Origin: a virus
Virus record (IMG/VR): IMGVR_UViG_3300025872_000108
Span: 1 to 41,053 of that record
Length of the DNA stretch: 41,053 bases
Reading direction: 5' to 3' (one strand)
Within the stretch, counting starts at the first letter, position 1; each line of letters begins with the position of its first letter. Under the pieces are notes generated by a model. That model did not search any database, was not told the origin of the DNA, and saw only the letters and a program-made list of their open reading frames with translations. A program made the translations under genes and the position numbers. Positions 1-41,053 of the stretch are shown here, piece by piece.

Positions 1-977
1 TGAACCAGTTCGGCGGCGTGGCAATGGGCTTGTGGAATGAGGACGACGACCTGGAAAGCAAGTTGAGCGAAGCCGACCGGCGGCGCGGTCATATCATCCT
101 GGGCAAAGATGAAAAGGGCCAGGTATTGGTGGCTTATACGCCGTCCGCATGGTCCGACGTGGCGGAATGGATGGGCGGGCAGAACATGAAGCGCTTATTC
201 ATGGAATACACGCGCGGTCAGATCACGCTGGATCAGGTGATTGCCGACTACGCCAAGCAGTTGCCCAAGGACGTGATCAACAAGGGCGTGCAGTCCGCCG
301 GCCCGATTATCAAAGCTCCTTACGAAATGGCCAGCGGCAAGGCGACGTTCCCGGACGTGCTGGATCAGCGGACCATTCCGCAATCGGACCGGTTCTGGCG
401 GTTATTCGGCAACCTCACCGATGATCGCGCGGTCAACACCTTCCGGAACGTGTTTGATCAGGACTATTACAGCCAGCCCGCCAGCGAACAGTTACAGCAG
501 ATCATTCTGCAGATCCGCCGGCGCGACCCGGAACAATGGGCCTACTACGAGGCGCGCGAGGATGCTGCCGACTGGAAGGAAGCCAAGACGGGCAAGCGCA
601 GCGAGTTTGGCAACTATACCGCCCCGGAGGCTTTGGCGTTGCGCAATTTCCGCAAGGCGATCTACCGCGGCGACGTGGCCAACGCGGAGCGGTTCTATAT
701 GCGGCTGATTGACTTTGGCTACACGGCCGAACGACTGGACGCCAGTATCCGCAACCAAGACCCGTTGAGCGATCTCAACGAAGACGAACGGGAAGTTTAC
801 CTTGCCACGCTCACGCCGAAGCAGAAGCAAGAGCTCGAACTGGCGAACAAGTATTACCAGCGCATTGCGGCGCTGGACGGCCGCGAATCAAACTTGTTCC
901 CAAGTGAAGGTATGGCCGCCTATCCCGACCCGGCGCTATTGCGTCAGATCGTGGAAGAAAGCGCGCGCCCCAGGTAA
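1..977 (+). CDS. Giant polyvalent virion protein, C-terminal 319+ residues (continuation of the ORF open at 41053)
   Basis: The reading frame is open at position 1 and ends with TAA at 975-977. Positions 2-127 repeat 40928-41053, and the frame here is the same as that of the ORF starting at 28419, so this is its C-terminus (about residues 4176-4494 from position 18). The segment is helical and highly charged (for example DPEQWAYYEAREDAADW) with no catalytic motif I recognise. Just before it, around residue 4150, lies a hydrophobic stretch (VRVVATLIAVGIA). A C-terminal part like this, without enzyme motifs, is typical of polyvalent phage proteins, where it is thought to bind the protein into the virion or ejection apparatus; that role is inferred. 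The last 42 bp overlap tail-to-tail with the minus-strand gene ending at 936. The methionine at 18 is internal, not a start. Confidence 0.9.
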   Translation, partial: NQFGGVAMGLWNEDDDLESKLSEADRRRGHIILGKDEKGQVLVAYTPSAWSDVAEWMGGQNMKRLFMEYTRGQITLDQVIADYAKQLPKDVINKGVQSAGPIIKAPYEMASGKATFPDVLDQRTIPQSDRFWRLFGNLTDDRAVNTFRNVFDQDYYSQPASEQLQQIILQIRRRDPEQWAYYEAREDAADWKEAKTGKRSEFGNYTAPEALALRNFRKAIYRGDVANAERFYMRLIDFGYTAERLDASIRNQDPLSDLNEDEREVYLATLTPKQKQELELANKYYQRIAALDGRESNLFPSEGMAAYPDPALLRQIVEESARPR

Positions 978-1331
978 TTTGCAAAACTCATCAAGCTGTT
1001 TTTTTTCTTTCTTGAGTTGTTTTAGCGCATTTTCCGCAATAGCTATAGACTCTTTACTGGTCAGCATCCGGCCAAGTTTAACCCGTTCTACTGCCGCTAA
1101 TAATTTCACGCGGTAAACGTGTTGCTTAAACAGTGGTAAATAATCAGGATCACTTGCCAGTTTCTCTTTCTCCCAAGCATTGGCCGCAATGGTGATTTCA
1201 TTAATCTTGTCCTTGCGCGGCCGGCCGCCAAGCTTGCCGTTTTTGCGGACCGCGGCCGCCTTGGCTTTGCTCTTGATGCTGCCCAGCATGGCCGCCGGGT
1301 TAATCTGCTTTTTGCAATGGGGGCATTTCAT
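936..1331 (-). CDS. Small zinc-knuckle protein with GGRPRK basic motif, unknown function
   Basis: 131 aa, last gene of the leftward operon. The N-terminus has one CxxC pair (C3, C6), followed by a lysine/alanine-rich stretch ending in GKLGGRPRK (residues 32-40). That motif recurs in many small phage and plasmid proteins next to HTH or RHH domains and looks DNA-contacting. The rest is predicted helical and Lys/Glu-rich (LKQLKKEKKQLDEF). With only one visible pair, zinc binding would need dimerisation or other ligands. No Shine-Dalgarno (SD) is visible before the ATG at 1331. The 3' end overlaps the end of the giant gene by 42 bp, convergently, so the two transcripts may form an antisense duplex. 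Function unknown; a regulatory accessory role is a guess. Confidence 0.6.
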   Translation of the reverse strand: MKCPHCKKQINPAAMLGSIKSKAKAAAVRKNGKLGGRPRKDKINEITIAANAWEKEKLASDPDYLPLFKQHVYRVKLLAAVERVKLGRMLTSKESIAIAENALKQLKKEKKQLDEFCKLPGARAFFHDLTQ

Positions 1332-1416
1332 GGGAGTGGTGTTTTAATGGTTTGCAGTCTTTCGAGCAATAATGTTTTCCGTTGGCTGTTAGTATCCAAC
1401 CGTATTCCCGTGCCGA

Positions 1417-1779
1417 TTAGTGTCCATCCCCATATAAGCAGGCATCGCAGTTGCACGGCTTTTCCGCCGTCTTTTCCAACGTCACGCTGTAGTTGGCATA
1501 ATTCCGCGCCTTTGGCAACAGGCTGACAAAGTTGCCAAGCGGATCTAGTGTCAATTCGAGGTCCGACTTAACTTCCTTGCACCGCATTGCCATACTGGCG
1601 GGCGTGGGATAGGTAAACCCGATTGCGGCCGAGATTTTACAAAGGGTGTAATAAGAGAAGTTCAAAAGGCAATCTTCCTTGGACTCCCGCCCCGGCCGCG
1701 GGGCTTCGGTTGGTAGCGCGCGCGCGTTTTCGTCGGCGCTGGTGGTGATCTTGAACTTAGTTGGTCCGTTGTATTTCAT
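1417..1779 (-). CDS. Hypothetical protein with C-terminal CxCxxC
   Basis: 120 aa from the ATG at 1779. I chose this start because AAAGGAA lies a few bases upstream on the minus strand; the longer ORF from 1809 adds ten residues without a ribosome site. No family is recognised. The middle, SYYTLCKISAAIGFTYPTP, could be an HTH-like helix pair, and the C-terminus ends in CNCDACLYGDGH, which may bind metal. The gene lies 14 bp downstream of the preceding gene in the same operon, and the two genes have near-identical ribosome-site leaders (AAAGGAACATT here, AAAGGAGCATT upstream). An early or lysogenic accessory role is inferred only from position beside attP. Confidence 0.6.
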   Translation of the reverse strand: MKYNGPTKFKITTSADENARALPTEAPRPGRESKEDCLLNFSYYTLCKISAAIGFTYPTPASMAMRCKEVKSDLELTLDPLGNFVSLLPKARNYANYSVTLEKTAEKPCNCDACLYGDGH

Positions 1780-1793
1780 AATGTTCCTTTCGT

Positions 1794-2015
1794 TTAACCA
1801 CCAAAACAAACCTCCATGCTGCCGTTGGGTTTCGGATCACTCGGGCGCGGTATGAAGTCGTCTAAATAGACGTAAAGCGCCGCCAACGTCCTAAAGGTGC
1901 GTATCGGGCTGTTGGAGCCCGCGCGCACAAGCCGCCAAAACTTATCGTCACCGAGCCATGCGCTATATTCATCGGTGATGATCTCCCGCGAAACAATTCT
2001 GACCATGCGTTTCAT
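1794..2015 (-). CDS. Hypothetical protein, 73 aa
   Basis: Starts at the ATG at 2015, preceded by a very good ribosome site (GAAAGGAG, five bases before ATG). An upstream in-frame start at 2066 would add only a Thr-repeat stretch that is a shadow of the Asp/Asn-rich tail of the preceding gene. The protein begins MKRMVRIVSREIITDEY and contains an aromatic, basic middle (DDKFWRLVR). No known domain is recognised; the size and basic character fit a small regulatory or DNA-associated phage protein. Second gene of the leftward operon: it follows the first gene (stop at 2026) by 10 bp and precedes the third by 14 bp. Confidence 0.6.
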   Translation of the reverse strand: MKRMVRIVSREIITDEYSAWLGDDKFWRLVRAGSNSPIRTFRTLAALYVYLDDFIPRPSDPKPNGSMEVCFGG

Positions 2016-2025
2016 AATGCTCCTT

Positions 2026-2370
2026 TCAGTTGTCGTTGTTGTTGTCGTCCAAACTACCGGAAACATGACTGCCGGCGTAAACCGCGGCCGATCTGGCAGG
2101 CATCAAACTGCCATCATTCATCAGGTTGGAAGGGTTGAAAAACTTGCGGCTGCCAGCGGCGCGCACAGCCTTGATATTGCCCATACCATTTTCGTTTGTT
2201 TCAACCTTGTAAATGAGGCAATCCGAATCGCCCATGCCCACCCCGTAACCCGCGGCCACCTTTTCAGCAACGCGGAGCAGTTCCTTAAGGTTTCCTATGC
2301 TCAACACCACGGCCACACTGGATTCCCGGCTTTCCTTTACCGCCGGAGAGGTTTTATTTTTTTCGCTCAT
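2026..2370 (-). CDS. Hypothetical protein, first gene of the leftward operon
   Basis: 114 aa, no family recognised. It has a soluble alpha/beta-like core (VAVVLSIGNLKELLRVAEKV, then DSDCLIYKVETNENG) and an Asp/Asn-rich tail ending DDNNNDN. The ATG at 2370 has no ribosome site. The promoter -10 (2379-2384) is so close that transcription should start at about 2371-2372, so the message is probably leaderless or nearly so. The gene is under a promoter whose spacer is a perfect palindrome, so its expression is likely repressor-controlled. Nothing indicates an enzymatic function. Confidence 0.55.
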   Translation of the reverse strand: MSEKNKTSPAVKESRESSVAVVLSIGNLKELLRVAEKVAAGYGVGMGDSDCLIYKVETNENGMGNIKAVRAAGSRKFFNPSNLMNDGSLMPARSAAVYAGSHVSGSLDDNNNDN

Positions 2371-2378
2371 GCACCACT

Positions 2379-2406
2379 AAAATAACCTAACGTTAGGTTA
2401 TGTCAA
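2379..2406 (-). promoter_or_regulatory. Promoter with palindromic operator in the spacer
   Basis: Read on the minus strand: a consensus -35 TTGACA (2401-2406), then 16 bp, then TATTTT (2379-2384) as the -10. The perfect 18-bp palindrome TAACCTAACGTTAGGTTA (2383-2400) begins directly after the -35 and runs into the -10. A dimeric repressor here would block polymerase. The downstream ATG (2370) lies only 8 bp past the -10, implying a leaderless transcript. Which protein binds is not shown; the palindrome does not resemble the TGWCACC repeats near 4257-4319. Confidence 0.75.
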
Positions 2407-2450
2407 GCGGGAAAAGTGAAATAGATCAAACTTTCTTTCGGGCGATCCGT

Positions 2451-2473
2451 AGTCAGTTCCAGAGTCAGTTTTT
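2451..2473 (+). repeat. Left arm-type direct repeat of attP
   Basis: First of two 23-bp direct repeats of form AGTCAGTTYCAGAGTCAG plus a T-rich end. The other copy is at 2668-2690 and matches at 21 of 23 positions. Each copy holds two AGTCAG cores 12 bp apart. They flank the tRNA-like core, as expected for integrase or excisionase arm sites. The function is inferred from position and repetition. Confidence 0.65.
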
Positions 2474-2529
2474 CCGTTTTTCCGCCCCAAGCCGGCGAAA
2501 CTCTATTCTTGCAAACCCTTGGCAATACG

Positions 2530-2558
2530 CCGCATTATTGCGCAAGGGAGTAATGCGG
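2530..2558. repeat. Inverted repeat beside the attP core
   Basis: CCGCATTA (2530-2537) and TAATGCGG (2551-2558) form a perfect 8-bp stem with a 13-nt loop, 17 bp before the tRNA-like segment. It may be an integrase/accessory-protein site or an RNA hairpin. No T tract follows, so it is not a terminator. Confidence 0.45.
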
Positions 2559-2574
2559 ACTGGTAACGAAGTGC

Positions 2575-2619
2575 CTCTTAATCAATTGGTCCTAGGTTCG
2601 AGTCCTAGCCGGGGCACCA
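2575..2619 (+). other. attP core: 3' half of a tRNA-Lys(CTT)-like gene
   Basis: The segment contains a CTCTTAATC anticodon-loop-like stretch, a canonical T arm (CTAGG, loop TTCGAGT, CCTAG), the acceptor strand CCGGGGC, then A and CCA (2617-2619). The matching 5' acceptor strand GCCCCGG and the D arm are absent upstream, so this is not a working tRNA. It is the usual form of a phage attachment site that restores a host tRNA gene on integration, and the integrase gene is 70 bp away. The lysine assignment rests on the CTCTTAATC loop. Confidence 0.75.
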
Positions 2620-2626
2620 TTCTTTC

Positions 2627-2658
2627 AACGGCTTACGCTTACCGCAGCGTAAGCCGTT
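2627..2658. terminator. Strong hairpin between attP core and integrase, possible bidirectional terminator
   Basis: AACGGCTTACGCT (2627-2639) pairs perfectly with AGCGTAAGCCGTT (2646-2658) across a 6-nt loop, giving a 13-bp stem. On the plus strand it is followed by TTGTCTTTGG and on the minus strand by GAAAGAA, so the U tract is poor. It lies just past the integrase stop and just past the tRNA 3' end, and may end the integrase message or a host tRNA transcript. Confidence 0.5.
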
Positions 2659-2667
2659 TGTCTTTGG

Positions 2668-2690
2668 AGTCAGTTTCAGAGTCAGGTTTT
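2668..2690 (+). repeat. Right arm-type direct repeat of attP
   Basis: Second copy of the 23-bp repeat at 2451-2473, with two AGTCAG cores at the same spacing. It ends at the stop codon of the integrase gene. Together the two copies bracket the tRNA-like core at 102 bp and 49 bp distance. Confidence 0.65.
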
Positions 2691-3828
2691 AGGCGATTTT
2701 GGCCAGTTTTGAGGCTGGCGAACGCCAAACCATCCACGAAGGCAAACCATCCGCGGGAGTGAAGGAAAGTTTCGCGCCGCCCGGACAATCGCCGTAGGTG
2801 CTGCCAATAATGGCCGGCGTCTTGTCGCCAATATGCGCGGCAACTTCGGATTGCGTGCGGCCATCGCGCAGCATCTTGGTGGCGCAGAACGCGCGGAATC
2901 CGTGCGGGGTGATGTGGTGCAAGCCAAGTTCGCGGCAGGCGCGGACCAGCGCGTGGCCATGGCTGCCGGGATCAACCACGTTGCCGGACAAGCCGGGAAA
3001 GAACCACGCGGATTTGGGAAACCGCGCACGGTGCCAACGGTGAAAACAATCCAGCATTTGCTGAAACTCCGGGCCGATAGGACACCACGGGTTCACGCCG
3101 GACTTGGCGCGGCGGCCCAGGTGCAGGTAACCGTTGGCGATATGTCCGGCGCTTTCGGCGGGGGCAGACATCCGCAAGCGCAGCAGTTCCACGGTCCGGC
3201 AGCCGGTGAACATTTGAAAGTAGTTCATCCAGGCAAATACTTCTGATTTTACAAATTCGAGAAAATAGGCGGATAACCGGTGAATTTCTTCGGCGCTTTC
3301 CGGCATCCGTTGGCGGGAATGATTCACGTCCGCAGCCCGACGAAAGCGCGGGCGATTGTGGCGGATATGGTTTTGCTCAATCTGCTGGGTGGTGATCCCG
3401 TATTGCAGGACGTTGCTCAAAGTGTTCAAGTCCATGTCCACGGTGCGCTGGCCTTTGCCGGCGGTGCGGCATTGGCGCATCCGCCAAGTGGCATATTGGG
3501 GCAGGAGCGGCAGGCGGATGTTATCCGGCAACATCGGACCGAACCATTTAACCAGACTGTTCACGCGCACGGTTTCCCGGCGGATAAACTCCGCGGTGCG
3601 GGCTTCCATGCGGCGATTGGGACAACCGGCAGCGACGTAAAGCGCGGCGAGCGCGGCGAAGCTATCCGCGCGCGGTTCATTGATGGATTGCGCGGCGGCA
3701 ATGGCTTCCCGCTTGTTTTTGACCTTACGGAGCAACCGCCATGTGTACCGGCGGTTCACGGGGTAACGCGCCCAAAACCGGCCGCGGTCGTCAACGTAGG
3801 TGCGGGGAGCTATGCGGGTGCGGTTCAT
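2689..3828 (-). CDS. int: Tyrosine-family site-specific integrase
   Basis: 379 aa, typical length. It catalyses strand exchange between attP and the host attB. The N-terminal third resembles an arm-binding domain (YVDDRGRFWARYP, residues 11-23) followed by a SAM-like core-binding region. In the catalytic domain I see R211 in TGCRTVELL, a likely K242 (AKSGVN), H309-x-x-R312 in HGFRAF, and the nucleophile Y345 in STYGD, with D335 (IGD) at the usual second-histidine position. The set R-K-H-R-Y is complete. The start ATG (3826-3828) overlaps the TGA of the upstream 45-aa peptide by ATGA, so translation is probably coupled. The gene ends inside the right arm repeat, next to attP at a tRNA 3' end, so tRNA-gene integration is the expected outcome. 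Confidence 0.93.
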   Translation of the reverse strand: MNRTRIAPRTYVDDRGRFWARYPVNRRYTWRLLRKVKNKREAIAAAQSINEPRADSFAALAALYVAAGCPNRRMEARTAEFIRRETVRVNSLVKWFGPMLPDNIRLPLLPQYATWRMRQCRTAGKGQRTVDMDLNTLSNVLQYGITTQQIEQNHIRHNRPRFRRAADVNHSRQRMPESAEEIHRLSAYFLEFVKSEVFAWMNYFQMFTGCRTVELLRLRMSAPAESAGHIANGYLHLGRRAKSGVNPWCPIGPEFQQMLDCFHRWHRARFPKSAWFFPGLSGNVVDPGSHGHALVRACRELGLHHITPHGFRAFCATKMLRDGRTQSEVAAHIGDKTPAIIGSTYGDCPGGAKLSFTPADGLPSWMVWRSPASKLAKIA

Positions 3829-3962
3829 ATCAGCAGCAGGATGCCGAGCGCCAGGATGATGCCGGCGCAGAGTTTGCCGAGCGCGCCGGCCACGCCGGGC
3901 AGCATGTCCAGACCGAGGACAATCAGGAACGCGGCGGCGTATTGGCGGCGGACGCGGATCAT
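3825..3962 (-). CDS. 45-aa membrane peptide between RHH regulator and integrase
   Basis: ATG at 3962, TGA at 3825-3827. The peptide starts MIRVRRQYAAAFLIVLG and has two hydrophobic segments (about residues 9-18 and 31-45) around a short loop (DMLPGVAG). Both ends overlap neighbours by ATGA: its start overlaps the stop of the RHH gene and its stop overlaps the integrase start, a strong sign that it is translated. Basic residues at the N-terminus suggest an N-in topology. No family is recognised; a superinfection-exclusion or membrane-signalling role would be speculation. Confidence 0.6.
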   Translation of the reverse strand: MIRVRRQYAAAFLIVLGLDMLPGVAGALGKLCAGIILALGILLLI

Positions 3963-4255
3963 TTCTTGCGGTGGATGCGGTAACGGGGTGCGGGTTCGTT
4001 CAGCGCCGCGGGACTAATTATTGCCGGCGGCCCGGCATTGCTGACAATTTGGGAAGGAAAGGAATTGGGTTTTTCCGTGGTGATCTTGATTGGGAAAGTA
4101 AGCGCCCCGGATTTTTCCACGCTGGCACACAACGCTTCGATGCAGTTGCGGACCAGCACGGTTTCATCAATGCCGGTTTTCTTTACCACGGCTTCAATGC
4201 GCGCCTTCAAATCCTGATCCACGCGGACCGATATTCTTGGCTCTTTGGGTTTCAT
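3959..4255 (-). CDS. Ribbon-helix-helix transcriptional regulator (leftward side of the switch)
   Basis: 98 aa. The N-terminus reads KEPRISVRVDQDLKARIEAV then KKTGIDETVLVRNCIEAL: the beta strand RISVRVD, helix A, a GID turn and helix B of the Arc/MetJ/CopG fold. Residues about 50-98 are a proline-rich, probably disordered tail, unusual for this fold. The protein is clearly related to the divergent plus-strand RHH protein starting at 4338 (shared pattern KEPR-[IV]S-x-RV, then L-x-x-R-x-E, then GID). It leads the operon with the membrane peptide and integrase, so it is likely the lysogeny-side repressor acting on the TGWCACC repeats just upstream. Operator binding and function are inferred. Confidence 0.75.
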   Translation of the reverse strand: MKPKEPRISVRVDQDLKARIEAVVKKTGIDETVLVRNCIEALCASVEKSGALTFPIKITTEKPNSFPSQIVSNAGPPAIISPAALNEPAPRYRIHRKK

Positions 4256-4256
4256 T

Positions 4257-4319
4257 TGTCACCATTGTCACCCATTGGTAAAAAAAAGCAACAAAAATGT
4301 TTGACACCGGTGGGTGTCA
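4257..4319. promoter_or_regulatory. Divergent control region with TGWCACC heptads
   Basis: Between the two divergent RHH genes are TGTCACC at 4257-4263 and 4266-4272 in direct orientation, and TGACACC at 4302-4308 facing its inverted copy GGTGTCA at 4313-4319. The last pair makes TGACACC-N4-GGTGTCA. A plus-strand -35 TTGACA (4301-4306) is embedded in the second pair; its -10 (around 4325-4330) is weak. On the minus strand, GACAAT (4266-4271 complement) can serve as a -10 and lies in the first pair. RHH repressors such as omega and CopG bind short heptads of this type, so each promoter would carry its own operator pair. Confidence 0.65.
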
Positions 4320-4337
4320 TTGGGTAACGTTGGGAGC

Positions 4338-4526
4338 ATGAGCAAGCCAGTAAAGACTTCAGCCAATAAAATCAAGCCTTCCAAAGAACCCCGTGTGAGT
4401 TGCCGCGTTTCCCGTCAGTTGATGGAGCGGCTGGAAAAAATCGCGGTCCGCAACGGAATTGACGTTTCGGACGTGGTGCGAATGAGCCTCAACCGCGTGC
4501 TGCCGGAATACGAAAAAGCCGCCTGA
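4338..4526 (+). CDS. Ribbon-helix-helix transcriptional regulator (rightward side of the switch)
   Basis: 62 aa from the ATG at 4338. The GTG at 4314 in the same frame lies inside the operator palindrome and is unlikely to be used. After a basic N-terminal arm (KTSANKIKPSKEPR) come the strand RVSCRVS, helix RQLMERLEKIAV, a GID turn and helix DVVRMSLNRVL, an RHH dimer unit. It is a paralogue of the minus-strand RHH protein across the control region, so the two resemble a CI/Cro-like pair built from RHH rather than HTH folds. As first gene of the rightward early operon it is the likely early regulator. GGGAG lies only three bases from the ATG, too close for a normal ribosome site. Confidence 0.75.
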   Translation: MSKPVKTSANKIKPSKEPRVSCRVSRQLMERLEKIAVRNGIDVSDVVRMSLNRVLPEYEKAA

Positions 4527-4530
4527 ATTT

Positions 4531-4677
4531 ATGAACCAAGAAACGAAATGGTTTAACCAGCCGACGCGCGAGGAACTGGCGGCGGCGAACACCAAGTTGA
4601 TTGGCTGGCTGGTCGGCGCGCTGATCGTGGCCGCCGGCGGCTGGATCGCGTTCGGCGTGGTGGTGGCGAAATTCTGA
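4531..4677 (+). CDS. 48-aa single-span membrane protein
   Basis: Starts 4 bp after the RHH stop. Residues about 1-22 are polar (starting MNQETKWFNQPTREEL) and residues 24-46 form one transmembrane helix (LIGWLVGALIVAAGGWIAF). It ends TGA-CC-ATG into the methyltransferase gene, a coupling pattern seen repeatedly in this operon. No family is recognised. Early-expressed one-span proteins in temperate phages are often exclusion factors or lysis modulators, but nothing here distinguishes these. Confidence 0.55.
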   Translation: MNQETKWFNQPTREELAAANTKLIGWLVGALIVAAGGWIAFGVVVAKF

Positions 4678-4679
4678 CC

Positions 4680-5114
4680 ATGAACACCAAGGTTCATTTT
4701 TCCAGCAAAAGCGAAGAGTGGGCGACTCCACAAGAGTTTTTCAACGCGCAAAATAATGTGTGGCTTTTCAACCTGGACGTGTGCGCCACAGATAAGAACG
4801 CCAAGTGCAAACGCTTTTACACTAAGCAGGACAACGCTTTAGAAAAAAATTGGGGGGGGGAGGGCGCGCGGTGCTGGATGAATCCGCCCTACGGGCGGGT
4901 TATCGGGGATTGGATGCGGAAAGCCTTCGAGGAAGCCGGCAACGGCGCGCTGGTGGTTTGCTTAGTGCCGGCCCGGACAGACACGGCTTGGTGGCACGAC
5001 TACGCCGCCAAGGGAGAAGTTACTTTTGTTCGCGGAAGGTTGAAGTTCAACGGCCACAAAAACAGCGCGCCGTTTCCTTCTGCAATCGTCGTTTTCAAGC
5101 CACGCAATAATTGA
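4680..5114 (+). CDS. Phage DNA N6-adenine methyltransferase (Dam_phage family)
   Basis: 144 aa. It should transfer a methyl group from S-adenosylmethionine to adenine N6 in phage DNA, probably against host restriction. Features seen: N-terminal WATPQEFF (about residues 15-22), FNLDVCA, then the catalytic NPPYG (68-72), all diagnostic of the phage N6-adenine methyltransferase family; the length is near the family's usual 150-170. The coding sequence holds A7, TT and a run of nine G (4852-4860) at codons 58-61, ahead of the catalytic motif. A change of one G would truncate the enzyme, so expression may be phase-variable; the present frame is intact. No ribosome site is obvious; translation is probably coupled to the gene ending at 4677. 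Confidence 0.85.
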   Translation: MNTKVHFSSKSEEWATPQEFFNAQNNVWLFNLDVCATDKNAKCKRFYTKQDNALEKNWGGEGARCWMNPPYGRVIGDWMRKAFEEAGNGALVVCLVPARTDTAWWHDYAAKGEVTFVRGRLKFNGHKNSAPFPSAIVVFKPRNN

Positions 5115-5120
5115 CCAGAT

Positions 5121-5495
5121 ATGACCACCACAATCACTACCCCGGAATTGGACTTCAACGCCAAAGAAGGAGCGCGGATCGCCAAGGAGCGCGCGCAAGA
5201 TGCCGCCGACGCCGCGGACCGGAAAACAGACGGCGAGTGGTCCGGATTAGCCAGAACGGCGCTTATTGATTACCTGAAATTTATCGGGGACGCCGGATTT
5301 ATGGCCGAGGATCTCCGGAAATACGCCTACGAGGTTAAGAAGATTCCCATGCCGCCCGAGGAAAGAGCTTGGGGCGCAATCATAAACTGGGCGCGGCAAA
5401 TCGGGCTTATCAAGGTAGCCGGCTACGGCAAGGCCAAGGATAAGAAGGTTCACGGCAGCATTACCACAATCTGGAAAAGAAATTTGCCCCTCTGA
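5121..5495 (+). CDS. Early protein with winged-helix-like C-terminus
   Basis: 124 aa. The N-terminal 35 residues are Ala/Lys/Asp-rich and helical. The rest (IGDAGFMAEDLRKYAY, then PEERAWGAIINWARQIGLI, then HGSITTIWKR) matches a pattern I know from hypothetical phage proteins: a helical entry, a P-x-x-x-RAWG turn, and a small winged-helix ending in a tryptophan strand. It may bind DNA, possibly in replication or recombination, but no function is established. It sits between the adenine methyltransferase and an excisionase-like HTH gene. Confidence 0.6.
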   Translation: MTTTITTPELDFNAKEGARIAKERAQDAADAADRKTDGEWSGLARTALIDYLKFIGDAGFMAEDLRKYAYEVKKIPMPPEERAWGAIINWARQIGLIKVAGYGKAKDKKVHGSITTIWKRNLPL

Positions 5496-5519
5496 ATTTG
5501 CAGTAAACACCAACCAAAC

Positions 5520-5864
5520 ATGAGTGCAGAATTAGAGATTGTCCACGCGGAATTGCAGGCGGCGGCCGCGGTCCTAAAGCGGTCCGCCGAGGCGATTGCC
5601 AGCCCCGCCTTTTTTGCGCAAGTCGCGCAGTCCATGAGCCGGGCGCAGTTGCGGAGCGTAAGCCCGTGGTGCGACCGCGAAGCGGCGGCCGCGTATTTGC
5701 ACTGCAGCCCCAGCGAGATTGACCGGGCCGCGGATGCCGGGGTGATCACACGCTATCAGCGGGCCGGCACGCCCTTATTCAAGCGGGCCGAACTGGACGC
5801 GGCGATAGAGCAGGGCAAATGGCCCAAGCGCGCGGTGCTGGATTTGCGGCGGAAAGCGGCGTGA
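5520..5864 (+). CDS. Excisionase-like helix-turn-helix protein
   Basis: 114 aa. The N-terminal 45 residues are helical and may dimerise. Residues about 48-100 form a MerR/Xis-type winged HTH: SPWCDREAAAAYLHCS, then EIDRAADAGVITRYQRAGTP, then FKRAELDAAI. This matches the excisionase-family pattern (layer of D-E/A-AAxYL, recognition helix, R-x-G wing, F-x-R-x-x-L). It could be the recombination directionality factor partnering the integrase, binding the AGTCAG arm sites, or an early regulator. Position in the early operon, away from attP, fits either. Confidence 0.65.
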   Translation: MSAELEIVHAELQAAAAVLKRSAEAIASPAFFAQVAQSMSRAQLRSVSPWCDREAAAAYLHCSPSEIDRAADAGVITRYQRAGTPLFKRAELDAAIEQGKWPKRAVLDLRRKAA

Positions 5865-5867
5865 ACC

Positions 5868-6053
5868 ATGGCTAAACCCCAACAACCCAGCCGGCGGAAA
5901 CCGCTGTTTATCGGCAACCTGATGCTGGTAAAGCCGTCCCCGACCGGCATCCGCGGCAAGGTGTGGATCGCCAACCGGGCCGGGGAGGCGGGGGATTTTA
6001 GCGAGGCGAAACTGGCGCGGACCATCGCGCGGTTTTTCAACCAGGAATTTTGA
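5868..6053 (+). CDS. Small basic hypothetical protein
   Basis: 61 aa, begins three bases after the previous stop. The first 12 residues are basic (KPQQPSRRKP), then LFIGNLMLVKPSPTGIRGKVWI suggests a short beta-rich fold, and the C-terminus is a helix (AKLARTIARFF). No family is recognised. It is coupled to the next gene by TGA-CC-ATG. Small basic proteins in this position may bind nucleic acid, but this is inference. Confidence 0.5.
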   Translation: MAKPQQPSRRKPLFIGNLMLVKPSPTGIRGKVWIANRAGEAGDFSEAKLARTIARFFNQEF

Positions 6054-6055
6054 CC

Positions 6056-6310
6056 ATGAGGCGGACACGTTGGCAGGGATTGCAAGGCGGCGCGTGGTGG
6101 ATGCAGCAATGCCGGAATTACGCGGAAAGCAAGACGATGAAGCAATGCGAGAAATGCAAGCGGTTCTGTGATGCCAATGGCAGGCCGTTGTCGCCGCAAC
6201 CCAAGGTGCTGGCCGTGCCGGAACTGATCGCGGAGTGCGGGGAGTGCGCGGCCGGGCGGCAGGAGCGCGTGGCGCGCGGGCAGCAATGCCTGCCGGCGGA
6301 AAAAGATTAG
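6056..6310 (+). CDS. Cysteine-rich small protein, probable zinc ribbon
   Basis: 84 aa from the ATG at 6056, two bases after the upstream stop. Cysteines C31, C34 and C38 (CEKCKRFC) and C61, C64 (CGEC) fit a zinc ribbon of two knuckles about 27 residues apart. The remainder is basic. The stop TAG (6308-6310) leads straight into an ACACGAATTT-type repeat. No specific function is visible; phage zinc ribbons of this size are usually transcription or nuclease accessory factors. Confidence 0.55.
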   Translation: MRRTRWQGLQGGAWWMQQCRNYAESKTMKQCEKCKRFCDANGRPLSPQPKVLAVPELIAECGECAAGRQERVARGQQCLPAEKD

Positions 6311-6339
6311 ACACGAATTTCACGGATGAACACAGATTT
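6310..6339 (+). repeat. Tandem 10-bp ACACGAATTT / CACGGATGAA / CACAGATTT element
   Basis: Three degenerate 10-bp units lie between the stop of the zinc-ribbon gene and the ATG of the methyltransferase remnant. The same family occurs at 8607-8636, again running into an ATG. I recall such CACGGATGAACACAGAT-type repeats as frequent in Verrucomicrobiota and Planctomycetota genomes; this is from memory. Confidence 0.55.
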
Positions 6340-6472
6340 ATGACCACGGGGAAAACATTTGCGTCCGTCTGCTCCGGCATCGAAGCCGCGTCCGTGGCGT
6401 GGCATCCGCTGGATCGGGGAACGCATTGATTTGGTGGATGCCGTCGCGCCGCTGAACCACGTTTTAACCTGA
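6340..6472 (+). pseudogene. Internally deleted C5-cytosine DNA methyltransferase (Dcm-like)
   Basis: The first frame (ATG 6340, TGA 6427-6429) gives an N-terminus reading KTFASVCSGIEAASVAWHPL, the motif I (SAM-binding) start of phage cytosine methyltransferases. From 6411, in the next frame, the sequence reads WIGERIDLVDAV and ends NHVLT at TGA 6470-6472; this matches the extreme C-terminus of the same family, where MRWIGERI follows the final GNSM motif. The whole middle, with the catalytic PCQ loop and recognition domain, is missing. The join falls at CTGGATC. The remnant cannot methylate DNA. It could be a real deletion, or a minority haplotype collapsed by the assembler. Confidence 0.75.
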
Positions 6473-6492
6473 AACCGACATGGAATTTCCTT

Positions 6493-6827
6493 ATGCCAGT
6501 AAAGCGTTCAAAGCGAGAAACCCGCATTTATTTGGTATGGGTGGCGTGGCGGCCGGTCAGCCCCAACCGCCTCAAACACCGGCATTGGACCGTGGAAACC
6601 GGAAACACCAAGGCGGCGCGGGCCGCGTGGGCGTGCGCGTTAGCCTCATGGCCGAGCGCCGGCGACTTCTGGACAAGGATAACAACGTGGCGAGCTTCAA
6701 ACCCTTGCAGGATGCCATCGCCAAAACCCTGGCCATTGATGACGGAGCGGCCGCCATTGATTGGGAGTACGGCCAAAAACAAACCAACGGCGCGGAAGGC
6801 GTGATCGTTAAGGTGCAATTCGTATGA
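6493..6827 (+). pseudogene. RusA-like Holliday-junction endonuclease, frameshifted
   Basis: Two frames together make one RusA-like protein. From the ATG at 6493, frame 1 encodes WRPVSPNRLKHRHW and NTKAARAAWACALAS, the N-terminus of RusA-like resolvases. From about 6633, the other frame encodes VRVSLMAERRRLLDKDNN, then KPLQDAIAKTLAIDDG and IDWEYGQ, the conserved acidic core (LLDKDN, KP-x-x-DAI, DDG) and C-terminus. A -1 (or +2) shift near 6625-6650 breaks the gene; I see no slippery heptamer. Combined length, about 111 aa, fits the family. An alternative is one intact 115-aa protein from 6480, but its first 50 residues look like an out-of-frame translation. The last codon overlaps the next start by ATGA. 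Confidence 0.65.
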
Positions 6828-6997
6828 GCAACACGAAGGTGAAGAACATGACCCATTGCGGCGTGCGGGAAAGGCCCACGCGCTATTTGAAGTGGTATAA
6901 AAGCTATGAACCGCGGCCCATCGTGACCGGGGACAGCCTGAAACATTTGGAGAAGTTGATGAAGAAAAATACGGCTAACGAGAAAGGTCAGCCATGA
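6824..6997 (+). CDS. 57-aa hypothetical protein
   Basis: ATG overlaps the stop of the RusA-like gene, and its own stop overlaps the next start (ATGA at both ends), a strong sign of translation in an operon. The protein is basic, with aromatic residues in the middle (YLKWYKSYEPRP) and a C-terminal Lys-rich helix (LKHLEKLMKKN). No domain is recognised. Too short for confident assignment; a nucleic-acid-binding accessory is possible. Confidence 0.5.
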   Translation: MSNTKVKNMTHCGVRERPTRYLKWYKSYEPRPIVTGDSLKHLEKLMKKNTANEKGQP

Positions 6998-7275
6998 GCG
7001 GAGAATACACCGGACACGCTTACTGCAACAAGTGTGGACAGACACACTGGATGCACGGCTCATGCCCTGCGGGTAGCGGATTGGCTGCACCGGCTGGTTG
7101 GGCGCACCCGTCCGGTGGCCCGGAAGTGTGGAACGTGGTGGCATGGGGTGATGTAAGGGAGTGTCGCACAACTGAAAGAGTTATCGAAGAAGTGCGCGGG
7201 GCGCTAGAAACGGGATGCAGAACCATAAGCATCGAGCGACAGGGTGCGCCGAACACCAAGTCCAGCGGCGCGTAG
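6994..7275 (+). CDS. Zinc-ribbon-like protein ending in an attC-like site
   Basis: 93 aa. The N-terminus has C11-x2-C14 (CNKCG) with H18, H21 and C24 nearby, a likely metal site. A central VWNVVAWGDVRECRT and a C-terminal helix follow. No family is recognised. The stop codon lies inside a 53-nt imperfect palindrome resembling an integron attC site (7248-7300), which is where stop codons of integron cassette genes often lie. The gene may therefore have reached the phage as a captured cassette, though its start overlaps the previous gene by ATGA, so it is now built into the operon. Confidence 0.55.
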   Translation: MSGEYTGHAYCNKCGQTHWMHGSCPAGSGLAAPAGWAHPSGGPEVWNVVAWGDVRECRTTERVIEEVRGALETGCRTISIERQGAPNTKSSGA

Positions 7276-7300
7276 CGTCCGCTGCGACGACTGGTTAGGC
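7248..7300 (+). other. Integron attC-like palindrome
   Basis: The left end GCCGAAC (7248-7254) pairs with the right end GTTAGGC (7294-7300) with one mismatch. Inside, CAGCGG (7263-7268) pairs perfectly with CCGCTG (7279-7284) around a 10-nt terminal loop, and AAGTC/GACGACTG pair with bulges. This is the attC layout: outer R''/R' boxes (R' = GTTAGGC), inner boxes with extrahelical bases, and a variable tip. It is a little shorter than known attC sites (about 57 nt and up), and no second attC or intI gene is seen. Confidence 0.45.
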
Positions 7301-7310
7301 GAATCAATGT

Positions 7311-7592
7311 ATGAGCGAAGAACTTTTCAGCAGCAAGAGTGTGGCCGGTGATTCGCCGCGGTTGCGGTGGATCAAGGCGCACGAAATCAAGATCCAGGAA
7401 GTGCCGAACGTGATCGCCGGCGATGATTGCCCCGAGACGGGCGATCCGATGTATCCGTTTTATGTGTGGATCTACGCGGACAGTTACCCGGATGCCATGC
7501 CGTATTTTCGCGCCACGGGGTACACGTTGGACGAGGCGCTGGCCAATCTGGCGCTGAAACGCCGGTGGTTACTTTGGAATCAGGAACAATGA
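7311..7592 (+). CDS. Hypothetical early protein, 93 aa
   Basis: Begins 10 bp after the attC-like site. It is an alpha/beta-looking acidic protein: IKAHEIKIQEVPNVIAG, then PFYVWIYADSYPD, then a C-terminal helix (TLDEALANLALKRRW). The pattern of a short sheet followed by a helix containing EALANL recurs in phage hypothetical proteins, but no function is known to me. The ATG of the replication gene overlaps its stop (ATGA at 7589-7592), so the two are translationally coupled. Confidence 0.55.
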   Translation: MSEELFSSKSVAGDSPRLRWIKAHEIKIQEVPNVIAGDDCPETGDPMYPFYVWIYADSYPDAMPYFRATGYTLDEALANLALKRRWLLWNQEQ

Positions 7593-8428
7593 ACGATTTG
7601 CATTTCATCTTTTACAAGGCCAAGGACATGATCGTGGACACCCAGGACATGGACCGGGACACGGAACTGGCACACCGCCGGTTGTGTGACTTCATTTGGG
7701 CAATGGAACGGCCGCCCAAGAATGACAACGAGATTTTACGCCAGATCACCCGCACGCCGGAATCCCTTTGGGGCAAGGTGAAGCTGGGACTGACGGAAAA
7801 GGGGTGGTTTAGTGCCGGCGCTTATCTGGTCCATCGGGGGGTGATCCAATCGCTCAACGATTCGGCTGCGAAATACGCCGAGAACTACAACCGCACCGCA
7901 TTGGCGGGCAAGCGCCCGCATTTGACCCCCGCGACCGACCCGATCACCGGCATAACTACCTGGACGGTAGCGACCCCGGTGACGAAGTCCGTCACGGAAG
8001 CCGTCACGCAACCCGTTACGGCTGGTCAATCAGAACGACAGTCAGAATCACAACCACACTCCGAACCGTCTAATCCGCCTAGAAGCATGAAAGAGGGGGA
8101 TGCAAGGGGGAGGAACGGCCAGCCGGCGCGGGCGGGGTATCTGACGTTGGAAGGACTGAACCGCGTGGCCGGCGCGGTGCTGGAAAGCAACTGGTATTGG
8201 GATAACTGCAAGGTGACGCCGGACATGTTCACGCGCAGCAGTTTGGTGAGCGTGCTACGGCCCTACGCCGGGCGCGTGCCCGAGCAGCATGTTCTGGCGG
8301 TGTTCCATGAGGCGATCAAGACGGCGCACGCGCGCTGTGTGGATGCCGTGGGCCGCGGGAGCGTGGGCAAGCCGGGCGCGCTGGCGGTGACGATCTTGCG
8401 CGAATTGCTGGATAAATCGGTGCAATGA
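7589..8428 (+). CDS. Phage replication protein, DUF1376-like (candidate origin-binding initiator)
   Basis: 279 aa from the ATG at 7589; the longer ORF from 7427 is out-of-frame reading of the previous gene. Residues about 1-105 (LHFIFYKAKDMIVDTQDMD, LAHRRLCDFIWAMERPP, then WGKVKLGLTEKGWF) match the DUF1376 / replisome-organiser N-terminal fold, a winged helix found in phage initiators. Residues about 130-145 are a VT-repeat, followed by a disordered Ser/Gln/Glu-rich linker to about 180, then a helical C-terminus (YAGRVPEQHVLAVFHEAI) that may contact the host helicase or its loader. No polymerase or primase is encoded in the window, so this protein is expected to recruit host replication factors. 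The repeats in the linker DNA resemble iterons. Confidence 0.7.
   Translation: MNDLHFIFYKAKDMIVDTQDMDRDTELAHRRLCDFIWAMERPPKNDNEILRQITRTPESLWGKVKLGLTEKGWFSAGAYLVHRGVIQSLNDSAAKYAENYNRTALAGKRPHLTPATDPITGITTWTVATPVTKSVTEAVTQPVTAGQSERQSESQPHSEPSNPPRSMKEGDARGRNGQPARAGYLTLEGLNRVAGAVLESNWYWDNCKVTPDMFTRSSLVSVLRPYAGRVPEQHVLAVFHEAIKTAHARCVDAVGRGSVGKPGALAVTILRELLDKSVQ
7976..8023 (+). repeat. Four 12-bp iteron-like direct repeats inside the replication gene
   Basis: CCGGTGACGAAG, TCCGTCACGGAA, GCCGTCACGCAA and CCCGTTACGGCT lie end to end (7976-8023), sharing core CCGTNACG; a fifth weak unit may precede at 7964. They encode the PVTK/SVTE/AVTQ/PVTA repeat. AT-richer DNA follows (about 8025-8095). Phage lambda has its origin iterons inside its O initiator gene, so an origin here is plausible. 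The repeats could alternatively be merely a coding repeat. Confidence 0.5.
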
Positions 8429-8640
8429 ACATCACCCCATACCACGACGAGCCGGGGCGGTATCTGGTGGACAGCCGGACGCCGGGCGAACCGCCGTATC
8501 TGGTGGACGTGAATGAGAACGGCGGGCAAGGGGCGTGCAGTTGCCAGATCGTCCATTGCCGGCACACCAGCGGGTGCGTTCACTTGGCGGCGGTGAAGGA
8601 GAAACTGGACACGGATGGACACGGATGGACACAGATATGA
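8425..8640 (+). CDS. Small SWIM-type zinc-finger protein
   Basis: 71 aa, start overlapping the replication gene's stop (ATGA). A beta-rich N-terminus (GRYLVDSRTP, PYLVDVN) precedes C38-x-C40 and C51-x-H53, with C45 and H47 between; CxC...CxH is the SWIM zinc-finger pattern. SWIM domains bind DNA or proteins and occur in phage proteins of similar size. The last ten codons (DTDGHGWTQI) are encoded by three tandem 10-bp GGACACGGAT repeats, an apparent insertion that now supplies the C-terminus and overlaps the next start. Confidence 0.65.
   Translation: MNITPYHDEPGRYLVDSRTPGEPPYLVDVNENGGQGACSCQIVHCRHTSGCVHLAAVKEKLDTDGHGWTQI
8607..8636 (+). repeat. Three tandem 10-bp GGACACGGAT repeats
   Basis: Two perfect units and a third with one change (GGACACAGAT), ending directly at an ATG (8637). 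Related to the element at 6310-6339. The 10-bp period equals one DNA turn. Here it encodes the tail of the SWIM protein. Confidence 0.7.
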
Positions 8641-8942
8641 ACTGCGAAAAATGTGATCAACCAATGGTGTGGCTGGCCGGCGCGCTGGTGTGCGCCAACC
8701 AGAATTGTACGGCAAATCACCCGACGACGGCCAGCGGAACTACCATACTCACGTTTCCGCCAGGTCGCAGGTCGTATTCCTACGAAGAGGCTTGCGCGGT
8801 AGCCAAGGAATGGATGCGGGAGAATTACGGTCCAATGGCGCGGTTGAATCGAGAAGGGAAAGACCGTTACTGTGAAAAACTTGGCTTGCTGGTGGATTTC
8901 CTTTGGACGTTGCACCCGCCGGACAACCCACAAACCCATTAA
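8637..8942 (+). CDS. Zinc-ribbon protein, unknown function
   Basis: 101 aa. The N-terminus holds C3-x2-C6 and C19-x4-C24 (CEKC ... CANQNC), a standard zinc ribbon of about 22 residues. After a Thr-rich link, residues 50-95 are helical (SYEEACAVAKEWMRENYG, then KDRYCEKLGLLVDFLWTL). The start ATG follows the 10-bp repeats and overlaps the upstream stop (ATGA). Function unknown; the arrangement suggests a small nucleic-acid-binding or protein-adaptor factor in the early operon. Confidence 0.55.
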   Translation: MNCEKCDQPMVWLAGALVCANQNCTANHPTTASGTTILTFPPGRRSYSYEEACAVAKEWMRENYGPMARLNREGKDRYCEKLGLLVDFLWTLHPPDNPQTH

Positions 8943-8946
8943 ACCA

Positions 8947-9168
8947 ATGAGCAAGACGCCCGAGTATAGCATCAAGGAGTTGGCCGAACTTTTGGGGCGG
9001 TCAACCAAGTATGTTTATTCCATGCGGGCGCGCGGGTTTATCATGCGGTGGGACTTCAAAACGCGGGTGTTTGTGGCCACTTTGCCGGCGGCGCGGCGCT
9101 GGATCAACCAGACGGGATTCACCTTGCACGAGGGAAAGCCGCGCTTTTCCGGTTCTAAACGGTTCTAA
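8947..9168 (+). CDS. Excisionase/AlpA-like HTH protein
   Basis: 73 aa from the ATG at 8947, four bases after the previous stop; the longer ORF from 8872 is a shadow. It reads YSIKELAELLGRSTKYVYSM, then RARGF and TLPAARRWI: the first two helices and wing of a small MerR/Xis-like winged HTH. It is the last gene before the terminase block, so it may control the early-to-late change, or act as a second directionality-factor candidate beside the 5520 gene. The stop lies in a perfect 10-bp tandem duplication (GGTTCTAAAC twice, 9151-9170). Confidence 0.6.
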   Translation: MSKTPEYSIKELAELLGRSTKYVYSMRARGFIMRWDFKTRVFVATLPAARRWINQTGFTLHEGKPRFSGSKRF

Positions 9169-9212
9169 ACTGCCCGCTTTTCTTCAAAGACGGGTGGATT
9201 TTTAGTAGCGGC

Positions 9213-9746
9213 GTGAGCAAGCGCCGTCCATCTGCATCACCAAAGGGCAAAGCGAAACCCCGTCACCCCGGCGGGGCGCCTTTGCTTTACCAGAAGCGCT
9301 ACGGCCACTTGGCCCGCAATTTCTTCCTACTAAACCAAGGCGCAACAGACGAAGACCTGGCCCACTACTTGGGCGTTTGCCCGGCCACGGTCCACAACTG
9401 GAAGAAAAAAAAGCCGGAGTTTTTAGAGTCCATTAAGGAGGGGAAGGAGGTTGCCAACGTGGAAGTGGCGTGCGCGCTGTACCGGCGGGCGGTGGGATTT
9501 GAGATCACGGAGCAGAAACTTGCCAAGGACGGCAGCGTAGTGGACTGCAAATCATTTGTGCCGGGGGACGTGCAGGCGATGAAGTTATTTTTAACGAACC
9601 GGACCGGGTGGCGGGATAAGACGGCCACCGAGGTAACGGGCAAGGATGGCGGGCCGGTGGACATGGTGGCGGCTACGCCGGAGCAACTCCGGGAGCGTAT
9701 CCGCCAGCTAGGCGGGGAAGCAGGTTTATACAAGCGGCACGATTGA
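9213..9746 (+). CDS. terS: Terminase small subunit
   Basis: 177 aa, start GTG at 9213 (no in-frame ATG is better placed). It recognises phage DNA and stimulates the large subunit during packaging. Residues about 28-65 form the HTH (LARNFFLLNQGATDEDLAHY, then GVCPATVHNWKKK), followed by a central helical oligomerisation region (FLESIKEGKEVANVEVACAL) and the conserved DVQAMKLFLTNR-x-x-WRDK, all typical of the family. The C-terminus (PEQLRERIRQLGGE) is the usual part that contacts the large subunit. One small gene separates it from terL. Confidence 0.85.
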   Translation: MSKRRPSASPKGKAKPRHPGGAPLLYQKRYGHLARNFFLLNQGATDEDLAHYLGVCPATVHNWKKKKPEFLESIKEGKEVANVEVACALYRRAVGFEITEQKLAKDGSVVDCKSFVPGDVQAMKLFLTNRTGWRDKTATEVTGKDGGPVDMVAATPEQLRERIRQLGGEAGLYKRHD

Positions 9747-9748
9747 TT

Positions 9749-10039
9749 ATGCAAAAGCACATTGAAATGGCCCAGGAACGCCCGGGACAAATGCACGAGG
9801 AACACGGGGTCCCGATGGACGAGGATATTCCCCTGGGGAAACTGATTGCGGCGGCCAAGGGCAAGGGCAGCAAGGCGGCGCGGGCGCGCAAGGCGCTGGC
9901 GTTGCGGCGCAAGCTCGAGGGCAAACCGAAGGACCTGGACGACGCCATGAGCCGCGGCTTCAAAGAGGGACAGCCCGGCGAGGAAACGGGCGAGCCGGCG
10001 GCGATCGAGGCGGAGGAAACAATCGAAGGGGTGGAATAA
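9749..10039 (+). CDS. Hypothetical protein between terminase subunits
   Basis: 96 aa from the ATG at 9749. The middle is strongly basic (KGKGSKAARARKALALRRK) and both ends are acidic, so it is probably disordered except for one helix. KDLDDAMSRGFKEG resembles the DEAMDAALTG-type motifs in the scaffold protein, but this may be chance. It may be a DNA-binding packaging accessory; no family is recognised. It follows terS by two bases and precedes terL by three, clearly the same transcript. Confidence 0.55.
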   Translation: MQKHIEMAQERPGQMHEEHGVPMDEDIPLGKLIAAAKGKGSKAARARKALALRRKLEGKPKDLDDAMSRGFKEGQPGEETGEPAAIEAEETIEGVE

Positions 10040-10042
10040 CCC

Positions 10043-11644
10043 ATGACACTGTTGCTGATCATCACCATGAGCCTGTCCCAGCTATCCGTCAACCAGCTAA
10101 ACGAGCGGTTGGCGTACCTGGATCTGGCGAAGGTGGATCTGATTCAGTTCGCGCGGCTGACCATGCCGGTGGCGGCGGATCGGCAGAATCCCCGGTTATC
10201 GCGTTATCAGCCGGCGGAACACCATAGCTACATTGGCGGCCGGCTCGAGAAGCTGGCCCGCGGGCAAATCAAGCGCCTTATGCTGCAGGTGCCCTATCGG
10301 CACGGCAAAACAGAACTCGCGGTGCGGCGCTTTGTGCCATGGTTGCTGGGCCTTTACCCGGAAAAGAGCGGGATCGTTGTCACGCACACGGACAGCTTGG
10401 CCAACGAACACGGGCGCGACGTGCGGAATTGCATGTTGAGCGAGCCGTACAAGCAGATCTTCACCCGGCGGGACTGCCAGCTACGCGAAGACTCCAAGGC
10501 GATGGACCGGTTGCAGGTTTACGGGGGCGGGGCGGTGCAGTTCACGGGCCGGTCCGGGTTGGGCGCTGGGTTTGGCGCGGATTGGATCATCTTTGACGAC
10601 TTTTTCAAAAACAGCGAGGAAGCGCGGTCCAAGGCGGTCCGGGAACACGCTTGGGAGACGTACATATCCGACTGTAAAACCCGCTTGAACGACGCCAACG
10701 GGTGGGTGTTGATCATTGGCACACGCCGGCATGAAGACGATGTACAGGGGCGGTTGATAGATCCGGCCAACCAGCATTACGACGAGCGCGAGGCGCAACG
10801 GTGGACGGTGATCCGGCTGCCGGCGCTGGCGGAAGTGGACGACCCGATGAACCGGCGGATAGATGAACCCTTGTGGCCGGAGCGCTTTCCGTTCGCGTTT
10901 TGGGATGAAATGCGCCAGCACAAGTCTCCCCTCGTGCGCGCGGACTTCCAGACCCAGGCGCAGTGCAATCCTTCCCCGGAATCCGGCACTTATTTCCTGG
11001 CGGAGTGGCTTTGCGAGTATCAGCGGGAGGATCTGCCGAAGCATTTACGGCGGTACGCGGCCAGCGATCACGCGGTCAGCACGCGGCAGGAGGCGGATTT
11101 TACCTGTATGGGCGCGGTCGGGATCTGCCCGGCGGGGGATGTTTGGGTGTTGGACGAACTCTTTTGGGAGCAGAAACCCACAGACGTGGTGATCGAAGCC
11201 ATGCTGGGGATCATGCGCCGGCAACAGCCGGTAACGTGGTGGGCGGAATCGGGACATATCACAAAGTCAGTCGGGCCGTTTCTCCGCCGGCGGATGATCG
11301 AGGAAAAGGTATTTTGCGCGGTGGACGAAGTGGTGCCGGTGGTGGACAAGCAGCAGCGGGCTCAATCCATCCGCGGCCGGATGGCCATGCGGAAGGTTCA
11401 CTTTCCGGCGTTCGCGGCGTGGTGGCCGAAAGCCAAGCAACAGCTACTCAAGTTTCCGAACGATGCCCATGACGACTTTGTGGACATGCTGGCGCATGTG
11501 GGGATGGGATTAGATCGGCTGGTCGGCGCCGAGACGCCGGAGCCATGGGATAAGCGCGCCAAGCCGGGCACGTTAGCCTGGGTGAAAGAGAACCACGAAC
11601 AAGCGCAAGCCGCGAAGCGCAAAGGGATCATCGCGGGATATTGA
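10043..11644 (+). CDS. terL: Terminase large subunit (ATPase/nuclease)
   Basis: 533 aa; a start at the second ATG (10067, MSLSQLS) is equally possible. It drives DNA into the prohead and cuts concatemers. The ATPase domain has a Walker A-like VPYRHGKT (83-90), Walker B IIFDDFF (182-188) and a coupling motif IIGTRRHEDD (224-233). The RNase H-like nuclease domain has D342 (AASDHAVS), an acidic E402 region (WWAESGH) and NDAHDDFVD (473-481) as the third acidic cluster. All key residues are present, so it should be active. The close link to a P22-size portal suggests headful packaging, in line with the circular assembly, but this was not tested. Confidence 0.95.
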   Translation: MTLLLIITMSLSQLSVNQLNERLAYLDLAKVDLIQFARLTMPVAADRQNPRLSRYQPAEHHSYIGGRLEKLARGQIKRLMLQVPYRHGKTELAVRRFVPWLLGLYPEKSGIVVTHTDSLANEHGRDVRNCMLSEPYKQIFTRRDCQLREDSKAMDRLQVYGGGAVQFTGRSGLGAGFGADWIIFDDFFKNSEEARSKAVREHAWETYISDCKTRLNDANGWVLIIGTRRHEDDVQGRLIDPANQHYDEREAQRWTVIRLPALAEVDDPMNRRIDEPLWPERFPFAFWDEMRQHKSPLVRADFQTQAQCNPSPESGTYFLAEWLCEYQREDLPKHLRRYAASDHAVSTRQEADFTCMGAVGICPAGDVWVLDELFWEQKPTDVVIEAMLGIMRRQQPVTWWAESGHITKSVGPFLRRRMIEEKVFCAVDEVVPVVDKQQRAQSIRGRMAMRKVHFPAFAAWWPKAKQQLLKFPNDAHDDFVDMLAHVGMGLDRLVGAETPEPWDKRAKPGTLAWVKENHEQAQAAKRKGIIAGY

Positions 11645-11647
11645 TTT

Positions 11648-13771
11648 ATGACCACGACCGAACAAAGCACACAAGGAAAGCTGCCCTTGCCGCAACGGCT
11701 GGTGGCGGCCGGACAAATGTTGATCACGGGCGAACTGCCGCAGCCGGTGGAACAGCCGGCCCCGTCACGCGCGGCGCTGGTGAAGGAATGGACGGAGCGG
11801 GTTAAGGGCGGCAAGGAATTTTGGAAACCGATTTTTGACAAGATCCGGGAGGAAATGGAATTTGCGGCCGGCAACCAGTGGGGCGACGAGGAATTGAGCG
11901 GGGATGATGGCAAGTACCAGGCGAACATTGTCCAACGGCACTTGGCGCAGAAGGAAGCCAGCCTTTACGCCAAGAATCCTAAAGCAATCGCGCGCAAGCG
12001 CCAGCGGTTGGAGTTCAAGATTTGGGACGGGGACGTGCAAAAGTTGCAACAGGCGCAAGCGGCGGTCCAGCAAAGCATGGCCATGTTGCAGCAGGCGCAA
12101 GCGGCGAACCCGGGCGTGGACGTGCGCGCGGCGGTGCCGCCCCCGCCGGCGGAAGCGCTGGCGTTGGTGGCGGACTACGAGAACGGGATAAAGGTGCGCG
12201 CGGCGCTGGATCGGGTGGCCGTGACCCTGGAACTGGTTTATGAGGACCAGCTAAAGGCGCAGATGCCGGATTTCAAAACCAGCATGAAAAAGCTGGTCCT
12301 GACCGGTTTAACGTGCCGGGTAGGTTGGGTGAAGGCGGGATATTACCGGGAAACGGACGATTATCCCCAGGCGACGGCGCAAAAACATGGGTTGGTGGAC
12401 CAGCTAAAGGCGTTATCCGAGCGCGCCGGCGAATTAGCCGCGCAGCAGGACCCGGATTCATCGCTGGTGGCGGAGTTGGAGATTATGGCCAATGCGCTGA
12501 AATGCCAGATGGAATGTGGCGCGGGCGCGATCACGCGGGAAGGGTTGGTGTTCAACTTCCCGAAGACCACGAGCATAATTGTGGACCCGAATTGCACCGA
12601 GTTGCGCGGGCTGGTGGGGGCGCGCTGGTTGGCCGAGGAATTTATGCTGACCGCGGCGCAGGTGTTCGAGGCGTACGGCGTGCGGCTGAATGGGAGCGGG
12701 GCGGTCGTGTATGCCGAGGACGGGAGCGAACCTAATCCGATCGAAGCGGCGCAGCAGAAAACCGCCGGGCCGGAAAAGCGCTTTTGCGTGTGGGAGATCT
12801 ATGACCACGCGACGCAGCTAAAGCTGGTGGTATGCGATGGCTTCCCGGACTTCCTGGAAGAACCGGGCGCGCCGATGCCGGCGCTAAAAGATTTCTGGCC
12901 GTACCAACCCTTGGTGTTCAACCGCGTGGTGGTGGAAAAGAACCTGCCGGAGAAAGATGTAACCATTTACCCGACCAGCGATGTGCGGTTGCTGATGCCG
13001 TTGCAGAAGGAAATCAACCGGAGTCGGGACTGCCTACGGTTACACCGTATCCATGCGTTGCCCCGGTATGCGGTATCGGCGGCGGCGGCGCTATCAGATG
13101 CCGACGCCACGGCGTTGGCCAGCGGCACGCCCGGGGTGGCGATCAAGCTAAACGGCATGGCGCCCGGCGAGGATGTGGCGAAGCTGATCCAACCGATCCC
13201 CACGATCCCGCCCAGCCCGGCCGTTTACGACACGCAGCACGTTATGACGGACGTTTTGACCGTGGTCGGGAGCGCGGAAGCTAACCTGGGCCCGGTCCAG
13301 CCGCGCGTGACGGCCACGCAAAGCAGCATTGCCGAGGGCAGCCGGATTAGTTCGGTATCCTCGAACGTGGACGACTTGGACGACTTGCTTACCTGGATGG
13401 CGCGCGCCGGCGGGGAGATCTTGCTGGGAAACATGAGCCGGGAAACGGTAACCGAGATTGCCGGCCCGGGCGCGGAGTGGCCGGAATTTAACCGGGAACA
13501 GATCGCCAAGAGTTTGTTCCTCGAGATCCAGGCGAGCAGCAGCGGCCGGCCCAACCGCAACATGGAAGTGCAAAACTTCCAGATCCTTGCCCCGCTATTG
13601 CAGCAGATCCCCGGCATTAAACCGGACTTCATGGCGCGCGAAGGGTTGAAGCGCCTGGATGATCGCCTCGAGTTGGCCGACGCCTACGATCCGGCGCTGG
13701 CGGCCCAGGCGCAAATGCAAGCCACTTTGCCGGCTGGCGGTCCGCCGGCGGCAGGAAACCAAACACCATAA
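11648..13771 (+). CDS. Portal protein (P22-like size)
   Basis: 707 aa, near the 725 aa of P22 portal. It forms the dodecameric ring through which DNA enters. The N-terminal part (AAGNQWGDEE, YQANIVQRHLAQKEASLYAK) is the standard start of podoviral portals; an Ala/Gln-rich helix follows (about 130-160), then the wing and stem region (QPLVFNRVVVEKN, LMPLQKEINRSRD) and the C-terminal crown (about 600-690) with a Gln/Ala/Pro tail. The ATG comes three bases after the terL stop. The frame is intact; no protease or MuF domain is fused. Confidence 0.9.
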   Translation: MTTTEQSTQGKLPLPQRLVAAGQMLITGELPQPVEQPAPSRAALVKEWTERVKGGKEFWKPIFDKIREEMEFAAGNQWGDEELSGDDGKYQANIVQRHLAQKEASLYAKNPKAIARKRQRLEFKIWDGDVQKLQQAQAAVQQSMAMLQQAQAANPGVDVRAAVPPPPAEALALVADYENGIKVRAALDRVAVTLELVYEDQLKAQMPDFKTSMKKLVLTGLTCRVGWVKAGYYRETDDYPQATAQKHGLVDQLKALSERAGELAAQQDPDSSLVAELEIMANALKCQMECGAGAITREGLVFNFPKTTSIIVDPNCTELRGLVGARWLAEEFMLTAAQVFEAYGVRLNGSGAVVYAEDGSEPNPIEAAQQKTAGPEKRFCVWEIYDHATQLKLVVCDGFPDFLEEPGAPMPALKDFWPYQPLVFNRVVVEKNLPEKDVTIYPTSDVRLLMPLQKEINRSRDCLRLHRIHALPRYAVSAAAALSDADATALASGTPGVAIKLNGMAPGEDVAKLIQPIPTIPPSPAVYDTQHVMTDVLTVVGSAEANLGPVQPRVTATQSSIAEGSRISSVSSNVDDLDDLLTWMARAGGEILLGNMSRETVTEIAGPGAEWPEFNREQIAKSLFLEIQASSSGRPNRNMEVQNFQILAPLLQQIPGIKPDFMAREGLKRLDDRLELADAYDPALAAQAQMQATLPAGGPPAAGNQTP

Positions 13772-13805
13772 AAACAAACCATTGACATAAAGGAGGGACG
13801 GAGTT

Positions 13806-14867
13806 ATGACAGAAACAGAAAGTGCGCTACCGGCCGAATCGCAACCGGCCAATCCCACCGGCGGGACTGCACCCGCAGAAGCCGGATCAGGCGCTACGCC
13901 GCAATCGCCCGCGGCAAATCCCACGGACGCTAACGCAGACGTTACGGACCCGTCCACCGTAGAAGGCGCTAAACCGCGCTCGCTTTCGGAAGTCATGGAC
14001 GCCGCGTTGAACGGCGAAACCAACCCCGAAGGCAAGCCCGCAGAGGAATCGCCTACCAATGCAAACGCGGAAGCAGGAAAGGCCGAGTCAGACGGCGGGC
14101 CCAAGCAGGATGATCCGGGCAAACCGAAAGAGGAGGCGGCAGAGAATGTTCCTTTCCATAAGCATCCGGCATGGCAGCGGCAAATTGCCAAGAGCAAGAC
14201 GCTGGCCGGCCAGGTGGAGCAGTTGACGCCTAAGGCGCAAGTGGTGGATGAACTGATCAGCTACACAGGTGGCGAGCAGGGATTTCAAAACGCGCGCGAG
14301 TTGATGCGGACGTTTGCGACCGATCCGGCAGCGGCAGTGCCAATGCTGGAAACATTGTTGGACGACGCCCGCGGGCGTTCCGGTTTGAAGCTGGTAAGCC
14401 AGGATTTGACCCAAAAGGTTGAAACCGGCGAATTGAGCGAACCGGACGCGATCGAGATTGAGAAGGCGCGGGCCGCCACGAGAGCGGCCCAGCAGCGGCA
14501 ATCCGAGCAACAACAGCGGCAACAGCAGGAACAGGCGCAAGCCAGCCGGCAACAGATTGTGACGGCGCTGGATGCCTGGGAAAAGAATGTTTCGCGCGAT
14601 CCTGATTACGCGGGAATCAAGGACTTGGTGGAAGCCAAGGCCGCGTTGCTATTGCAACAGAAGATTGCCGAAGCCAAACGGCCGTTGAACTCACACGAAA
14701 TGGTGGGAGTCGCCCAAGCCAGTTTGGACGCGGTACGGCAGCAGATCGGGAAAATGCTGCCGCGCCCGGGGGCAATCCGGCCGGGGCCGAAGCCGGGATC
14801 ATCCGTAACCGCCAGCCAGCGGCCGCGGAATTTAGACGAGGCTATGGACGCCGCGCTAACCGGGTAG
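13806..14867 (+). CDS. Capsid scaffolding protein
   Basis: 353 aa, directly before the capsid gene, with a strong ribosome site (AAAGGAGGG, ten bases before ATG). The N-terminal 110 residues are disordered (Pro/Ala/Asn/Thr/Glu). After FHKHPAWQRQIAKSKTL come a helical core and a Gln-rich coiled coil (about 215-245), then a proline-rich tail. This acidic-disordered plus coiled-coil make-up is typical of scaffolds that fill the procapsid. The short motif LSEVMDAALNGE (about 59-70) recurs at the very C-terminus as LDEAMDAALTG, probably a capsid-binding or self-association peptide. No protease motif is visible. Confidence 0.8.
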   Translation: MTETESALPAESQPANPTGGTAPAEAGSGATPQSPAANPTDANADVTDPSTVEGAKPRSLSEVMDAALNGETNPEGKPAEESPTNANAEAGKAESDGGPKQDDPGKPKEEAAENVPFHKHPAWQRQIAKSKTLAGQVEQLTPKAQVVDELISYTGGEQGFQNARELMRTFATDPAAAVPMLETLLDDARGRSGLKLVSQDLTQKVETGELSEPDAIEIEKARAATRAAQQRQSEQQQRQQQEQAQASRQQIVTALDAWEKNVSRDPDYAGIKDLVEAKAALLLQQKIAEAKRPLNSHEMVGVAQASLDAVRQQIGKMLPRPGAIRPGPKPGSSVTASQRPRNLDEAMDAALTG

Positions 14868-14895
14868 CTGATTGGCACAAAGCGAAAGCAAATAT

Positions 14896-15945
14896 ATGGC
14901 GATCAGTTTCAGTAACTTCGATAATTTGGTGAACAGCGCCCTTGATTTCTACGTCAAGGAAGATCCGCTGATTCAGAACATCCAGGAAAAACCCCTTTTG
15001 GCCGCCCTGAAAGAGCGCCAGAAGACGTTCCCCGGCGGTCAGGGCTATATCAGCCTGCCCGTGCAAGGGGCGGTGGCGGCGGACACGGCCGGCTTCTTCG
15101 CCGGGTACAGCCACACCGATCAGGTTGGGTTTGTGCACCCGGACAACATCCTCCGGGCAAAATACCCCTGGCGGGAAGTCCACGCGGGGATTGTGCTGGA
15201 TTACACCGAGCTCAAGCAGCGCGGCGTGTCCATCGTGGACGGCAAAGCGCCGGCGGCGCCGACCTCGGGCGAAATCCAGATCGTTAAGGATTACGTCAAG
15301 GCGGTGCTGACGAACGACTTTGGCGAATCCTTCGCGCGTTCGATGAACTCCATGTGCTGGAAGGACGGCAGCCAGGACGCCAAGCAAATGCCCGGCGTGT
15401 TGGCCGTGCTGGACGACGACGCGACCAGCGGCACGATCGGCAGCCTGGACCGCGCGACGTATAGCTGGTGGCGGCATCGTACCCTTGTGGGCGCGAACGC
15501 GATCACGCCCAGCGCCGCCAACTCCACGCTGGTCCGCACGTTGAACGATGAAATGGTTCAACTGATGCGGTACGGCGGCCGCCCGGACCTCGCCTTTGCC
15601 GGTTCGGACTTCCTCTCCGCCTTGCGCGAGGAACTGTTCGGCAAGATGCAGTTCTCCCAGGCGGGCTTGTCCAAGAAGGACGAAACCCAAGTCGGCGTGG
15701 CCGATGTGGCGCTCAACAACCTCGTGTTCAAGTACGATCCGACCTTGGATCAGTTGGGCAAGGGCAAGCGGGCGTACATCCTGGACAGCCGGCATATCAC
15801 CCTCCAACCGATGGACGGGCAGGACATGGTGGTGCAAAAGCCGACGCGGCCGTACGATCAGTACGTCTTGCTAAAGGCCGTCACTTGGACCGGCGCGCTC
15901 ACGTTCGATCAACTGAACTGCCACGGCGTTTACGAGATCAAGTAA
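14896..15945 (+). CDS. Major capsid protein (HK97-fold type)
   Basis: 349 aa from the ATG at 14896; the TTG at 14872 would add eight polar residues without need. It forms the icosahedral shell. The sequence shows the usual order: an N-arm (FSNFDNLVNSALDFYVKED), a spine and P-domain region (DYTELKQRGVSI, SGEIQIVKDYVKAVLTNDFG), an A-domain (PDLAFAGSDFLSALREELFG), and a C-terminal strand pair ending DQLNCHGVYEI, typical of podoviral capsids where the last strand contains N-G-V-Y. Position right after the scaffold supports the call. A GC-rich hairpin follows the stop. Confidence 0.88.
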   Translation: MAISFSNFDNLVNSALDFYVKEDPLIQNIQEKPLLAALKERQKTFPGGQGYISLPVQGAVAADTAGFFAGYSHTDQVGFVHPDNILRAKYPWREVHAGIVLDYTELKQRGVSIVDGKAPAAPTSGEIQIVKDYVKAVLTNDFGESFARSMNSMCWKDGSQDAKQMPGVLAVLDDDATSGTIGSLDRATYSWWRHRTLVGANAITPSAANSTLVRTLNDEMVQLMRYGGRPDLAFAGSDFLSALREELFGKMQFSQAGLSKKDETQVGVADVALNNLVFKYDPTLDQLGKGKRAYILDSRHITLQPMDGQDMVVQKPTRPYDQYVLLKAVTWTGALTFDQLNCHGVYEIK

Positions 15946-15952
15946 TCACCAT

Positions 15953-15979
15953 CCCGGCGGGGGTAATCCCCCCGCCGGG
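15953..15979 (+). terminator. GC-rich hairpin after the capsid gene (attenuator or 3' stabiliser)
   Basis: CCCGGCGGGGG (15953-15963) pairs with CCCCCGCCGGG (15969-15979) across a 5-nt loop, an 11-bp all-GC stem beginning eight bases after the capsid stop. No T tract follows, so full intrinsic termination is doubtful; it may reduce read-through or protect the abundant capsid message from 3' exonucleases. Confidence 0.5.
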
Positions 15980-16016
15980 GCTTAAACCGACCATAACTAT
16001 AACAAAAGGTAAAACA

Positions 16017-16559
16017 GTGAAAACCATGTTCAAATACGTCTTCGCCCTTGTGGCGCTTCTCGTGGCTACGACCGCCTTTGCCGGCGGCTTCAAAAGCCAG
16101 TCGTTCCTCAACACCACGGCCAGCAGCTACCCGTTGTTGCTGACCAATACGGGGGTGTTCACCTACGGGAGCAGCTACGACTACACGAACAGCGCCGGCA
16201 CGCGCGTTACCAACAGTGCGATCTTTACCGATTGCGCGAATTGGCCCGCGGCGGATGGTGCCGCCAACGCCAACGCCAACGTAACGGTGCGCCTGGTAGG
16301 TACAGCCGCTACTCTGACCAACTCAATCACCTTTGTCTTGGCCAAGGTGGGGGATGGGGTAAACGCCAGTACCATAGCCGGGGACAAGTTCACGTTTGTA
16401 GTGACGCCCAACGGCACTACGGAAGTGGTGGCATCCACCAACGTCCCGGCGGCGCTCTTAACCGGCGCGGGCAAGGTGAGGTTGCTATCCGTGACCAGTG
16501 GGGCGGCCAACACGAACTGCTTGATCAAGGCGGTTTCGTTTAACGGTTTCCCTCCGTAA
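16017..16559 (+). CDS. Exported protein with Sec signal peptide, next to the capsid gene
   Basis: 180 aa from GTG at 16017, supported by AAAGG ending seven bases upstream; ATG at 16026 is an alternative. Residues 1-21 form a clear signal peptide: KTMFKYVFALVALLVATTAFA with an AFA-GG cleavage site. The mature part is Thr/Asn/Ala/Val-rich and beta-sheet-like (TNSAIFTDCANWP, NVTVRLVG, FTFVVTPNG), with two cysteines. A gene here normally encodes a capsid decoration or head-stability protein, but virion proteins assemble in the cytoplasm and should not carry a signal peptide. Either the hydrophobic N-terminus has another use, or the product is exported during infection. Confidence 0.65.
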   Translation: MKTMFKYVFALVALLVATTAFAGGFKSQSFLNTTASSYPLLLTNTGVFTYGSSYDYTNSAGTRVTNSAIFTDCANWPAADGAANANANVTVRLVGTAATLTNSITFVLAKVGDGVNASTIAGDKFTFVVTPNGTTEVVASTNVPAALLTGAGKVRLLSVTSGAANTNCLIKAVSFNGFPP

Positions 16560-16662
16560 TTGGTGGGTGTTTGGGGTGTCGGCGGGGTGGCGTGATGGCC
16601 GCCGCCCTGCCGGCGCTTCATAACTTCAACCAGTAAAACCGCCATCGTTGAAACCAAACACC

Positions 16663-17019
16663 ATGAAGACCATAAACTGCAGGATCAAGCTACACGAGTT
16701 TGCCGACATTTCCGGCTTGGGGATCACCCCGGCGGAAGCGGTGGTACTCCAAACCCTCCACGGCGCGAACGCCGGCGGGGCTGGGAAAGTGATTATGAAC
16801 CCCGTCGCGGCCGGCGAAGTCAAGCGGAGCGACGTGGAAGAAGTGAACCGGCTGATGGGGAAATATCCGGTCCGCGGTAAAAGCGAGCAGCCGATTGTCA
16901 AGGAACTGTTCCCCGGGGCGCTGCCGAAGCTGCCGGCGTCGTTTGCGGAGATCGGCATTGAAAACGTGGCCGAACCGGCGAAGGGAAAGAAAACCCCGGC
17001 CGAAACGCCTACGGAATAA
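16663..17019 (+). CDS. Hypothetical head-region protein
   Basis: 118 aa from the ATG at 16663; the TTG at 16648 lacks support. The N-terminus (KTINCRIKLHEFADISGLG) is followed by TPAEAVVLQTLHGANAGG and SDVEEVNRLMGKY; the C-terminus is Lys/Pro/Glu-rich and disordered. It lies between the capsid and head-tail adaptor genes, where small head-completion or decoration proteins are usual. I do not recognise the family. Confidence 0.55.
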   Translation: MKTINCRIKLHEFADISGLGITPAEAVVLQTLHGANAGGAGKVIMNPVAAGEVKRSDVEEVNRLMGKYPVRGKSEQPIVKELFPGALPKLPASFAEIGIENVAEPAKGKKTPAETPTE

Positions 17020-17026
17020 GTGATTT

Positions 17027-17758
17027 ATGCGCGGCAAAACCCTGGCCAACCTCGTGACGCTGTTAAAAGCGGAGATTGGCCAGGTTTTGTCTTCCGACGC
17101 CACGGGTAATGACGATGTGCTTAAAGCCAAGCTGGCGGCCCAGCAGGAGTTTTTAGGCGCAAAATACCGGTGGGACTTTCTGACGGTTGAAGCGGATGTA
17201 ACGCTGGTGGCGGGGACGCGGCTTTACAGTTACCCCACCCGGACTGATTCCGGCAATGCCACCGTGGAAAATCCCTGCCGCGACCACGAGGTAAAGGTAG
17301 AAACCTTATCGGGCGGGCGGTGGAGTTGTGTGGAAGCGGGCATTTCCGGGGAACAATACAACATTGTGGACAGTGAGGCCGGCACGCGGCTGGACCCGGT
17401 AACGCGCTGGCGGATGCTCTACACCGGCGGGGCGCTCAAGATCGAGGTTTGGCCGATCCCGGCAACGGCCGGCACGTTGCGGCTGACCGGCCAGCGGACC
17501 ATTAACCGCATTACCGCCAATTCTGACGTGGCGGACCTGGACGACCAGCTAATTGTCTATTTTGCCGCGGCGGAGATCCTGGCCAACTTAGGCCAGAACG
17601 ATGCCCAGGCGAAGCTCGCCAAAGCGCAGGACCGGCTAAACACCTTGCGCGCGGCCCAACCGCAACCGATCGAACGGAAGACGTTTGTGATTGGCGGCGG
17701 CGCCACTATCCGCGGCGGCGGGCCGAAACCAACGATTGCAGTTAACTACACACCATAG
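17027..17758 (+). CDS. Head-tail adaptor (connector) protein
   Basis: 243 aa. The N-terminal helices (TLANLVTLLKAEIGQVLSSD, AKLAAQQEFLGAKYRWDFL), a middle beta section (VEADVTLVAGTRLYSYP), and C-terminal DQLIVYFAAAEILANLGQND then AKAQDRLNTLR match the pattern of podoviral connector/adaptor proteins (P22 gp4 / T7 gp11-like), which sit below the portal. In such proteins the YFAAAEILA helix packs against neighbouring subunits. Position after the head genes and before tail genes supports this. Confidence 0.65.
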   Translation: MRGKTLANLVTLLKAEIGQVLSSDATGNDDVLKAKLAAQQEFLGAKYRWDFLTVEADVTLVAGTRLYSYPTRTDSGNATVENPCRDHEVKVETLSGGRWSCVEAGISGEQYNIVDSEAGTRLDPVTRWRMLYTGGALKIEVWPIPATAGTLRLTGQRTINRITANSDVADLDDQLIVYFAAAEILANLGQNDAQAKLAKAQDRLNTLRAAQPQPIERKTFVIGGGATIRGGGPKPTIAVNYTP

Positions 17759-17765
17759 GCAGATT

Positions 17766-18476
17766 ATGACTAGATCCATTAAATCCAGCGGCGCGGTATT
17801 AAGCCTGATCCTTTCGGACGTGGGCGCGCGGCCCAACCTTGTGCGCCTCGAAGGTTTTATGAATGGCAGCGCGGCCAGCATGTATTACCTTCACCTTTAT
17901 GCGGCCACGGCGCTTTCAGCCCTGTCCAATGGGGCATCCCCGCTTTATTCGGTCCAGGTGGACGGCCAGCGCGGGTTCACTTTCGATTATAGCCAGAAAC
18001 CTTTGATCACCGCCAACCTGGCCAGCGCCCTGCCGACCAACGGCAACCTGTTGCTGGTGGTTTCCACGACCGAAGCCACTTTGACCAAGGCGACGACCGA
18101 AACCGTGGACGTGCGGGTGGAGATCGAATCGGCCGCGTTCCCGTTGCCGGCGAGCGCCACGGTGGAAGGGGATTTGACGACGGCTGTTGTCGGTCGCGGG
18201 CACGATGGGGCGGCCAATCTGTTGCGGGTGGAAGGAAAGAACAACAACGGAGTGGACGTTTATTTGCAGATCCATGACCAAACCGACCTTGGATTAGAGG
18301 ACGGCCAAACCCCGGTAGTTACGCAACTGGTGGCAGCCGGCGCGACGTTTGATCTTAGCTTTGGCCGGGACGGGTTGCGGTTTGCGACCGGCATCCAGGT
18401 AATTTTCAGCAGCACTGCCGCCACTTTAACCAGCCTGGGCGGGACGGATTACACGGTGCGTTTGACCAGGAACTAA
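17766..18476 (+). CDS. Structural protein with tandem duplicated beta domain
   Basis: 236 aa from the ATG at 17766; the longer ORF is a shadow. Residues about 24-120 and 151-236 are two copies of the same domain: NLVRLEGFMNGSAAS ... VDGQRGFTFDY ... VVSTTEATLTKAT ... VDVRVEI corresponds to NLLRVEGKNNNGVD ... VAAGATFDLSF ... IFSSTAATLTSLG ... YTVRLTRN. Both are all-beta. The layout resembles virion decoration or fibre-base proteins, though the family is not known to me. No signal peptide, unlike the next three genes. Confidence 0.6.
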   Translation: MTRSIKSSGAVLSLILSDVGARPNLVRLEGFMNGSAASMYYLHLYAATALSALSNGASPLYSVQVDGQRGFTFDYSQKPLITANLASALPTNGNLLLVVSTTEATLTKATTETVDVRVEIESAAFPLPASATVEGDLTTAVVGRGHDGAANLLRVEGKNNNGVDVYLQIHDQTDLGLEDGQTPVVTQLVAAGATFDLSFGRDGLRFATGIQVIFSSTAATLTSLGGTDYTVRLTRN

Positions 18477-18477
18477 C

Positions 18478-19224
18478 ATGAAAAAGCTAATTTTACTGCT
18501 GGGGTTGCAATGTTGCTTGGTTTGGGCGGGCCCTAACTCCGGGCCATACCCAACGGCAATAAACTACACCACCGTCACCAACATTGCCACGGCGGTAATG
18601 ACGGCCGCACCAATCACCCTCACCCCCACCGTCACGACCAACTTGGTGGACTATGGGACAAACACGGTTTATGTCACTGGTAGTGATGATATGAACTGTA
18701 TTGGCGCTGGGGCGTGGGCTGGGGCGTATGTTTATCAAAATGGCAATTACACCAATGCAACTACCGGAAATTATTTCCATTATGATACGCCTTATTGGTA
18801 TTTTTACGATGTAAATTGTTGGGGCGAGGACGTTCAACAGAGTAATGAAACCAATGTGTTGTGGTATGCGACATTTGGGCAAATAAATAGCACGTTCACT
18901 GACATGGGGACAGTCACGGTAGGGACTAATTCCTATGCCACTAACGGCGTCGTAGCTTGGAACTTCACCAGTGGCAGATTGCAGACTGTTTCCGCGACGA
19001 ACCTCAATAATCTCTTGGTGATTCTTGGCTCGGCACAATCTGGATATGCTTCCACGTTACGAGTGGATGCCAACAGTAGTGTGAATGTCATCATCACCAA
19101 CTCGCTCGCTTGGCTGAACGGCAGCGGAGTGACGAACACGGTGACAACAAACACCTACATTTCCGCGCAGGCGTGGTCAACGAATCACGCGGATACAGCG
19201 GTGGCAATCAAATCGAAACAATGA
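18478..19224 (+). CDS. Exported Asn/Thr-rich protein with signal peptide
   Basis: 248 aa. The signal peptide MKKLILLLGLQCCLVWA has a VWA-GP cleavage site. The mature chain is unusually rich in Asn, Thr, Tyr and Trp (YVYQNGNYTNATTGNYF, then YWYFYDVNCWGED) and probably forms beta structure; a C-terminal stretch (LLVILGSAQSGYASTLRV) is more hydrophobic. Codon use and base composition differ from neighbours: 18781-18840 contains 24 G/C out of 60. No family is recognised. It opens a three-gene set (this, the LamG gene and the 20000 gene) joined by ATGA overlaps, all with signal peptides, so they form a separately acquired export unit. Confidence 0.6.
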   Translation: MKKLILLLGLQCCLVWAGPNSGPYPTAINYTTVTNIATAVMTAAPITLTPTVTTNLVDYGTNTVYVTGSDDMNCIGAGAWAGAYVYQNGNYTNATTGNYFHYDTPYWYFYDVNCWGEDVQQSNETNVLWYATFGQINSTFTDMGTVTVGTNSYATNGVVAWNFTSGRLQTVSATNLNNLLVILGSAQSGYASTLRVDANSSVNVIITNSLAWLNGSGVTNTVTTNTYISAQAWSTNHADTAVAIKSKQ

Positions 19225-20003
19225 AACGCCTAATCGCATTATCTTGTGCGTTGGTTGTAGCGATTGCGGCTTACGCTAAGTCGTTGAGTGACCCTGTGTT
19301 TGTGGCTTCTCTTGGGGGAGATATTACGGGATGTGTGTTCTACGCCCCGATGGAGTCTGCTACGGTTTCGATTGGCAATAATCTGACCGTAAATGGCTCG
19401 GTGACTTTTACCGCTGGCAAGCACGGTAATGCTGCAACCTTTGACGGGAATGACAGTTATTTGACCGCATTGACTGATGCCAATTTCGCCGCCGCCATCA
19501 ACGCGCAAACAGTAGAGTTTTGGGTGCGGTATGATTGGCCTCCGGTGAACAGATATTTCTTTGTGGCAAATGAGGATGGGACTTGGTTGCCGGGAATCCT
19601 TACCGACTATGGAACGCCAACGCTTGTTGCGTTGATAGCCTACAACGATAGCGTCCAATATTCAACTTATGGGTATCCGTTGCCAGCATCTCCAACCAAC
19701 GGAACTTGGCATCATCTAGCCTTCACCTTTAACAGTTTTGGGCTGAATGGAAACCGTCAGCAGAAGGTTTACTTGGATGGAGTCTTGGCCGCCGATATTC
19801 CGGGTGATGACGTTTATCTAAATGCCAGCAGTTCTCCTATTCGAGCTGACTTTTCAACTTTCGTGATAGGTAAAGAGAAACTAGACGGTAACGAATACTT
19901 CACCGGACAGATTGACGAACTAGCCGTCTATAATCGGGAACTTACAGCAGGGGAAATACAAGCCATTTATCAAAGTGGCGGAAACATCAAGCGTAGATTA
20001 TGA
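19221..20003 (+). CDS. Exported LamG-type (concanavalin A-like) lectin-domain protein
   Basis: 260 aa from the ATG at 19221, which overlaps the previous stop. The signal peptide MKRLIALSCALVVAIAAYA ends AYA-KS. Residues about 40-255 are a complete LamG/Pentraxin-like jelly roll: YAPMESATVSIGNNLTVNGS, GKHGNAATFDGNDSYL, VEFWVRYDWPP, GTWHHLAFTFN, QQKVYLDGV, FVIGKEKL and finally GQIDELAVYNRELTAGEIQAI, the family hallmark. Such domains bind glycans. In the host periplasm or outside it could bind cell-surface sugar, for example to mask a receptor; if it stays on the virion it could be a receptor-binding decoration. Both are inference. Confidence 0.78.
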   Translation: MKRLIALSCALVVAIAAYAKSLSDPVFVASLGGDITGCVFYAPMESATVSIGNNLTVNGSVTFTAGKHGNAATFDGNDSYLTALTDANFAAAINAQTVEFWVRYDWPPVNRYFFVANEDGTWLPGILTDYGTPTLVALIAYNDSVQYSTYGYPLPASPTNGTWHHLAFTFNSFGLNGNRQQKVYLDGVLAADIPGDDVYLNASSSPIRADFSTFVIGKEKLDGNEYFTGQIDELAVYNRELTAGEIQAIYQSGGNIKRRL

Positions 20004-20473
20004 AAACCACACTACTTATCTTGGCACTCACCGCCAGCATTGCGTTGGCCGATACGACGAACATTCAGCGTGTCGCAACTAAAACTATTCCCGCCGCGCA
20101 ACTGGATGCGGTGCTGGATGGCGCAAGACAGATGGGCATTGAAACTGGTGAGTTTGTGACCACCACGAACTTGAGCCGTATCTTCATTGCGCCGAGCGGC
20201 ACGAACTTCACCTGTTCGATTGCGATTAAGCCGACTATCAACGAACAAACCGTTACCAGCACCAACGGTGTCTCTGTTACAACGCGCACGGTAACAACTC
20301 ATCCGGTTGCGCCGCTTACGTTAAGCAGACAGCAGATGCAGGGGTTGTTTAATGCGGGCGTTGGTGTTGCGGGTGACATTCAGCCGCGAGTTACCATCTT
20401 CAATTTCCGCAGCATCACCGTTGCGCCGCAGACGAACAGCACGGATTGGAAGATAACTATTCCAATGAAGTAA
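20000..20473 (+). CDS. Exported protein with signal peptide, unknown
   Basis: 157 aa, ATG overlapping the LamG gene's stop. Signal peptide MKTTLLILALTASIALA, cleavage ALA-DT. The mature part is Thr/Ser-rich (TVTSTNGVSVTTRTVTTHP) with GARQMGIETGEFVTTTNLSR and a C-terminal beta-rich end (VTIFNFRSITVAPQTN). It belongs with the two upstream exported proteins in composition and coupling. Four bases after its stop the lysis-like genes begin with a return to normal codon use, marking the right edge of the block. Confidence 0.55.
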   Translation: MKTTLLILALTASIALADTTNIQRVATKTIPAAQLDAVLDGARQMGIETGEFVTTTNLSRIFIAPSGTNFTCSIAIKPTINEQTVTSTNGVSVTTRTVTTHPVAPLTLSRQQMQGLFNAGVGVAGDIQPRVTIFNFRSITVAPQTNSTDWKITIPMK

Positions 20474-20476
20474 GTT

Positions 20477-20692
20477 ATGAGCCCCGAACAGGAAGCCAAA
20501 CTTAACGAGATTCACCGGGCTCTGGTGGGCGAACCCGCGTTCAAGCGCGAGGGGATCATCGAGAAGGTGGAGCGGCATGAAGTTTGGATCTCCAACGCCA
20601 AGGTGCGGATTGCGGGCATCATGGGCGGGGCGGCGGTGCTGATGTTTCTGGTGATGAAGGCGGAAAAACTAATCGAATGGGTGATAAAATGA
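20477..20692 (+). CDS. Holin-like / XhlA-type membrane protein
   Basis: 71 aa. An N-terminal amphipathic, charged helical region (EAKLNEIHRALVGEPAFKRE, EKVERHEVWISNAKVRI) precedes one transmembrane segment (IMGGAAVLMFLVM, about 48-60) and a short basic end. The NEIHRALVGE then HE-x-WI pattern matches small phage hemolysin/holin-like proteins I know from other tailed phages. A role in timing lysis is likely but not proven. The stop overlaps the next start (ATGA). Confidence 0.55.
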   Translation: MSPEQEAKLNEIHRALVGEPAFKREGIIEKVERHEVWISNAKVRIAGIMGGAAVLMFLVMKAEKLIEWVIK

Positions 20693-20868
20693 ACGACATA
20701 CCCGGAATCAATTTGCTGCCCGAGAAATGGCGCGGGCCGGTGACGTTGGCCGTGCTGCTATCGCCGTATATCACGCGCGCGTATCACGCCATCGCTACGG
20801 GCGGCGGCTTGCGCGGCATCATTAACGCCATCTGGTTCGGCACAAACACCCCCAAGGACAAACAATGA
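20689..20868 (+). CDS. 59-aa membrane-associated protein of the lysis region
   Basis: Starts at the ATG at 20689, within the previous stop, and its stop overlaps the next start (ATGA). A hydrophobic segment (VTLAVLLSPYITRAYHAIA, about 17-35) and a second weaker one (GLRGIINAIWFG, 40-51) suggest membrane association. No family is recognised. It may be a second holin-type or antiholin component given the neighbours. Confidence 0.45.
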   Translation: MNDIPGINLLPEKWRGPVTLAVLLSPYITRAYHAIATGGGLRGIINAIWFGTNTPKDKQ

Positions 20869-21311
20869 AAACCTATTCCGATCAACCCCGCTGGACGCTA
20901 TTCGATACGCTTTTTGCCTTGGTGTTCGCCGCGATTCTGGCCATGACCATCCTGGCATCCGGTTGCAAGACGCCCACGCTGGCCGCCGGCGGCAGCTACG
21001 CGCAGGCCGGGCAGAAACCGGACCTGGCGCTGTATTCTGCGGACGCCGCTTATGCCAGCGCCTACGCCACGCTGGACTTCGCGTTCAAATTTGAGCGGGA
21101 TAACCGGGCGATGCTCTGGAAAATCTCGCCGCAAATAAAGCATAGCCTGGATGCCGTCCGCCCCGTGGCCGTGCAGGTGAATCTGCGCTGGGCCGCGGCG
21201 CGCAAGGCGTATCTGTTGCATCCCGTGCCGGCGAACCTGACCACGCTGGAATCAATACTGGCCGATGGTCAACGACTGGCCGCCACCGCAACCGCAGCAT
21301 TACCCAAGTGA
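20865..21311 (+). CDS. Membrane-anchored or lipoprotein of the lysis region (spanin-like position)
   Basis: 148 aa. After 13 polar residues, a hydrophobic segment (TLFALVFAAILAMTILASG, about 15-33) ends at a cysteine (ASGC, C34), an acceptable but not ideal lipobox. The mature chain is a long helical Ala-rich region (DAAYASAYATLDFAFKFERD, RPVAVQVNLRWAAARKAY). If lipidated it would be an outer-membrane-facing protein of spanin type, which fits the position after holin-like genes; if not, it is an inner-membrane protein. No endolysin motif. Confidence 0.5.
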   Translation: MKTYSDQPRWTLFDTLFALVFAAILAMTILASGCKTPTLAAGGSYAQAGQKPDLALYSADAAYASAYATLDFAFKFERDNRAMLWKISPQIKHSLDAVRPVAVQVNLRWAAARKAYLLHPVPANLTTLESILADGQRLAATATAALPK

Positions 21312-21314
21312 TTT

Positions 21315-21542
21315 ATGGACCCGCTAACCATCATCGCTCTCATTCAGGCCGGCATCAAAGCCGCGCCGGATGCCGCCAAGTTCATCAAAGCCACGAAGGA
21401 TTATATCGTGGACCTATTCGCCGGCGGGGTGATTGACATTGATACCCAGGACAAGCTGCACGCCTATTGCGATGCGGCCATGAACGCGGCCATTGCCGGC
21501 GAAGTGCCGCCGCACTGGCAAAATGAACCCGACCCCGAATAG
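21315..21542 (+). CDS. 75-aa hypothetical protein, helical
   Basis: A helical protein: DPLTIIALIQAGIKAAPDAAKF, then IKATKDYIVDLFAGGVIDI, then QDKLHAYCDAAMNAAIAG. Moderately hydrophobic N-terminal third, acidic C-terminus. Its end overlaps the small TM gene below (ATG at 21523 in another frame). No family is recognised; its position suggests lysis or virion morphogenesis. Confidence 0.5.
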   Translation: MDPLTIIALIQAGIKAAPDAAKFIKATKDYIVDLFAGGVIDIDTQDKLHAYCDAAMNAAIAGEVPPHWQNEPDPE

Positions 21543-21621
21543 CGGGCTAATGCTGCTGTGGGCGCTGGGTTGTGCCGGCGCGCTGTGCTGGTTGTTGTGG
21601 TGCTGGTTGGAGGATGAATAA
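21523..21621 (+). CDS. 32-aa Cys/Trp/Leu-rich single-span membrane peptide
   Basis: ATG at 21523 lies inside the end of the previous gene in another frame; stop TAA 21619-21621 shares its last base with the next ATG. The peptide is one transmembrane helix (LMLLWALGCAGALCWLLWCW) followed by LEDE. Overlap at both ends supports translation. It resembles the tiny hydrophobic proteins often found nested in lysis cassettes. Confidence 0.4.
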   Translation: MNPTPNSGLMLLWALGCAGALCWLLWCWLEDE

Positions 21622-21794
21622 TGGCAACCGAAAGTTATCATTTTGTGCGGGAAGCGCAGTTAGGGCGCGAGATCGAGGCAGCCGCGCGCCGAGGCCGGGG
21701 GGAAATGGCGCGGGATTCGATCGTGGCGATCAACTACCTGTTGGACACAGCCCGGCAGATCATCCGCCCGCGCTGCCGGCGGAAGCGGAAATAA
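21621..21794 (+). CDS. 57-aa basic helical protein
   Basis: ATG at 21621 overlaps the previous stop (TAATG). The sequence is helical and charged (REAQLGREIEAAARRGRGEM), then DSIVAINYLLDTARQII, ending in a strongly basic tail (RPRCRRKRK). One base separates it from the tail gene start. No family is recognised; possible nucleic-acid or membrane-surface binding. Confidence 0.5.
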   Translation: MATESYHFVREAQLGREIEAAARRGRGEMARDSIVAINYLLDTARQIIRPRCRRKRK

Positions 21795-21795
21795 C

Positions 21796-24051
21796 ATGTC
21801 TTACCTATCCATCAACGATTTTCGGGCGGGATTGGACGCGCGCAAGTACAAGCTGGCGCTGCCGGCGGGCAGTTTGTTGGAGTTGGACAACGCGCATATC
21901 ACGGCCGGCGGGGAGATCGAGAAGCGCAAGGCGTTTGTGCGGTATGGCCTTAGCGGCGGCGATGTGCGCGCTACCATCATGTCGTCGTCCACCATTACGA
22001 TCTCCGGCACCGTATCGTACTACTACAAGATCAGCCAAACGCCAACCTCGCCGGTAGGGTATTTCCTGGCCACGGACGTAGGCAAGCGGGTGACTTCTTC
22101 TGATATTCTTCATTCCGGCATCTTGGTGGCCGTGTTGGACCAAGACCCGATTGCTACGACCTATTACCGGACCGGGGTGATCTGGTCAGACGATCCATAT
22201 TGGGCCACGCTCACGCCGGACGCGGCCATGACGATCTACGTCATGCCGGCTTTTTTCGGTTTGGAAGAAACTGACGCCGGCTTGACGGTGTTCGGGAGCG
22301 CCAGCGCCCCGGCGACCCTGCCGACGCAGTTGACCTATAAGCAACTGACCAACCCGATTGATAGCACTTGGAAAATGTACCGGGTGGACGTGACGGCCAA
22401 TTTTGGCGGGAAAGCCTGGGTGGCCGCGCGGTTTTTCGATGCCAACAATTCTACCTTCCCGGACACGTTCGAAGACGTGGTTTTTGTCTTTTACGACGGG
22501 GTAGCGCTGGGGCAGTGGTATCAAGGGTACTTGATTACGGCCACCTCGTTCATTAACCGGATGTATGCCTTGCTGGACGGGGACAACGGCGGATTGGCCG
22601 GGTTTCATGTGACCAACAAGGTAGCGGCGACCAGCTTTGACGTTTACAGTGATTACGGTATGCAGTTTACCGTTACGGCGGGCGTGGTAAGCGGGACGAC
22701 CGACGACTTTACCGCGACGTATTCCGAAGCGCCGATCTCGCCCACCCCAAGTTATGGCGCCGTGGCGCAATTTAAGATCACCGGTGGACAGGGCGGGACG
22801 GCGATTGCGGTAAGCTCATTTTCGATTGCGTCTCCTACCACGATCACCACAGGCGTTAATCACGGATGGAATACGGGCGAATGGGTGACTTTGAGCGGGT
22901 TTAACACTGCCAATAACGCGCTCAACGGAACTTTTGAAATCACGGTTACGGGATTAAATACATTTACCGTTGCAGTAAACATGACCGGGAAGACCTCCCA
23001 AACCGCCAGCGCCATGCGGTCCGCGGGCATCCGGCGGCTGCAGGTGACGACGCCGGCGGGTAACACGGTGGATTTGTTTTCCTATACCGGCACGCCGTTG
23101 GTAATGCCCGCCCGGAGCGGGGACATGACGGCGGATGTAAACAACTTTGCCGGGGCGATTGCGGCGGCGATCAATACCACGCCCAGCGGGTACACCGCGA
23201 TCAATAGCGGCGCGCAAATCTCCATCCACACCAACGAAAACGCCACGTCCAACAACTCCGCCTATCTGACGATCACGGGCGTAAACGATTTTTGCACGGA
23301 CGCGGCGAGCTTCCAACTGACGGCAGCCAACAACAGCGACACTTGCGACCAGGTGAATGTGACGGTCGGCGGGGTGACGACCAACCTAATGAACGCCAGC
23401 GCGACGGGCGCCACGCCGGATGTTTTTGCGGCGGCGATTGCGGCGCAGATCCAAGCCAAAGCCGCCACCACGGGGTACACCGCGGCTTATGTGGTGCTGG
23501 TGGATACTACCACCATCCCAAACCAATACACCTATAACGTTGTAATCAGCAAGCGGGTGCGGACCAGCGACCCGGCCACCGATCCCTTGCCTACGGGTTA
23601 CAGCGTGAATATGACCGGCGGGAGCGCGATTACCGCCGGCGGCTATGTCGGCAACGGCTATTTTCCAACCGCCTTGCACGCGACGATTGCGGACAAAACT
23701 TACAGCGCGGGCGTGATCTATAACACTTACAGCGCGGATGCCACGCCAGTTATCAGCGGCGGGACTACTCCTTACACGTTGTCATCTTCGGCATTAAATA
23801 CTGCCAACATGACTTGGAAATCTACAAATTCCTCCGGCTCCTTTGTTCCCTGGGGGAAAAAAGAGTCCGCTAGTGGGGCGGACGGCCCGAGCGCTTCATT
23901 ATCCTATGCGAACGGCAAGTTTACGGTGCTGATCACCATAGACACGTTCTTGTATGTCAAAGGACTAATGCAGATCACGGCCACCTTTAAGGATTCCTCG
24001 GCCGGGGTAGGTAAGTATGTGACTGTAACCGGAAATCTCTTTTTCATCTAA
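21796..24051 (+). CDS. Tail stabilisation / tail tubular protein, N-terminal component (P22 gp10 / T7 gp12-like)
   Basis: 751 aa. The N-terminus (INDFRAGLDARKYKLALPAG, then LLELDNAHITAGGEIEKRKA) is the hallmark of podoviral tail-tube/stabilisation proteins that plug the portal channel. Then come beta-rich domains. Around residues 335-400 is an FCCH-like repeat (PTTITTGVNHGWNTGEWVTL, then NGTFEITVTGLNTFTV) common in phage tail proteins. Two tandem domains follow (about 415-480 and 515-590), each with a NFAGAIAAAINTTPSGYTA-like helix between strands. The C-terminus is a beta region. The next gene supplies the propeller part usual for this protein, so the function may be split over two chains. 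Confidence 0.7.
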   Translation: MSYLSINDFRAGLDARKYKLALPAGSLLELDNAHITAGGEIEKRKAFVRYGLSGGDVRATIMSSSTITISGTVSYYYKISQTPTSPVGYFLATDVGKRVTSSDILHSGILVAVLDQDPIATTYYRTGVIWSDDPYWATLTPDAAMTIYVMPAFFGLEETDAGLTVFGSASAPATLPTQLTYKQLTNPIDSTWKMYRVDVTANFGGKAWVAARFFDANNSTFPDTFEDVVFVFYDGVALGQWYQGYLITATSFINRMYALLDGDNGGLAGFHVTNKVAATSFDVYSDYGMQFTVTAGVVSGTTDDFTATYSEAPISPTPSYGAVAQFKITGGQGGTAIAVSSFSIASPTTITTGVNHGWNTGEWVTLSGFNTANNALNGTFEITVTGLNTFTVAVNMTGKTSQTASAMRSAGIRRLQVTTPAGNTVDLFSYTGTPLVMPARSGDMTADVNNFAGAIAAAINTTPSGYTAINSGAQISIHTNENATSNNSAYLTITGVNDFCTDAASFQLTAANNSDTCDQVNVTVGGVTTNLMNASATGATPDVFAAAIAAQIQAKAATTGYTAAYVVLVDTTTIPNQYTYNVVISKRVRTSDPATDPLPTGYSVNMTGGSAITAGGYVGNGYFPTALHATIADKTYSAGVIYNTYSADATPVISGGTTPYTLSSSALNTANMTWKSTNSSGSFVPWGKKESASGADGPSASLSYANGKFTVLITIDTFLYVKGLMQITATFKDSSAGVGKYVTVTGNLFFI

Positions 24052-24052
24052 C

Positions 24053-25285
24053 ATGCCCGCGCTCCTTACATCCTTCACCAATTACCAGTTTACGGCGCTG
24101 TCTTTTGCCGGTGGCTATGCCGGCGGGGCGGGCAGTGGTAAAAAGTATGCGCTGGCCCTGGACACCCCCGGCGGCGCGCTGGATCAGTTGCGGTTGGACA
24201 TAGTATCCTCTACCGGAACGTTCACAATGGCAGCCGGTAACGTGATCGGCACCCAACCCAATGCGGCCATAACCCTGGCCAACCGCGTGTATTTTACGAG
24301 CGGCGGCACGGTGTACTTTTCTGCGATTGGCGACCCTACCATGTTTGAGGGCCAAGGATTGGGATCGGGTTTCATCGAAACAAATAACCAGTTTTCTGCC
24401 CAGGAAGAATTAAACGGGCTGGCATCGTATCAGGGGAAGATCGCTTTGCTTTCCCGGCGCAACACGATTATTTACCAATATGATCCCGACCCGGCGCAAT
24501 TCAAGCTGGCCCAAATCCTGCCCAACGTGGGCACGGTAGCGCCGTTGTCGGTGCATAACGTGGGCGATCTGGATGTTTACTGCCTGGCGGATAATGGCGT
24601 GCGGTCCATCCGCGTGCGCGATTCGAGCAATAACGCGATTCTGGCGGACGTGGGGACGCCGATTGATTCCATTTTGCAACCGATCATTGCCGGCTTGCCG
24701 GATGTACTCAAGGCCAAGGCGTGCGGGTGCGTAGAGCCGACCAATAACCGGTATTGGGTTTATGTCCCCGATCCCGACAACGCCACGACCCAGGGCAAGA
24801 TTTACGTTTTTAGCTACTTCCCATCGAGCCAGATCGCAGCCTGGTCCACCTATTCGCCAACTTTCCGCTATAGCGGCAGCAATCTCCCCTTCCGCCCGGA
24901 CAAGTTTGTGGTGTATCAGGGCAAGGTTTACACGCGGGATGCGGCGGGTATCTATATTTACGGCGGGTCGGATGGGGAAACCTACGAGAATTGCGGGGTG
25001 ACGGCCACGATCCCGTATTTAAGCGCGGACATGCCCAGCACGCGGAAGGTGTTTACCGGGATGGACGTGGCAATGGAAGGGACCTGGGCGGTATCCACGG
25101 CGTTTGACTATGACGGCACGACCTACACCCAGGTTTATACCGGCACCACCCCGACTTTCCGCCTGTACCGCGTGCCTTTAACCGGCGTGGGGACGCATTT
25201 CAGCCTGAAATTTACGGAAAGCAGCGCCGTTTACGCGCGGTTATCGAGCGCCACGGTGCAATTTAACGCTGGCACGAACAAGTGA
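24053..25285 (+). CDS. Tail tubular / stabilisation protein, beta-propeller component
   Basis: 410 aa, starting one base after the previous stop. It contains repeated propeller-like strands (ITLANRVYFTSGGTVYFSAI) and the strongly conserved ELNGLASYQGKIALLSRRN, then DPDPAQFKLAQILPNVGT, then LADNGVRSIRVRDSSN with DVGTPID, which I know from the C-terminal half of podoviral gp10/gp12-like proteins. It probably forms the distal tube below the 21796 product. Here the two parts are separate genes; either an ancestral gene was split or the parts were never fused. The last codon overlaps the next start (GTGA). Confidence 0.7.
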   Translation: MPALLTSFTNYQFTALSFAGGYAGGAGSGKKYALALDTPGGALDQLRLDIVSSTGTFTMAAGNVIGTQPNAAITLANRVYFTSGGTVYFSAIGDPTMFEGQGLGSGFIETNNQFSAQEELNGLASYQGKIALLSRRNTIIYQYDPDPAQFKLAQILPNVGTVAPLSVHNVGDLDVYCLADNGVRSIRVRDSSNNAILADVGTPIDSILQPIIAGLPDVLKAKACGCVEPTNNRYWVYVPDPDNATTQGKIYVFSYFPSSQIAAWSTYSPTFRYSGSNLPFRPDKFVVYQGKVYTRDAAGIYIYGGSDGETYENCGVTATIPYLSADMPSTRKVFTGMDVAMEGTWAVSTAFDYDGTTYTQVYTGTTPTFRLYRVPLTGVGTHFSLKFTESSAVYARLSSATVQFNAGTNK

Positions 25286-25947
25286 CCCCGATTGATTACA
25301 TGCTTCGGCCCGAGGAACTGGCCAAGTCCGCGGCGCTCGCCACGGCCAAGGGCGAACCGGTGATGCCCAACGGATCGTTTCACGCTTTCCAGGTGATGGC
25401 GGACGGGGACGATGAACTGTTCGAAGTCATGTGGCGGATCTGGAATTTCGAACACGCTTTTGACGATCTGCTAGACGAGACGGGGATAAATCAGGAAAGC
25501 AAGGAATTGGCTTTGGCGATCCTCGAAACCGAGATCGAGCGAGCTACCAGCAACCAGGGCGGCCGGCCGGGCCACCTGTTTTACGGCTGGTGGCATACCA
25601 ATGTGCAAGCGGCCGCGTGGCCGGAAGAACGGAACGTTAGCGCCCATGATGCGATGTGGCGCTTTTTCGATCTGCTGGCGAACAACCCGTTTTGCCGGCA
25701 GTACCGGCTGGAAATGCGAACGTTACTGGTGCAATGCCTGATCCGGTGTCACGCCGGGGACATGATGGCGGCGCACGCCGACCCGGCCGTGCGGGCGCTG
25801 GCGCCGGCCGTGCGGTGCGCGGACGTGGATCTGTTCATGCACCTGATCTATTTGAAGCGCGGGTTTGCGGCCGCCATTACTTGGAGCAGTTTGCGGGATT
25901 ACGACGCGGCGGAAAACCCTTGCCAGCCGGTAGGGCTGGTGTCATAA
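25282..25947 (+). CDS. Hypothetical tail-region protein
   Basis: 221 aa, GTG start overlapping the previous stop. The sequence is helical, Trp/His-rich and without known motifs: MADGDDELFEVMWRIWNFEH, FDDLLDETGINQESKELALA, HLFYGWWHTNVQAAAW, and paired cysteines (CLIRCH; CQP near the end). Last gene before the strong terminator, so it closes the head-tail transcript. Possibly a structural or tail-assembly protein; a receptor-binding role is not indicated. Confidence 0.55.
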   Translation: MTPIDYMLRPEELAKSAALATAKGEPVMPNGSFHAFQVMADGDDELFEVMWRIWNFEHAFDDLLDETGINQESKELALAILETEIERATSNQGGRPGHLFYGWWHTNVQAAAWPEERNVSAHDAMWRFFDLLANNPFCRQYRLEMRTLLVQCLIRCHAGDMMAAHADPAVRALAPAVRCADVDLFMHLIYLKRGFAAAITWSSLRDYDAAENPCQPVGLVS

Positions 25948-25978
25948 ATGAATTGAGACGGTAAGTTTTGACCAATCA

Positions 25979-26022
25979 GCGCATTGGCGGGAGTCGCTCC
26001 CCGCCGGTGCGCTTTTTTCTTT
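25979..26022 (+). terminator. Intrinsic terminator ending the head-tail operon
   Basis: A 13-bp stem GCGCATTGGCGGG (25979-25991) with CCCGCCGGTGCGC (26000-26012), two G-U pairs and an 8-nt loop, is followed by TTTTTTCTTT. This is a canonical rho-independent terminator. The ribosome site of the next gene begins 8 bases later, so downstream genes need read-through, antitermination or a promoter I could not identify. Confidence 0.88.
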
Positions 26023-26037
26023 AACGAAAGGACTCTT

Positions 26038-26643
26038 ATGTACGGTGGAGGCGGTGGAGGCGATGGCGGCGCGGCCCAAATGGAAGCGGAACGCCAGGCG
26101 CGAATCAAACAAGGCATGGCGGATATTGACCAGCGTTTCGCCGGCTTTGATAACAGCTTTTACGATGCCCGGAAACAGGCATATCTGGACTACGCCGCCC
26201 CCCAGGTGCAGCAGCAATACAAGGAAGCGGGCGACAATCTGAAATTCGCGCTGGCGCGGAACGGTTTGCTTAAATCCGGCGCCTCGGCACAACGGGAAGG
26301 ATCATTGGCCAACGCCTTGGCGCAAAACAATGTTTCGCTGGGGAACGCCGCGCAGGATCAGGTAAACCAGTTACGCCAGCAGGTGCAGGACCAAAAGAGC
26401 ACAATCACCAACCAACTGGTAGCCAGTGGCGATCCCAGCATCGCGGCGGCCCAGGCGGCCAGCGCTACGTCAGGATTACAAGCGCCGTCCACGTTCAGGC
26501 CGATCGGCAATATGTTTGCCGACTGGCAAAACGTCTATTTGGGCAACATGGCGGCGCGCGCCAACGATCCCAGCTTGCAGAGTTTTTCCAACATGATGTT
26601 CGGCAACCGGGTGACCAGTCCGAGCAGTACCTTCGTGGAATAG
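26038..26643 (+). CDS. Internal virion (ejection) protein A
   Basis: 201 aa from the ATG at 26038, with AAAGGA seven bases upstream. A Gly-rich start (MYGGGGGGDGG) is followed by a long helical region (MEAERQARIKQGMADIDQRF, FYDARKQAYLDYAAPQVQQQ, LKFALARNGLLKSGASAQRE), then a Gln-rich coil and a C-terminal segment with SFSNMMFGNRV. The layout (AG/GG-rich N-terminus, QY-x-EAGD-x-LKFALARNGLL) is common in podoviral internal proteins of the P22 gp7 / T7 gp14 position that form the DNA-ejection conduit. First of three such genes before the giant gene. Confidence 0.6.
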   Translation: MYGGGGGGDGGAAQMEAERQARIKQGMADIDQRFAGFDNSFYDARKQAYLDYAAPQVQQQYKEAGDNLKFALARNGLLKSGASAQREGSLANALAQNNVSLGNAAQDQVNQLRQQVQDQKSTITNQLVASGDPSIAAAQAASATSGLQAPSTFRPIGNMFADWQNVYLGNMAARANDPSLQSFSNMMFGNRVTSPSSTFVE

Positions 26644-26650
26644 GAGCATT

Positions 26651-27391
26651 ATGCCGTACCCACTTGCTTTAGTCGCTTTAGCCGCCTCTGCTGCCGGGGC
26701 GGGGATGCAGATGGCCGGCGCCGCCAAGTCCCGCCAGGCGATGGAAAGCGCCCGCGCGCAAGGCATGGCCAAGCAGAAAGAGTTTCAGCGCCAGGCGGAA
26801 ACGGTCGTCAACAAGTCCATGACCACCGCCGGCCGGGATACCGCCGAAAAAGACATGGCGCAAGGGCAGGCGGCGCGGCTGCAGGCGATCGAAGCCGCTA
26901 CCAAAGCCACCCAGCCAATGGTGGGCGTGCCTTTGGATGCCGCCGGGGGGACCGGTAACCGGGTGGTCAGCACGCCGACCGACCGCGCGCGGACCGCCAC
27001 GCAGGACGCCGGCAACGCCTGGGCGCGCGTGCAAGCCGGCAACGCGGCGCGCATTGGCAGCTATAACGATTGGGCCAGCAACCGGGCCGTGGAGAACGCG
27101 GACGCCAGCCAGCGCCTCGCCGTGACCAGCAACCTCGCGCGCGGGCAAGCAAACTTGCTCCCGTTGCAACTAGAAGCCGCCAGCCATGCCGGCGATTCGC
27201 TTTCCGGGATCGGCAGTATGCTGGGCACCGTGGGCAGCGCAGTGGGCATGGGTGTGGGCACGGGCATGATCGGGGGCGGCGGCGCGCCGGCGGGAACAAC
27301 CATTGGAACAAATCCGTTTACCGGGTATTCATATTCCTATGCCCCCGGAGCAAATCCTTGGCAAACCATAAAAAAATGGATGCCGCGGTGA
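26651..27391 (+). CDS. Internal virion (ejection) protein B with glycine-zipper ends
   Basis: 246 aa. The N-terminus is a hydrophobic Ala/Gly helix (ALVALAASAAGAGMQMAGAA), the middle is a soluble Gln/Ala/Asn-rich helical region, and a second Gly-rich stretch lies near the C-terminus (GSMLGTVGSAVGMGVGTGMI). Such GxxxG-type segments at both ends are typical of phage proteins that insert into membranes during DNA ejection. The start follows the previous stop by seven bases. Confidence 0.6.
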   Translation: MPYPLALVALAASAAGAGMQMAGAAKSRQAMESARAQGMAKQKEFQRQAETVVNKSMTTAGRDTAEKDMAQGQAARLQAIEAATKATQPMVGVPLDAAGGTGNRVVSTPTDRARTATQDAGNAWARVQAGNAARIGSYNDWASNRAVENADASQRLAVTSNLARGQANLLPLQLEAASHAGDSLSGIGSMLGTVGSAVGMGVGTGMIGGGGAPAGTTIGTNPFTGYSYSYAPGANPWQTIKKWMPR

Positions 27392-27398
27392 TGATTTT

Positions 27399-28415
27399 AT
27401 GAGCCAATACTACAATCCTTGGGGGGACGCCGCGCAAGGGGTGGCGGCGATCGGTCAAACGATGGCCAGCACCATGTTGCAAGCCCAAGCACTCCGCGCG
27501 CAGCAAGCCCAACGCCAGCAACAGGCGCAAATGATGGATGCCCACGCGGGCCTTTACCATGCCCAAGCCGGATTGGCGGATGCCAAACAAGGGCAGATCA
27601 AAGCCGAACAGGCGGACGAAGCGGCCTTTGCTGATAGCCTTGCCAACCTGCAATCTGCCATGACCAGCGGGGGCGACTCCCGAGCGGCGGGCGTCAACGC
27701 CATGCGCGCGTTCGGCAAAGTTGCCAGCAAAAACCCGGAAAAGGCGATGGACTTCATGGGTCGGATGCAATCCATGATCGAATCCAACGGCAGCCAGGAT
27801 GCGACGGCCAAGTATGCCGCCCGGATGGGCGCGCCCGTGCAACACGGGGCGGCGGTGACGGATACCCAATGGCAGCAAGTAAACAATCCGCCGCTTCGCG
27901 TAGGCGCGAACCAAACCTTGGTGAATCCGCCCGGCAGCGAGAACCCCGGCAGCCGGTTTGCCCAGGGATTGGTAACATTGAACCAGGGCGAGCGCGCCTT
28001 TCAGCCAGAAGCCAATGGCAGCTTGCCGGCTGATCCCAGCGCTACCGGATTGCCCCCGGCGGCCAAATCCAGCGCCGTGGAACAGGCGCGCGCCAAGTTT
28101 GTAAGCGAGATCCTAGCCGATCGGAAGATGGATGCGCGGTCCAAGCAGTCCGCGATTCGCGCGTTTGATATGCAAATGGGGATTGACCAAGCCCCCGCAA
28201 CGAACGCCCCCGCCGCGGTTGCGCCGGACGCTCCCGGAACTGGCCAGAATAGCGGCGTGGGCGACCAGGCTATGAGAAGTTCCACCCAGCGCCCTGCGCC
28301 GGCGGCGGACCCGCACGCCAATTTACGCGCGCAAGCGCAAGATGCCATTGCCCGCGGGAAAGATCCGCGCGCGGTTTCCGCCCGTTTCAAACAAATGACC
28401 GGACAAGATTTGTAA
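27399..28415 (+). CDS. Internal virion (ejection) protein C, Gln/Ala-rich
   Basis: 338 aa. A Gln/Ala-rich N-terminal coiled region (LQAQALRAQQAQRQQQAQMM), helical middle with NPEKAMDFMGRMQSMIESNG, a Pro/Gly/Ala-rich disordered section (about 220-300), and a C-terminal short helix (PRAVSARFKQMTGQDL). The C-terminal motif (GKDPRAVSARFKQMTG) is one I have seen at the C-terminus of other phage internal proteins. The stop is three bases before the giant gene ATG, so they are co-transcribed and probably packaged together. Confidence 0.6.
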   Translation: MSQYYNPWGDAAQGVAAIGQTMASTMLQAQALRAQQAQRQQQAQMMDAHAGLYHAQAGLADAKQGQIKAEQADEAAFADSLANLQSAMTSGGDSRAAGVNAMRAFGKVASKNPEKAMDFMGRMQSMIESNGSQDATAKYAARMGAPVQHGAAVTDTQWQQVNNPPLRVGANQTLVNPPGSENPGSRFAQGLVTLNQGERAFQPEANGSLPADPSATGLPPAAKSSAVEQARAKFVSEILADRKMDARSKQSAIRAFDMQMGIDQAPATNAPAAVAPDAPGTGQNSGVGDQAMRSSTQRPAPAADPHANLRAQAQDAIARGKDPRAVSARFKQMTGQDL

Positions 28416-28418
28416 GCC

Positions 28419-31400
28419 ATGCCAAATCCTTTTGACGATCTACCGGATGCGCCAGTAGCTACCGCAAACCCGTTTGACGATCTGCCAGATACTTCGCCCG
28501 CGATTAACGCCCAGGTGAAGATCCCCAGCAGTAGCAACGAACTTGCCGCCCTGAACTTTTTAGGGGAACAGGCGGTGCGGCCGATGATCGAGCAGTCTTT
28601 CGCGCAAAAATTCGCGCCAATGGCCACCACCCCGGAGGGGCAAGCGCAATTCGCCCGGCTGGCGAAGATTATCAGCACCCCCGATCTACCTGCCCCTTCG
28701 TTGCCCAGCGATATTGCCGCGGCTGCCGGATCTCCCTTTTCCTCAATGGGCCGGACCTTGCTGGCAATCCCGGCCGATATTGGGCGCGTGGCCGGGGGCG
28801 GGCGCGCGGAAAATCTGGCCGTGGCCGACATGCCGACAACCGTCCCGCTACTCCCCACCGAAATTGAAGCCGCCCAAGCCCCGGGGATCGTGGGCGTGCT
28901 GGAACGCGGCGCGGGCGGGGCGGTAAAGCTCGCCGGCACGTTGCTGGGTACTGGTTTGGCGGCGCCATTAGGCATCCCGGCCGGGGCCGCCGCGCCGGCG
29001 GTATTCGGGGCGAGTACTTACGCCGATACCCGGTCGCCGGGCGCGGCCGTAGAATCCGCGGCGCTGGGCGCGCTATTCCCGTATGCCGGCCAATGGGGCA
29101 AGCTGGTTGGCAAGAAGGTGGCGGAAAAACTGATGGCGCGCGGGTTGGTAAATGAAATGGGCGCGCGGGCCATTGGCCTGGCCGGCGAACAGGCGGGCAT
29201 CCAGGCGTTCGGGCACGCCCTGAATACGCCGGAATACTGGCAGTTGTACCAGGAAAACCCCACCGAGTTTTTCAAGAAGTTTGCCGAGCAGACCATCACC
29301 TTGGGCGCTTTGGGTATTCCCGGCTTGGCCGGCCTGGCCGAGCCCAAACAGCAAGCCGCCGCGCGCGAAGCCTTCCAGCAAGCTACCGAAGAAATCGCCG
29401 CCAACTTGCGCGAAAGCGTTAAAAAACAGGGCGCGAACGGGAAACGTGAGTTTTCCCCGGAAGCCCGGGTATTGTTCGGCGGTGTTTCCCCCGAAGTGGC
29501 CGGGACTACCCCGGAAAAAGTGGCGGCTTTTGCCAAAAAGGCGGGCGTGCCTTATACCCAGCCGACCGCCACGCCGACGCCGGCCACCCCCCCACCGCCC
29601 GCCCCGGCGGCCAAGCCCGTTGCAGAAACGCGCAACACCCCCGCCCCGGCGACGCAGGTTGTACCGCCCGCCCCGGCGGCCAAGTCTGATCCGGCGAGCG
29701 TGCGCGCGGCGTTGGCCAATCTGCCCGGCGCGGAACAGGACCTTGTTGCTCCCCCGCCGGCGGCGCCTTCGGAGTTGCCTTCTAAGGTTGAGAGTGTGTT
29801 ACCCCAGGGCAATCTTACGGGTGCGGCGACGACTCCCGCCGCGCCTGCCCAACAATCCACCCCGACGCCGTTTGATGATCTGCCGGACGTTAAGAAAATC
29901 CAGTTGGACGCGCCAAAGCCGAATGATCCCTCGCCCCGGATCAGTAAGATCCAGGATCAGATAGCGGAACTGGAAGCCGCCGCGGAAGTAGGCGTGCTAT
30001 CCAAGAAGGACAAGGCGCGGCTGCAGAATCTCAAGGCGACGTTGGCAACCCAGGCGCCGCCGCCCGCCAATTCGGTTCTACCCGAAAAGAGTAGAAGCGA
30101 GACGCCGGCCGCCAACAAAATCAAGCTGGACGTGCCGAAACCGGACCTTGCCGCAACAGACAAGCCGATTACGGAAGCGGACTTCTCTAAATGGAACTCT
30201 GAAACGCACGTCACCATGCACGCCGGCACGGACCTGACTACCGGCGAACCGCTGTATTGGGTAGTGCGCAAGGTGAGCTCGTTGAAGTCAGCCAATCCGC
30301 CGGCGGAAAGCAATCTCACGGTTAAGAAAAGAATCGAGAACCCGGACGGCAGTTACTATACAAAAGACGTTCCCGCCAAACGGATGCCGGATGGTACTTT
30401 GGCCGAAATTGAAACCCCGCCCACGCCGGCGCTGAACACCTACGATGTTTTCTACAACGGAAAGAAGATCGAGGTTCAAGCGCCAACCACCTACGCCGCG
30501 CAACAGAAAGCCGTGGCGCAACTCAATGTGCCGCGCAAGAAAACGCACATGGTATCGGTGGTGCTCACCGCCAAGGGTGAAGCGAAACCTTTAACCCCCG
30601 AGGTTAAAGAAACCCAGCCGGCGGCCGCGCCCGTGAAACCGCAAAAGCCGGCGCGGTCCGTCAAGGCCATCGAAGCGGAATTGAAGCAGTTGAAGCAGGG
30701 ATTGCCCGTGGCCGAGGACATGGCCATCAACGATCACGGTCATTCGTTGCAGGCGTTGGAAAACAAGATTTCCCGCAAGCAAGCGGAATTGGACGCTTTG
30801 AACGCGCCCGCGCAAGCGCCGGAAAAACCAGAGCTACAAGAGATTAAGAAAGACGCAGCCACCGCCACCGCGAACCAGACCGAGCCCGGCGCGGACGACG
30901 TGGCCGCGCGCGCCAAGGCGCTGATGTTGGAAAGGTTTGTAGGTGTCCGCCGGCACGCCGGCGATCTGGCCAGCGAGCATATAGAGCGCGTGGCGGACAT
31001 GGTTCACGATCCCGTGTTGAAAGCGATCGCGTATCTCCACGACATTGTAGAGGACACCAACACCACGCTGGACGAGATCCGGCAGAAGTTTGGCGACCGC
31101 ATCGCGGACGCGGTGGACGCGGAAACGTGGCGCAAAGACAGCGAGACTTACGATCAGTATATCGCGCGGTTGAGTCAGAACCGGGACGCGGTGCAGAGCA
31201 AGCTGGCGGACATTGCGGACAATATCGCGGTGATCGGCAAGCTGAACACCGAGAAAGCCAAGGGCAAGGTGCAGCTTTGGAAGGGCGCGCGCGAAAAATT
31301 GCTGGCCACGTTCGGCACGGATTTAACGCCGACCCTCGAACGGTTGACGATGGAGGACGGCACGCCGCGGCACAACTGGCAGTTGGTGCAGATCAAGAAA

Positions 31401-34400
31401 GTAACCGGCCTGGTTGAACCACACGCGGACGGCACCAAGCCGACCATGATCTTTTCCGGCGGCGGTCCGGCGGCGGGTAAATCCACGGTGCTGAAAAAAG
31501 CGATCGCCACCGGCGAGATCGAATCCGAAAAGACGGTTTCCATATCGGCGGACGACTTCAAAACCGGGGAAGGTGACGTGGAGCGCGCCGGCGCGGCCGG
31601 CATACCGGAATACGAAAGCATCCGGGCGGCCGGCGATCCACGCGCGGCGGTGATCGTCCACAAAGAATCCACGTTCATGGCCAAAGCCGCGTTCGCGCGG
31701 TTGGTCCACGAAAAGAAATCCGGCGTGTATGACGCCACCATGAGCCATCACGGGGACGATAGCTTTTTGATCATCGAAGCCAAGAAAGCCGGGCATCAAA
31801 CGGTAATGATGGGGGTAACCGTTCACCCGGACGAAGCGATAAGGCGCGCGCATCAGCGGGAAATTCAAACCGGCCGGCACTTGCCCGAGGACGTGAACCG
31901 GGCCGGGCACGTTGGCTATTCCAAAAGCTGGCACAGATATTTGGAACTGGTGGACGAGGGCCATTTAGACTTGCTTTTGCTCTACGATAACAACCGCCCA
32001 AAAGAGGCCGGCGGCGCGTATTTAATTGCGAAAAAAGACAAGAATGGGCTTGTAATTTTAGACCAACAAGCCTATGATTCTTTTGTAAGGATTGGGCAAA
32101 ATGAACGCGAAAAACCTTCCGAAAAACCCGCCGACTCCCGCCCCGAAACCGGATCTCCTGAACCGGCTCGCCAACTGGAATCCGGGCGACCTGACGGACG
32201 TGATCAAGGCGGACGCGGATTACCACAAGGCGAAGAACAACGGCAAACCCCCGGTAACGGTGGTTTGGCCGGCGGACTAGCCAAACCAGCCAATGCTGAA
32301 CAGCCTACAAAAAGCGGATATAATGATCGCGGCATTGAAGGAGCGCAACCCGGCGCTGCTAGTGCAACTGGCGACGACCCGCAAGCTGGCGGCGTATCTG
32401 ACGGAGAAAGAGGAAGCGTACAACCTGCAAGCGGCACGGATGCTGGACGGCCAGCCGCCGGGGGCGGAACTGGACGTGGAGGAAAGTCTTCAACCGATGC
32501 TGACCGATTGCCCGGCAAGCGGGACGAAGTTCGACCTGACGCCGGCGCAACTTCAAGCGGTGGATCAACAACTGGACCAATTTCTGGACCCGGAAACCTT
32601 CTCCCCGGCGAGTCCGGCCGCCGCAATCTCCGCTTAACGGAGAATCCCGCCCCCACGACCGCCACCCAGCGGATCAAGGCCAACATTGACGCAATTCGCG
32701 TCGTCAAAAAGCTCGAGGAAGAAAAGCGCCAGCCGACCCCGGAAGAAATCAAAACCCTATCCGCCTGGTCCGGCTGGGGATCGTTCAAGAACATATTCAA
32801 CGAAGGCAAGGCCGAGCGCCGGGAGTGGGATGTAAACTGGCAGAAGAAATACGGCAAAGCCTATGACTCGCTCAAGAAACTGCTGACCGAAGACGAGTTT
32901 AACGCGGCCGCCGAAAGCAGTGTCAACGCGCATTACACCAGCAAGGAAGTGGTGGATTGGGCATGGCAAGCGGCGGCGCGCCTGGGCTACCAGGGCGGGA
33001 AAGCGATTGAACCCTCGAGCGGAAGCGGCGTTTTCATGGGCTACGCGCCGGAGAACCTGGCGGTCAATACCCGTTGGACGGCGGTAGAACTTGACCCCAT
33101 GACGGGCAAGATTGCGTCCTACCTGTACCCCGAAGCGGACATGCGGATTCAGGGTTTCGAGGAAGCTAAGTTGCCGAATGGCTATTACGACCTGGCAATT
33201 ACCAACGTGCCGTTTCACGAGGTTGGCCCAGGCAAGGAATACCCGGACCTGAACTTGCACAACTATTTCATCGCGCGGATGCTGGACAAGGTGAAGCCGG
33301 GCGGGTTGGTGGTGGCAATCACCAGCAAGGGCACCATGGACGCCAACCCGCGGCAACGGGCCATCCTGGCCGACCGGGGGCAACTCGTGGCGGCAATCCG
33401 GCTGCCAAACAATGCGTTCAAGGAAAGCGCGGATACCGAGGTTGTCACCGACTTATTGATCTTGCGGAAGCCGGACGGCAAACCCTTCCCGGCGGAGAAC
33501 TGGCGGAACGTGGTGGACGTGGCGCCGGAAGGTAGCGAAGCGCCGATCCTGGTAAATGAGTATTACGCCAACCACCCGGAAAACGTGCTAGGCAAACATG
33601 CACTCACGGGCACGATGTACCGGAAGAACAGTTACACCGTTGAGGGGCATGGACCGCTTGGGCCGAAGCTGGCCGCGGCGCTGGACCGGCTGCCCAAGGA
33701 TATTTTACAGCCGCCGGCCGCGGATGAATCCCAGCCGACGACGACCCAGCGCGAGGATTACTCTCTGTACGTCAACAAATCCGGCCATGTGGTGCAGTCC
33801 ATGAACTACACCGAGACGTTGCCGACCTGGGACAGCAACAACAAGCAGTTGGTCCACCGGGCCAAACTCTACATTGGCGCGCGGGACGCCCTTAAAGAGC
33901 AATACCGGTTGGAACGCGCGGCCGGCGTGGCGGCGGGCGACATTGAAAGCAACCGGACCAAGCTGGCCAAAGCGTACAAGGCGCTGGTGAAAGAATTGGG
34001 CACGGAGATTAACACCAAAGCCGGCTTGCAGAAGTTGAAGCACCTCAAAACCGACCCGGACTATTACACGCTGCTGGGATTGGAAAATGTAAAAGTCACG
34101 CAAGACCTGGAAGACCCTTCCAAGTCCATGACCACGATCACGCCGGCGGCCGTATTGTCCGGGCGCGTAGGGCAGGTGGACACCCCGCCGGATAAGGCGG
34201 ATAATGCGGCGGACGCCTTGGCCATCAGCCAGGCGTACCGCGGCGGGCTGGATCTGGATTACCTCAAGCAGTTGACCGGGCTGGATGAAGCCGAGATTGA
34301 AAACCAGCTTACCCACGCGGATCTGGCGTTTCGGGACCCTGATACCGGCAAGCTGGAAACGCGCCTCGAGTACCTGGCGGGCGATATTCGGGACAAATAC

Positions 34401-37400
34401 GCCAAGGCCATATTCAGCGCCAAGGAAGATCCCAAATATCTGGCGAACGTGGAGGCGTTGAAAGCGATCATCCCGCCGACTGAACCCTTTGGGAAAATCC
34501 GCTTTGGCATTGAAGCGCGCTGGATACCGGTCGAGATCCACAACGAATTTGCCAAGCAGGTATTAGGATTGAACGGGGATGAAGTGCGGTTTGTGCCGGT
34601 GACAGAGAGTTTTGCCGTGAAGACAGGCGGCCGCTACGCGCGGTACAACCAAAGCGATAAGTCGCGCGTGGAATGGGCCACGCAAGAGCGGAGTGCGGCG
34701 GAACTGCTGGATGCTGCGGTTAATACCAAGCGCATCCGCATTACCTACACGGGCCGGGACGGCAAGACTTACGAGGACGTGGACGCCAGCACCTTGGCCA
34801 ACCAGAAGGTTGACCAGATGAAGGAAGAATTTCAGAAATGGGCCAAGTCCACGGATACGCGCGTGCCCTATCGCTATTTTGACGCGGAAAAAGGGGCGTA
34901 TGTGCGCGAGAACTTGCCGGTTTGGGACGTGATGGAACGGGAATTTAACCGGCAGAAAAACAGCTTTGTCTCCCCCGAGTATGACGGGAAAAACCTCAAA
35001 TTGCCGGGCGTCTCGGATTGGTTCTGGCGCAAGGCGCATATCATGGACGGCGTGCAGCGCGGGCTGCAGCAAGGTAGCTGTGTGTTCGCCTATGGCGTGG
35101 GCAGCGGCAAAACCAGCCTAATGACGATCCTGGACCGCGAATTGAAGCGGGTCGGCTTGGCGCGGAAAACCATCATTGCGGTGAAAAAGCCGACCGTGGA
35201 CCAGTTCCGGCAGACGGTTGAGGCGCTTTATCCGGGCAGCAAGGTATTGATCCCGGATGAAAACGACTTCAAAAAGGAGAACCGCCGGCGCTTATTCTCC
35301 CGGATCGCTTCCGGGAAATATGACCATATTATTGTCACACACGAACAATTCAAGTCCATCCCCGCCAGCGAGCAGGGAGTTAAGGACTTTTTCAACGAGC
35401 AGATAGACGGGTTGCGCCAGGCGTTGCAGGAGTTAGGCGCGGCCGATGCCGAGGACGCCGAGAGCACGCGCGGGATGGATTCCCAGGTGCGGAACATCGT
35501 TAAGCAGTTAAAGTCCATGAAAAAGCGGCTGGACGATCACCTGGACGCAATCAAGCGCCACCAGGACGCCGGCTTGTCCTGGGATGATCTGAACATTGAC
35601 GGCATCCATATTGACGAAAGCCACAACTTCAAGAATCTGCCCGTGCCCACGCAGTTGGATAACATCAAAGGCATCCCCACCAGCTTTAGCCAGCGCGCGG
35701 TGGATTTGATGGTAAAAGCGCGGTCCGTGCAGAAGAAGACCAACGGCCGGAACGTGTTTTTCTACACGGGCACGCCGGTAAGTAACACGCTGGCGGAATT
35801 GTGGGGGCAAATCCATTTGGTAAACCCCAAGATTCTGGAAGACATGGGGATCAAGACGTTTGACAGCTTTGCCAGCGCCTTTGCCGAAATCACCAGCAAT
35901 TTTGAATTTGGCTGGGATAACAAGTTTAAGGAAGTCACGCGCATGGCCAAGTTTAAGAACGGCAGCGCGCTAACCTCGCTTACGCGCATGGGATTGGCCG
36001 TGAAGATGGGCAACGAGGAATTGGGCTTGGACGTGCCCAAGATGCAGGGCGGCGGCCCGCAGGTTAAGATCGTGCCCCCGAATCCAGAGTTTCAGCGTTG
36101 GCTGGACATGGTGGAAGACATTGCCACCGAATGGGACGGCCTGGAAAAGAAAGAGCGCTTTGAAAATAGCTGGGTGCCGATTGCCACCATGCGCGCCGGC
36201 GCCGCCGCGGCGATTGACCCGCGGCTGATCTTCCCCGACGCCAACGACCACCCGCAAAGCAAGGTGAACCAGGCGATAGACGAGATCATGCAGCACTACA
36301 CGGAAGGCAAGGAACGCCGCACTACCATGATGGTGTTCTCTGACCTGTACCGCACGCTGAATACGGATAAACTCCGGGCCTTTATCGGGGCGGATCACCA
36401 TGTTGCCAAGGCGGAAGCCGCCAAGATTGCCGTGGACGATGCCGCCGCGGCGAAGGATCTACCGGACGCAAACGAGGATATTGACGCGGCCGCCTCAAAA
36501 GACGAGCGGGACGCCGCGGCAAACGCCGTGGGGACGTTCAATCTTTACAACGATATTCGCGCCAAACTGATCAAGCGCGGCGTGCCGGAGAATGAAATTG
36601 CCATTATCACCGAGCATGAGACGGACGCCAAACGCAAGTTGCTATTCGATAAGGTCCGGGCCGGCGCGGTGCGGATTCTGATTGGCAGCACGGAAAAAAT
36701 CGGGGAAGGCGTGGACGTGCCCCAGCGCATGAGCTACCTCGCCCGGCTGGACCCGCCCATGCAAATGACGGCCGCCAAGCTCGAGCAATGTATCGGCCGG
36801 ATCATCCGCCAAGGGAATTTGCACAGTCCCAAGAACTGGAATAAACCGGTATTTGTCCGGCTTTGGGCGCAAGAGCGCAGCATGGACGCGCCCATTTACA
36901 ACATGATGGCGACCAAGGGGAAAATGACCTTGCAAGCGCTCAAGGGGCAATTCCTGGGGGATGAATTTGAAGATCCGGCCAGCGAAATGACCGCGGCAAT
37001 GGCCCAACTCGTGGCGGCGGCCACGGGCGACACTCGGGCGCTCGAGGTTGCCAAGCTGACCGAAACGGTCCGCAAGCTGACGATGGAGGAAAGCGCTTAC
37101 TATCGCAATGTTTCCGACACCAAGCGGGAAATTGACACCGCCGAACGTGAAAAAGCCTGGGCGGAACGGTCCAAGGTGGATTATGACGAATTGAGCGCGG
37201 CCGCGAAGAAAGCCAGCGCCGATAAAGATACCCTCGTCATGCGCGGCGAGAAGAACACCTACACGGGCACGGAAGACATTAAAACAGCGCTGGGCAAGGT
37301 GGATGATCGGGTATTTAAGATCCTCAAAGAGAAATACGACCACGCAGTAGAAACCAAATCCGCGCTGCGCGATAACACCGACCTGGGGGATTTCGTCGTC

Positions 37401-40400
37401 AAATTCGGGGATAACGTCTTTGCCTTGGTCAAAGCCCGGACCACCACTAGCCGGAACGAAAAGGGCAAAGCGCAAATCACGCCGGCGTATTACATTGATT
37501 GGACCGTGGCGGACAAGCAACCGCCTTATTCTGAATACGGCTGGCAGAGCGGCAAAAGTACGCTTTCCAGCCAGCTTTCCGATTTAACCCGGCTGCCGGC
37601 GGCCCTGGCCGCGATTGGCGAGCGCGCGGCGGAACAGTCCACCAAGTCCCAAACCAACGCCGACCGGGCCGCCAAAGCGCTGGCCGATTGGCAGAAGAAA
37701 TTCGAGGGGTTGAAGTTCGAAAAAGCCGACGAATTGAAGGACAACCGCAAGAAGCTGGACGAATTACAGTCGGCCCTGATGGGGAAAGCCACCCGCAGCC
37801 AAGCCGCCCAACAACGCGCGGCGCTCAAGAAGGGATTGTTGTTTGAGCAGGACAGCCAGCCGTTGAGCCTGGAAGCGCAACGCCAAGAGGTATTGCGGCA
37901 ATTACGCGAGTTGGACGAAGCGCCCGACGAAAACGTAGAAACCCTTCGCCGCCAGATCGCAGAAAACAAGCTCGAGTTGGCTAGGGTGGGCGAAGACGGC
38001 AACGGATCGTATTACCTTAAAAACGATATTGAGCGCGATACCAAGCGGCTCGAGAATGCTCAAAAAGCGGCTGACGAAGAAAAGTCCGCCAAGCGAAAAA
38101 CTTTGACGGACCGCTTACGCGAACTGGAACAACAGCTATTGGAATGGCTTGATAAGGCGATCGAGGCAACCAAGTTTGACCCCGCCAAGATGATGGAAGG
38201 TGTAACCGGCGCGCCGGCGTGGATCACGCGCGCGGCGGCCAATACCGCGTTGCGCACGATCCGGGCCGCGGTTAAAGCCGGCCGCAGCCTGGCGGAAGCG
38301 ATCACCGAGGCGGTCAATACCATGCGCGGGGTGAAAGGTTTCAACGATGCCGAGGCGCGGAGTTACCTGGAAAGCGCGGTGGTCCGGCAGATCAAGTCCA
38401 CCGGGCAGATCAAGCCAATGTGGCGGAATACCCCGCCCGCGGGCAGCTTGCCGGCGGAAAAGGCGGCGAACGTCCATAAGGGCATCCGGTCCACGGAAAC
38501 GCGGTTGAAGCTGATCCGGCTGGATAACGAGATCAAGGCGGCAATCCCCGAGGCCCAGCGCACGGGCGATTGGAAGCCGGTGCAGGATCTAAACAGCCAA
38601 TGGGACGCCGTGATGAACGCGCCGGACCCGATGGGCACGCGCGTTAATGTGGACGTGCCCCGGAGCCGGGAGGAAACCGCGGCGCTGATCAGCGACACGG
38701 TGGACACCCTGAACGCGATCCAGGACGCCATTACCGAGCTAAACGCCCGGAGCGAGGCCCTGCCGGCGGATCTGGTCAAACTCCGGCAGGATTTACAGGC
38801 GCGGCTGATGATGTTGAAGGGGTGGAGCAATGATCTGAACGATCTCAAGTCGGCCGGCGTGCGCGAATCCCAGCCGACCCCGGACAGCCTCGAGGCCCGC
38901 CGGCGCTTCATGGAATTTGAGTCCGCCACGGATTCCACGCATAAAACCTGGCAGGAATGGCTGGCAACCGTGAAAAACGGCTTGCGCTACCTCACCAGCC
39001 CGATCCCGGAACTACCGTTGCGCGGCGAGCGGGCCGAGAAGTCCGCCCTATTCCGGCGCGGTTACCGGCTGTTTGCCGTGGAAAACAACGCCGTCCGGAT
39101 GGAAGCCGCCAAGAAGGTGGAAAACGTGCTTGAACCCCTCACTAAGCTGGGGCGCAAGGCCGCCGATAATTCTGCCCTGGCAACCTATTACCGCCTGGGG
39201 GAGAGTCTGCAACGCGCGGCCATGGACCCCGCCAAGCGGGCGGAGATCCAGCAGCGCATGGAAAAGCTGGAACAACACCTTAACAAAGACCCGTTTAACC
39301 TGTTCCGGCGGCTGGTGCTTTACCGGGATTTATGGTGGCGCGGGACGTATCTCAAGAATGAGCAGGGCAACCCGATCACCCTCCCGCAAGGGCTGACCGT
39401 GGACGAAGTGGCGGGACAACTCCGCAAGCTGACCGGATTGATCGAGAACCACCCGGACGGGCTGGCGATCACCGAAGCGTTGCGCCGGCACTACGCGCTA
39501 ACTGATGAACTACAAAAGAGCATCCTCGCCCACGGCGAGATCATTCCGGAAAGCCTCCGCAATCCGCTGTATTTCCCGCACCACGTCATTGACTCGTGGA
39601 CCGGCCGCGTGGACCGCGTTCGGCCGACCACGGAAGAAGACTTCCGCCGGTATCTGATTGCCCCAATGGGCAGCGGCAAGTTGATCCAGACCGACTATCT
39701 CAAAGCCATGTATCTGCACACGGCGGACGTGCTGGCGCACAATGCCCGCGTGGACTTGGTGCAGAAATACTGGCAACCCTACGACATTAGCGCGGAATTG
39801 AAGGCCCAACACGGTGATAATTGGAACAAACCTTGGAATCTGCCGCCCGGTTACAAGCTGTTTACCCCGTTCAAAAAGCTGCCGTTGCGCATGGATTACA
39901 TTCTTAGCCGCGAAGTCATGGCGGAAAAGCTGGGCGTGCTGTTCAATGACGGGGATTTGCGCGTTCGGCAGAGCGAGGCGAACAAGGTGTTGAAGGTTAA
40001 ACCCGAGGATCTGCACGCGGCGTTGGTGGCCGGGGAGAAGATCCAATGGGCTTTGCCGGCGGAGATCGCGGACGCCCTGAACGGCATCGCCAAACGGGAA
40101 GCCGCGGCGGCCAACCCCGGCTTGGGCCACGCCATTGGCCTGCCGTTTCGCGCGGTCAACAATTTTTGGAAGAAAACCAAGCTGTTTGCCCCGTGGAACT
40201 GGATTCGGTACGAGTACGGCAACCTTTCCACGGACGCCGTGGACAAGATCCTGGCGGCCGACCCCGGCGCGGGCAAGTATCTTAGCCGGGCCGCCAAAGA
40301 GCTTTGGAACGCCGACAAGGGCGAGCAATCCCCCGAGTTCAAAGCCGCGGCGCGCGAAGGCGTGTTTGACACGATCACCGCCGGCGAGGCGGGCGAACTG

Positions 40401-41053
40401 ACGGAATTGCCGCAATTCCAGCAATTCCTGACCCCCGGTGAAAACAACTGGTTCCAGGTTCGGAAGTTCCTCGAGCGCCCCATGCGGGGCAGCAAGTTCC
40501 GGGAAGGCACGTTCCGTTTTGCCAAGTTCCTGGCAGACGTGGAGCGGTTGCGCGCGGGCCAAGAGCCAGTGTACGCCGGCGCTTTCCACGGCGACGTTAA
40601 AGCGCTGGGCGAGCCGGCCGGCGAACAAAGGCCGGTTTTGGAGGGGGACGCGCTGATCTACGCCAAGGCGGCGGAAATTAGCCTAAAAACCTTCGGGGAT
40701 TACAATTCGCTGGGCGTGGCCGGCCAATGGTTGCGGCAATACGCCGTGCCGTTCTGGTCCTGGCAGGATGTTAATTTCCGGTATCATGCCAACCAACTTC
40801 GAAACCTGGCAGACGGATTACGCAAGGAAGGTGCCGCCGGCGATACCGCCCGCAAGGCAGCGCTCCGCTACGCCGGCGTGCGGGTTGTGGCCACACTGAT
40901 AGCCGTTGGCATTGCCAAAGAGCTTTGGAACCAGTTCGGCGGCGTGGCAATGGGCTTGTGGAATGAGGACGACGACCTGGAAAGCAAGTTGAGCGAAGCC
41001 GACCGGCGGCGCGGTCATATCATCCTGGGCAAAGATGAAAAGGGCCAGGTATT
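28419..41053 (+). CDS. Giant polyvalent injected protein: SpoT-like HD, zeta-type kinase, N12-class adenine methyltransferase, SNF2 helicase
   Basis: Open from ATG 28419 to the window end and, through the terminal overlap, to TAA 977: 4,494 aa, about a third of the genome. Order: PFDDLPD repeats (4-10, 18-24, 484-490); Gly/Ala-rich hydrophobic region (156-220); Pro-rich linker; a small VFYNGKKIEVQAPTTYAAQQ domain (676-724); coiled coil; RelA/SpoT-type HD (H846, H874-D875, E878-D879, D931); zeta-like P-loop kinase (GGGPAAGKST, 1014-1023); disordered linker (about 1237-1407); methyltransferase (EPSSGSG 1531-1537, NVPF 1596-1599); SNF2-like helicase (GVGSGKT with K2231, DESH 2399-2402, TGTPVSN 2450-2456, QCIGRIIRQGN 2790-2800); coiled coils; C-terminal virion-binding-like region. 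Polyvalent proteins such as P1 DarB are packaged and injected to protect incoming DNA. Injection, and activity of each domain here, are inferred. Confidence 0.93.
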   Translation, partial: MPNPFDDLPDAPVATANPFDDLPDTSPAINAQVKIPSSSNELAALNFLGEQAVRPMIEQSFAQKFAPMATTPEGQAQFARLAKIISTPDLPAPSLPSDIAAAAGSPFSSMGRTLLAIPADIGRVAGGGRAENLAVADMPTTVPLLPTEIEAAQAPGIVGVLERGAGGAVKLAGTLLGTGLAAPLGIPAGAAAPAVFGASTYADTRSPGAAVESAALGALFPYAGQWGKLVGKKVAEKLMARGLVNEMGARAIGLAGEQAGIQAFGHALNTPEYWQLYQENPTEFFKKFAEQTITLGALGIPGLAGLAEPKQQAAAREAFQQATEEIAANLRESVKKQGANGKREFSPEARVLFGGVSPEVAGTTPEKVAAFAKKAGVPYTQPTATPTPATPPPPAPAAKPVAETRNTPAPATQVVPPAPAAKSDPASVRAALANLPGAEQDLVAPPPAAPSELPSKVESVLPQGNLTGAATTPAAPAQQSTPTPFDDLPDVKKIQLDAPKPNDPSPRISKIQDQIAELEAAAEVGVLSKKDKARLQNLKATLATQAPPPANSVLPEKSRSETPAANKIKLDVPKPDLAATDKPITEADFSKWNSETHVTMHAGTDLTTGEPLYWVVRKVSSLKSANPPAESNLTVKKRIENPDGSYYTKDVPAKRMPDGTLAEIETPPTPALNTYDVFYNGKKIEVQAPTTYAAQQKAVAQLNVPRKKTHMVSVVLTAKGEAKPLTPEVKETQPAAAPVKPQKPARSVKAIEAELKQLKQGLPVAEDMAINDHGHSLQALENKISRKQAELDALNAPAQAPEKPELQEIKKDAATATANQTEPGADDVAARAKALMLERFVGVRRHAGDLASEHIERVADMVHDPVLKAIAYLHDIVEDTNTTLDEIRQKFGDRIADAVDAETWRKDSETYDQYIARLSQNRDAVQSKLADIADNIAVIGKLNTEKAKGKVQLWKGAREKLLATFGTDLTPTLERLTMEDGTPRHNWQLVQIKKVTGLVEPHADGTKPTMIFSGGGPAAGKSTVLKKAIATGEIESEKTVSISADDFKTGEGDVERAGAAGIPEYESIRAAGDPRAAVIVHKESTFMAKAAFARLVHEKKSGVYDATMSHHGDDSFLIIEAKKAGHQTVMMGVTVHPDEAIRRAHQREIQTGRHLPEDVNRAGHVGYSKSWHRYLELVDEGHLDLLLLYDNNRPKEAGGAYLIAKKDKNGLVILDQQAYDSFVRIGQNEREKPSEKPADSRPETGSPEPARQLESGRPDGRDQGGRGLPQGEEQRQTPGNGGLAGGLAKPANAEQPTKSGYNDRGIEGAQPGAASATGDDPQAGGVSDGERGSVQPASGTDAGRPAAGGGTGRGGKSSTDADRLPGKRDEVRPDAGATSSGGSTTGPISGPGNLLPGESGRRNLRLTENPAPTTATQRIKANIDAIRVVKKLEEEKRQPTPEEIKTLSAWSGWGSFKNIFNEGKAERREWDVNWQKKYGKAYDSLKKLLTEDEFNAAAESSVNAHYTSKEVVDWAWQAAARLGYQGGKAIEPSSGSGVFMGYAPENLAVNTRWTAVELDPMTGKIASYLYPEADMRIQGFEEAKLPNGYYDLAITNVPFHEVGPGKEYPDLNLHNYFIARMLDKVKPGGLVVAITSKGTMDANPRQRAILADRGQLVAAIRLPNNAFKESADTEVVTDLLILRKPDGKPFPAENWRNVVDVAPEGSEAPILVNEYYANHPENVLGKHALTGTMYRKNSYTVEGHGPLGPKLAAALDRLPKDILQPPAADESQPTTTQREDYSLYVNKSGHVVQSMNYTETLPTWDSNNKQLVHRAKLYIGARDALKEQYRLERAAGVAAGDIESNRTKLAKAYKALVKELGTEINTKAGLQKLKHLKTDPDYYTLLGLENVKVTQDLEDPSKSMTTITPAAVLSGRVGQVDTPPDKADNAADALAISQAYRGGLDLDYLKQLTGLDEAEIENQLTHADLAFRDPDTGKLETRLEYLAGDIRDKYAKAIFSAKEDPKYLANVEALKAIIPPTEPFGKIRFGIEARWIPVEIHNEFAKQVLGLNGDEVRFVPVTESFAVKTGGRYARYNQSDKSRVEWATQERSAAELLDAAVNTKRIRITYTGRDGKTYEDVDASTLANQKVDQMKEEFQKWAKSTDTRVPYRYFDAEKGAYVRENLPVWDVMEREFNRQKNSFVSPEYDGKNLKLPGVSDWFWRKAHIMDGVQRGLQQGSCVFAYGVGSGKTSLMTILDRELKRVGLARKTIIAVKKPTVDQFRQTVEALYPGSKVLIPDENDFKKENRRRLFSRIASGKYDHIIVTHEQFKSIPASEQGVKDFFNEQIDGLRQALQELGAADAEDAESTRGMDSQVRNIVKQLKSMKKRLDDHLDAIKRHQDAGLSWDDLNIDGIHIDESHNFKNLPVPTQLDNIKGIPTSFSQRAVDLMVKARSVQKKTNGRNVFFYTGTPVSNTLAELWGQIHLVNPKILEDMGIKTFDSFASAFAEITSNFEFGWDNKFKEVTRMAKFKNGSALTSLTRMGLAVKMGNEELGLDVPKMQGGGPQVKIVPPNPEFQRWLDMVEDIATEWDGLEKKERFENSWVPIATMRAGAAAAIDPRLIFPDANDHPQSKVNQAIDEIMQHYTEGKERRTTMMVFSDLYRTLNTDKLRAFIGADHHVAKAEAAKIAVDDAAAAKDLPDANEDIDAAASKDERDAAANAVGTFNLYNDIRAKLIKRGVPENEIAIITEHETDAKRKLLFDKVRAGAVRILIGSTEKIGEGVDVPQRMSYLARLDPPMQMTAAKLEQCIGRIIRQGNLHSPKNWNKPVFVRLWAQERSMDAPIYNMMATKGKMTLQALKGQFLGDEFEDPASEMTAAMAQLVAAATGDTRALEVAKLTETVRKLTMEESAYYRNVSDTKREIDTAEREKAWAERSKVDYDELSAAAKKASADKDTLVMRGEKNTYTGTEDIKTALGKVDDRVFKILKEKYDHAVETKSALRDNTDLGDFVVKFGDNVFALVKARTTTSRNEKGKAQITPAYYIDWTVADKQPPYSEYGWQSGKSTLSSQLSDLTRLPAALAAIGERAAEQSTKSQTNADRAAKALADWQKKFEGLKFEKADELKDNRKKLDELQSALMGKATRSQAAQQRAALKKGLLFEQDSQPLSLEAQRQEVLRQLRELDEAPDENVETLRRQIAENKLELARVGEDGNGSYYLKNDIERDTKRLENAQKAADEEKSAKRKTLTDRLRELEQQLLEWLDKAIEATKFDPAKMMEGVTGAPAWITRAAANTALRTIRAAVKAGRSLAEAITEAVNTMRGVKGFNDAEARSYLESAVVRQIKSTGQIKPMWRNTPPAGSLPAEKAANVHKGIRSTETRLKLIRLDNEIKAAIPEAQRTGDWKPVQDLNSQWDAVMNAPDPMGTRVNVDVPRSREETAALISDTVDTLNAIQDAITELNARSEALPADLVKLRQDLQARLMMLKGWSNDLNDLKSAGVRESQPTPDSLEARRRFMEFESATDSTHKTWQEWLATVKNGLRYLTSPIPELPLRGERAEKSALFRRGYRLFAVENNAVRMEAAKKVENVLEPLTKLGRKAADNSALATYYRLGESLQRAAMDPAKRAEIQQRMEKLEQHLNKDPFNLFRRLVLYRDLWWRGTYLKNEQGNPITLPQGLTVDEVAGQLRKLTGLIENHPDGLAITEALRRHYALTDELQKSILAHGEIIPESLRNPLYFPHHVIDSWTGRVDRVRPTTEEDFRRYLIAPMGSGKLIQTDYLKAMYLHTADVLAHNARVDLVQKYWQPYDISAELKAQHGDNWNKPWNLPPGYKLFTPFKKLPLRMDYILSREVMAEKLGVLFNDGDLRVRQSEANKVLKVKPEDLHAALVAGEKIQWALPAEIADALNGIAKREAAAANPGLGHAIGLPFRAVNNFWKKTKLFAPWNWIRYEYGNLSTDAVDKILAADPGAGKYLSRAAKELWNADKGEQSPEFKAAAREGVFDTITAGEAGELTELPQFQQFLTPGENNWFQVRKFLERPMRGSKFREGTFRFAKFLADVERLRAGQEPVYAGAFHGDVKALGEPAGEQRPVLEGDALIYAKAAEISLKTFGDYNSLGVAGQWLRQYAVPFWSWQDVNFRYHANQLRNLADGLRKEGAAGDTARKAALRYAGVRVVATLIAVGIAKELWNQFGGVAMGLWNEDDDLESKLSEADRRRGHIILGKDEKGQV
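32101..32280 (+). CDS. Nested small gene 1, inside the giant gene's linker (+1 frame)
   Basis: 59 aa from ATG 32101, preceded by AAGGA (32087-32091) at ideal distance. The protein (KPDLLNRLANWNPGDLTDVI, then KADADYHKAKNNGKPP) is ordinary in composition and uses the genome's preferred codons (CCG, GCG, CTG, GTG, AAG). In the giant gene's frame the same DNA gives only Gly/Arg/Pro/Ser/Gln-rich sequence with rare CGA and GGA codons. The codon evidence says this frame was under selection first. Function unknown; expressed or vestigial is undecided. Confidence 0.6.
   Translation: MNAKNLPKNPPTPAPKPDLLNRLANWNPGDLTDVIKADADYHKAKNNGKPPVTVVWPAD
32293..32637 (+). CDS. Nested small gene 2, inside the giant gene's linker (+1 frame)
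   Basis: 114 aa, starting 12 bases after nested gene 1. The N-terminal half is a well-formed helical domain (LQKADIMIAALKERNPALLV, then QLATTRKLAAYLTEKEEAYN), and the pattern KERNPAL-x-x-QL resembles small proteins I have seen beside giant methylase-helicase genes; this is from memory. The second half is acidic (LDVEESLQPMLTD, FDLTPAQLQAVDQQLDQFLD). TAA is at 32635-32637, just where the giant protein's linker gives way to its methyltransferase region. No ribosome site; coupling to nested gene 1 is likely. Confidence 0.6.
   Translation: MLNSLQKADIMIAALKERNPALLVQLATTRKLAAYLTEKEEAYNLQAARMLDGQPPGAELDVEESLQPMLTDCPASGTKFDLTPAQLQAVDQQLDQFLDPETFSPASPAAAISA
40928..41053. repeat. Terminal overlap with 2-127 (circular assembly)
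   Basis: Exactly 126 bases at the end equal positions 2-127; the preceding base differs (G at 40927, T at 1). The length is close to a common assembler k-mer. It means a circular or terminally redundant molecule of about 40,926 bp, not a biological repeat inside the genome. Confidence 0.92.

Follow-up and report, generated by a model that had tools for sequence, protein, structure and literature searches.

Predicted export signals on probable tail-fibre and capsid-surface proteins in a lineage of short-tailed phages

Assembly of tailed phages is, in the textbook account, cytoplasmic throughout. Some tail regions encode exported proteins. The T5 lipoprotein Llp, whose gene lies beside that of the receptor-binding protein, jams FhuA and thereby blocks re-adsorption (PMC9586334). 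Lambda Lom carries a signal peptide (SP) and its gene is located between the tail spike and tail fibre genes (PMC12309495). For Verrucophage P8625, an isolated Verrucomicrobia phage, the authors report no signal peptide in 52 proteins (PMC4642752). The stretch of DNA analysed here (the window, 41,053 nt) carries four SP genes. An earlier note on this DNA knew of no described system of such form; in view of Llp, the Cor relatives and Lom, all exported proteins from tail regions, that statement is not supported as it stands. The lineage is one of short-tailed phages, and the products of its SP genes are probable tail-fibre and capsid-surface proteins. The presence of export signals on such parts suggests that it is outside the cytoplasm that they are added to the particle or exert their function.

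Four predicted exported proteins among head and tail genes

The contig ends in an exact 126-bp terminal repeat, absent from the earlier note, and therefore closes to a circle, which makes the window a full circular phage genome. It has an integrase. This closure and the near-identical second contigs L002 and L003 rule out host DNA on the contig. The four SP genes are flanked by head and tail genes, as the earlier note had described; these encode TerL, the major capsid protein (MCP, phrog_9953), an SU10-like adaptor and a nozzle-like protein (Table 1). Our analysis also confirms its four reading frames with their positions and cleavage sites, the coupling of three of the genes by ATGA overlaps (19221-19224 and 20000-20003), the AT-richer block (GC 0.48 at 19-20 kb against ~0.59 in the surrounding sequence) and the LamG domain, which covers residues 75-247 of P0003 (PF13385, E=2.5e-22). 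P0003 in addition matches a virion structural protein family (phrog_8510, E=1.5e-10). Signal peptides and cleavage sites were called by a heuristic rule of our own, the same across all loci. Judged from sequence, all four proteins have classical n-h-c signal peptides with AxA-type sites and would qualify as Sec substrates.

The SP genes occupy two slots. Slot 1, directly 3' of the MCP gene, encodes P0001, whose predicted mature N-terminus carries SQSFLN, the motif of a family of 16. Its structure is predicted to be a jelly-roll-like beta sandwich (pLDDT 83), and the AF2 model of P7, the SP-less protein encoded immediately 5' of the slot-2 SP genes, is mostly beta (pLDDT 83). For either protein, structure searches for a specific fold returned only generic beta-sandwich proteins with low TM-scores, and homology sought between P7 and the slot-1 SP protein was not found. 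Slot 2 lies among the tail genes, between the adaptor and the nozzle-like gene. The LamG domain is the only fibre, beta-helix or glycan-binding module among the slot-2 proteins of the window. In Pfam and PHROG searches, P0002 and P0004 have no recognisable fibre domain and P0004 no domain at all, and no other fibre or spike candidate was recognised among the window genes searched. An exported endolysin was also considered and rejected, as none of the four proteins has a lysozyme-type domain. The lipoprotein of the lysis-like cassette further downstream is a fifth predicted exported product, missed in the earlier note.

Table 1. Features of the window from the capsid gene to the nozzle-like gene (hyphens within motifs mark predicted cleavage sites)
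Feature	Coordinates	Strand	Remarks
MCP	14896-15945	+	phrog_9953 E=2.8e-41; anchor for finding 147 dereplicated relatives
P0001, slot-1 exported protein, 180 aa, GTG start	16017-16559	+	SP residues 1-22 (16017-16082), AFA-GG
118-aa conserved protein in the MCP-adaptor interval, no SP	16663-17019	+	homologues in most relatives
Head-tail adaptor (SU10-like), no SP; left border of slot 2	17027-17758	+	PF24175 E=5e-12
P7, 236 aa, no SP, clade-specific	17766-18476	+	profile
P0002, first slot-2 exported protein, 248 aa	18478-19224	+	SP residues 1-17 (18478-18528), VWA-GP; GPYP at residues 22-25 (18541-18552)
P0003, second slot-2 exported protein, 260 aa, LamG (19443-19961)	19221-20003	+	SP residues 1-19, AYA-KS
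P0004, third slot-2 exported protein, 157 aa	20000-20473	+	SP residues 1-17, ALA-DT
Small protein, C-terminal membrane helix, holin-accessory-like (by eye)	20477-20692	+	similar proteins at the same place in L036, L085, L120
Small hydrophobic protein	20689-20868	+	conserved in L085 (76 aa), BLAST tag holinB
Lipoprotein, clade-conserved, spanin-like by position only	20865-21311	+	lipobox LASG-C, homologues
Small conserved protein, same cassette	21315-21542	+	similar ORFs in clade loci
Nozzle/tail-stabilisation-like protein; right border of slot 2	21796-24051	+	homology to relatives

Conservation of the two slots in one clade

In a tree built from the capsid proteins of 147 dereplicated relatives found via the window MCP, the SP phages group together in a single clade of 28 members (support 100), with MCPs ~41-48% identical to that of the window. 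In the interval from MCP to nozzle, one rule called signal peptides in 56 of 154 genes inside the clade and in 4 of 264 outside (p=4e-23); relatives outside the clade lack the SP genes altogether. A lack of signal peptides in related phages, which the earlier note had named as refuting its reading, is not borne out, as the signals are kept across the whole clade. Slot 1 encodes an SP protein in 25 of 27 clade members against 1 of 112 other relatives (fixed rule, p=4e-24), and 10 of the 11 members discovered once the pattern had been defined conform to it. Signal peptides stand at this slot in 26 distinct members, which rules out an artefact or wrong start codons. The slot-1 profile matches 24 of 28 clade members and the P7 profile 21 of 28, and neither matches any of the 119 relatives outside. 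A search of 50,697 phage records for named relatives of P0001, P0002, P0004 or P7 found none. The MCP alignment, used to scan genomes, matched only alphaproteobacterial loci, all outside the clade; Verrucomicrobiota as hosts of the clade are a guess from protein style.

The slot directly 3' of the MCP gene, held by the SP protein in nearly all of the clade, belongs in 24 loci among the other relatives to a cytoplasmic decoration-type family that has no occurrence in the clade. The two show no homology (hhalign probability 0.1%), and P0001 is accordingly termed decoration-like on account of its position, without being assigned to that family. Slot 2 is missing from most relatives, and in most of those outside the clade a homologue of the nozzle-like N-terminus follows immediately 3' of the adaptor. 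In the clade, it is filled by SP proteins, some of them with bodies that point to tail functions: a Beta_helix domain in L188, a tail spike PHROG match with a repeat weakly matching T4-like tail fibres in L076, and a PHROG match to a minor tail protein in L127. An SP protein of L042 has a domain in common with a 1359-aa ORF of an outside relative, which itself matches a minor tail PHROG. In L113, SP, GPYP, GH28 and LamG occur in a single chain. L104 has an SP-less slot-2 protein in which a LamG domain was suspected by eye; Pfam gave no match, and the idea was dropped. Export is not universal in the clade, since some members have large SP-less slot-2 proteins (488 aa in L112, 1248 aa in L121), L142 lacks a slot-2 SP, no SP gene is clear in slot 2 of L153, and L164 has neither slot.

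Five copies of the motif GPYP are present in 100,791 clade residues, each just behind a predicted cleavage site and on a different body; L191, found later, adds a sixth. Its recurrence on otherwise unrelated bodies suggests, at the level of sequence, something like a docking tag. A start with Q-P after cleavage is also common to many exported bacterial proteins. The PYSREFL stretch, queried against phages, gave no match. In L085, the LamG homologue (12955-13755, MKLSRRQFVKTGALFLPMVATGQD) has an SRRxFLK-type motif before its hydrophobic core and thus a predicted Tat signal in place of the Sec-type signal of its window homologue, and therefore export itself seems to be selected.

Where the exported proteins would act

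With their predicted cleavable export signals, the four proteins are expected to exit the cytoplasm, the site of assembly for all other parts of the particle. We give an even chance to the reading that they are virion surface proteins that are exported late in infection and then, probably at lysis, attach to particles. The slot-1 product would be a decoration-like protein of the capsid surface, and the slot-2 products would be receptor-binding or fibre-type proteins, among them the glycan-binding LamG protein. The precursors, made late with Sec signals (Tat in one relative), would pass into the periplasm and lose those signals by cleavage; in the meantime capsid, portal, adaptor and nozzle would come together in the cytoplasm. 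Lysis would then mix both compartments and allow the cleaved proteins to dock onto finished particles by motifs close to the N-termini that cleavage creates (GPYP for the first fibre, SFLN for the slot-1 protein). P7, lacking an SP, is a candidate for the receiving part, a cytoplasmic partner on the virion side. The full picture is more tentative, and we give it slightly less than an even chance: a particle built in two compartments, with a DNA-filled core from the cytoplasm and receptor-binding and capsid-surface proteins from the periplasm via Sec or Tat, which meet only at lysis and use fresh N-termini as docking tags.

The earlier note had proposed that the proteins coat the dying cell or debris. 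Its premise stands, as the export signals are present and kept clade-wide; the block itself is better read as the phage's own fibre or spike and capsid-surface genes, because the clade homologues have tail-fibre repeats, beta-helix and GH28 domains, tail-spike and minor-tail PHROG matches and a shared post-cleavage motif. Widened to depolymerases, the proposal is that the proteins never join the virion and that free glycan-binding or glycan-cleaving proteins coat or strip the producer cell and its debris once lysis has occurred, so that receptors are masked or progeny freed. The predicted cleavable Sec and Tat signals, the LamG, GH28 and beta-helix domains and the location of the SP genes immediately 5' of a lysis-like cassette would all fit, and Llp blocking FhuA is a precedent (PMC9586334). 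We nonetheless consider it less likely than a place on the virion, as the retention of GPYP just after the cleavage site in proteins with unrelated bodies points to a common phage partner onto which they dock, P7 and the slot-1 family are specific to phages and have been passed on together with the capsid gene, and the window would be left without any recognised receptor-binding protein.

Two further readings seem far less probable. Every N-terminus is a hydrophobic segment with a positive end and cleavage is a prediction, so the segments might be retained as virion or membrane anchors, with precursors staying in the inner membrane and particles docking there; this is hard to reconcile with cleavage-competent AxA-type sites that persist in slot 1 clade-wide while the SP sequences diverge, with GPYP just behind the predicted sites and with the replacement of Sec by Tat in one homologue. 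The lower GC at 19-20 kb and bodies that vary from phage to phage might instead mark cargo recently acquired from a host as auxiliary genes, namely secreted lectins and polysaccharide hydrolases that play no part in the virion, and LamG and GH28 domains are indeed common in bacterial secreted proteins. Such an origin is very improbable given two fixed slots across a clade as deep as its MCP identities indicate, clade-specific slot-1 and P7 families, and the fit of all but one of the later-found members.

If the two-compartment reading is true, a whole lineage splits its assembly and keeps its adsorption machinery out of the cytoplasm, intracellular particles would be without receptor-binding proteins until release, and the surface proteins could gain disulphides or glycans made only outside the cytoplasm. 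An SP after the MCP and GPYP behind an SP would also serve as a sequence rule for finding such phages, and their usually unannotated receptor-binding genes, in metagenomes. If the proteins stay free instead, they would form a new and larger class of exported late envelope-acting proteins beside Llp and Cor.

Comparison with described systems

P8625 is tailed like the present phages and infects the host group that we suspect for the clade, and differs from them in having no SP in 52 proteins. Lom, unlike the proteins described here, is a single outer-membrane beta-barrel expressed in lysogeny and unrelated to fibres or capsid decoration. Llp and Cor are likewise exported phage proteins, and the T5 gene adjoins a receptor-binding gene, but both are small lipoproteins that act on an outer-membrane transporter. 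The four proteins instead carry sites of the SPase I type and no SPase II lipobox, which in this locus is found only in the cassette lipoprotein; they are 157-260 aa long (up to 1195 aa in relatives), and across the clade such proteins carry glycan-binding, hydrolase and tail-fibre domains. Cement and decoration genes, such as Pam1 cement gp6 and the ~220-320-aa family of RHph_N65, L057 and L104, share the slot after the MCP. None of them has a convincing SP, sequence homology to the slot-1 SP protein was not detected, and the RHph_N65/L057/L104 family and the SP family are mutually exclusive. A search of open-access full text found no description of tailed phages whose tail fibres or virion proteins bear an SP. 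Podovirus tail spikes and fibres (Pam1 gp17 and PHROG families) resemble the slot-2 products in their position among tail genes, in beta-helix and fibre-repeat domains and in the domain common to a relative's minor tail protein. The Pam1 spike is without an export signal, whereas Sec or Tat signals are conserved here; export signals on probable tail-fibre and capsid-surface proteins are unusual for tailed phages.

Genome and signal-peptide genes of the window

The first and last 126 bases of the window are identical (2-127 and 40928-41053) and the contig is therefore circular; a 4,211-aa reading frame that leaves the right end resumes in frame at the left end. The genes follow a podovirus-like order. 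The giant polyvalent frame, which accounts for about one third of the genome, crosses the circular junction; it contains a Zeta_toxin domain (PF06414, E = 5e-22) and shows similarity to DarB-like antirestriction (phrog_10089). No endolysin was recognisable among the window proteins searched, despite a holin/lipoprotein-like cassette.

The earlier note described four signal-peptide (SP) genes among the head and tail genes, and all four exist at its coordinates, with predicted SPs at their starts. One lies directly after the major capsid protein (MCP) gene (slot 1) and three between adaptor and nozzle (slot 2). Its finer points also stand: the third protein contains a LamG domain (PF13385, E = 2.5e-22), both overlaps within the three-gene block are ATGA, and GC drops to 0.48 across 19-20 kb. 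Every SP call was made by n-h-c rules written for this analysis. No domain was recognised in P0002 and P0004, and only position and motif would group them with surface proteins. Outside slot 2, the window genes searched included no recognisable candidate for a fibre or spike.

Positions of features in the window and in related IMG/VR loci (L numbers); hyphens within motifs mark predicted cleavage sites
Genome	Position	Feature	Remark
Window		integrase	minus strand
Window	9213	small terminase	
Window	10043	TerL	
Window	11648	portal-like	
Window	13806	scaffold-like	
Window	14896	MCP	phrog_9953
Window	16017-16559	slot-1 SP gene	AFA-GG
Window	17027	SU10-like adaptor	
Window	17766-18476	P7	236 aa
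Window	18478-19224	P0002, SP	VWA-GP
Window	19221-20003	P0003, SP, LamG	AYA-KS
Window	20000-20473	P0004, SP	ALA-DT
Window	20477-21542	holin/lipoprotein-like cassette	
Window	21796	nozzle-like	
Window		internal proteins	after nozzle-like
Window	28419-41051, 3-977	giant polyvalent protein	after nozzle-like; ~4,490 aa
L045	13372-14046	LuxR-type HTH	PF00196
L085	7865-8203	Tat-like N-terminus	112 aa
L085	14580-15011	receiver	PF00072
L113	10212-12338	slot-2 SP protein	GH28, LamG
L131	7476-8711	second SP protein	411 aa, VFA-QT
L144	15606-16031	receiver	PF00072
L144	16556-17020	receiver	PF00072
L164	3767-5032	MCP to nozzle	contiguous
L188	5322-7004	slot-2 SP protein	
L191	16219-16653	receiver	PF00072

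Distribution among relatives

When the window MCP was used to scan IMG/VR at the protein level, the near-identical contigs L002 and L003 were returned, with many relatives at ~40-49% identity. Most of these encode MCP, a small protein, adaptor and nozzle one after the other, with no further genes in between, and some have a ~220-320-aa protein without a convincing SP immediately after the MCP. In a subset, both slots are occupied by SP-bearing proteins. This subset falls in one clade of 28 (support 100) in an MCP tree of 147 dereplicated relatives, and earlier trees concur. Large SP-less proteins are also present in slot 2 of some members. In L164, nested in the clade, the genes for MCP, small protein, adaptor and nozzle adjoin one another and both slots are empty, as if the export module could be lost as one unit.

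By one fixed rule, 25 of the 27 clade members that could be assessed have an SP ORF immediately behind the MCP, vs 1 of 112 loci outside (Fisher p = 4e-24). Over the interval from MCP to nozzle, SPs are carried by 56 of 154 genes in the clade vs 4 of 264 outside (p = 4e-23); because phages within the clade are not independent, these p-values express association and not independent origins. Among the genes that precede the MCP in these clade loci, only 5 of 149 have an SP. Two clade members escape the slot-1 rule: L164, and L142, in which an SP can be discerned by eye on the slot-1 protein. Clade members found after the pattern was formulated have a slot-1 SP in 10 of 11 cases (L140 among them is a near relative of L045, which was already in the set), the remaining one being L164.

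A profile of the slot-1 SP family matches 24 of 28 clade members and 0 of 119 others; that of P7, the SP-less neighbour of the slot-2 SP genes, matches 21 of 28 and 0 of 119. For the SP-less family that occupies slot 1 in other relatives, 24 loci match outside the clade and none inside; the two slot-1 families are thus mutually exclusive, with no detectable homology between them. AlphaFold2 models of the slot-1 SP protein and of P7 (pLDDT 83 each, mostly beta) gave generic Foldseek matches to lectins, carbohydrate-binding modules, capsid jelly rolls and tail-fibre heads. The models would fit surface proteins and decide nothing. In L131, a second SP protein lies immediately behind the slot-1 protein, suggesting that slot 1 can also acquire fibre-like proteins.

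Slot-2 proteins and a shared motif

The slot-2 SP proteins of the clade, up to 1195 aa long, look like tail fibres or spikes. The L113 protein combines SP, GPYP motif, GH28 beta-helix and LamG domain in a single chain, L188 has a right-handed beta helix, and L076 and L127 match a tail-spike and a minor-tail PHROG, respectively. The repeat behind the L076 SP, ATQAEVDAGLVKGKFVSPFTL, gave weak matches (E ~0.07) only in T4-like Klebsiella phages, almost all annotated as tail-fibre proteins. This repeat and that of L120 each have 68% identity to L187 over 25 residues, on otherwise different bodies. An SP protein of L042 has a domain in common with a 1359-aa ORF of the outside relative L021, which lies just upstream of the packaging genes, matches a minor-tail PHROG and has its own N-terminus cut off. 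LamG domains with a predicted export signal occur in the window, L045, L085, L113, L120 and L151. The L085 homologue of the window LamG protein has a twin-arginine-type signal (MKLSRRQFVKTG), an argument that selection acts on export itself and not on a hydrophobic end.

Across the 100,791 residues of the clade ORFs there are five copies of GPYP, in slot-2 SP proteins of the window, L041, L045, L085 and L113, and every copy follows closely on the predicted cleavage site; a sixth case is the later-found L191. The bodies downstream are otherwise unrelated. Most slot-1 SP family members have an SFLN-type motif a few residues past the predicted cleavage site. Variable bodies that share one short conserved end would be expected if the proteins dock to a common partner, for which P7, which lacks an SP and adjoins the SP genes, is the candidate.

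Directly upstream of its MCP, L085 encodes a small protein with a Tat-like N-terminus (MTSRRSFFRQLASGVLVAS). In three clade phages, the fibre/lysis cassette includes genes for response-regulator receiver proteins (E 5e-14 to 3e-19), and L045 has a LuxR-type HTH at a similar place.

Possible role and known systems

Our preferred reading, to which we give roughly even chances, is that the SP proteins form part of the virion surface: they would be exported late in infection and would join the particles at lysis, when periplasm and cytoplasm mix. Export is predicted from the sequences, and the joining we infer. T4 tail fibres and P22 tailspikes attach to finished particles in vitro, which makes joining after lysis plausible. 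The main alternative, which we consider rather unlikely, is that the SP proteins remain unattached, coating or stripping the cell and its debris.

Searches of an open-access full-text library yielded no description of SPs on the tail fibres or the capsid decoration of a tailed phage. The verrucophage P8625, an isolate, is reported to lack SPs (PMC4642752). The earlier note knew of no described system of this form; however, Llp of T5 (PMC9586334) and Lom of lambda (PMC12309495) are known examples of exported proteins whose genes lie near tail genes.
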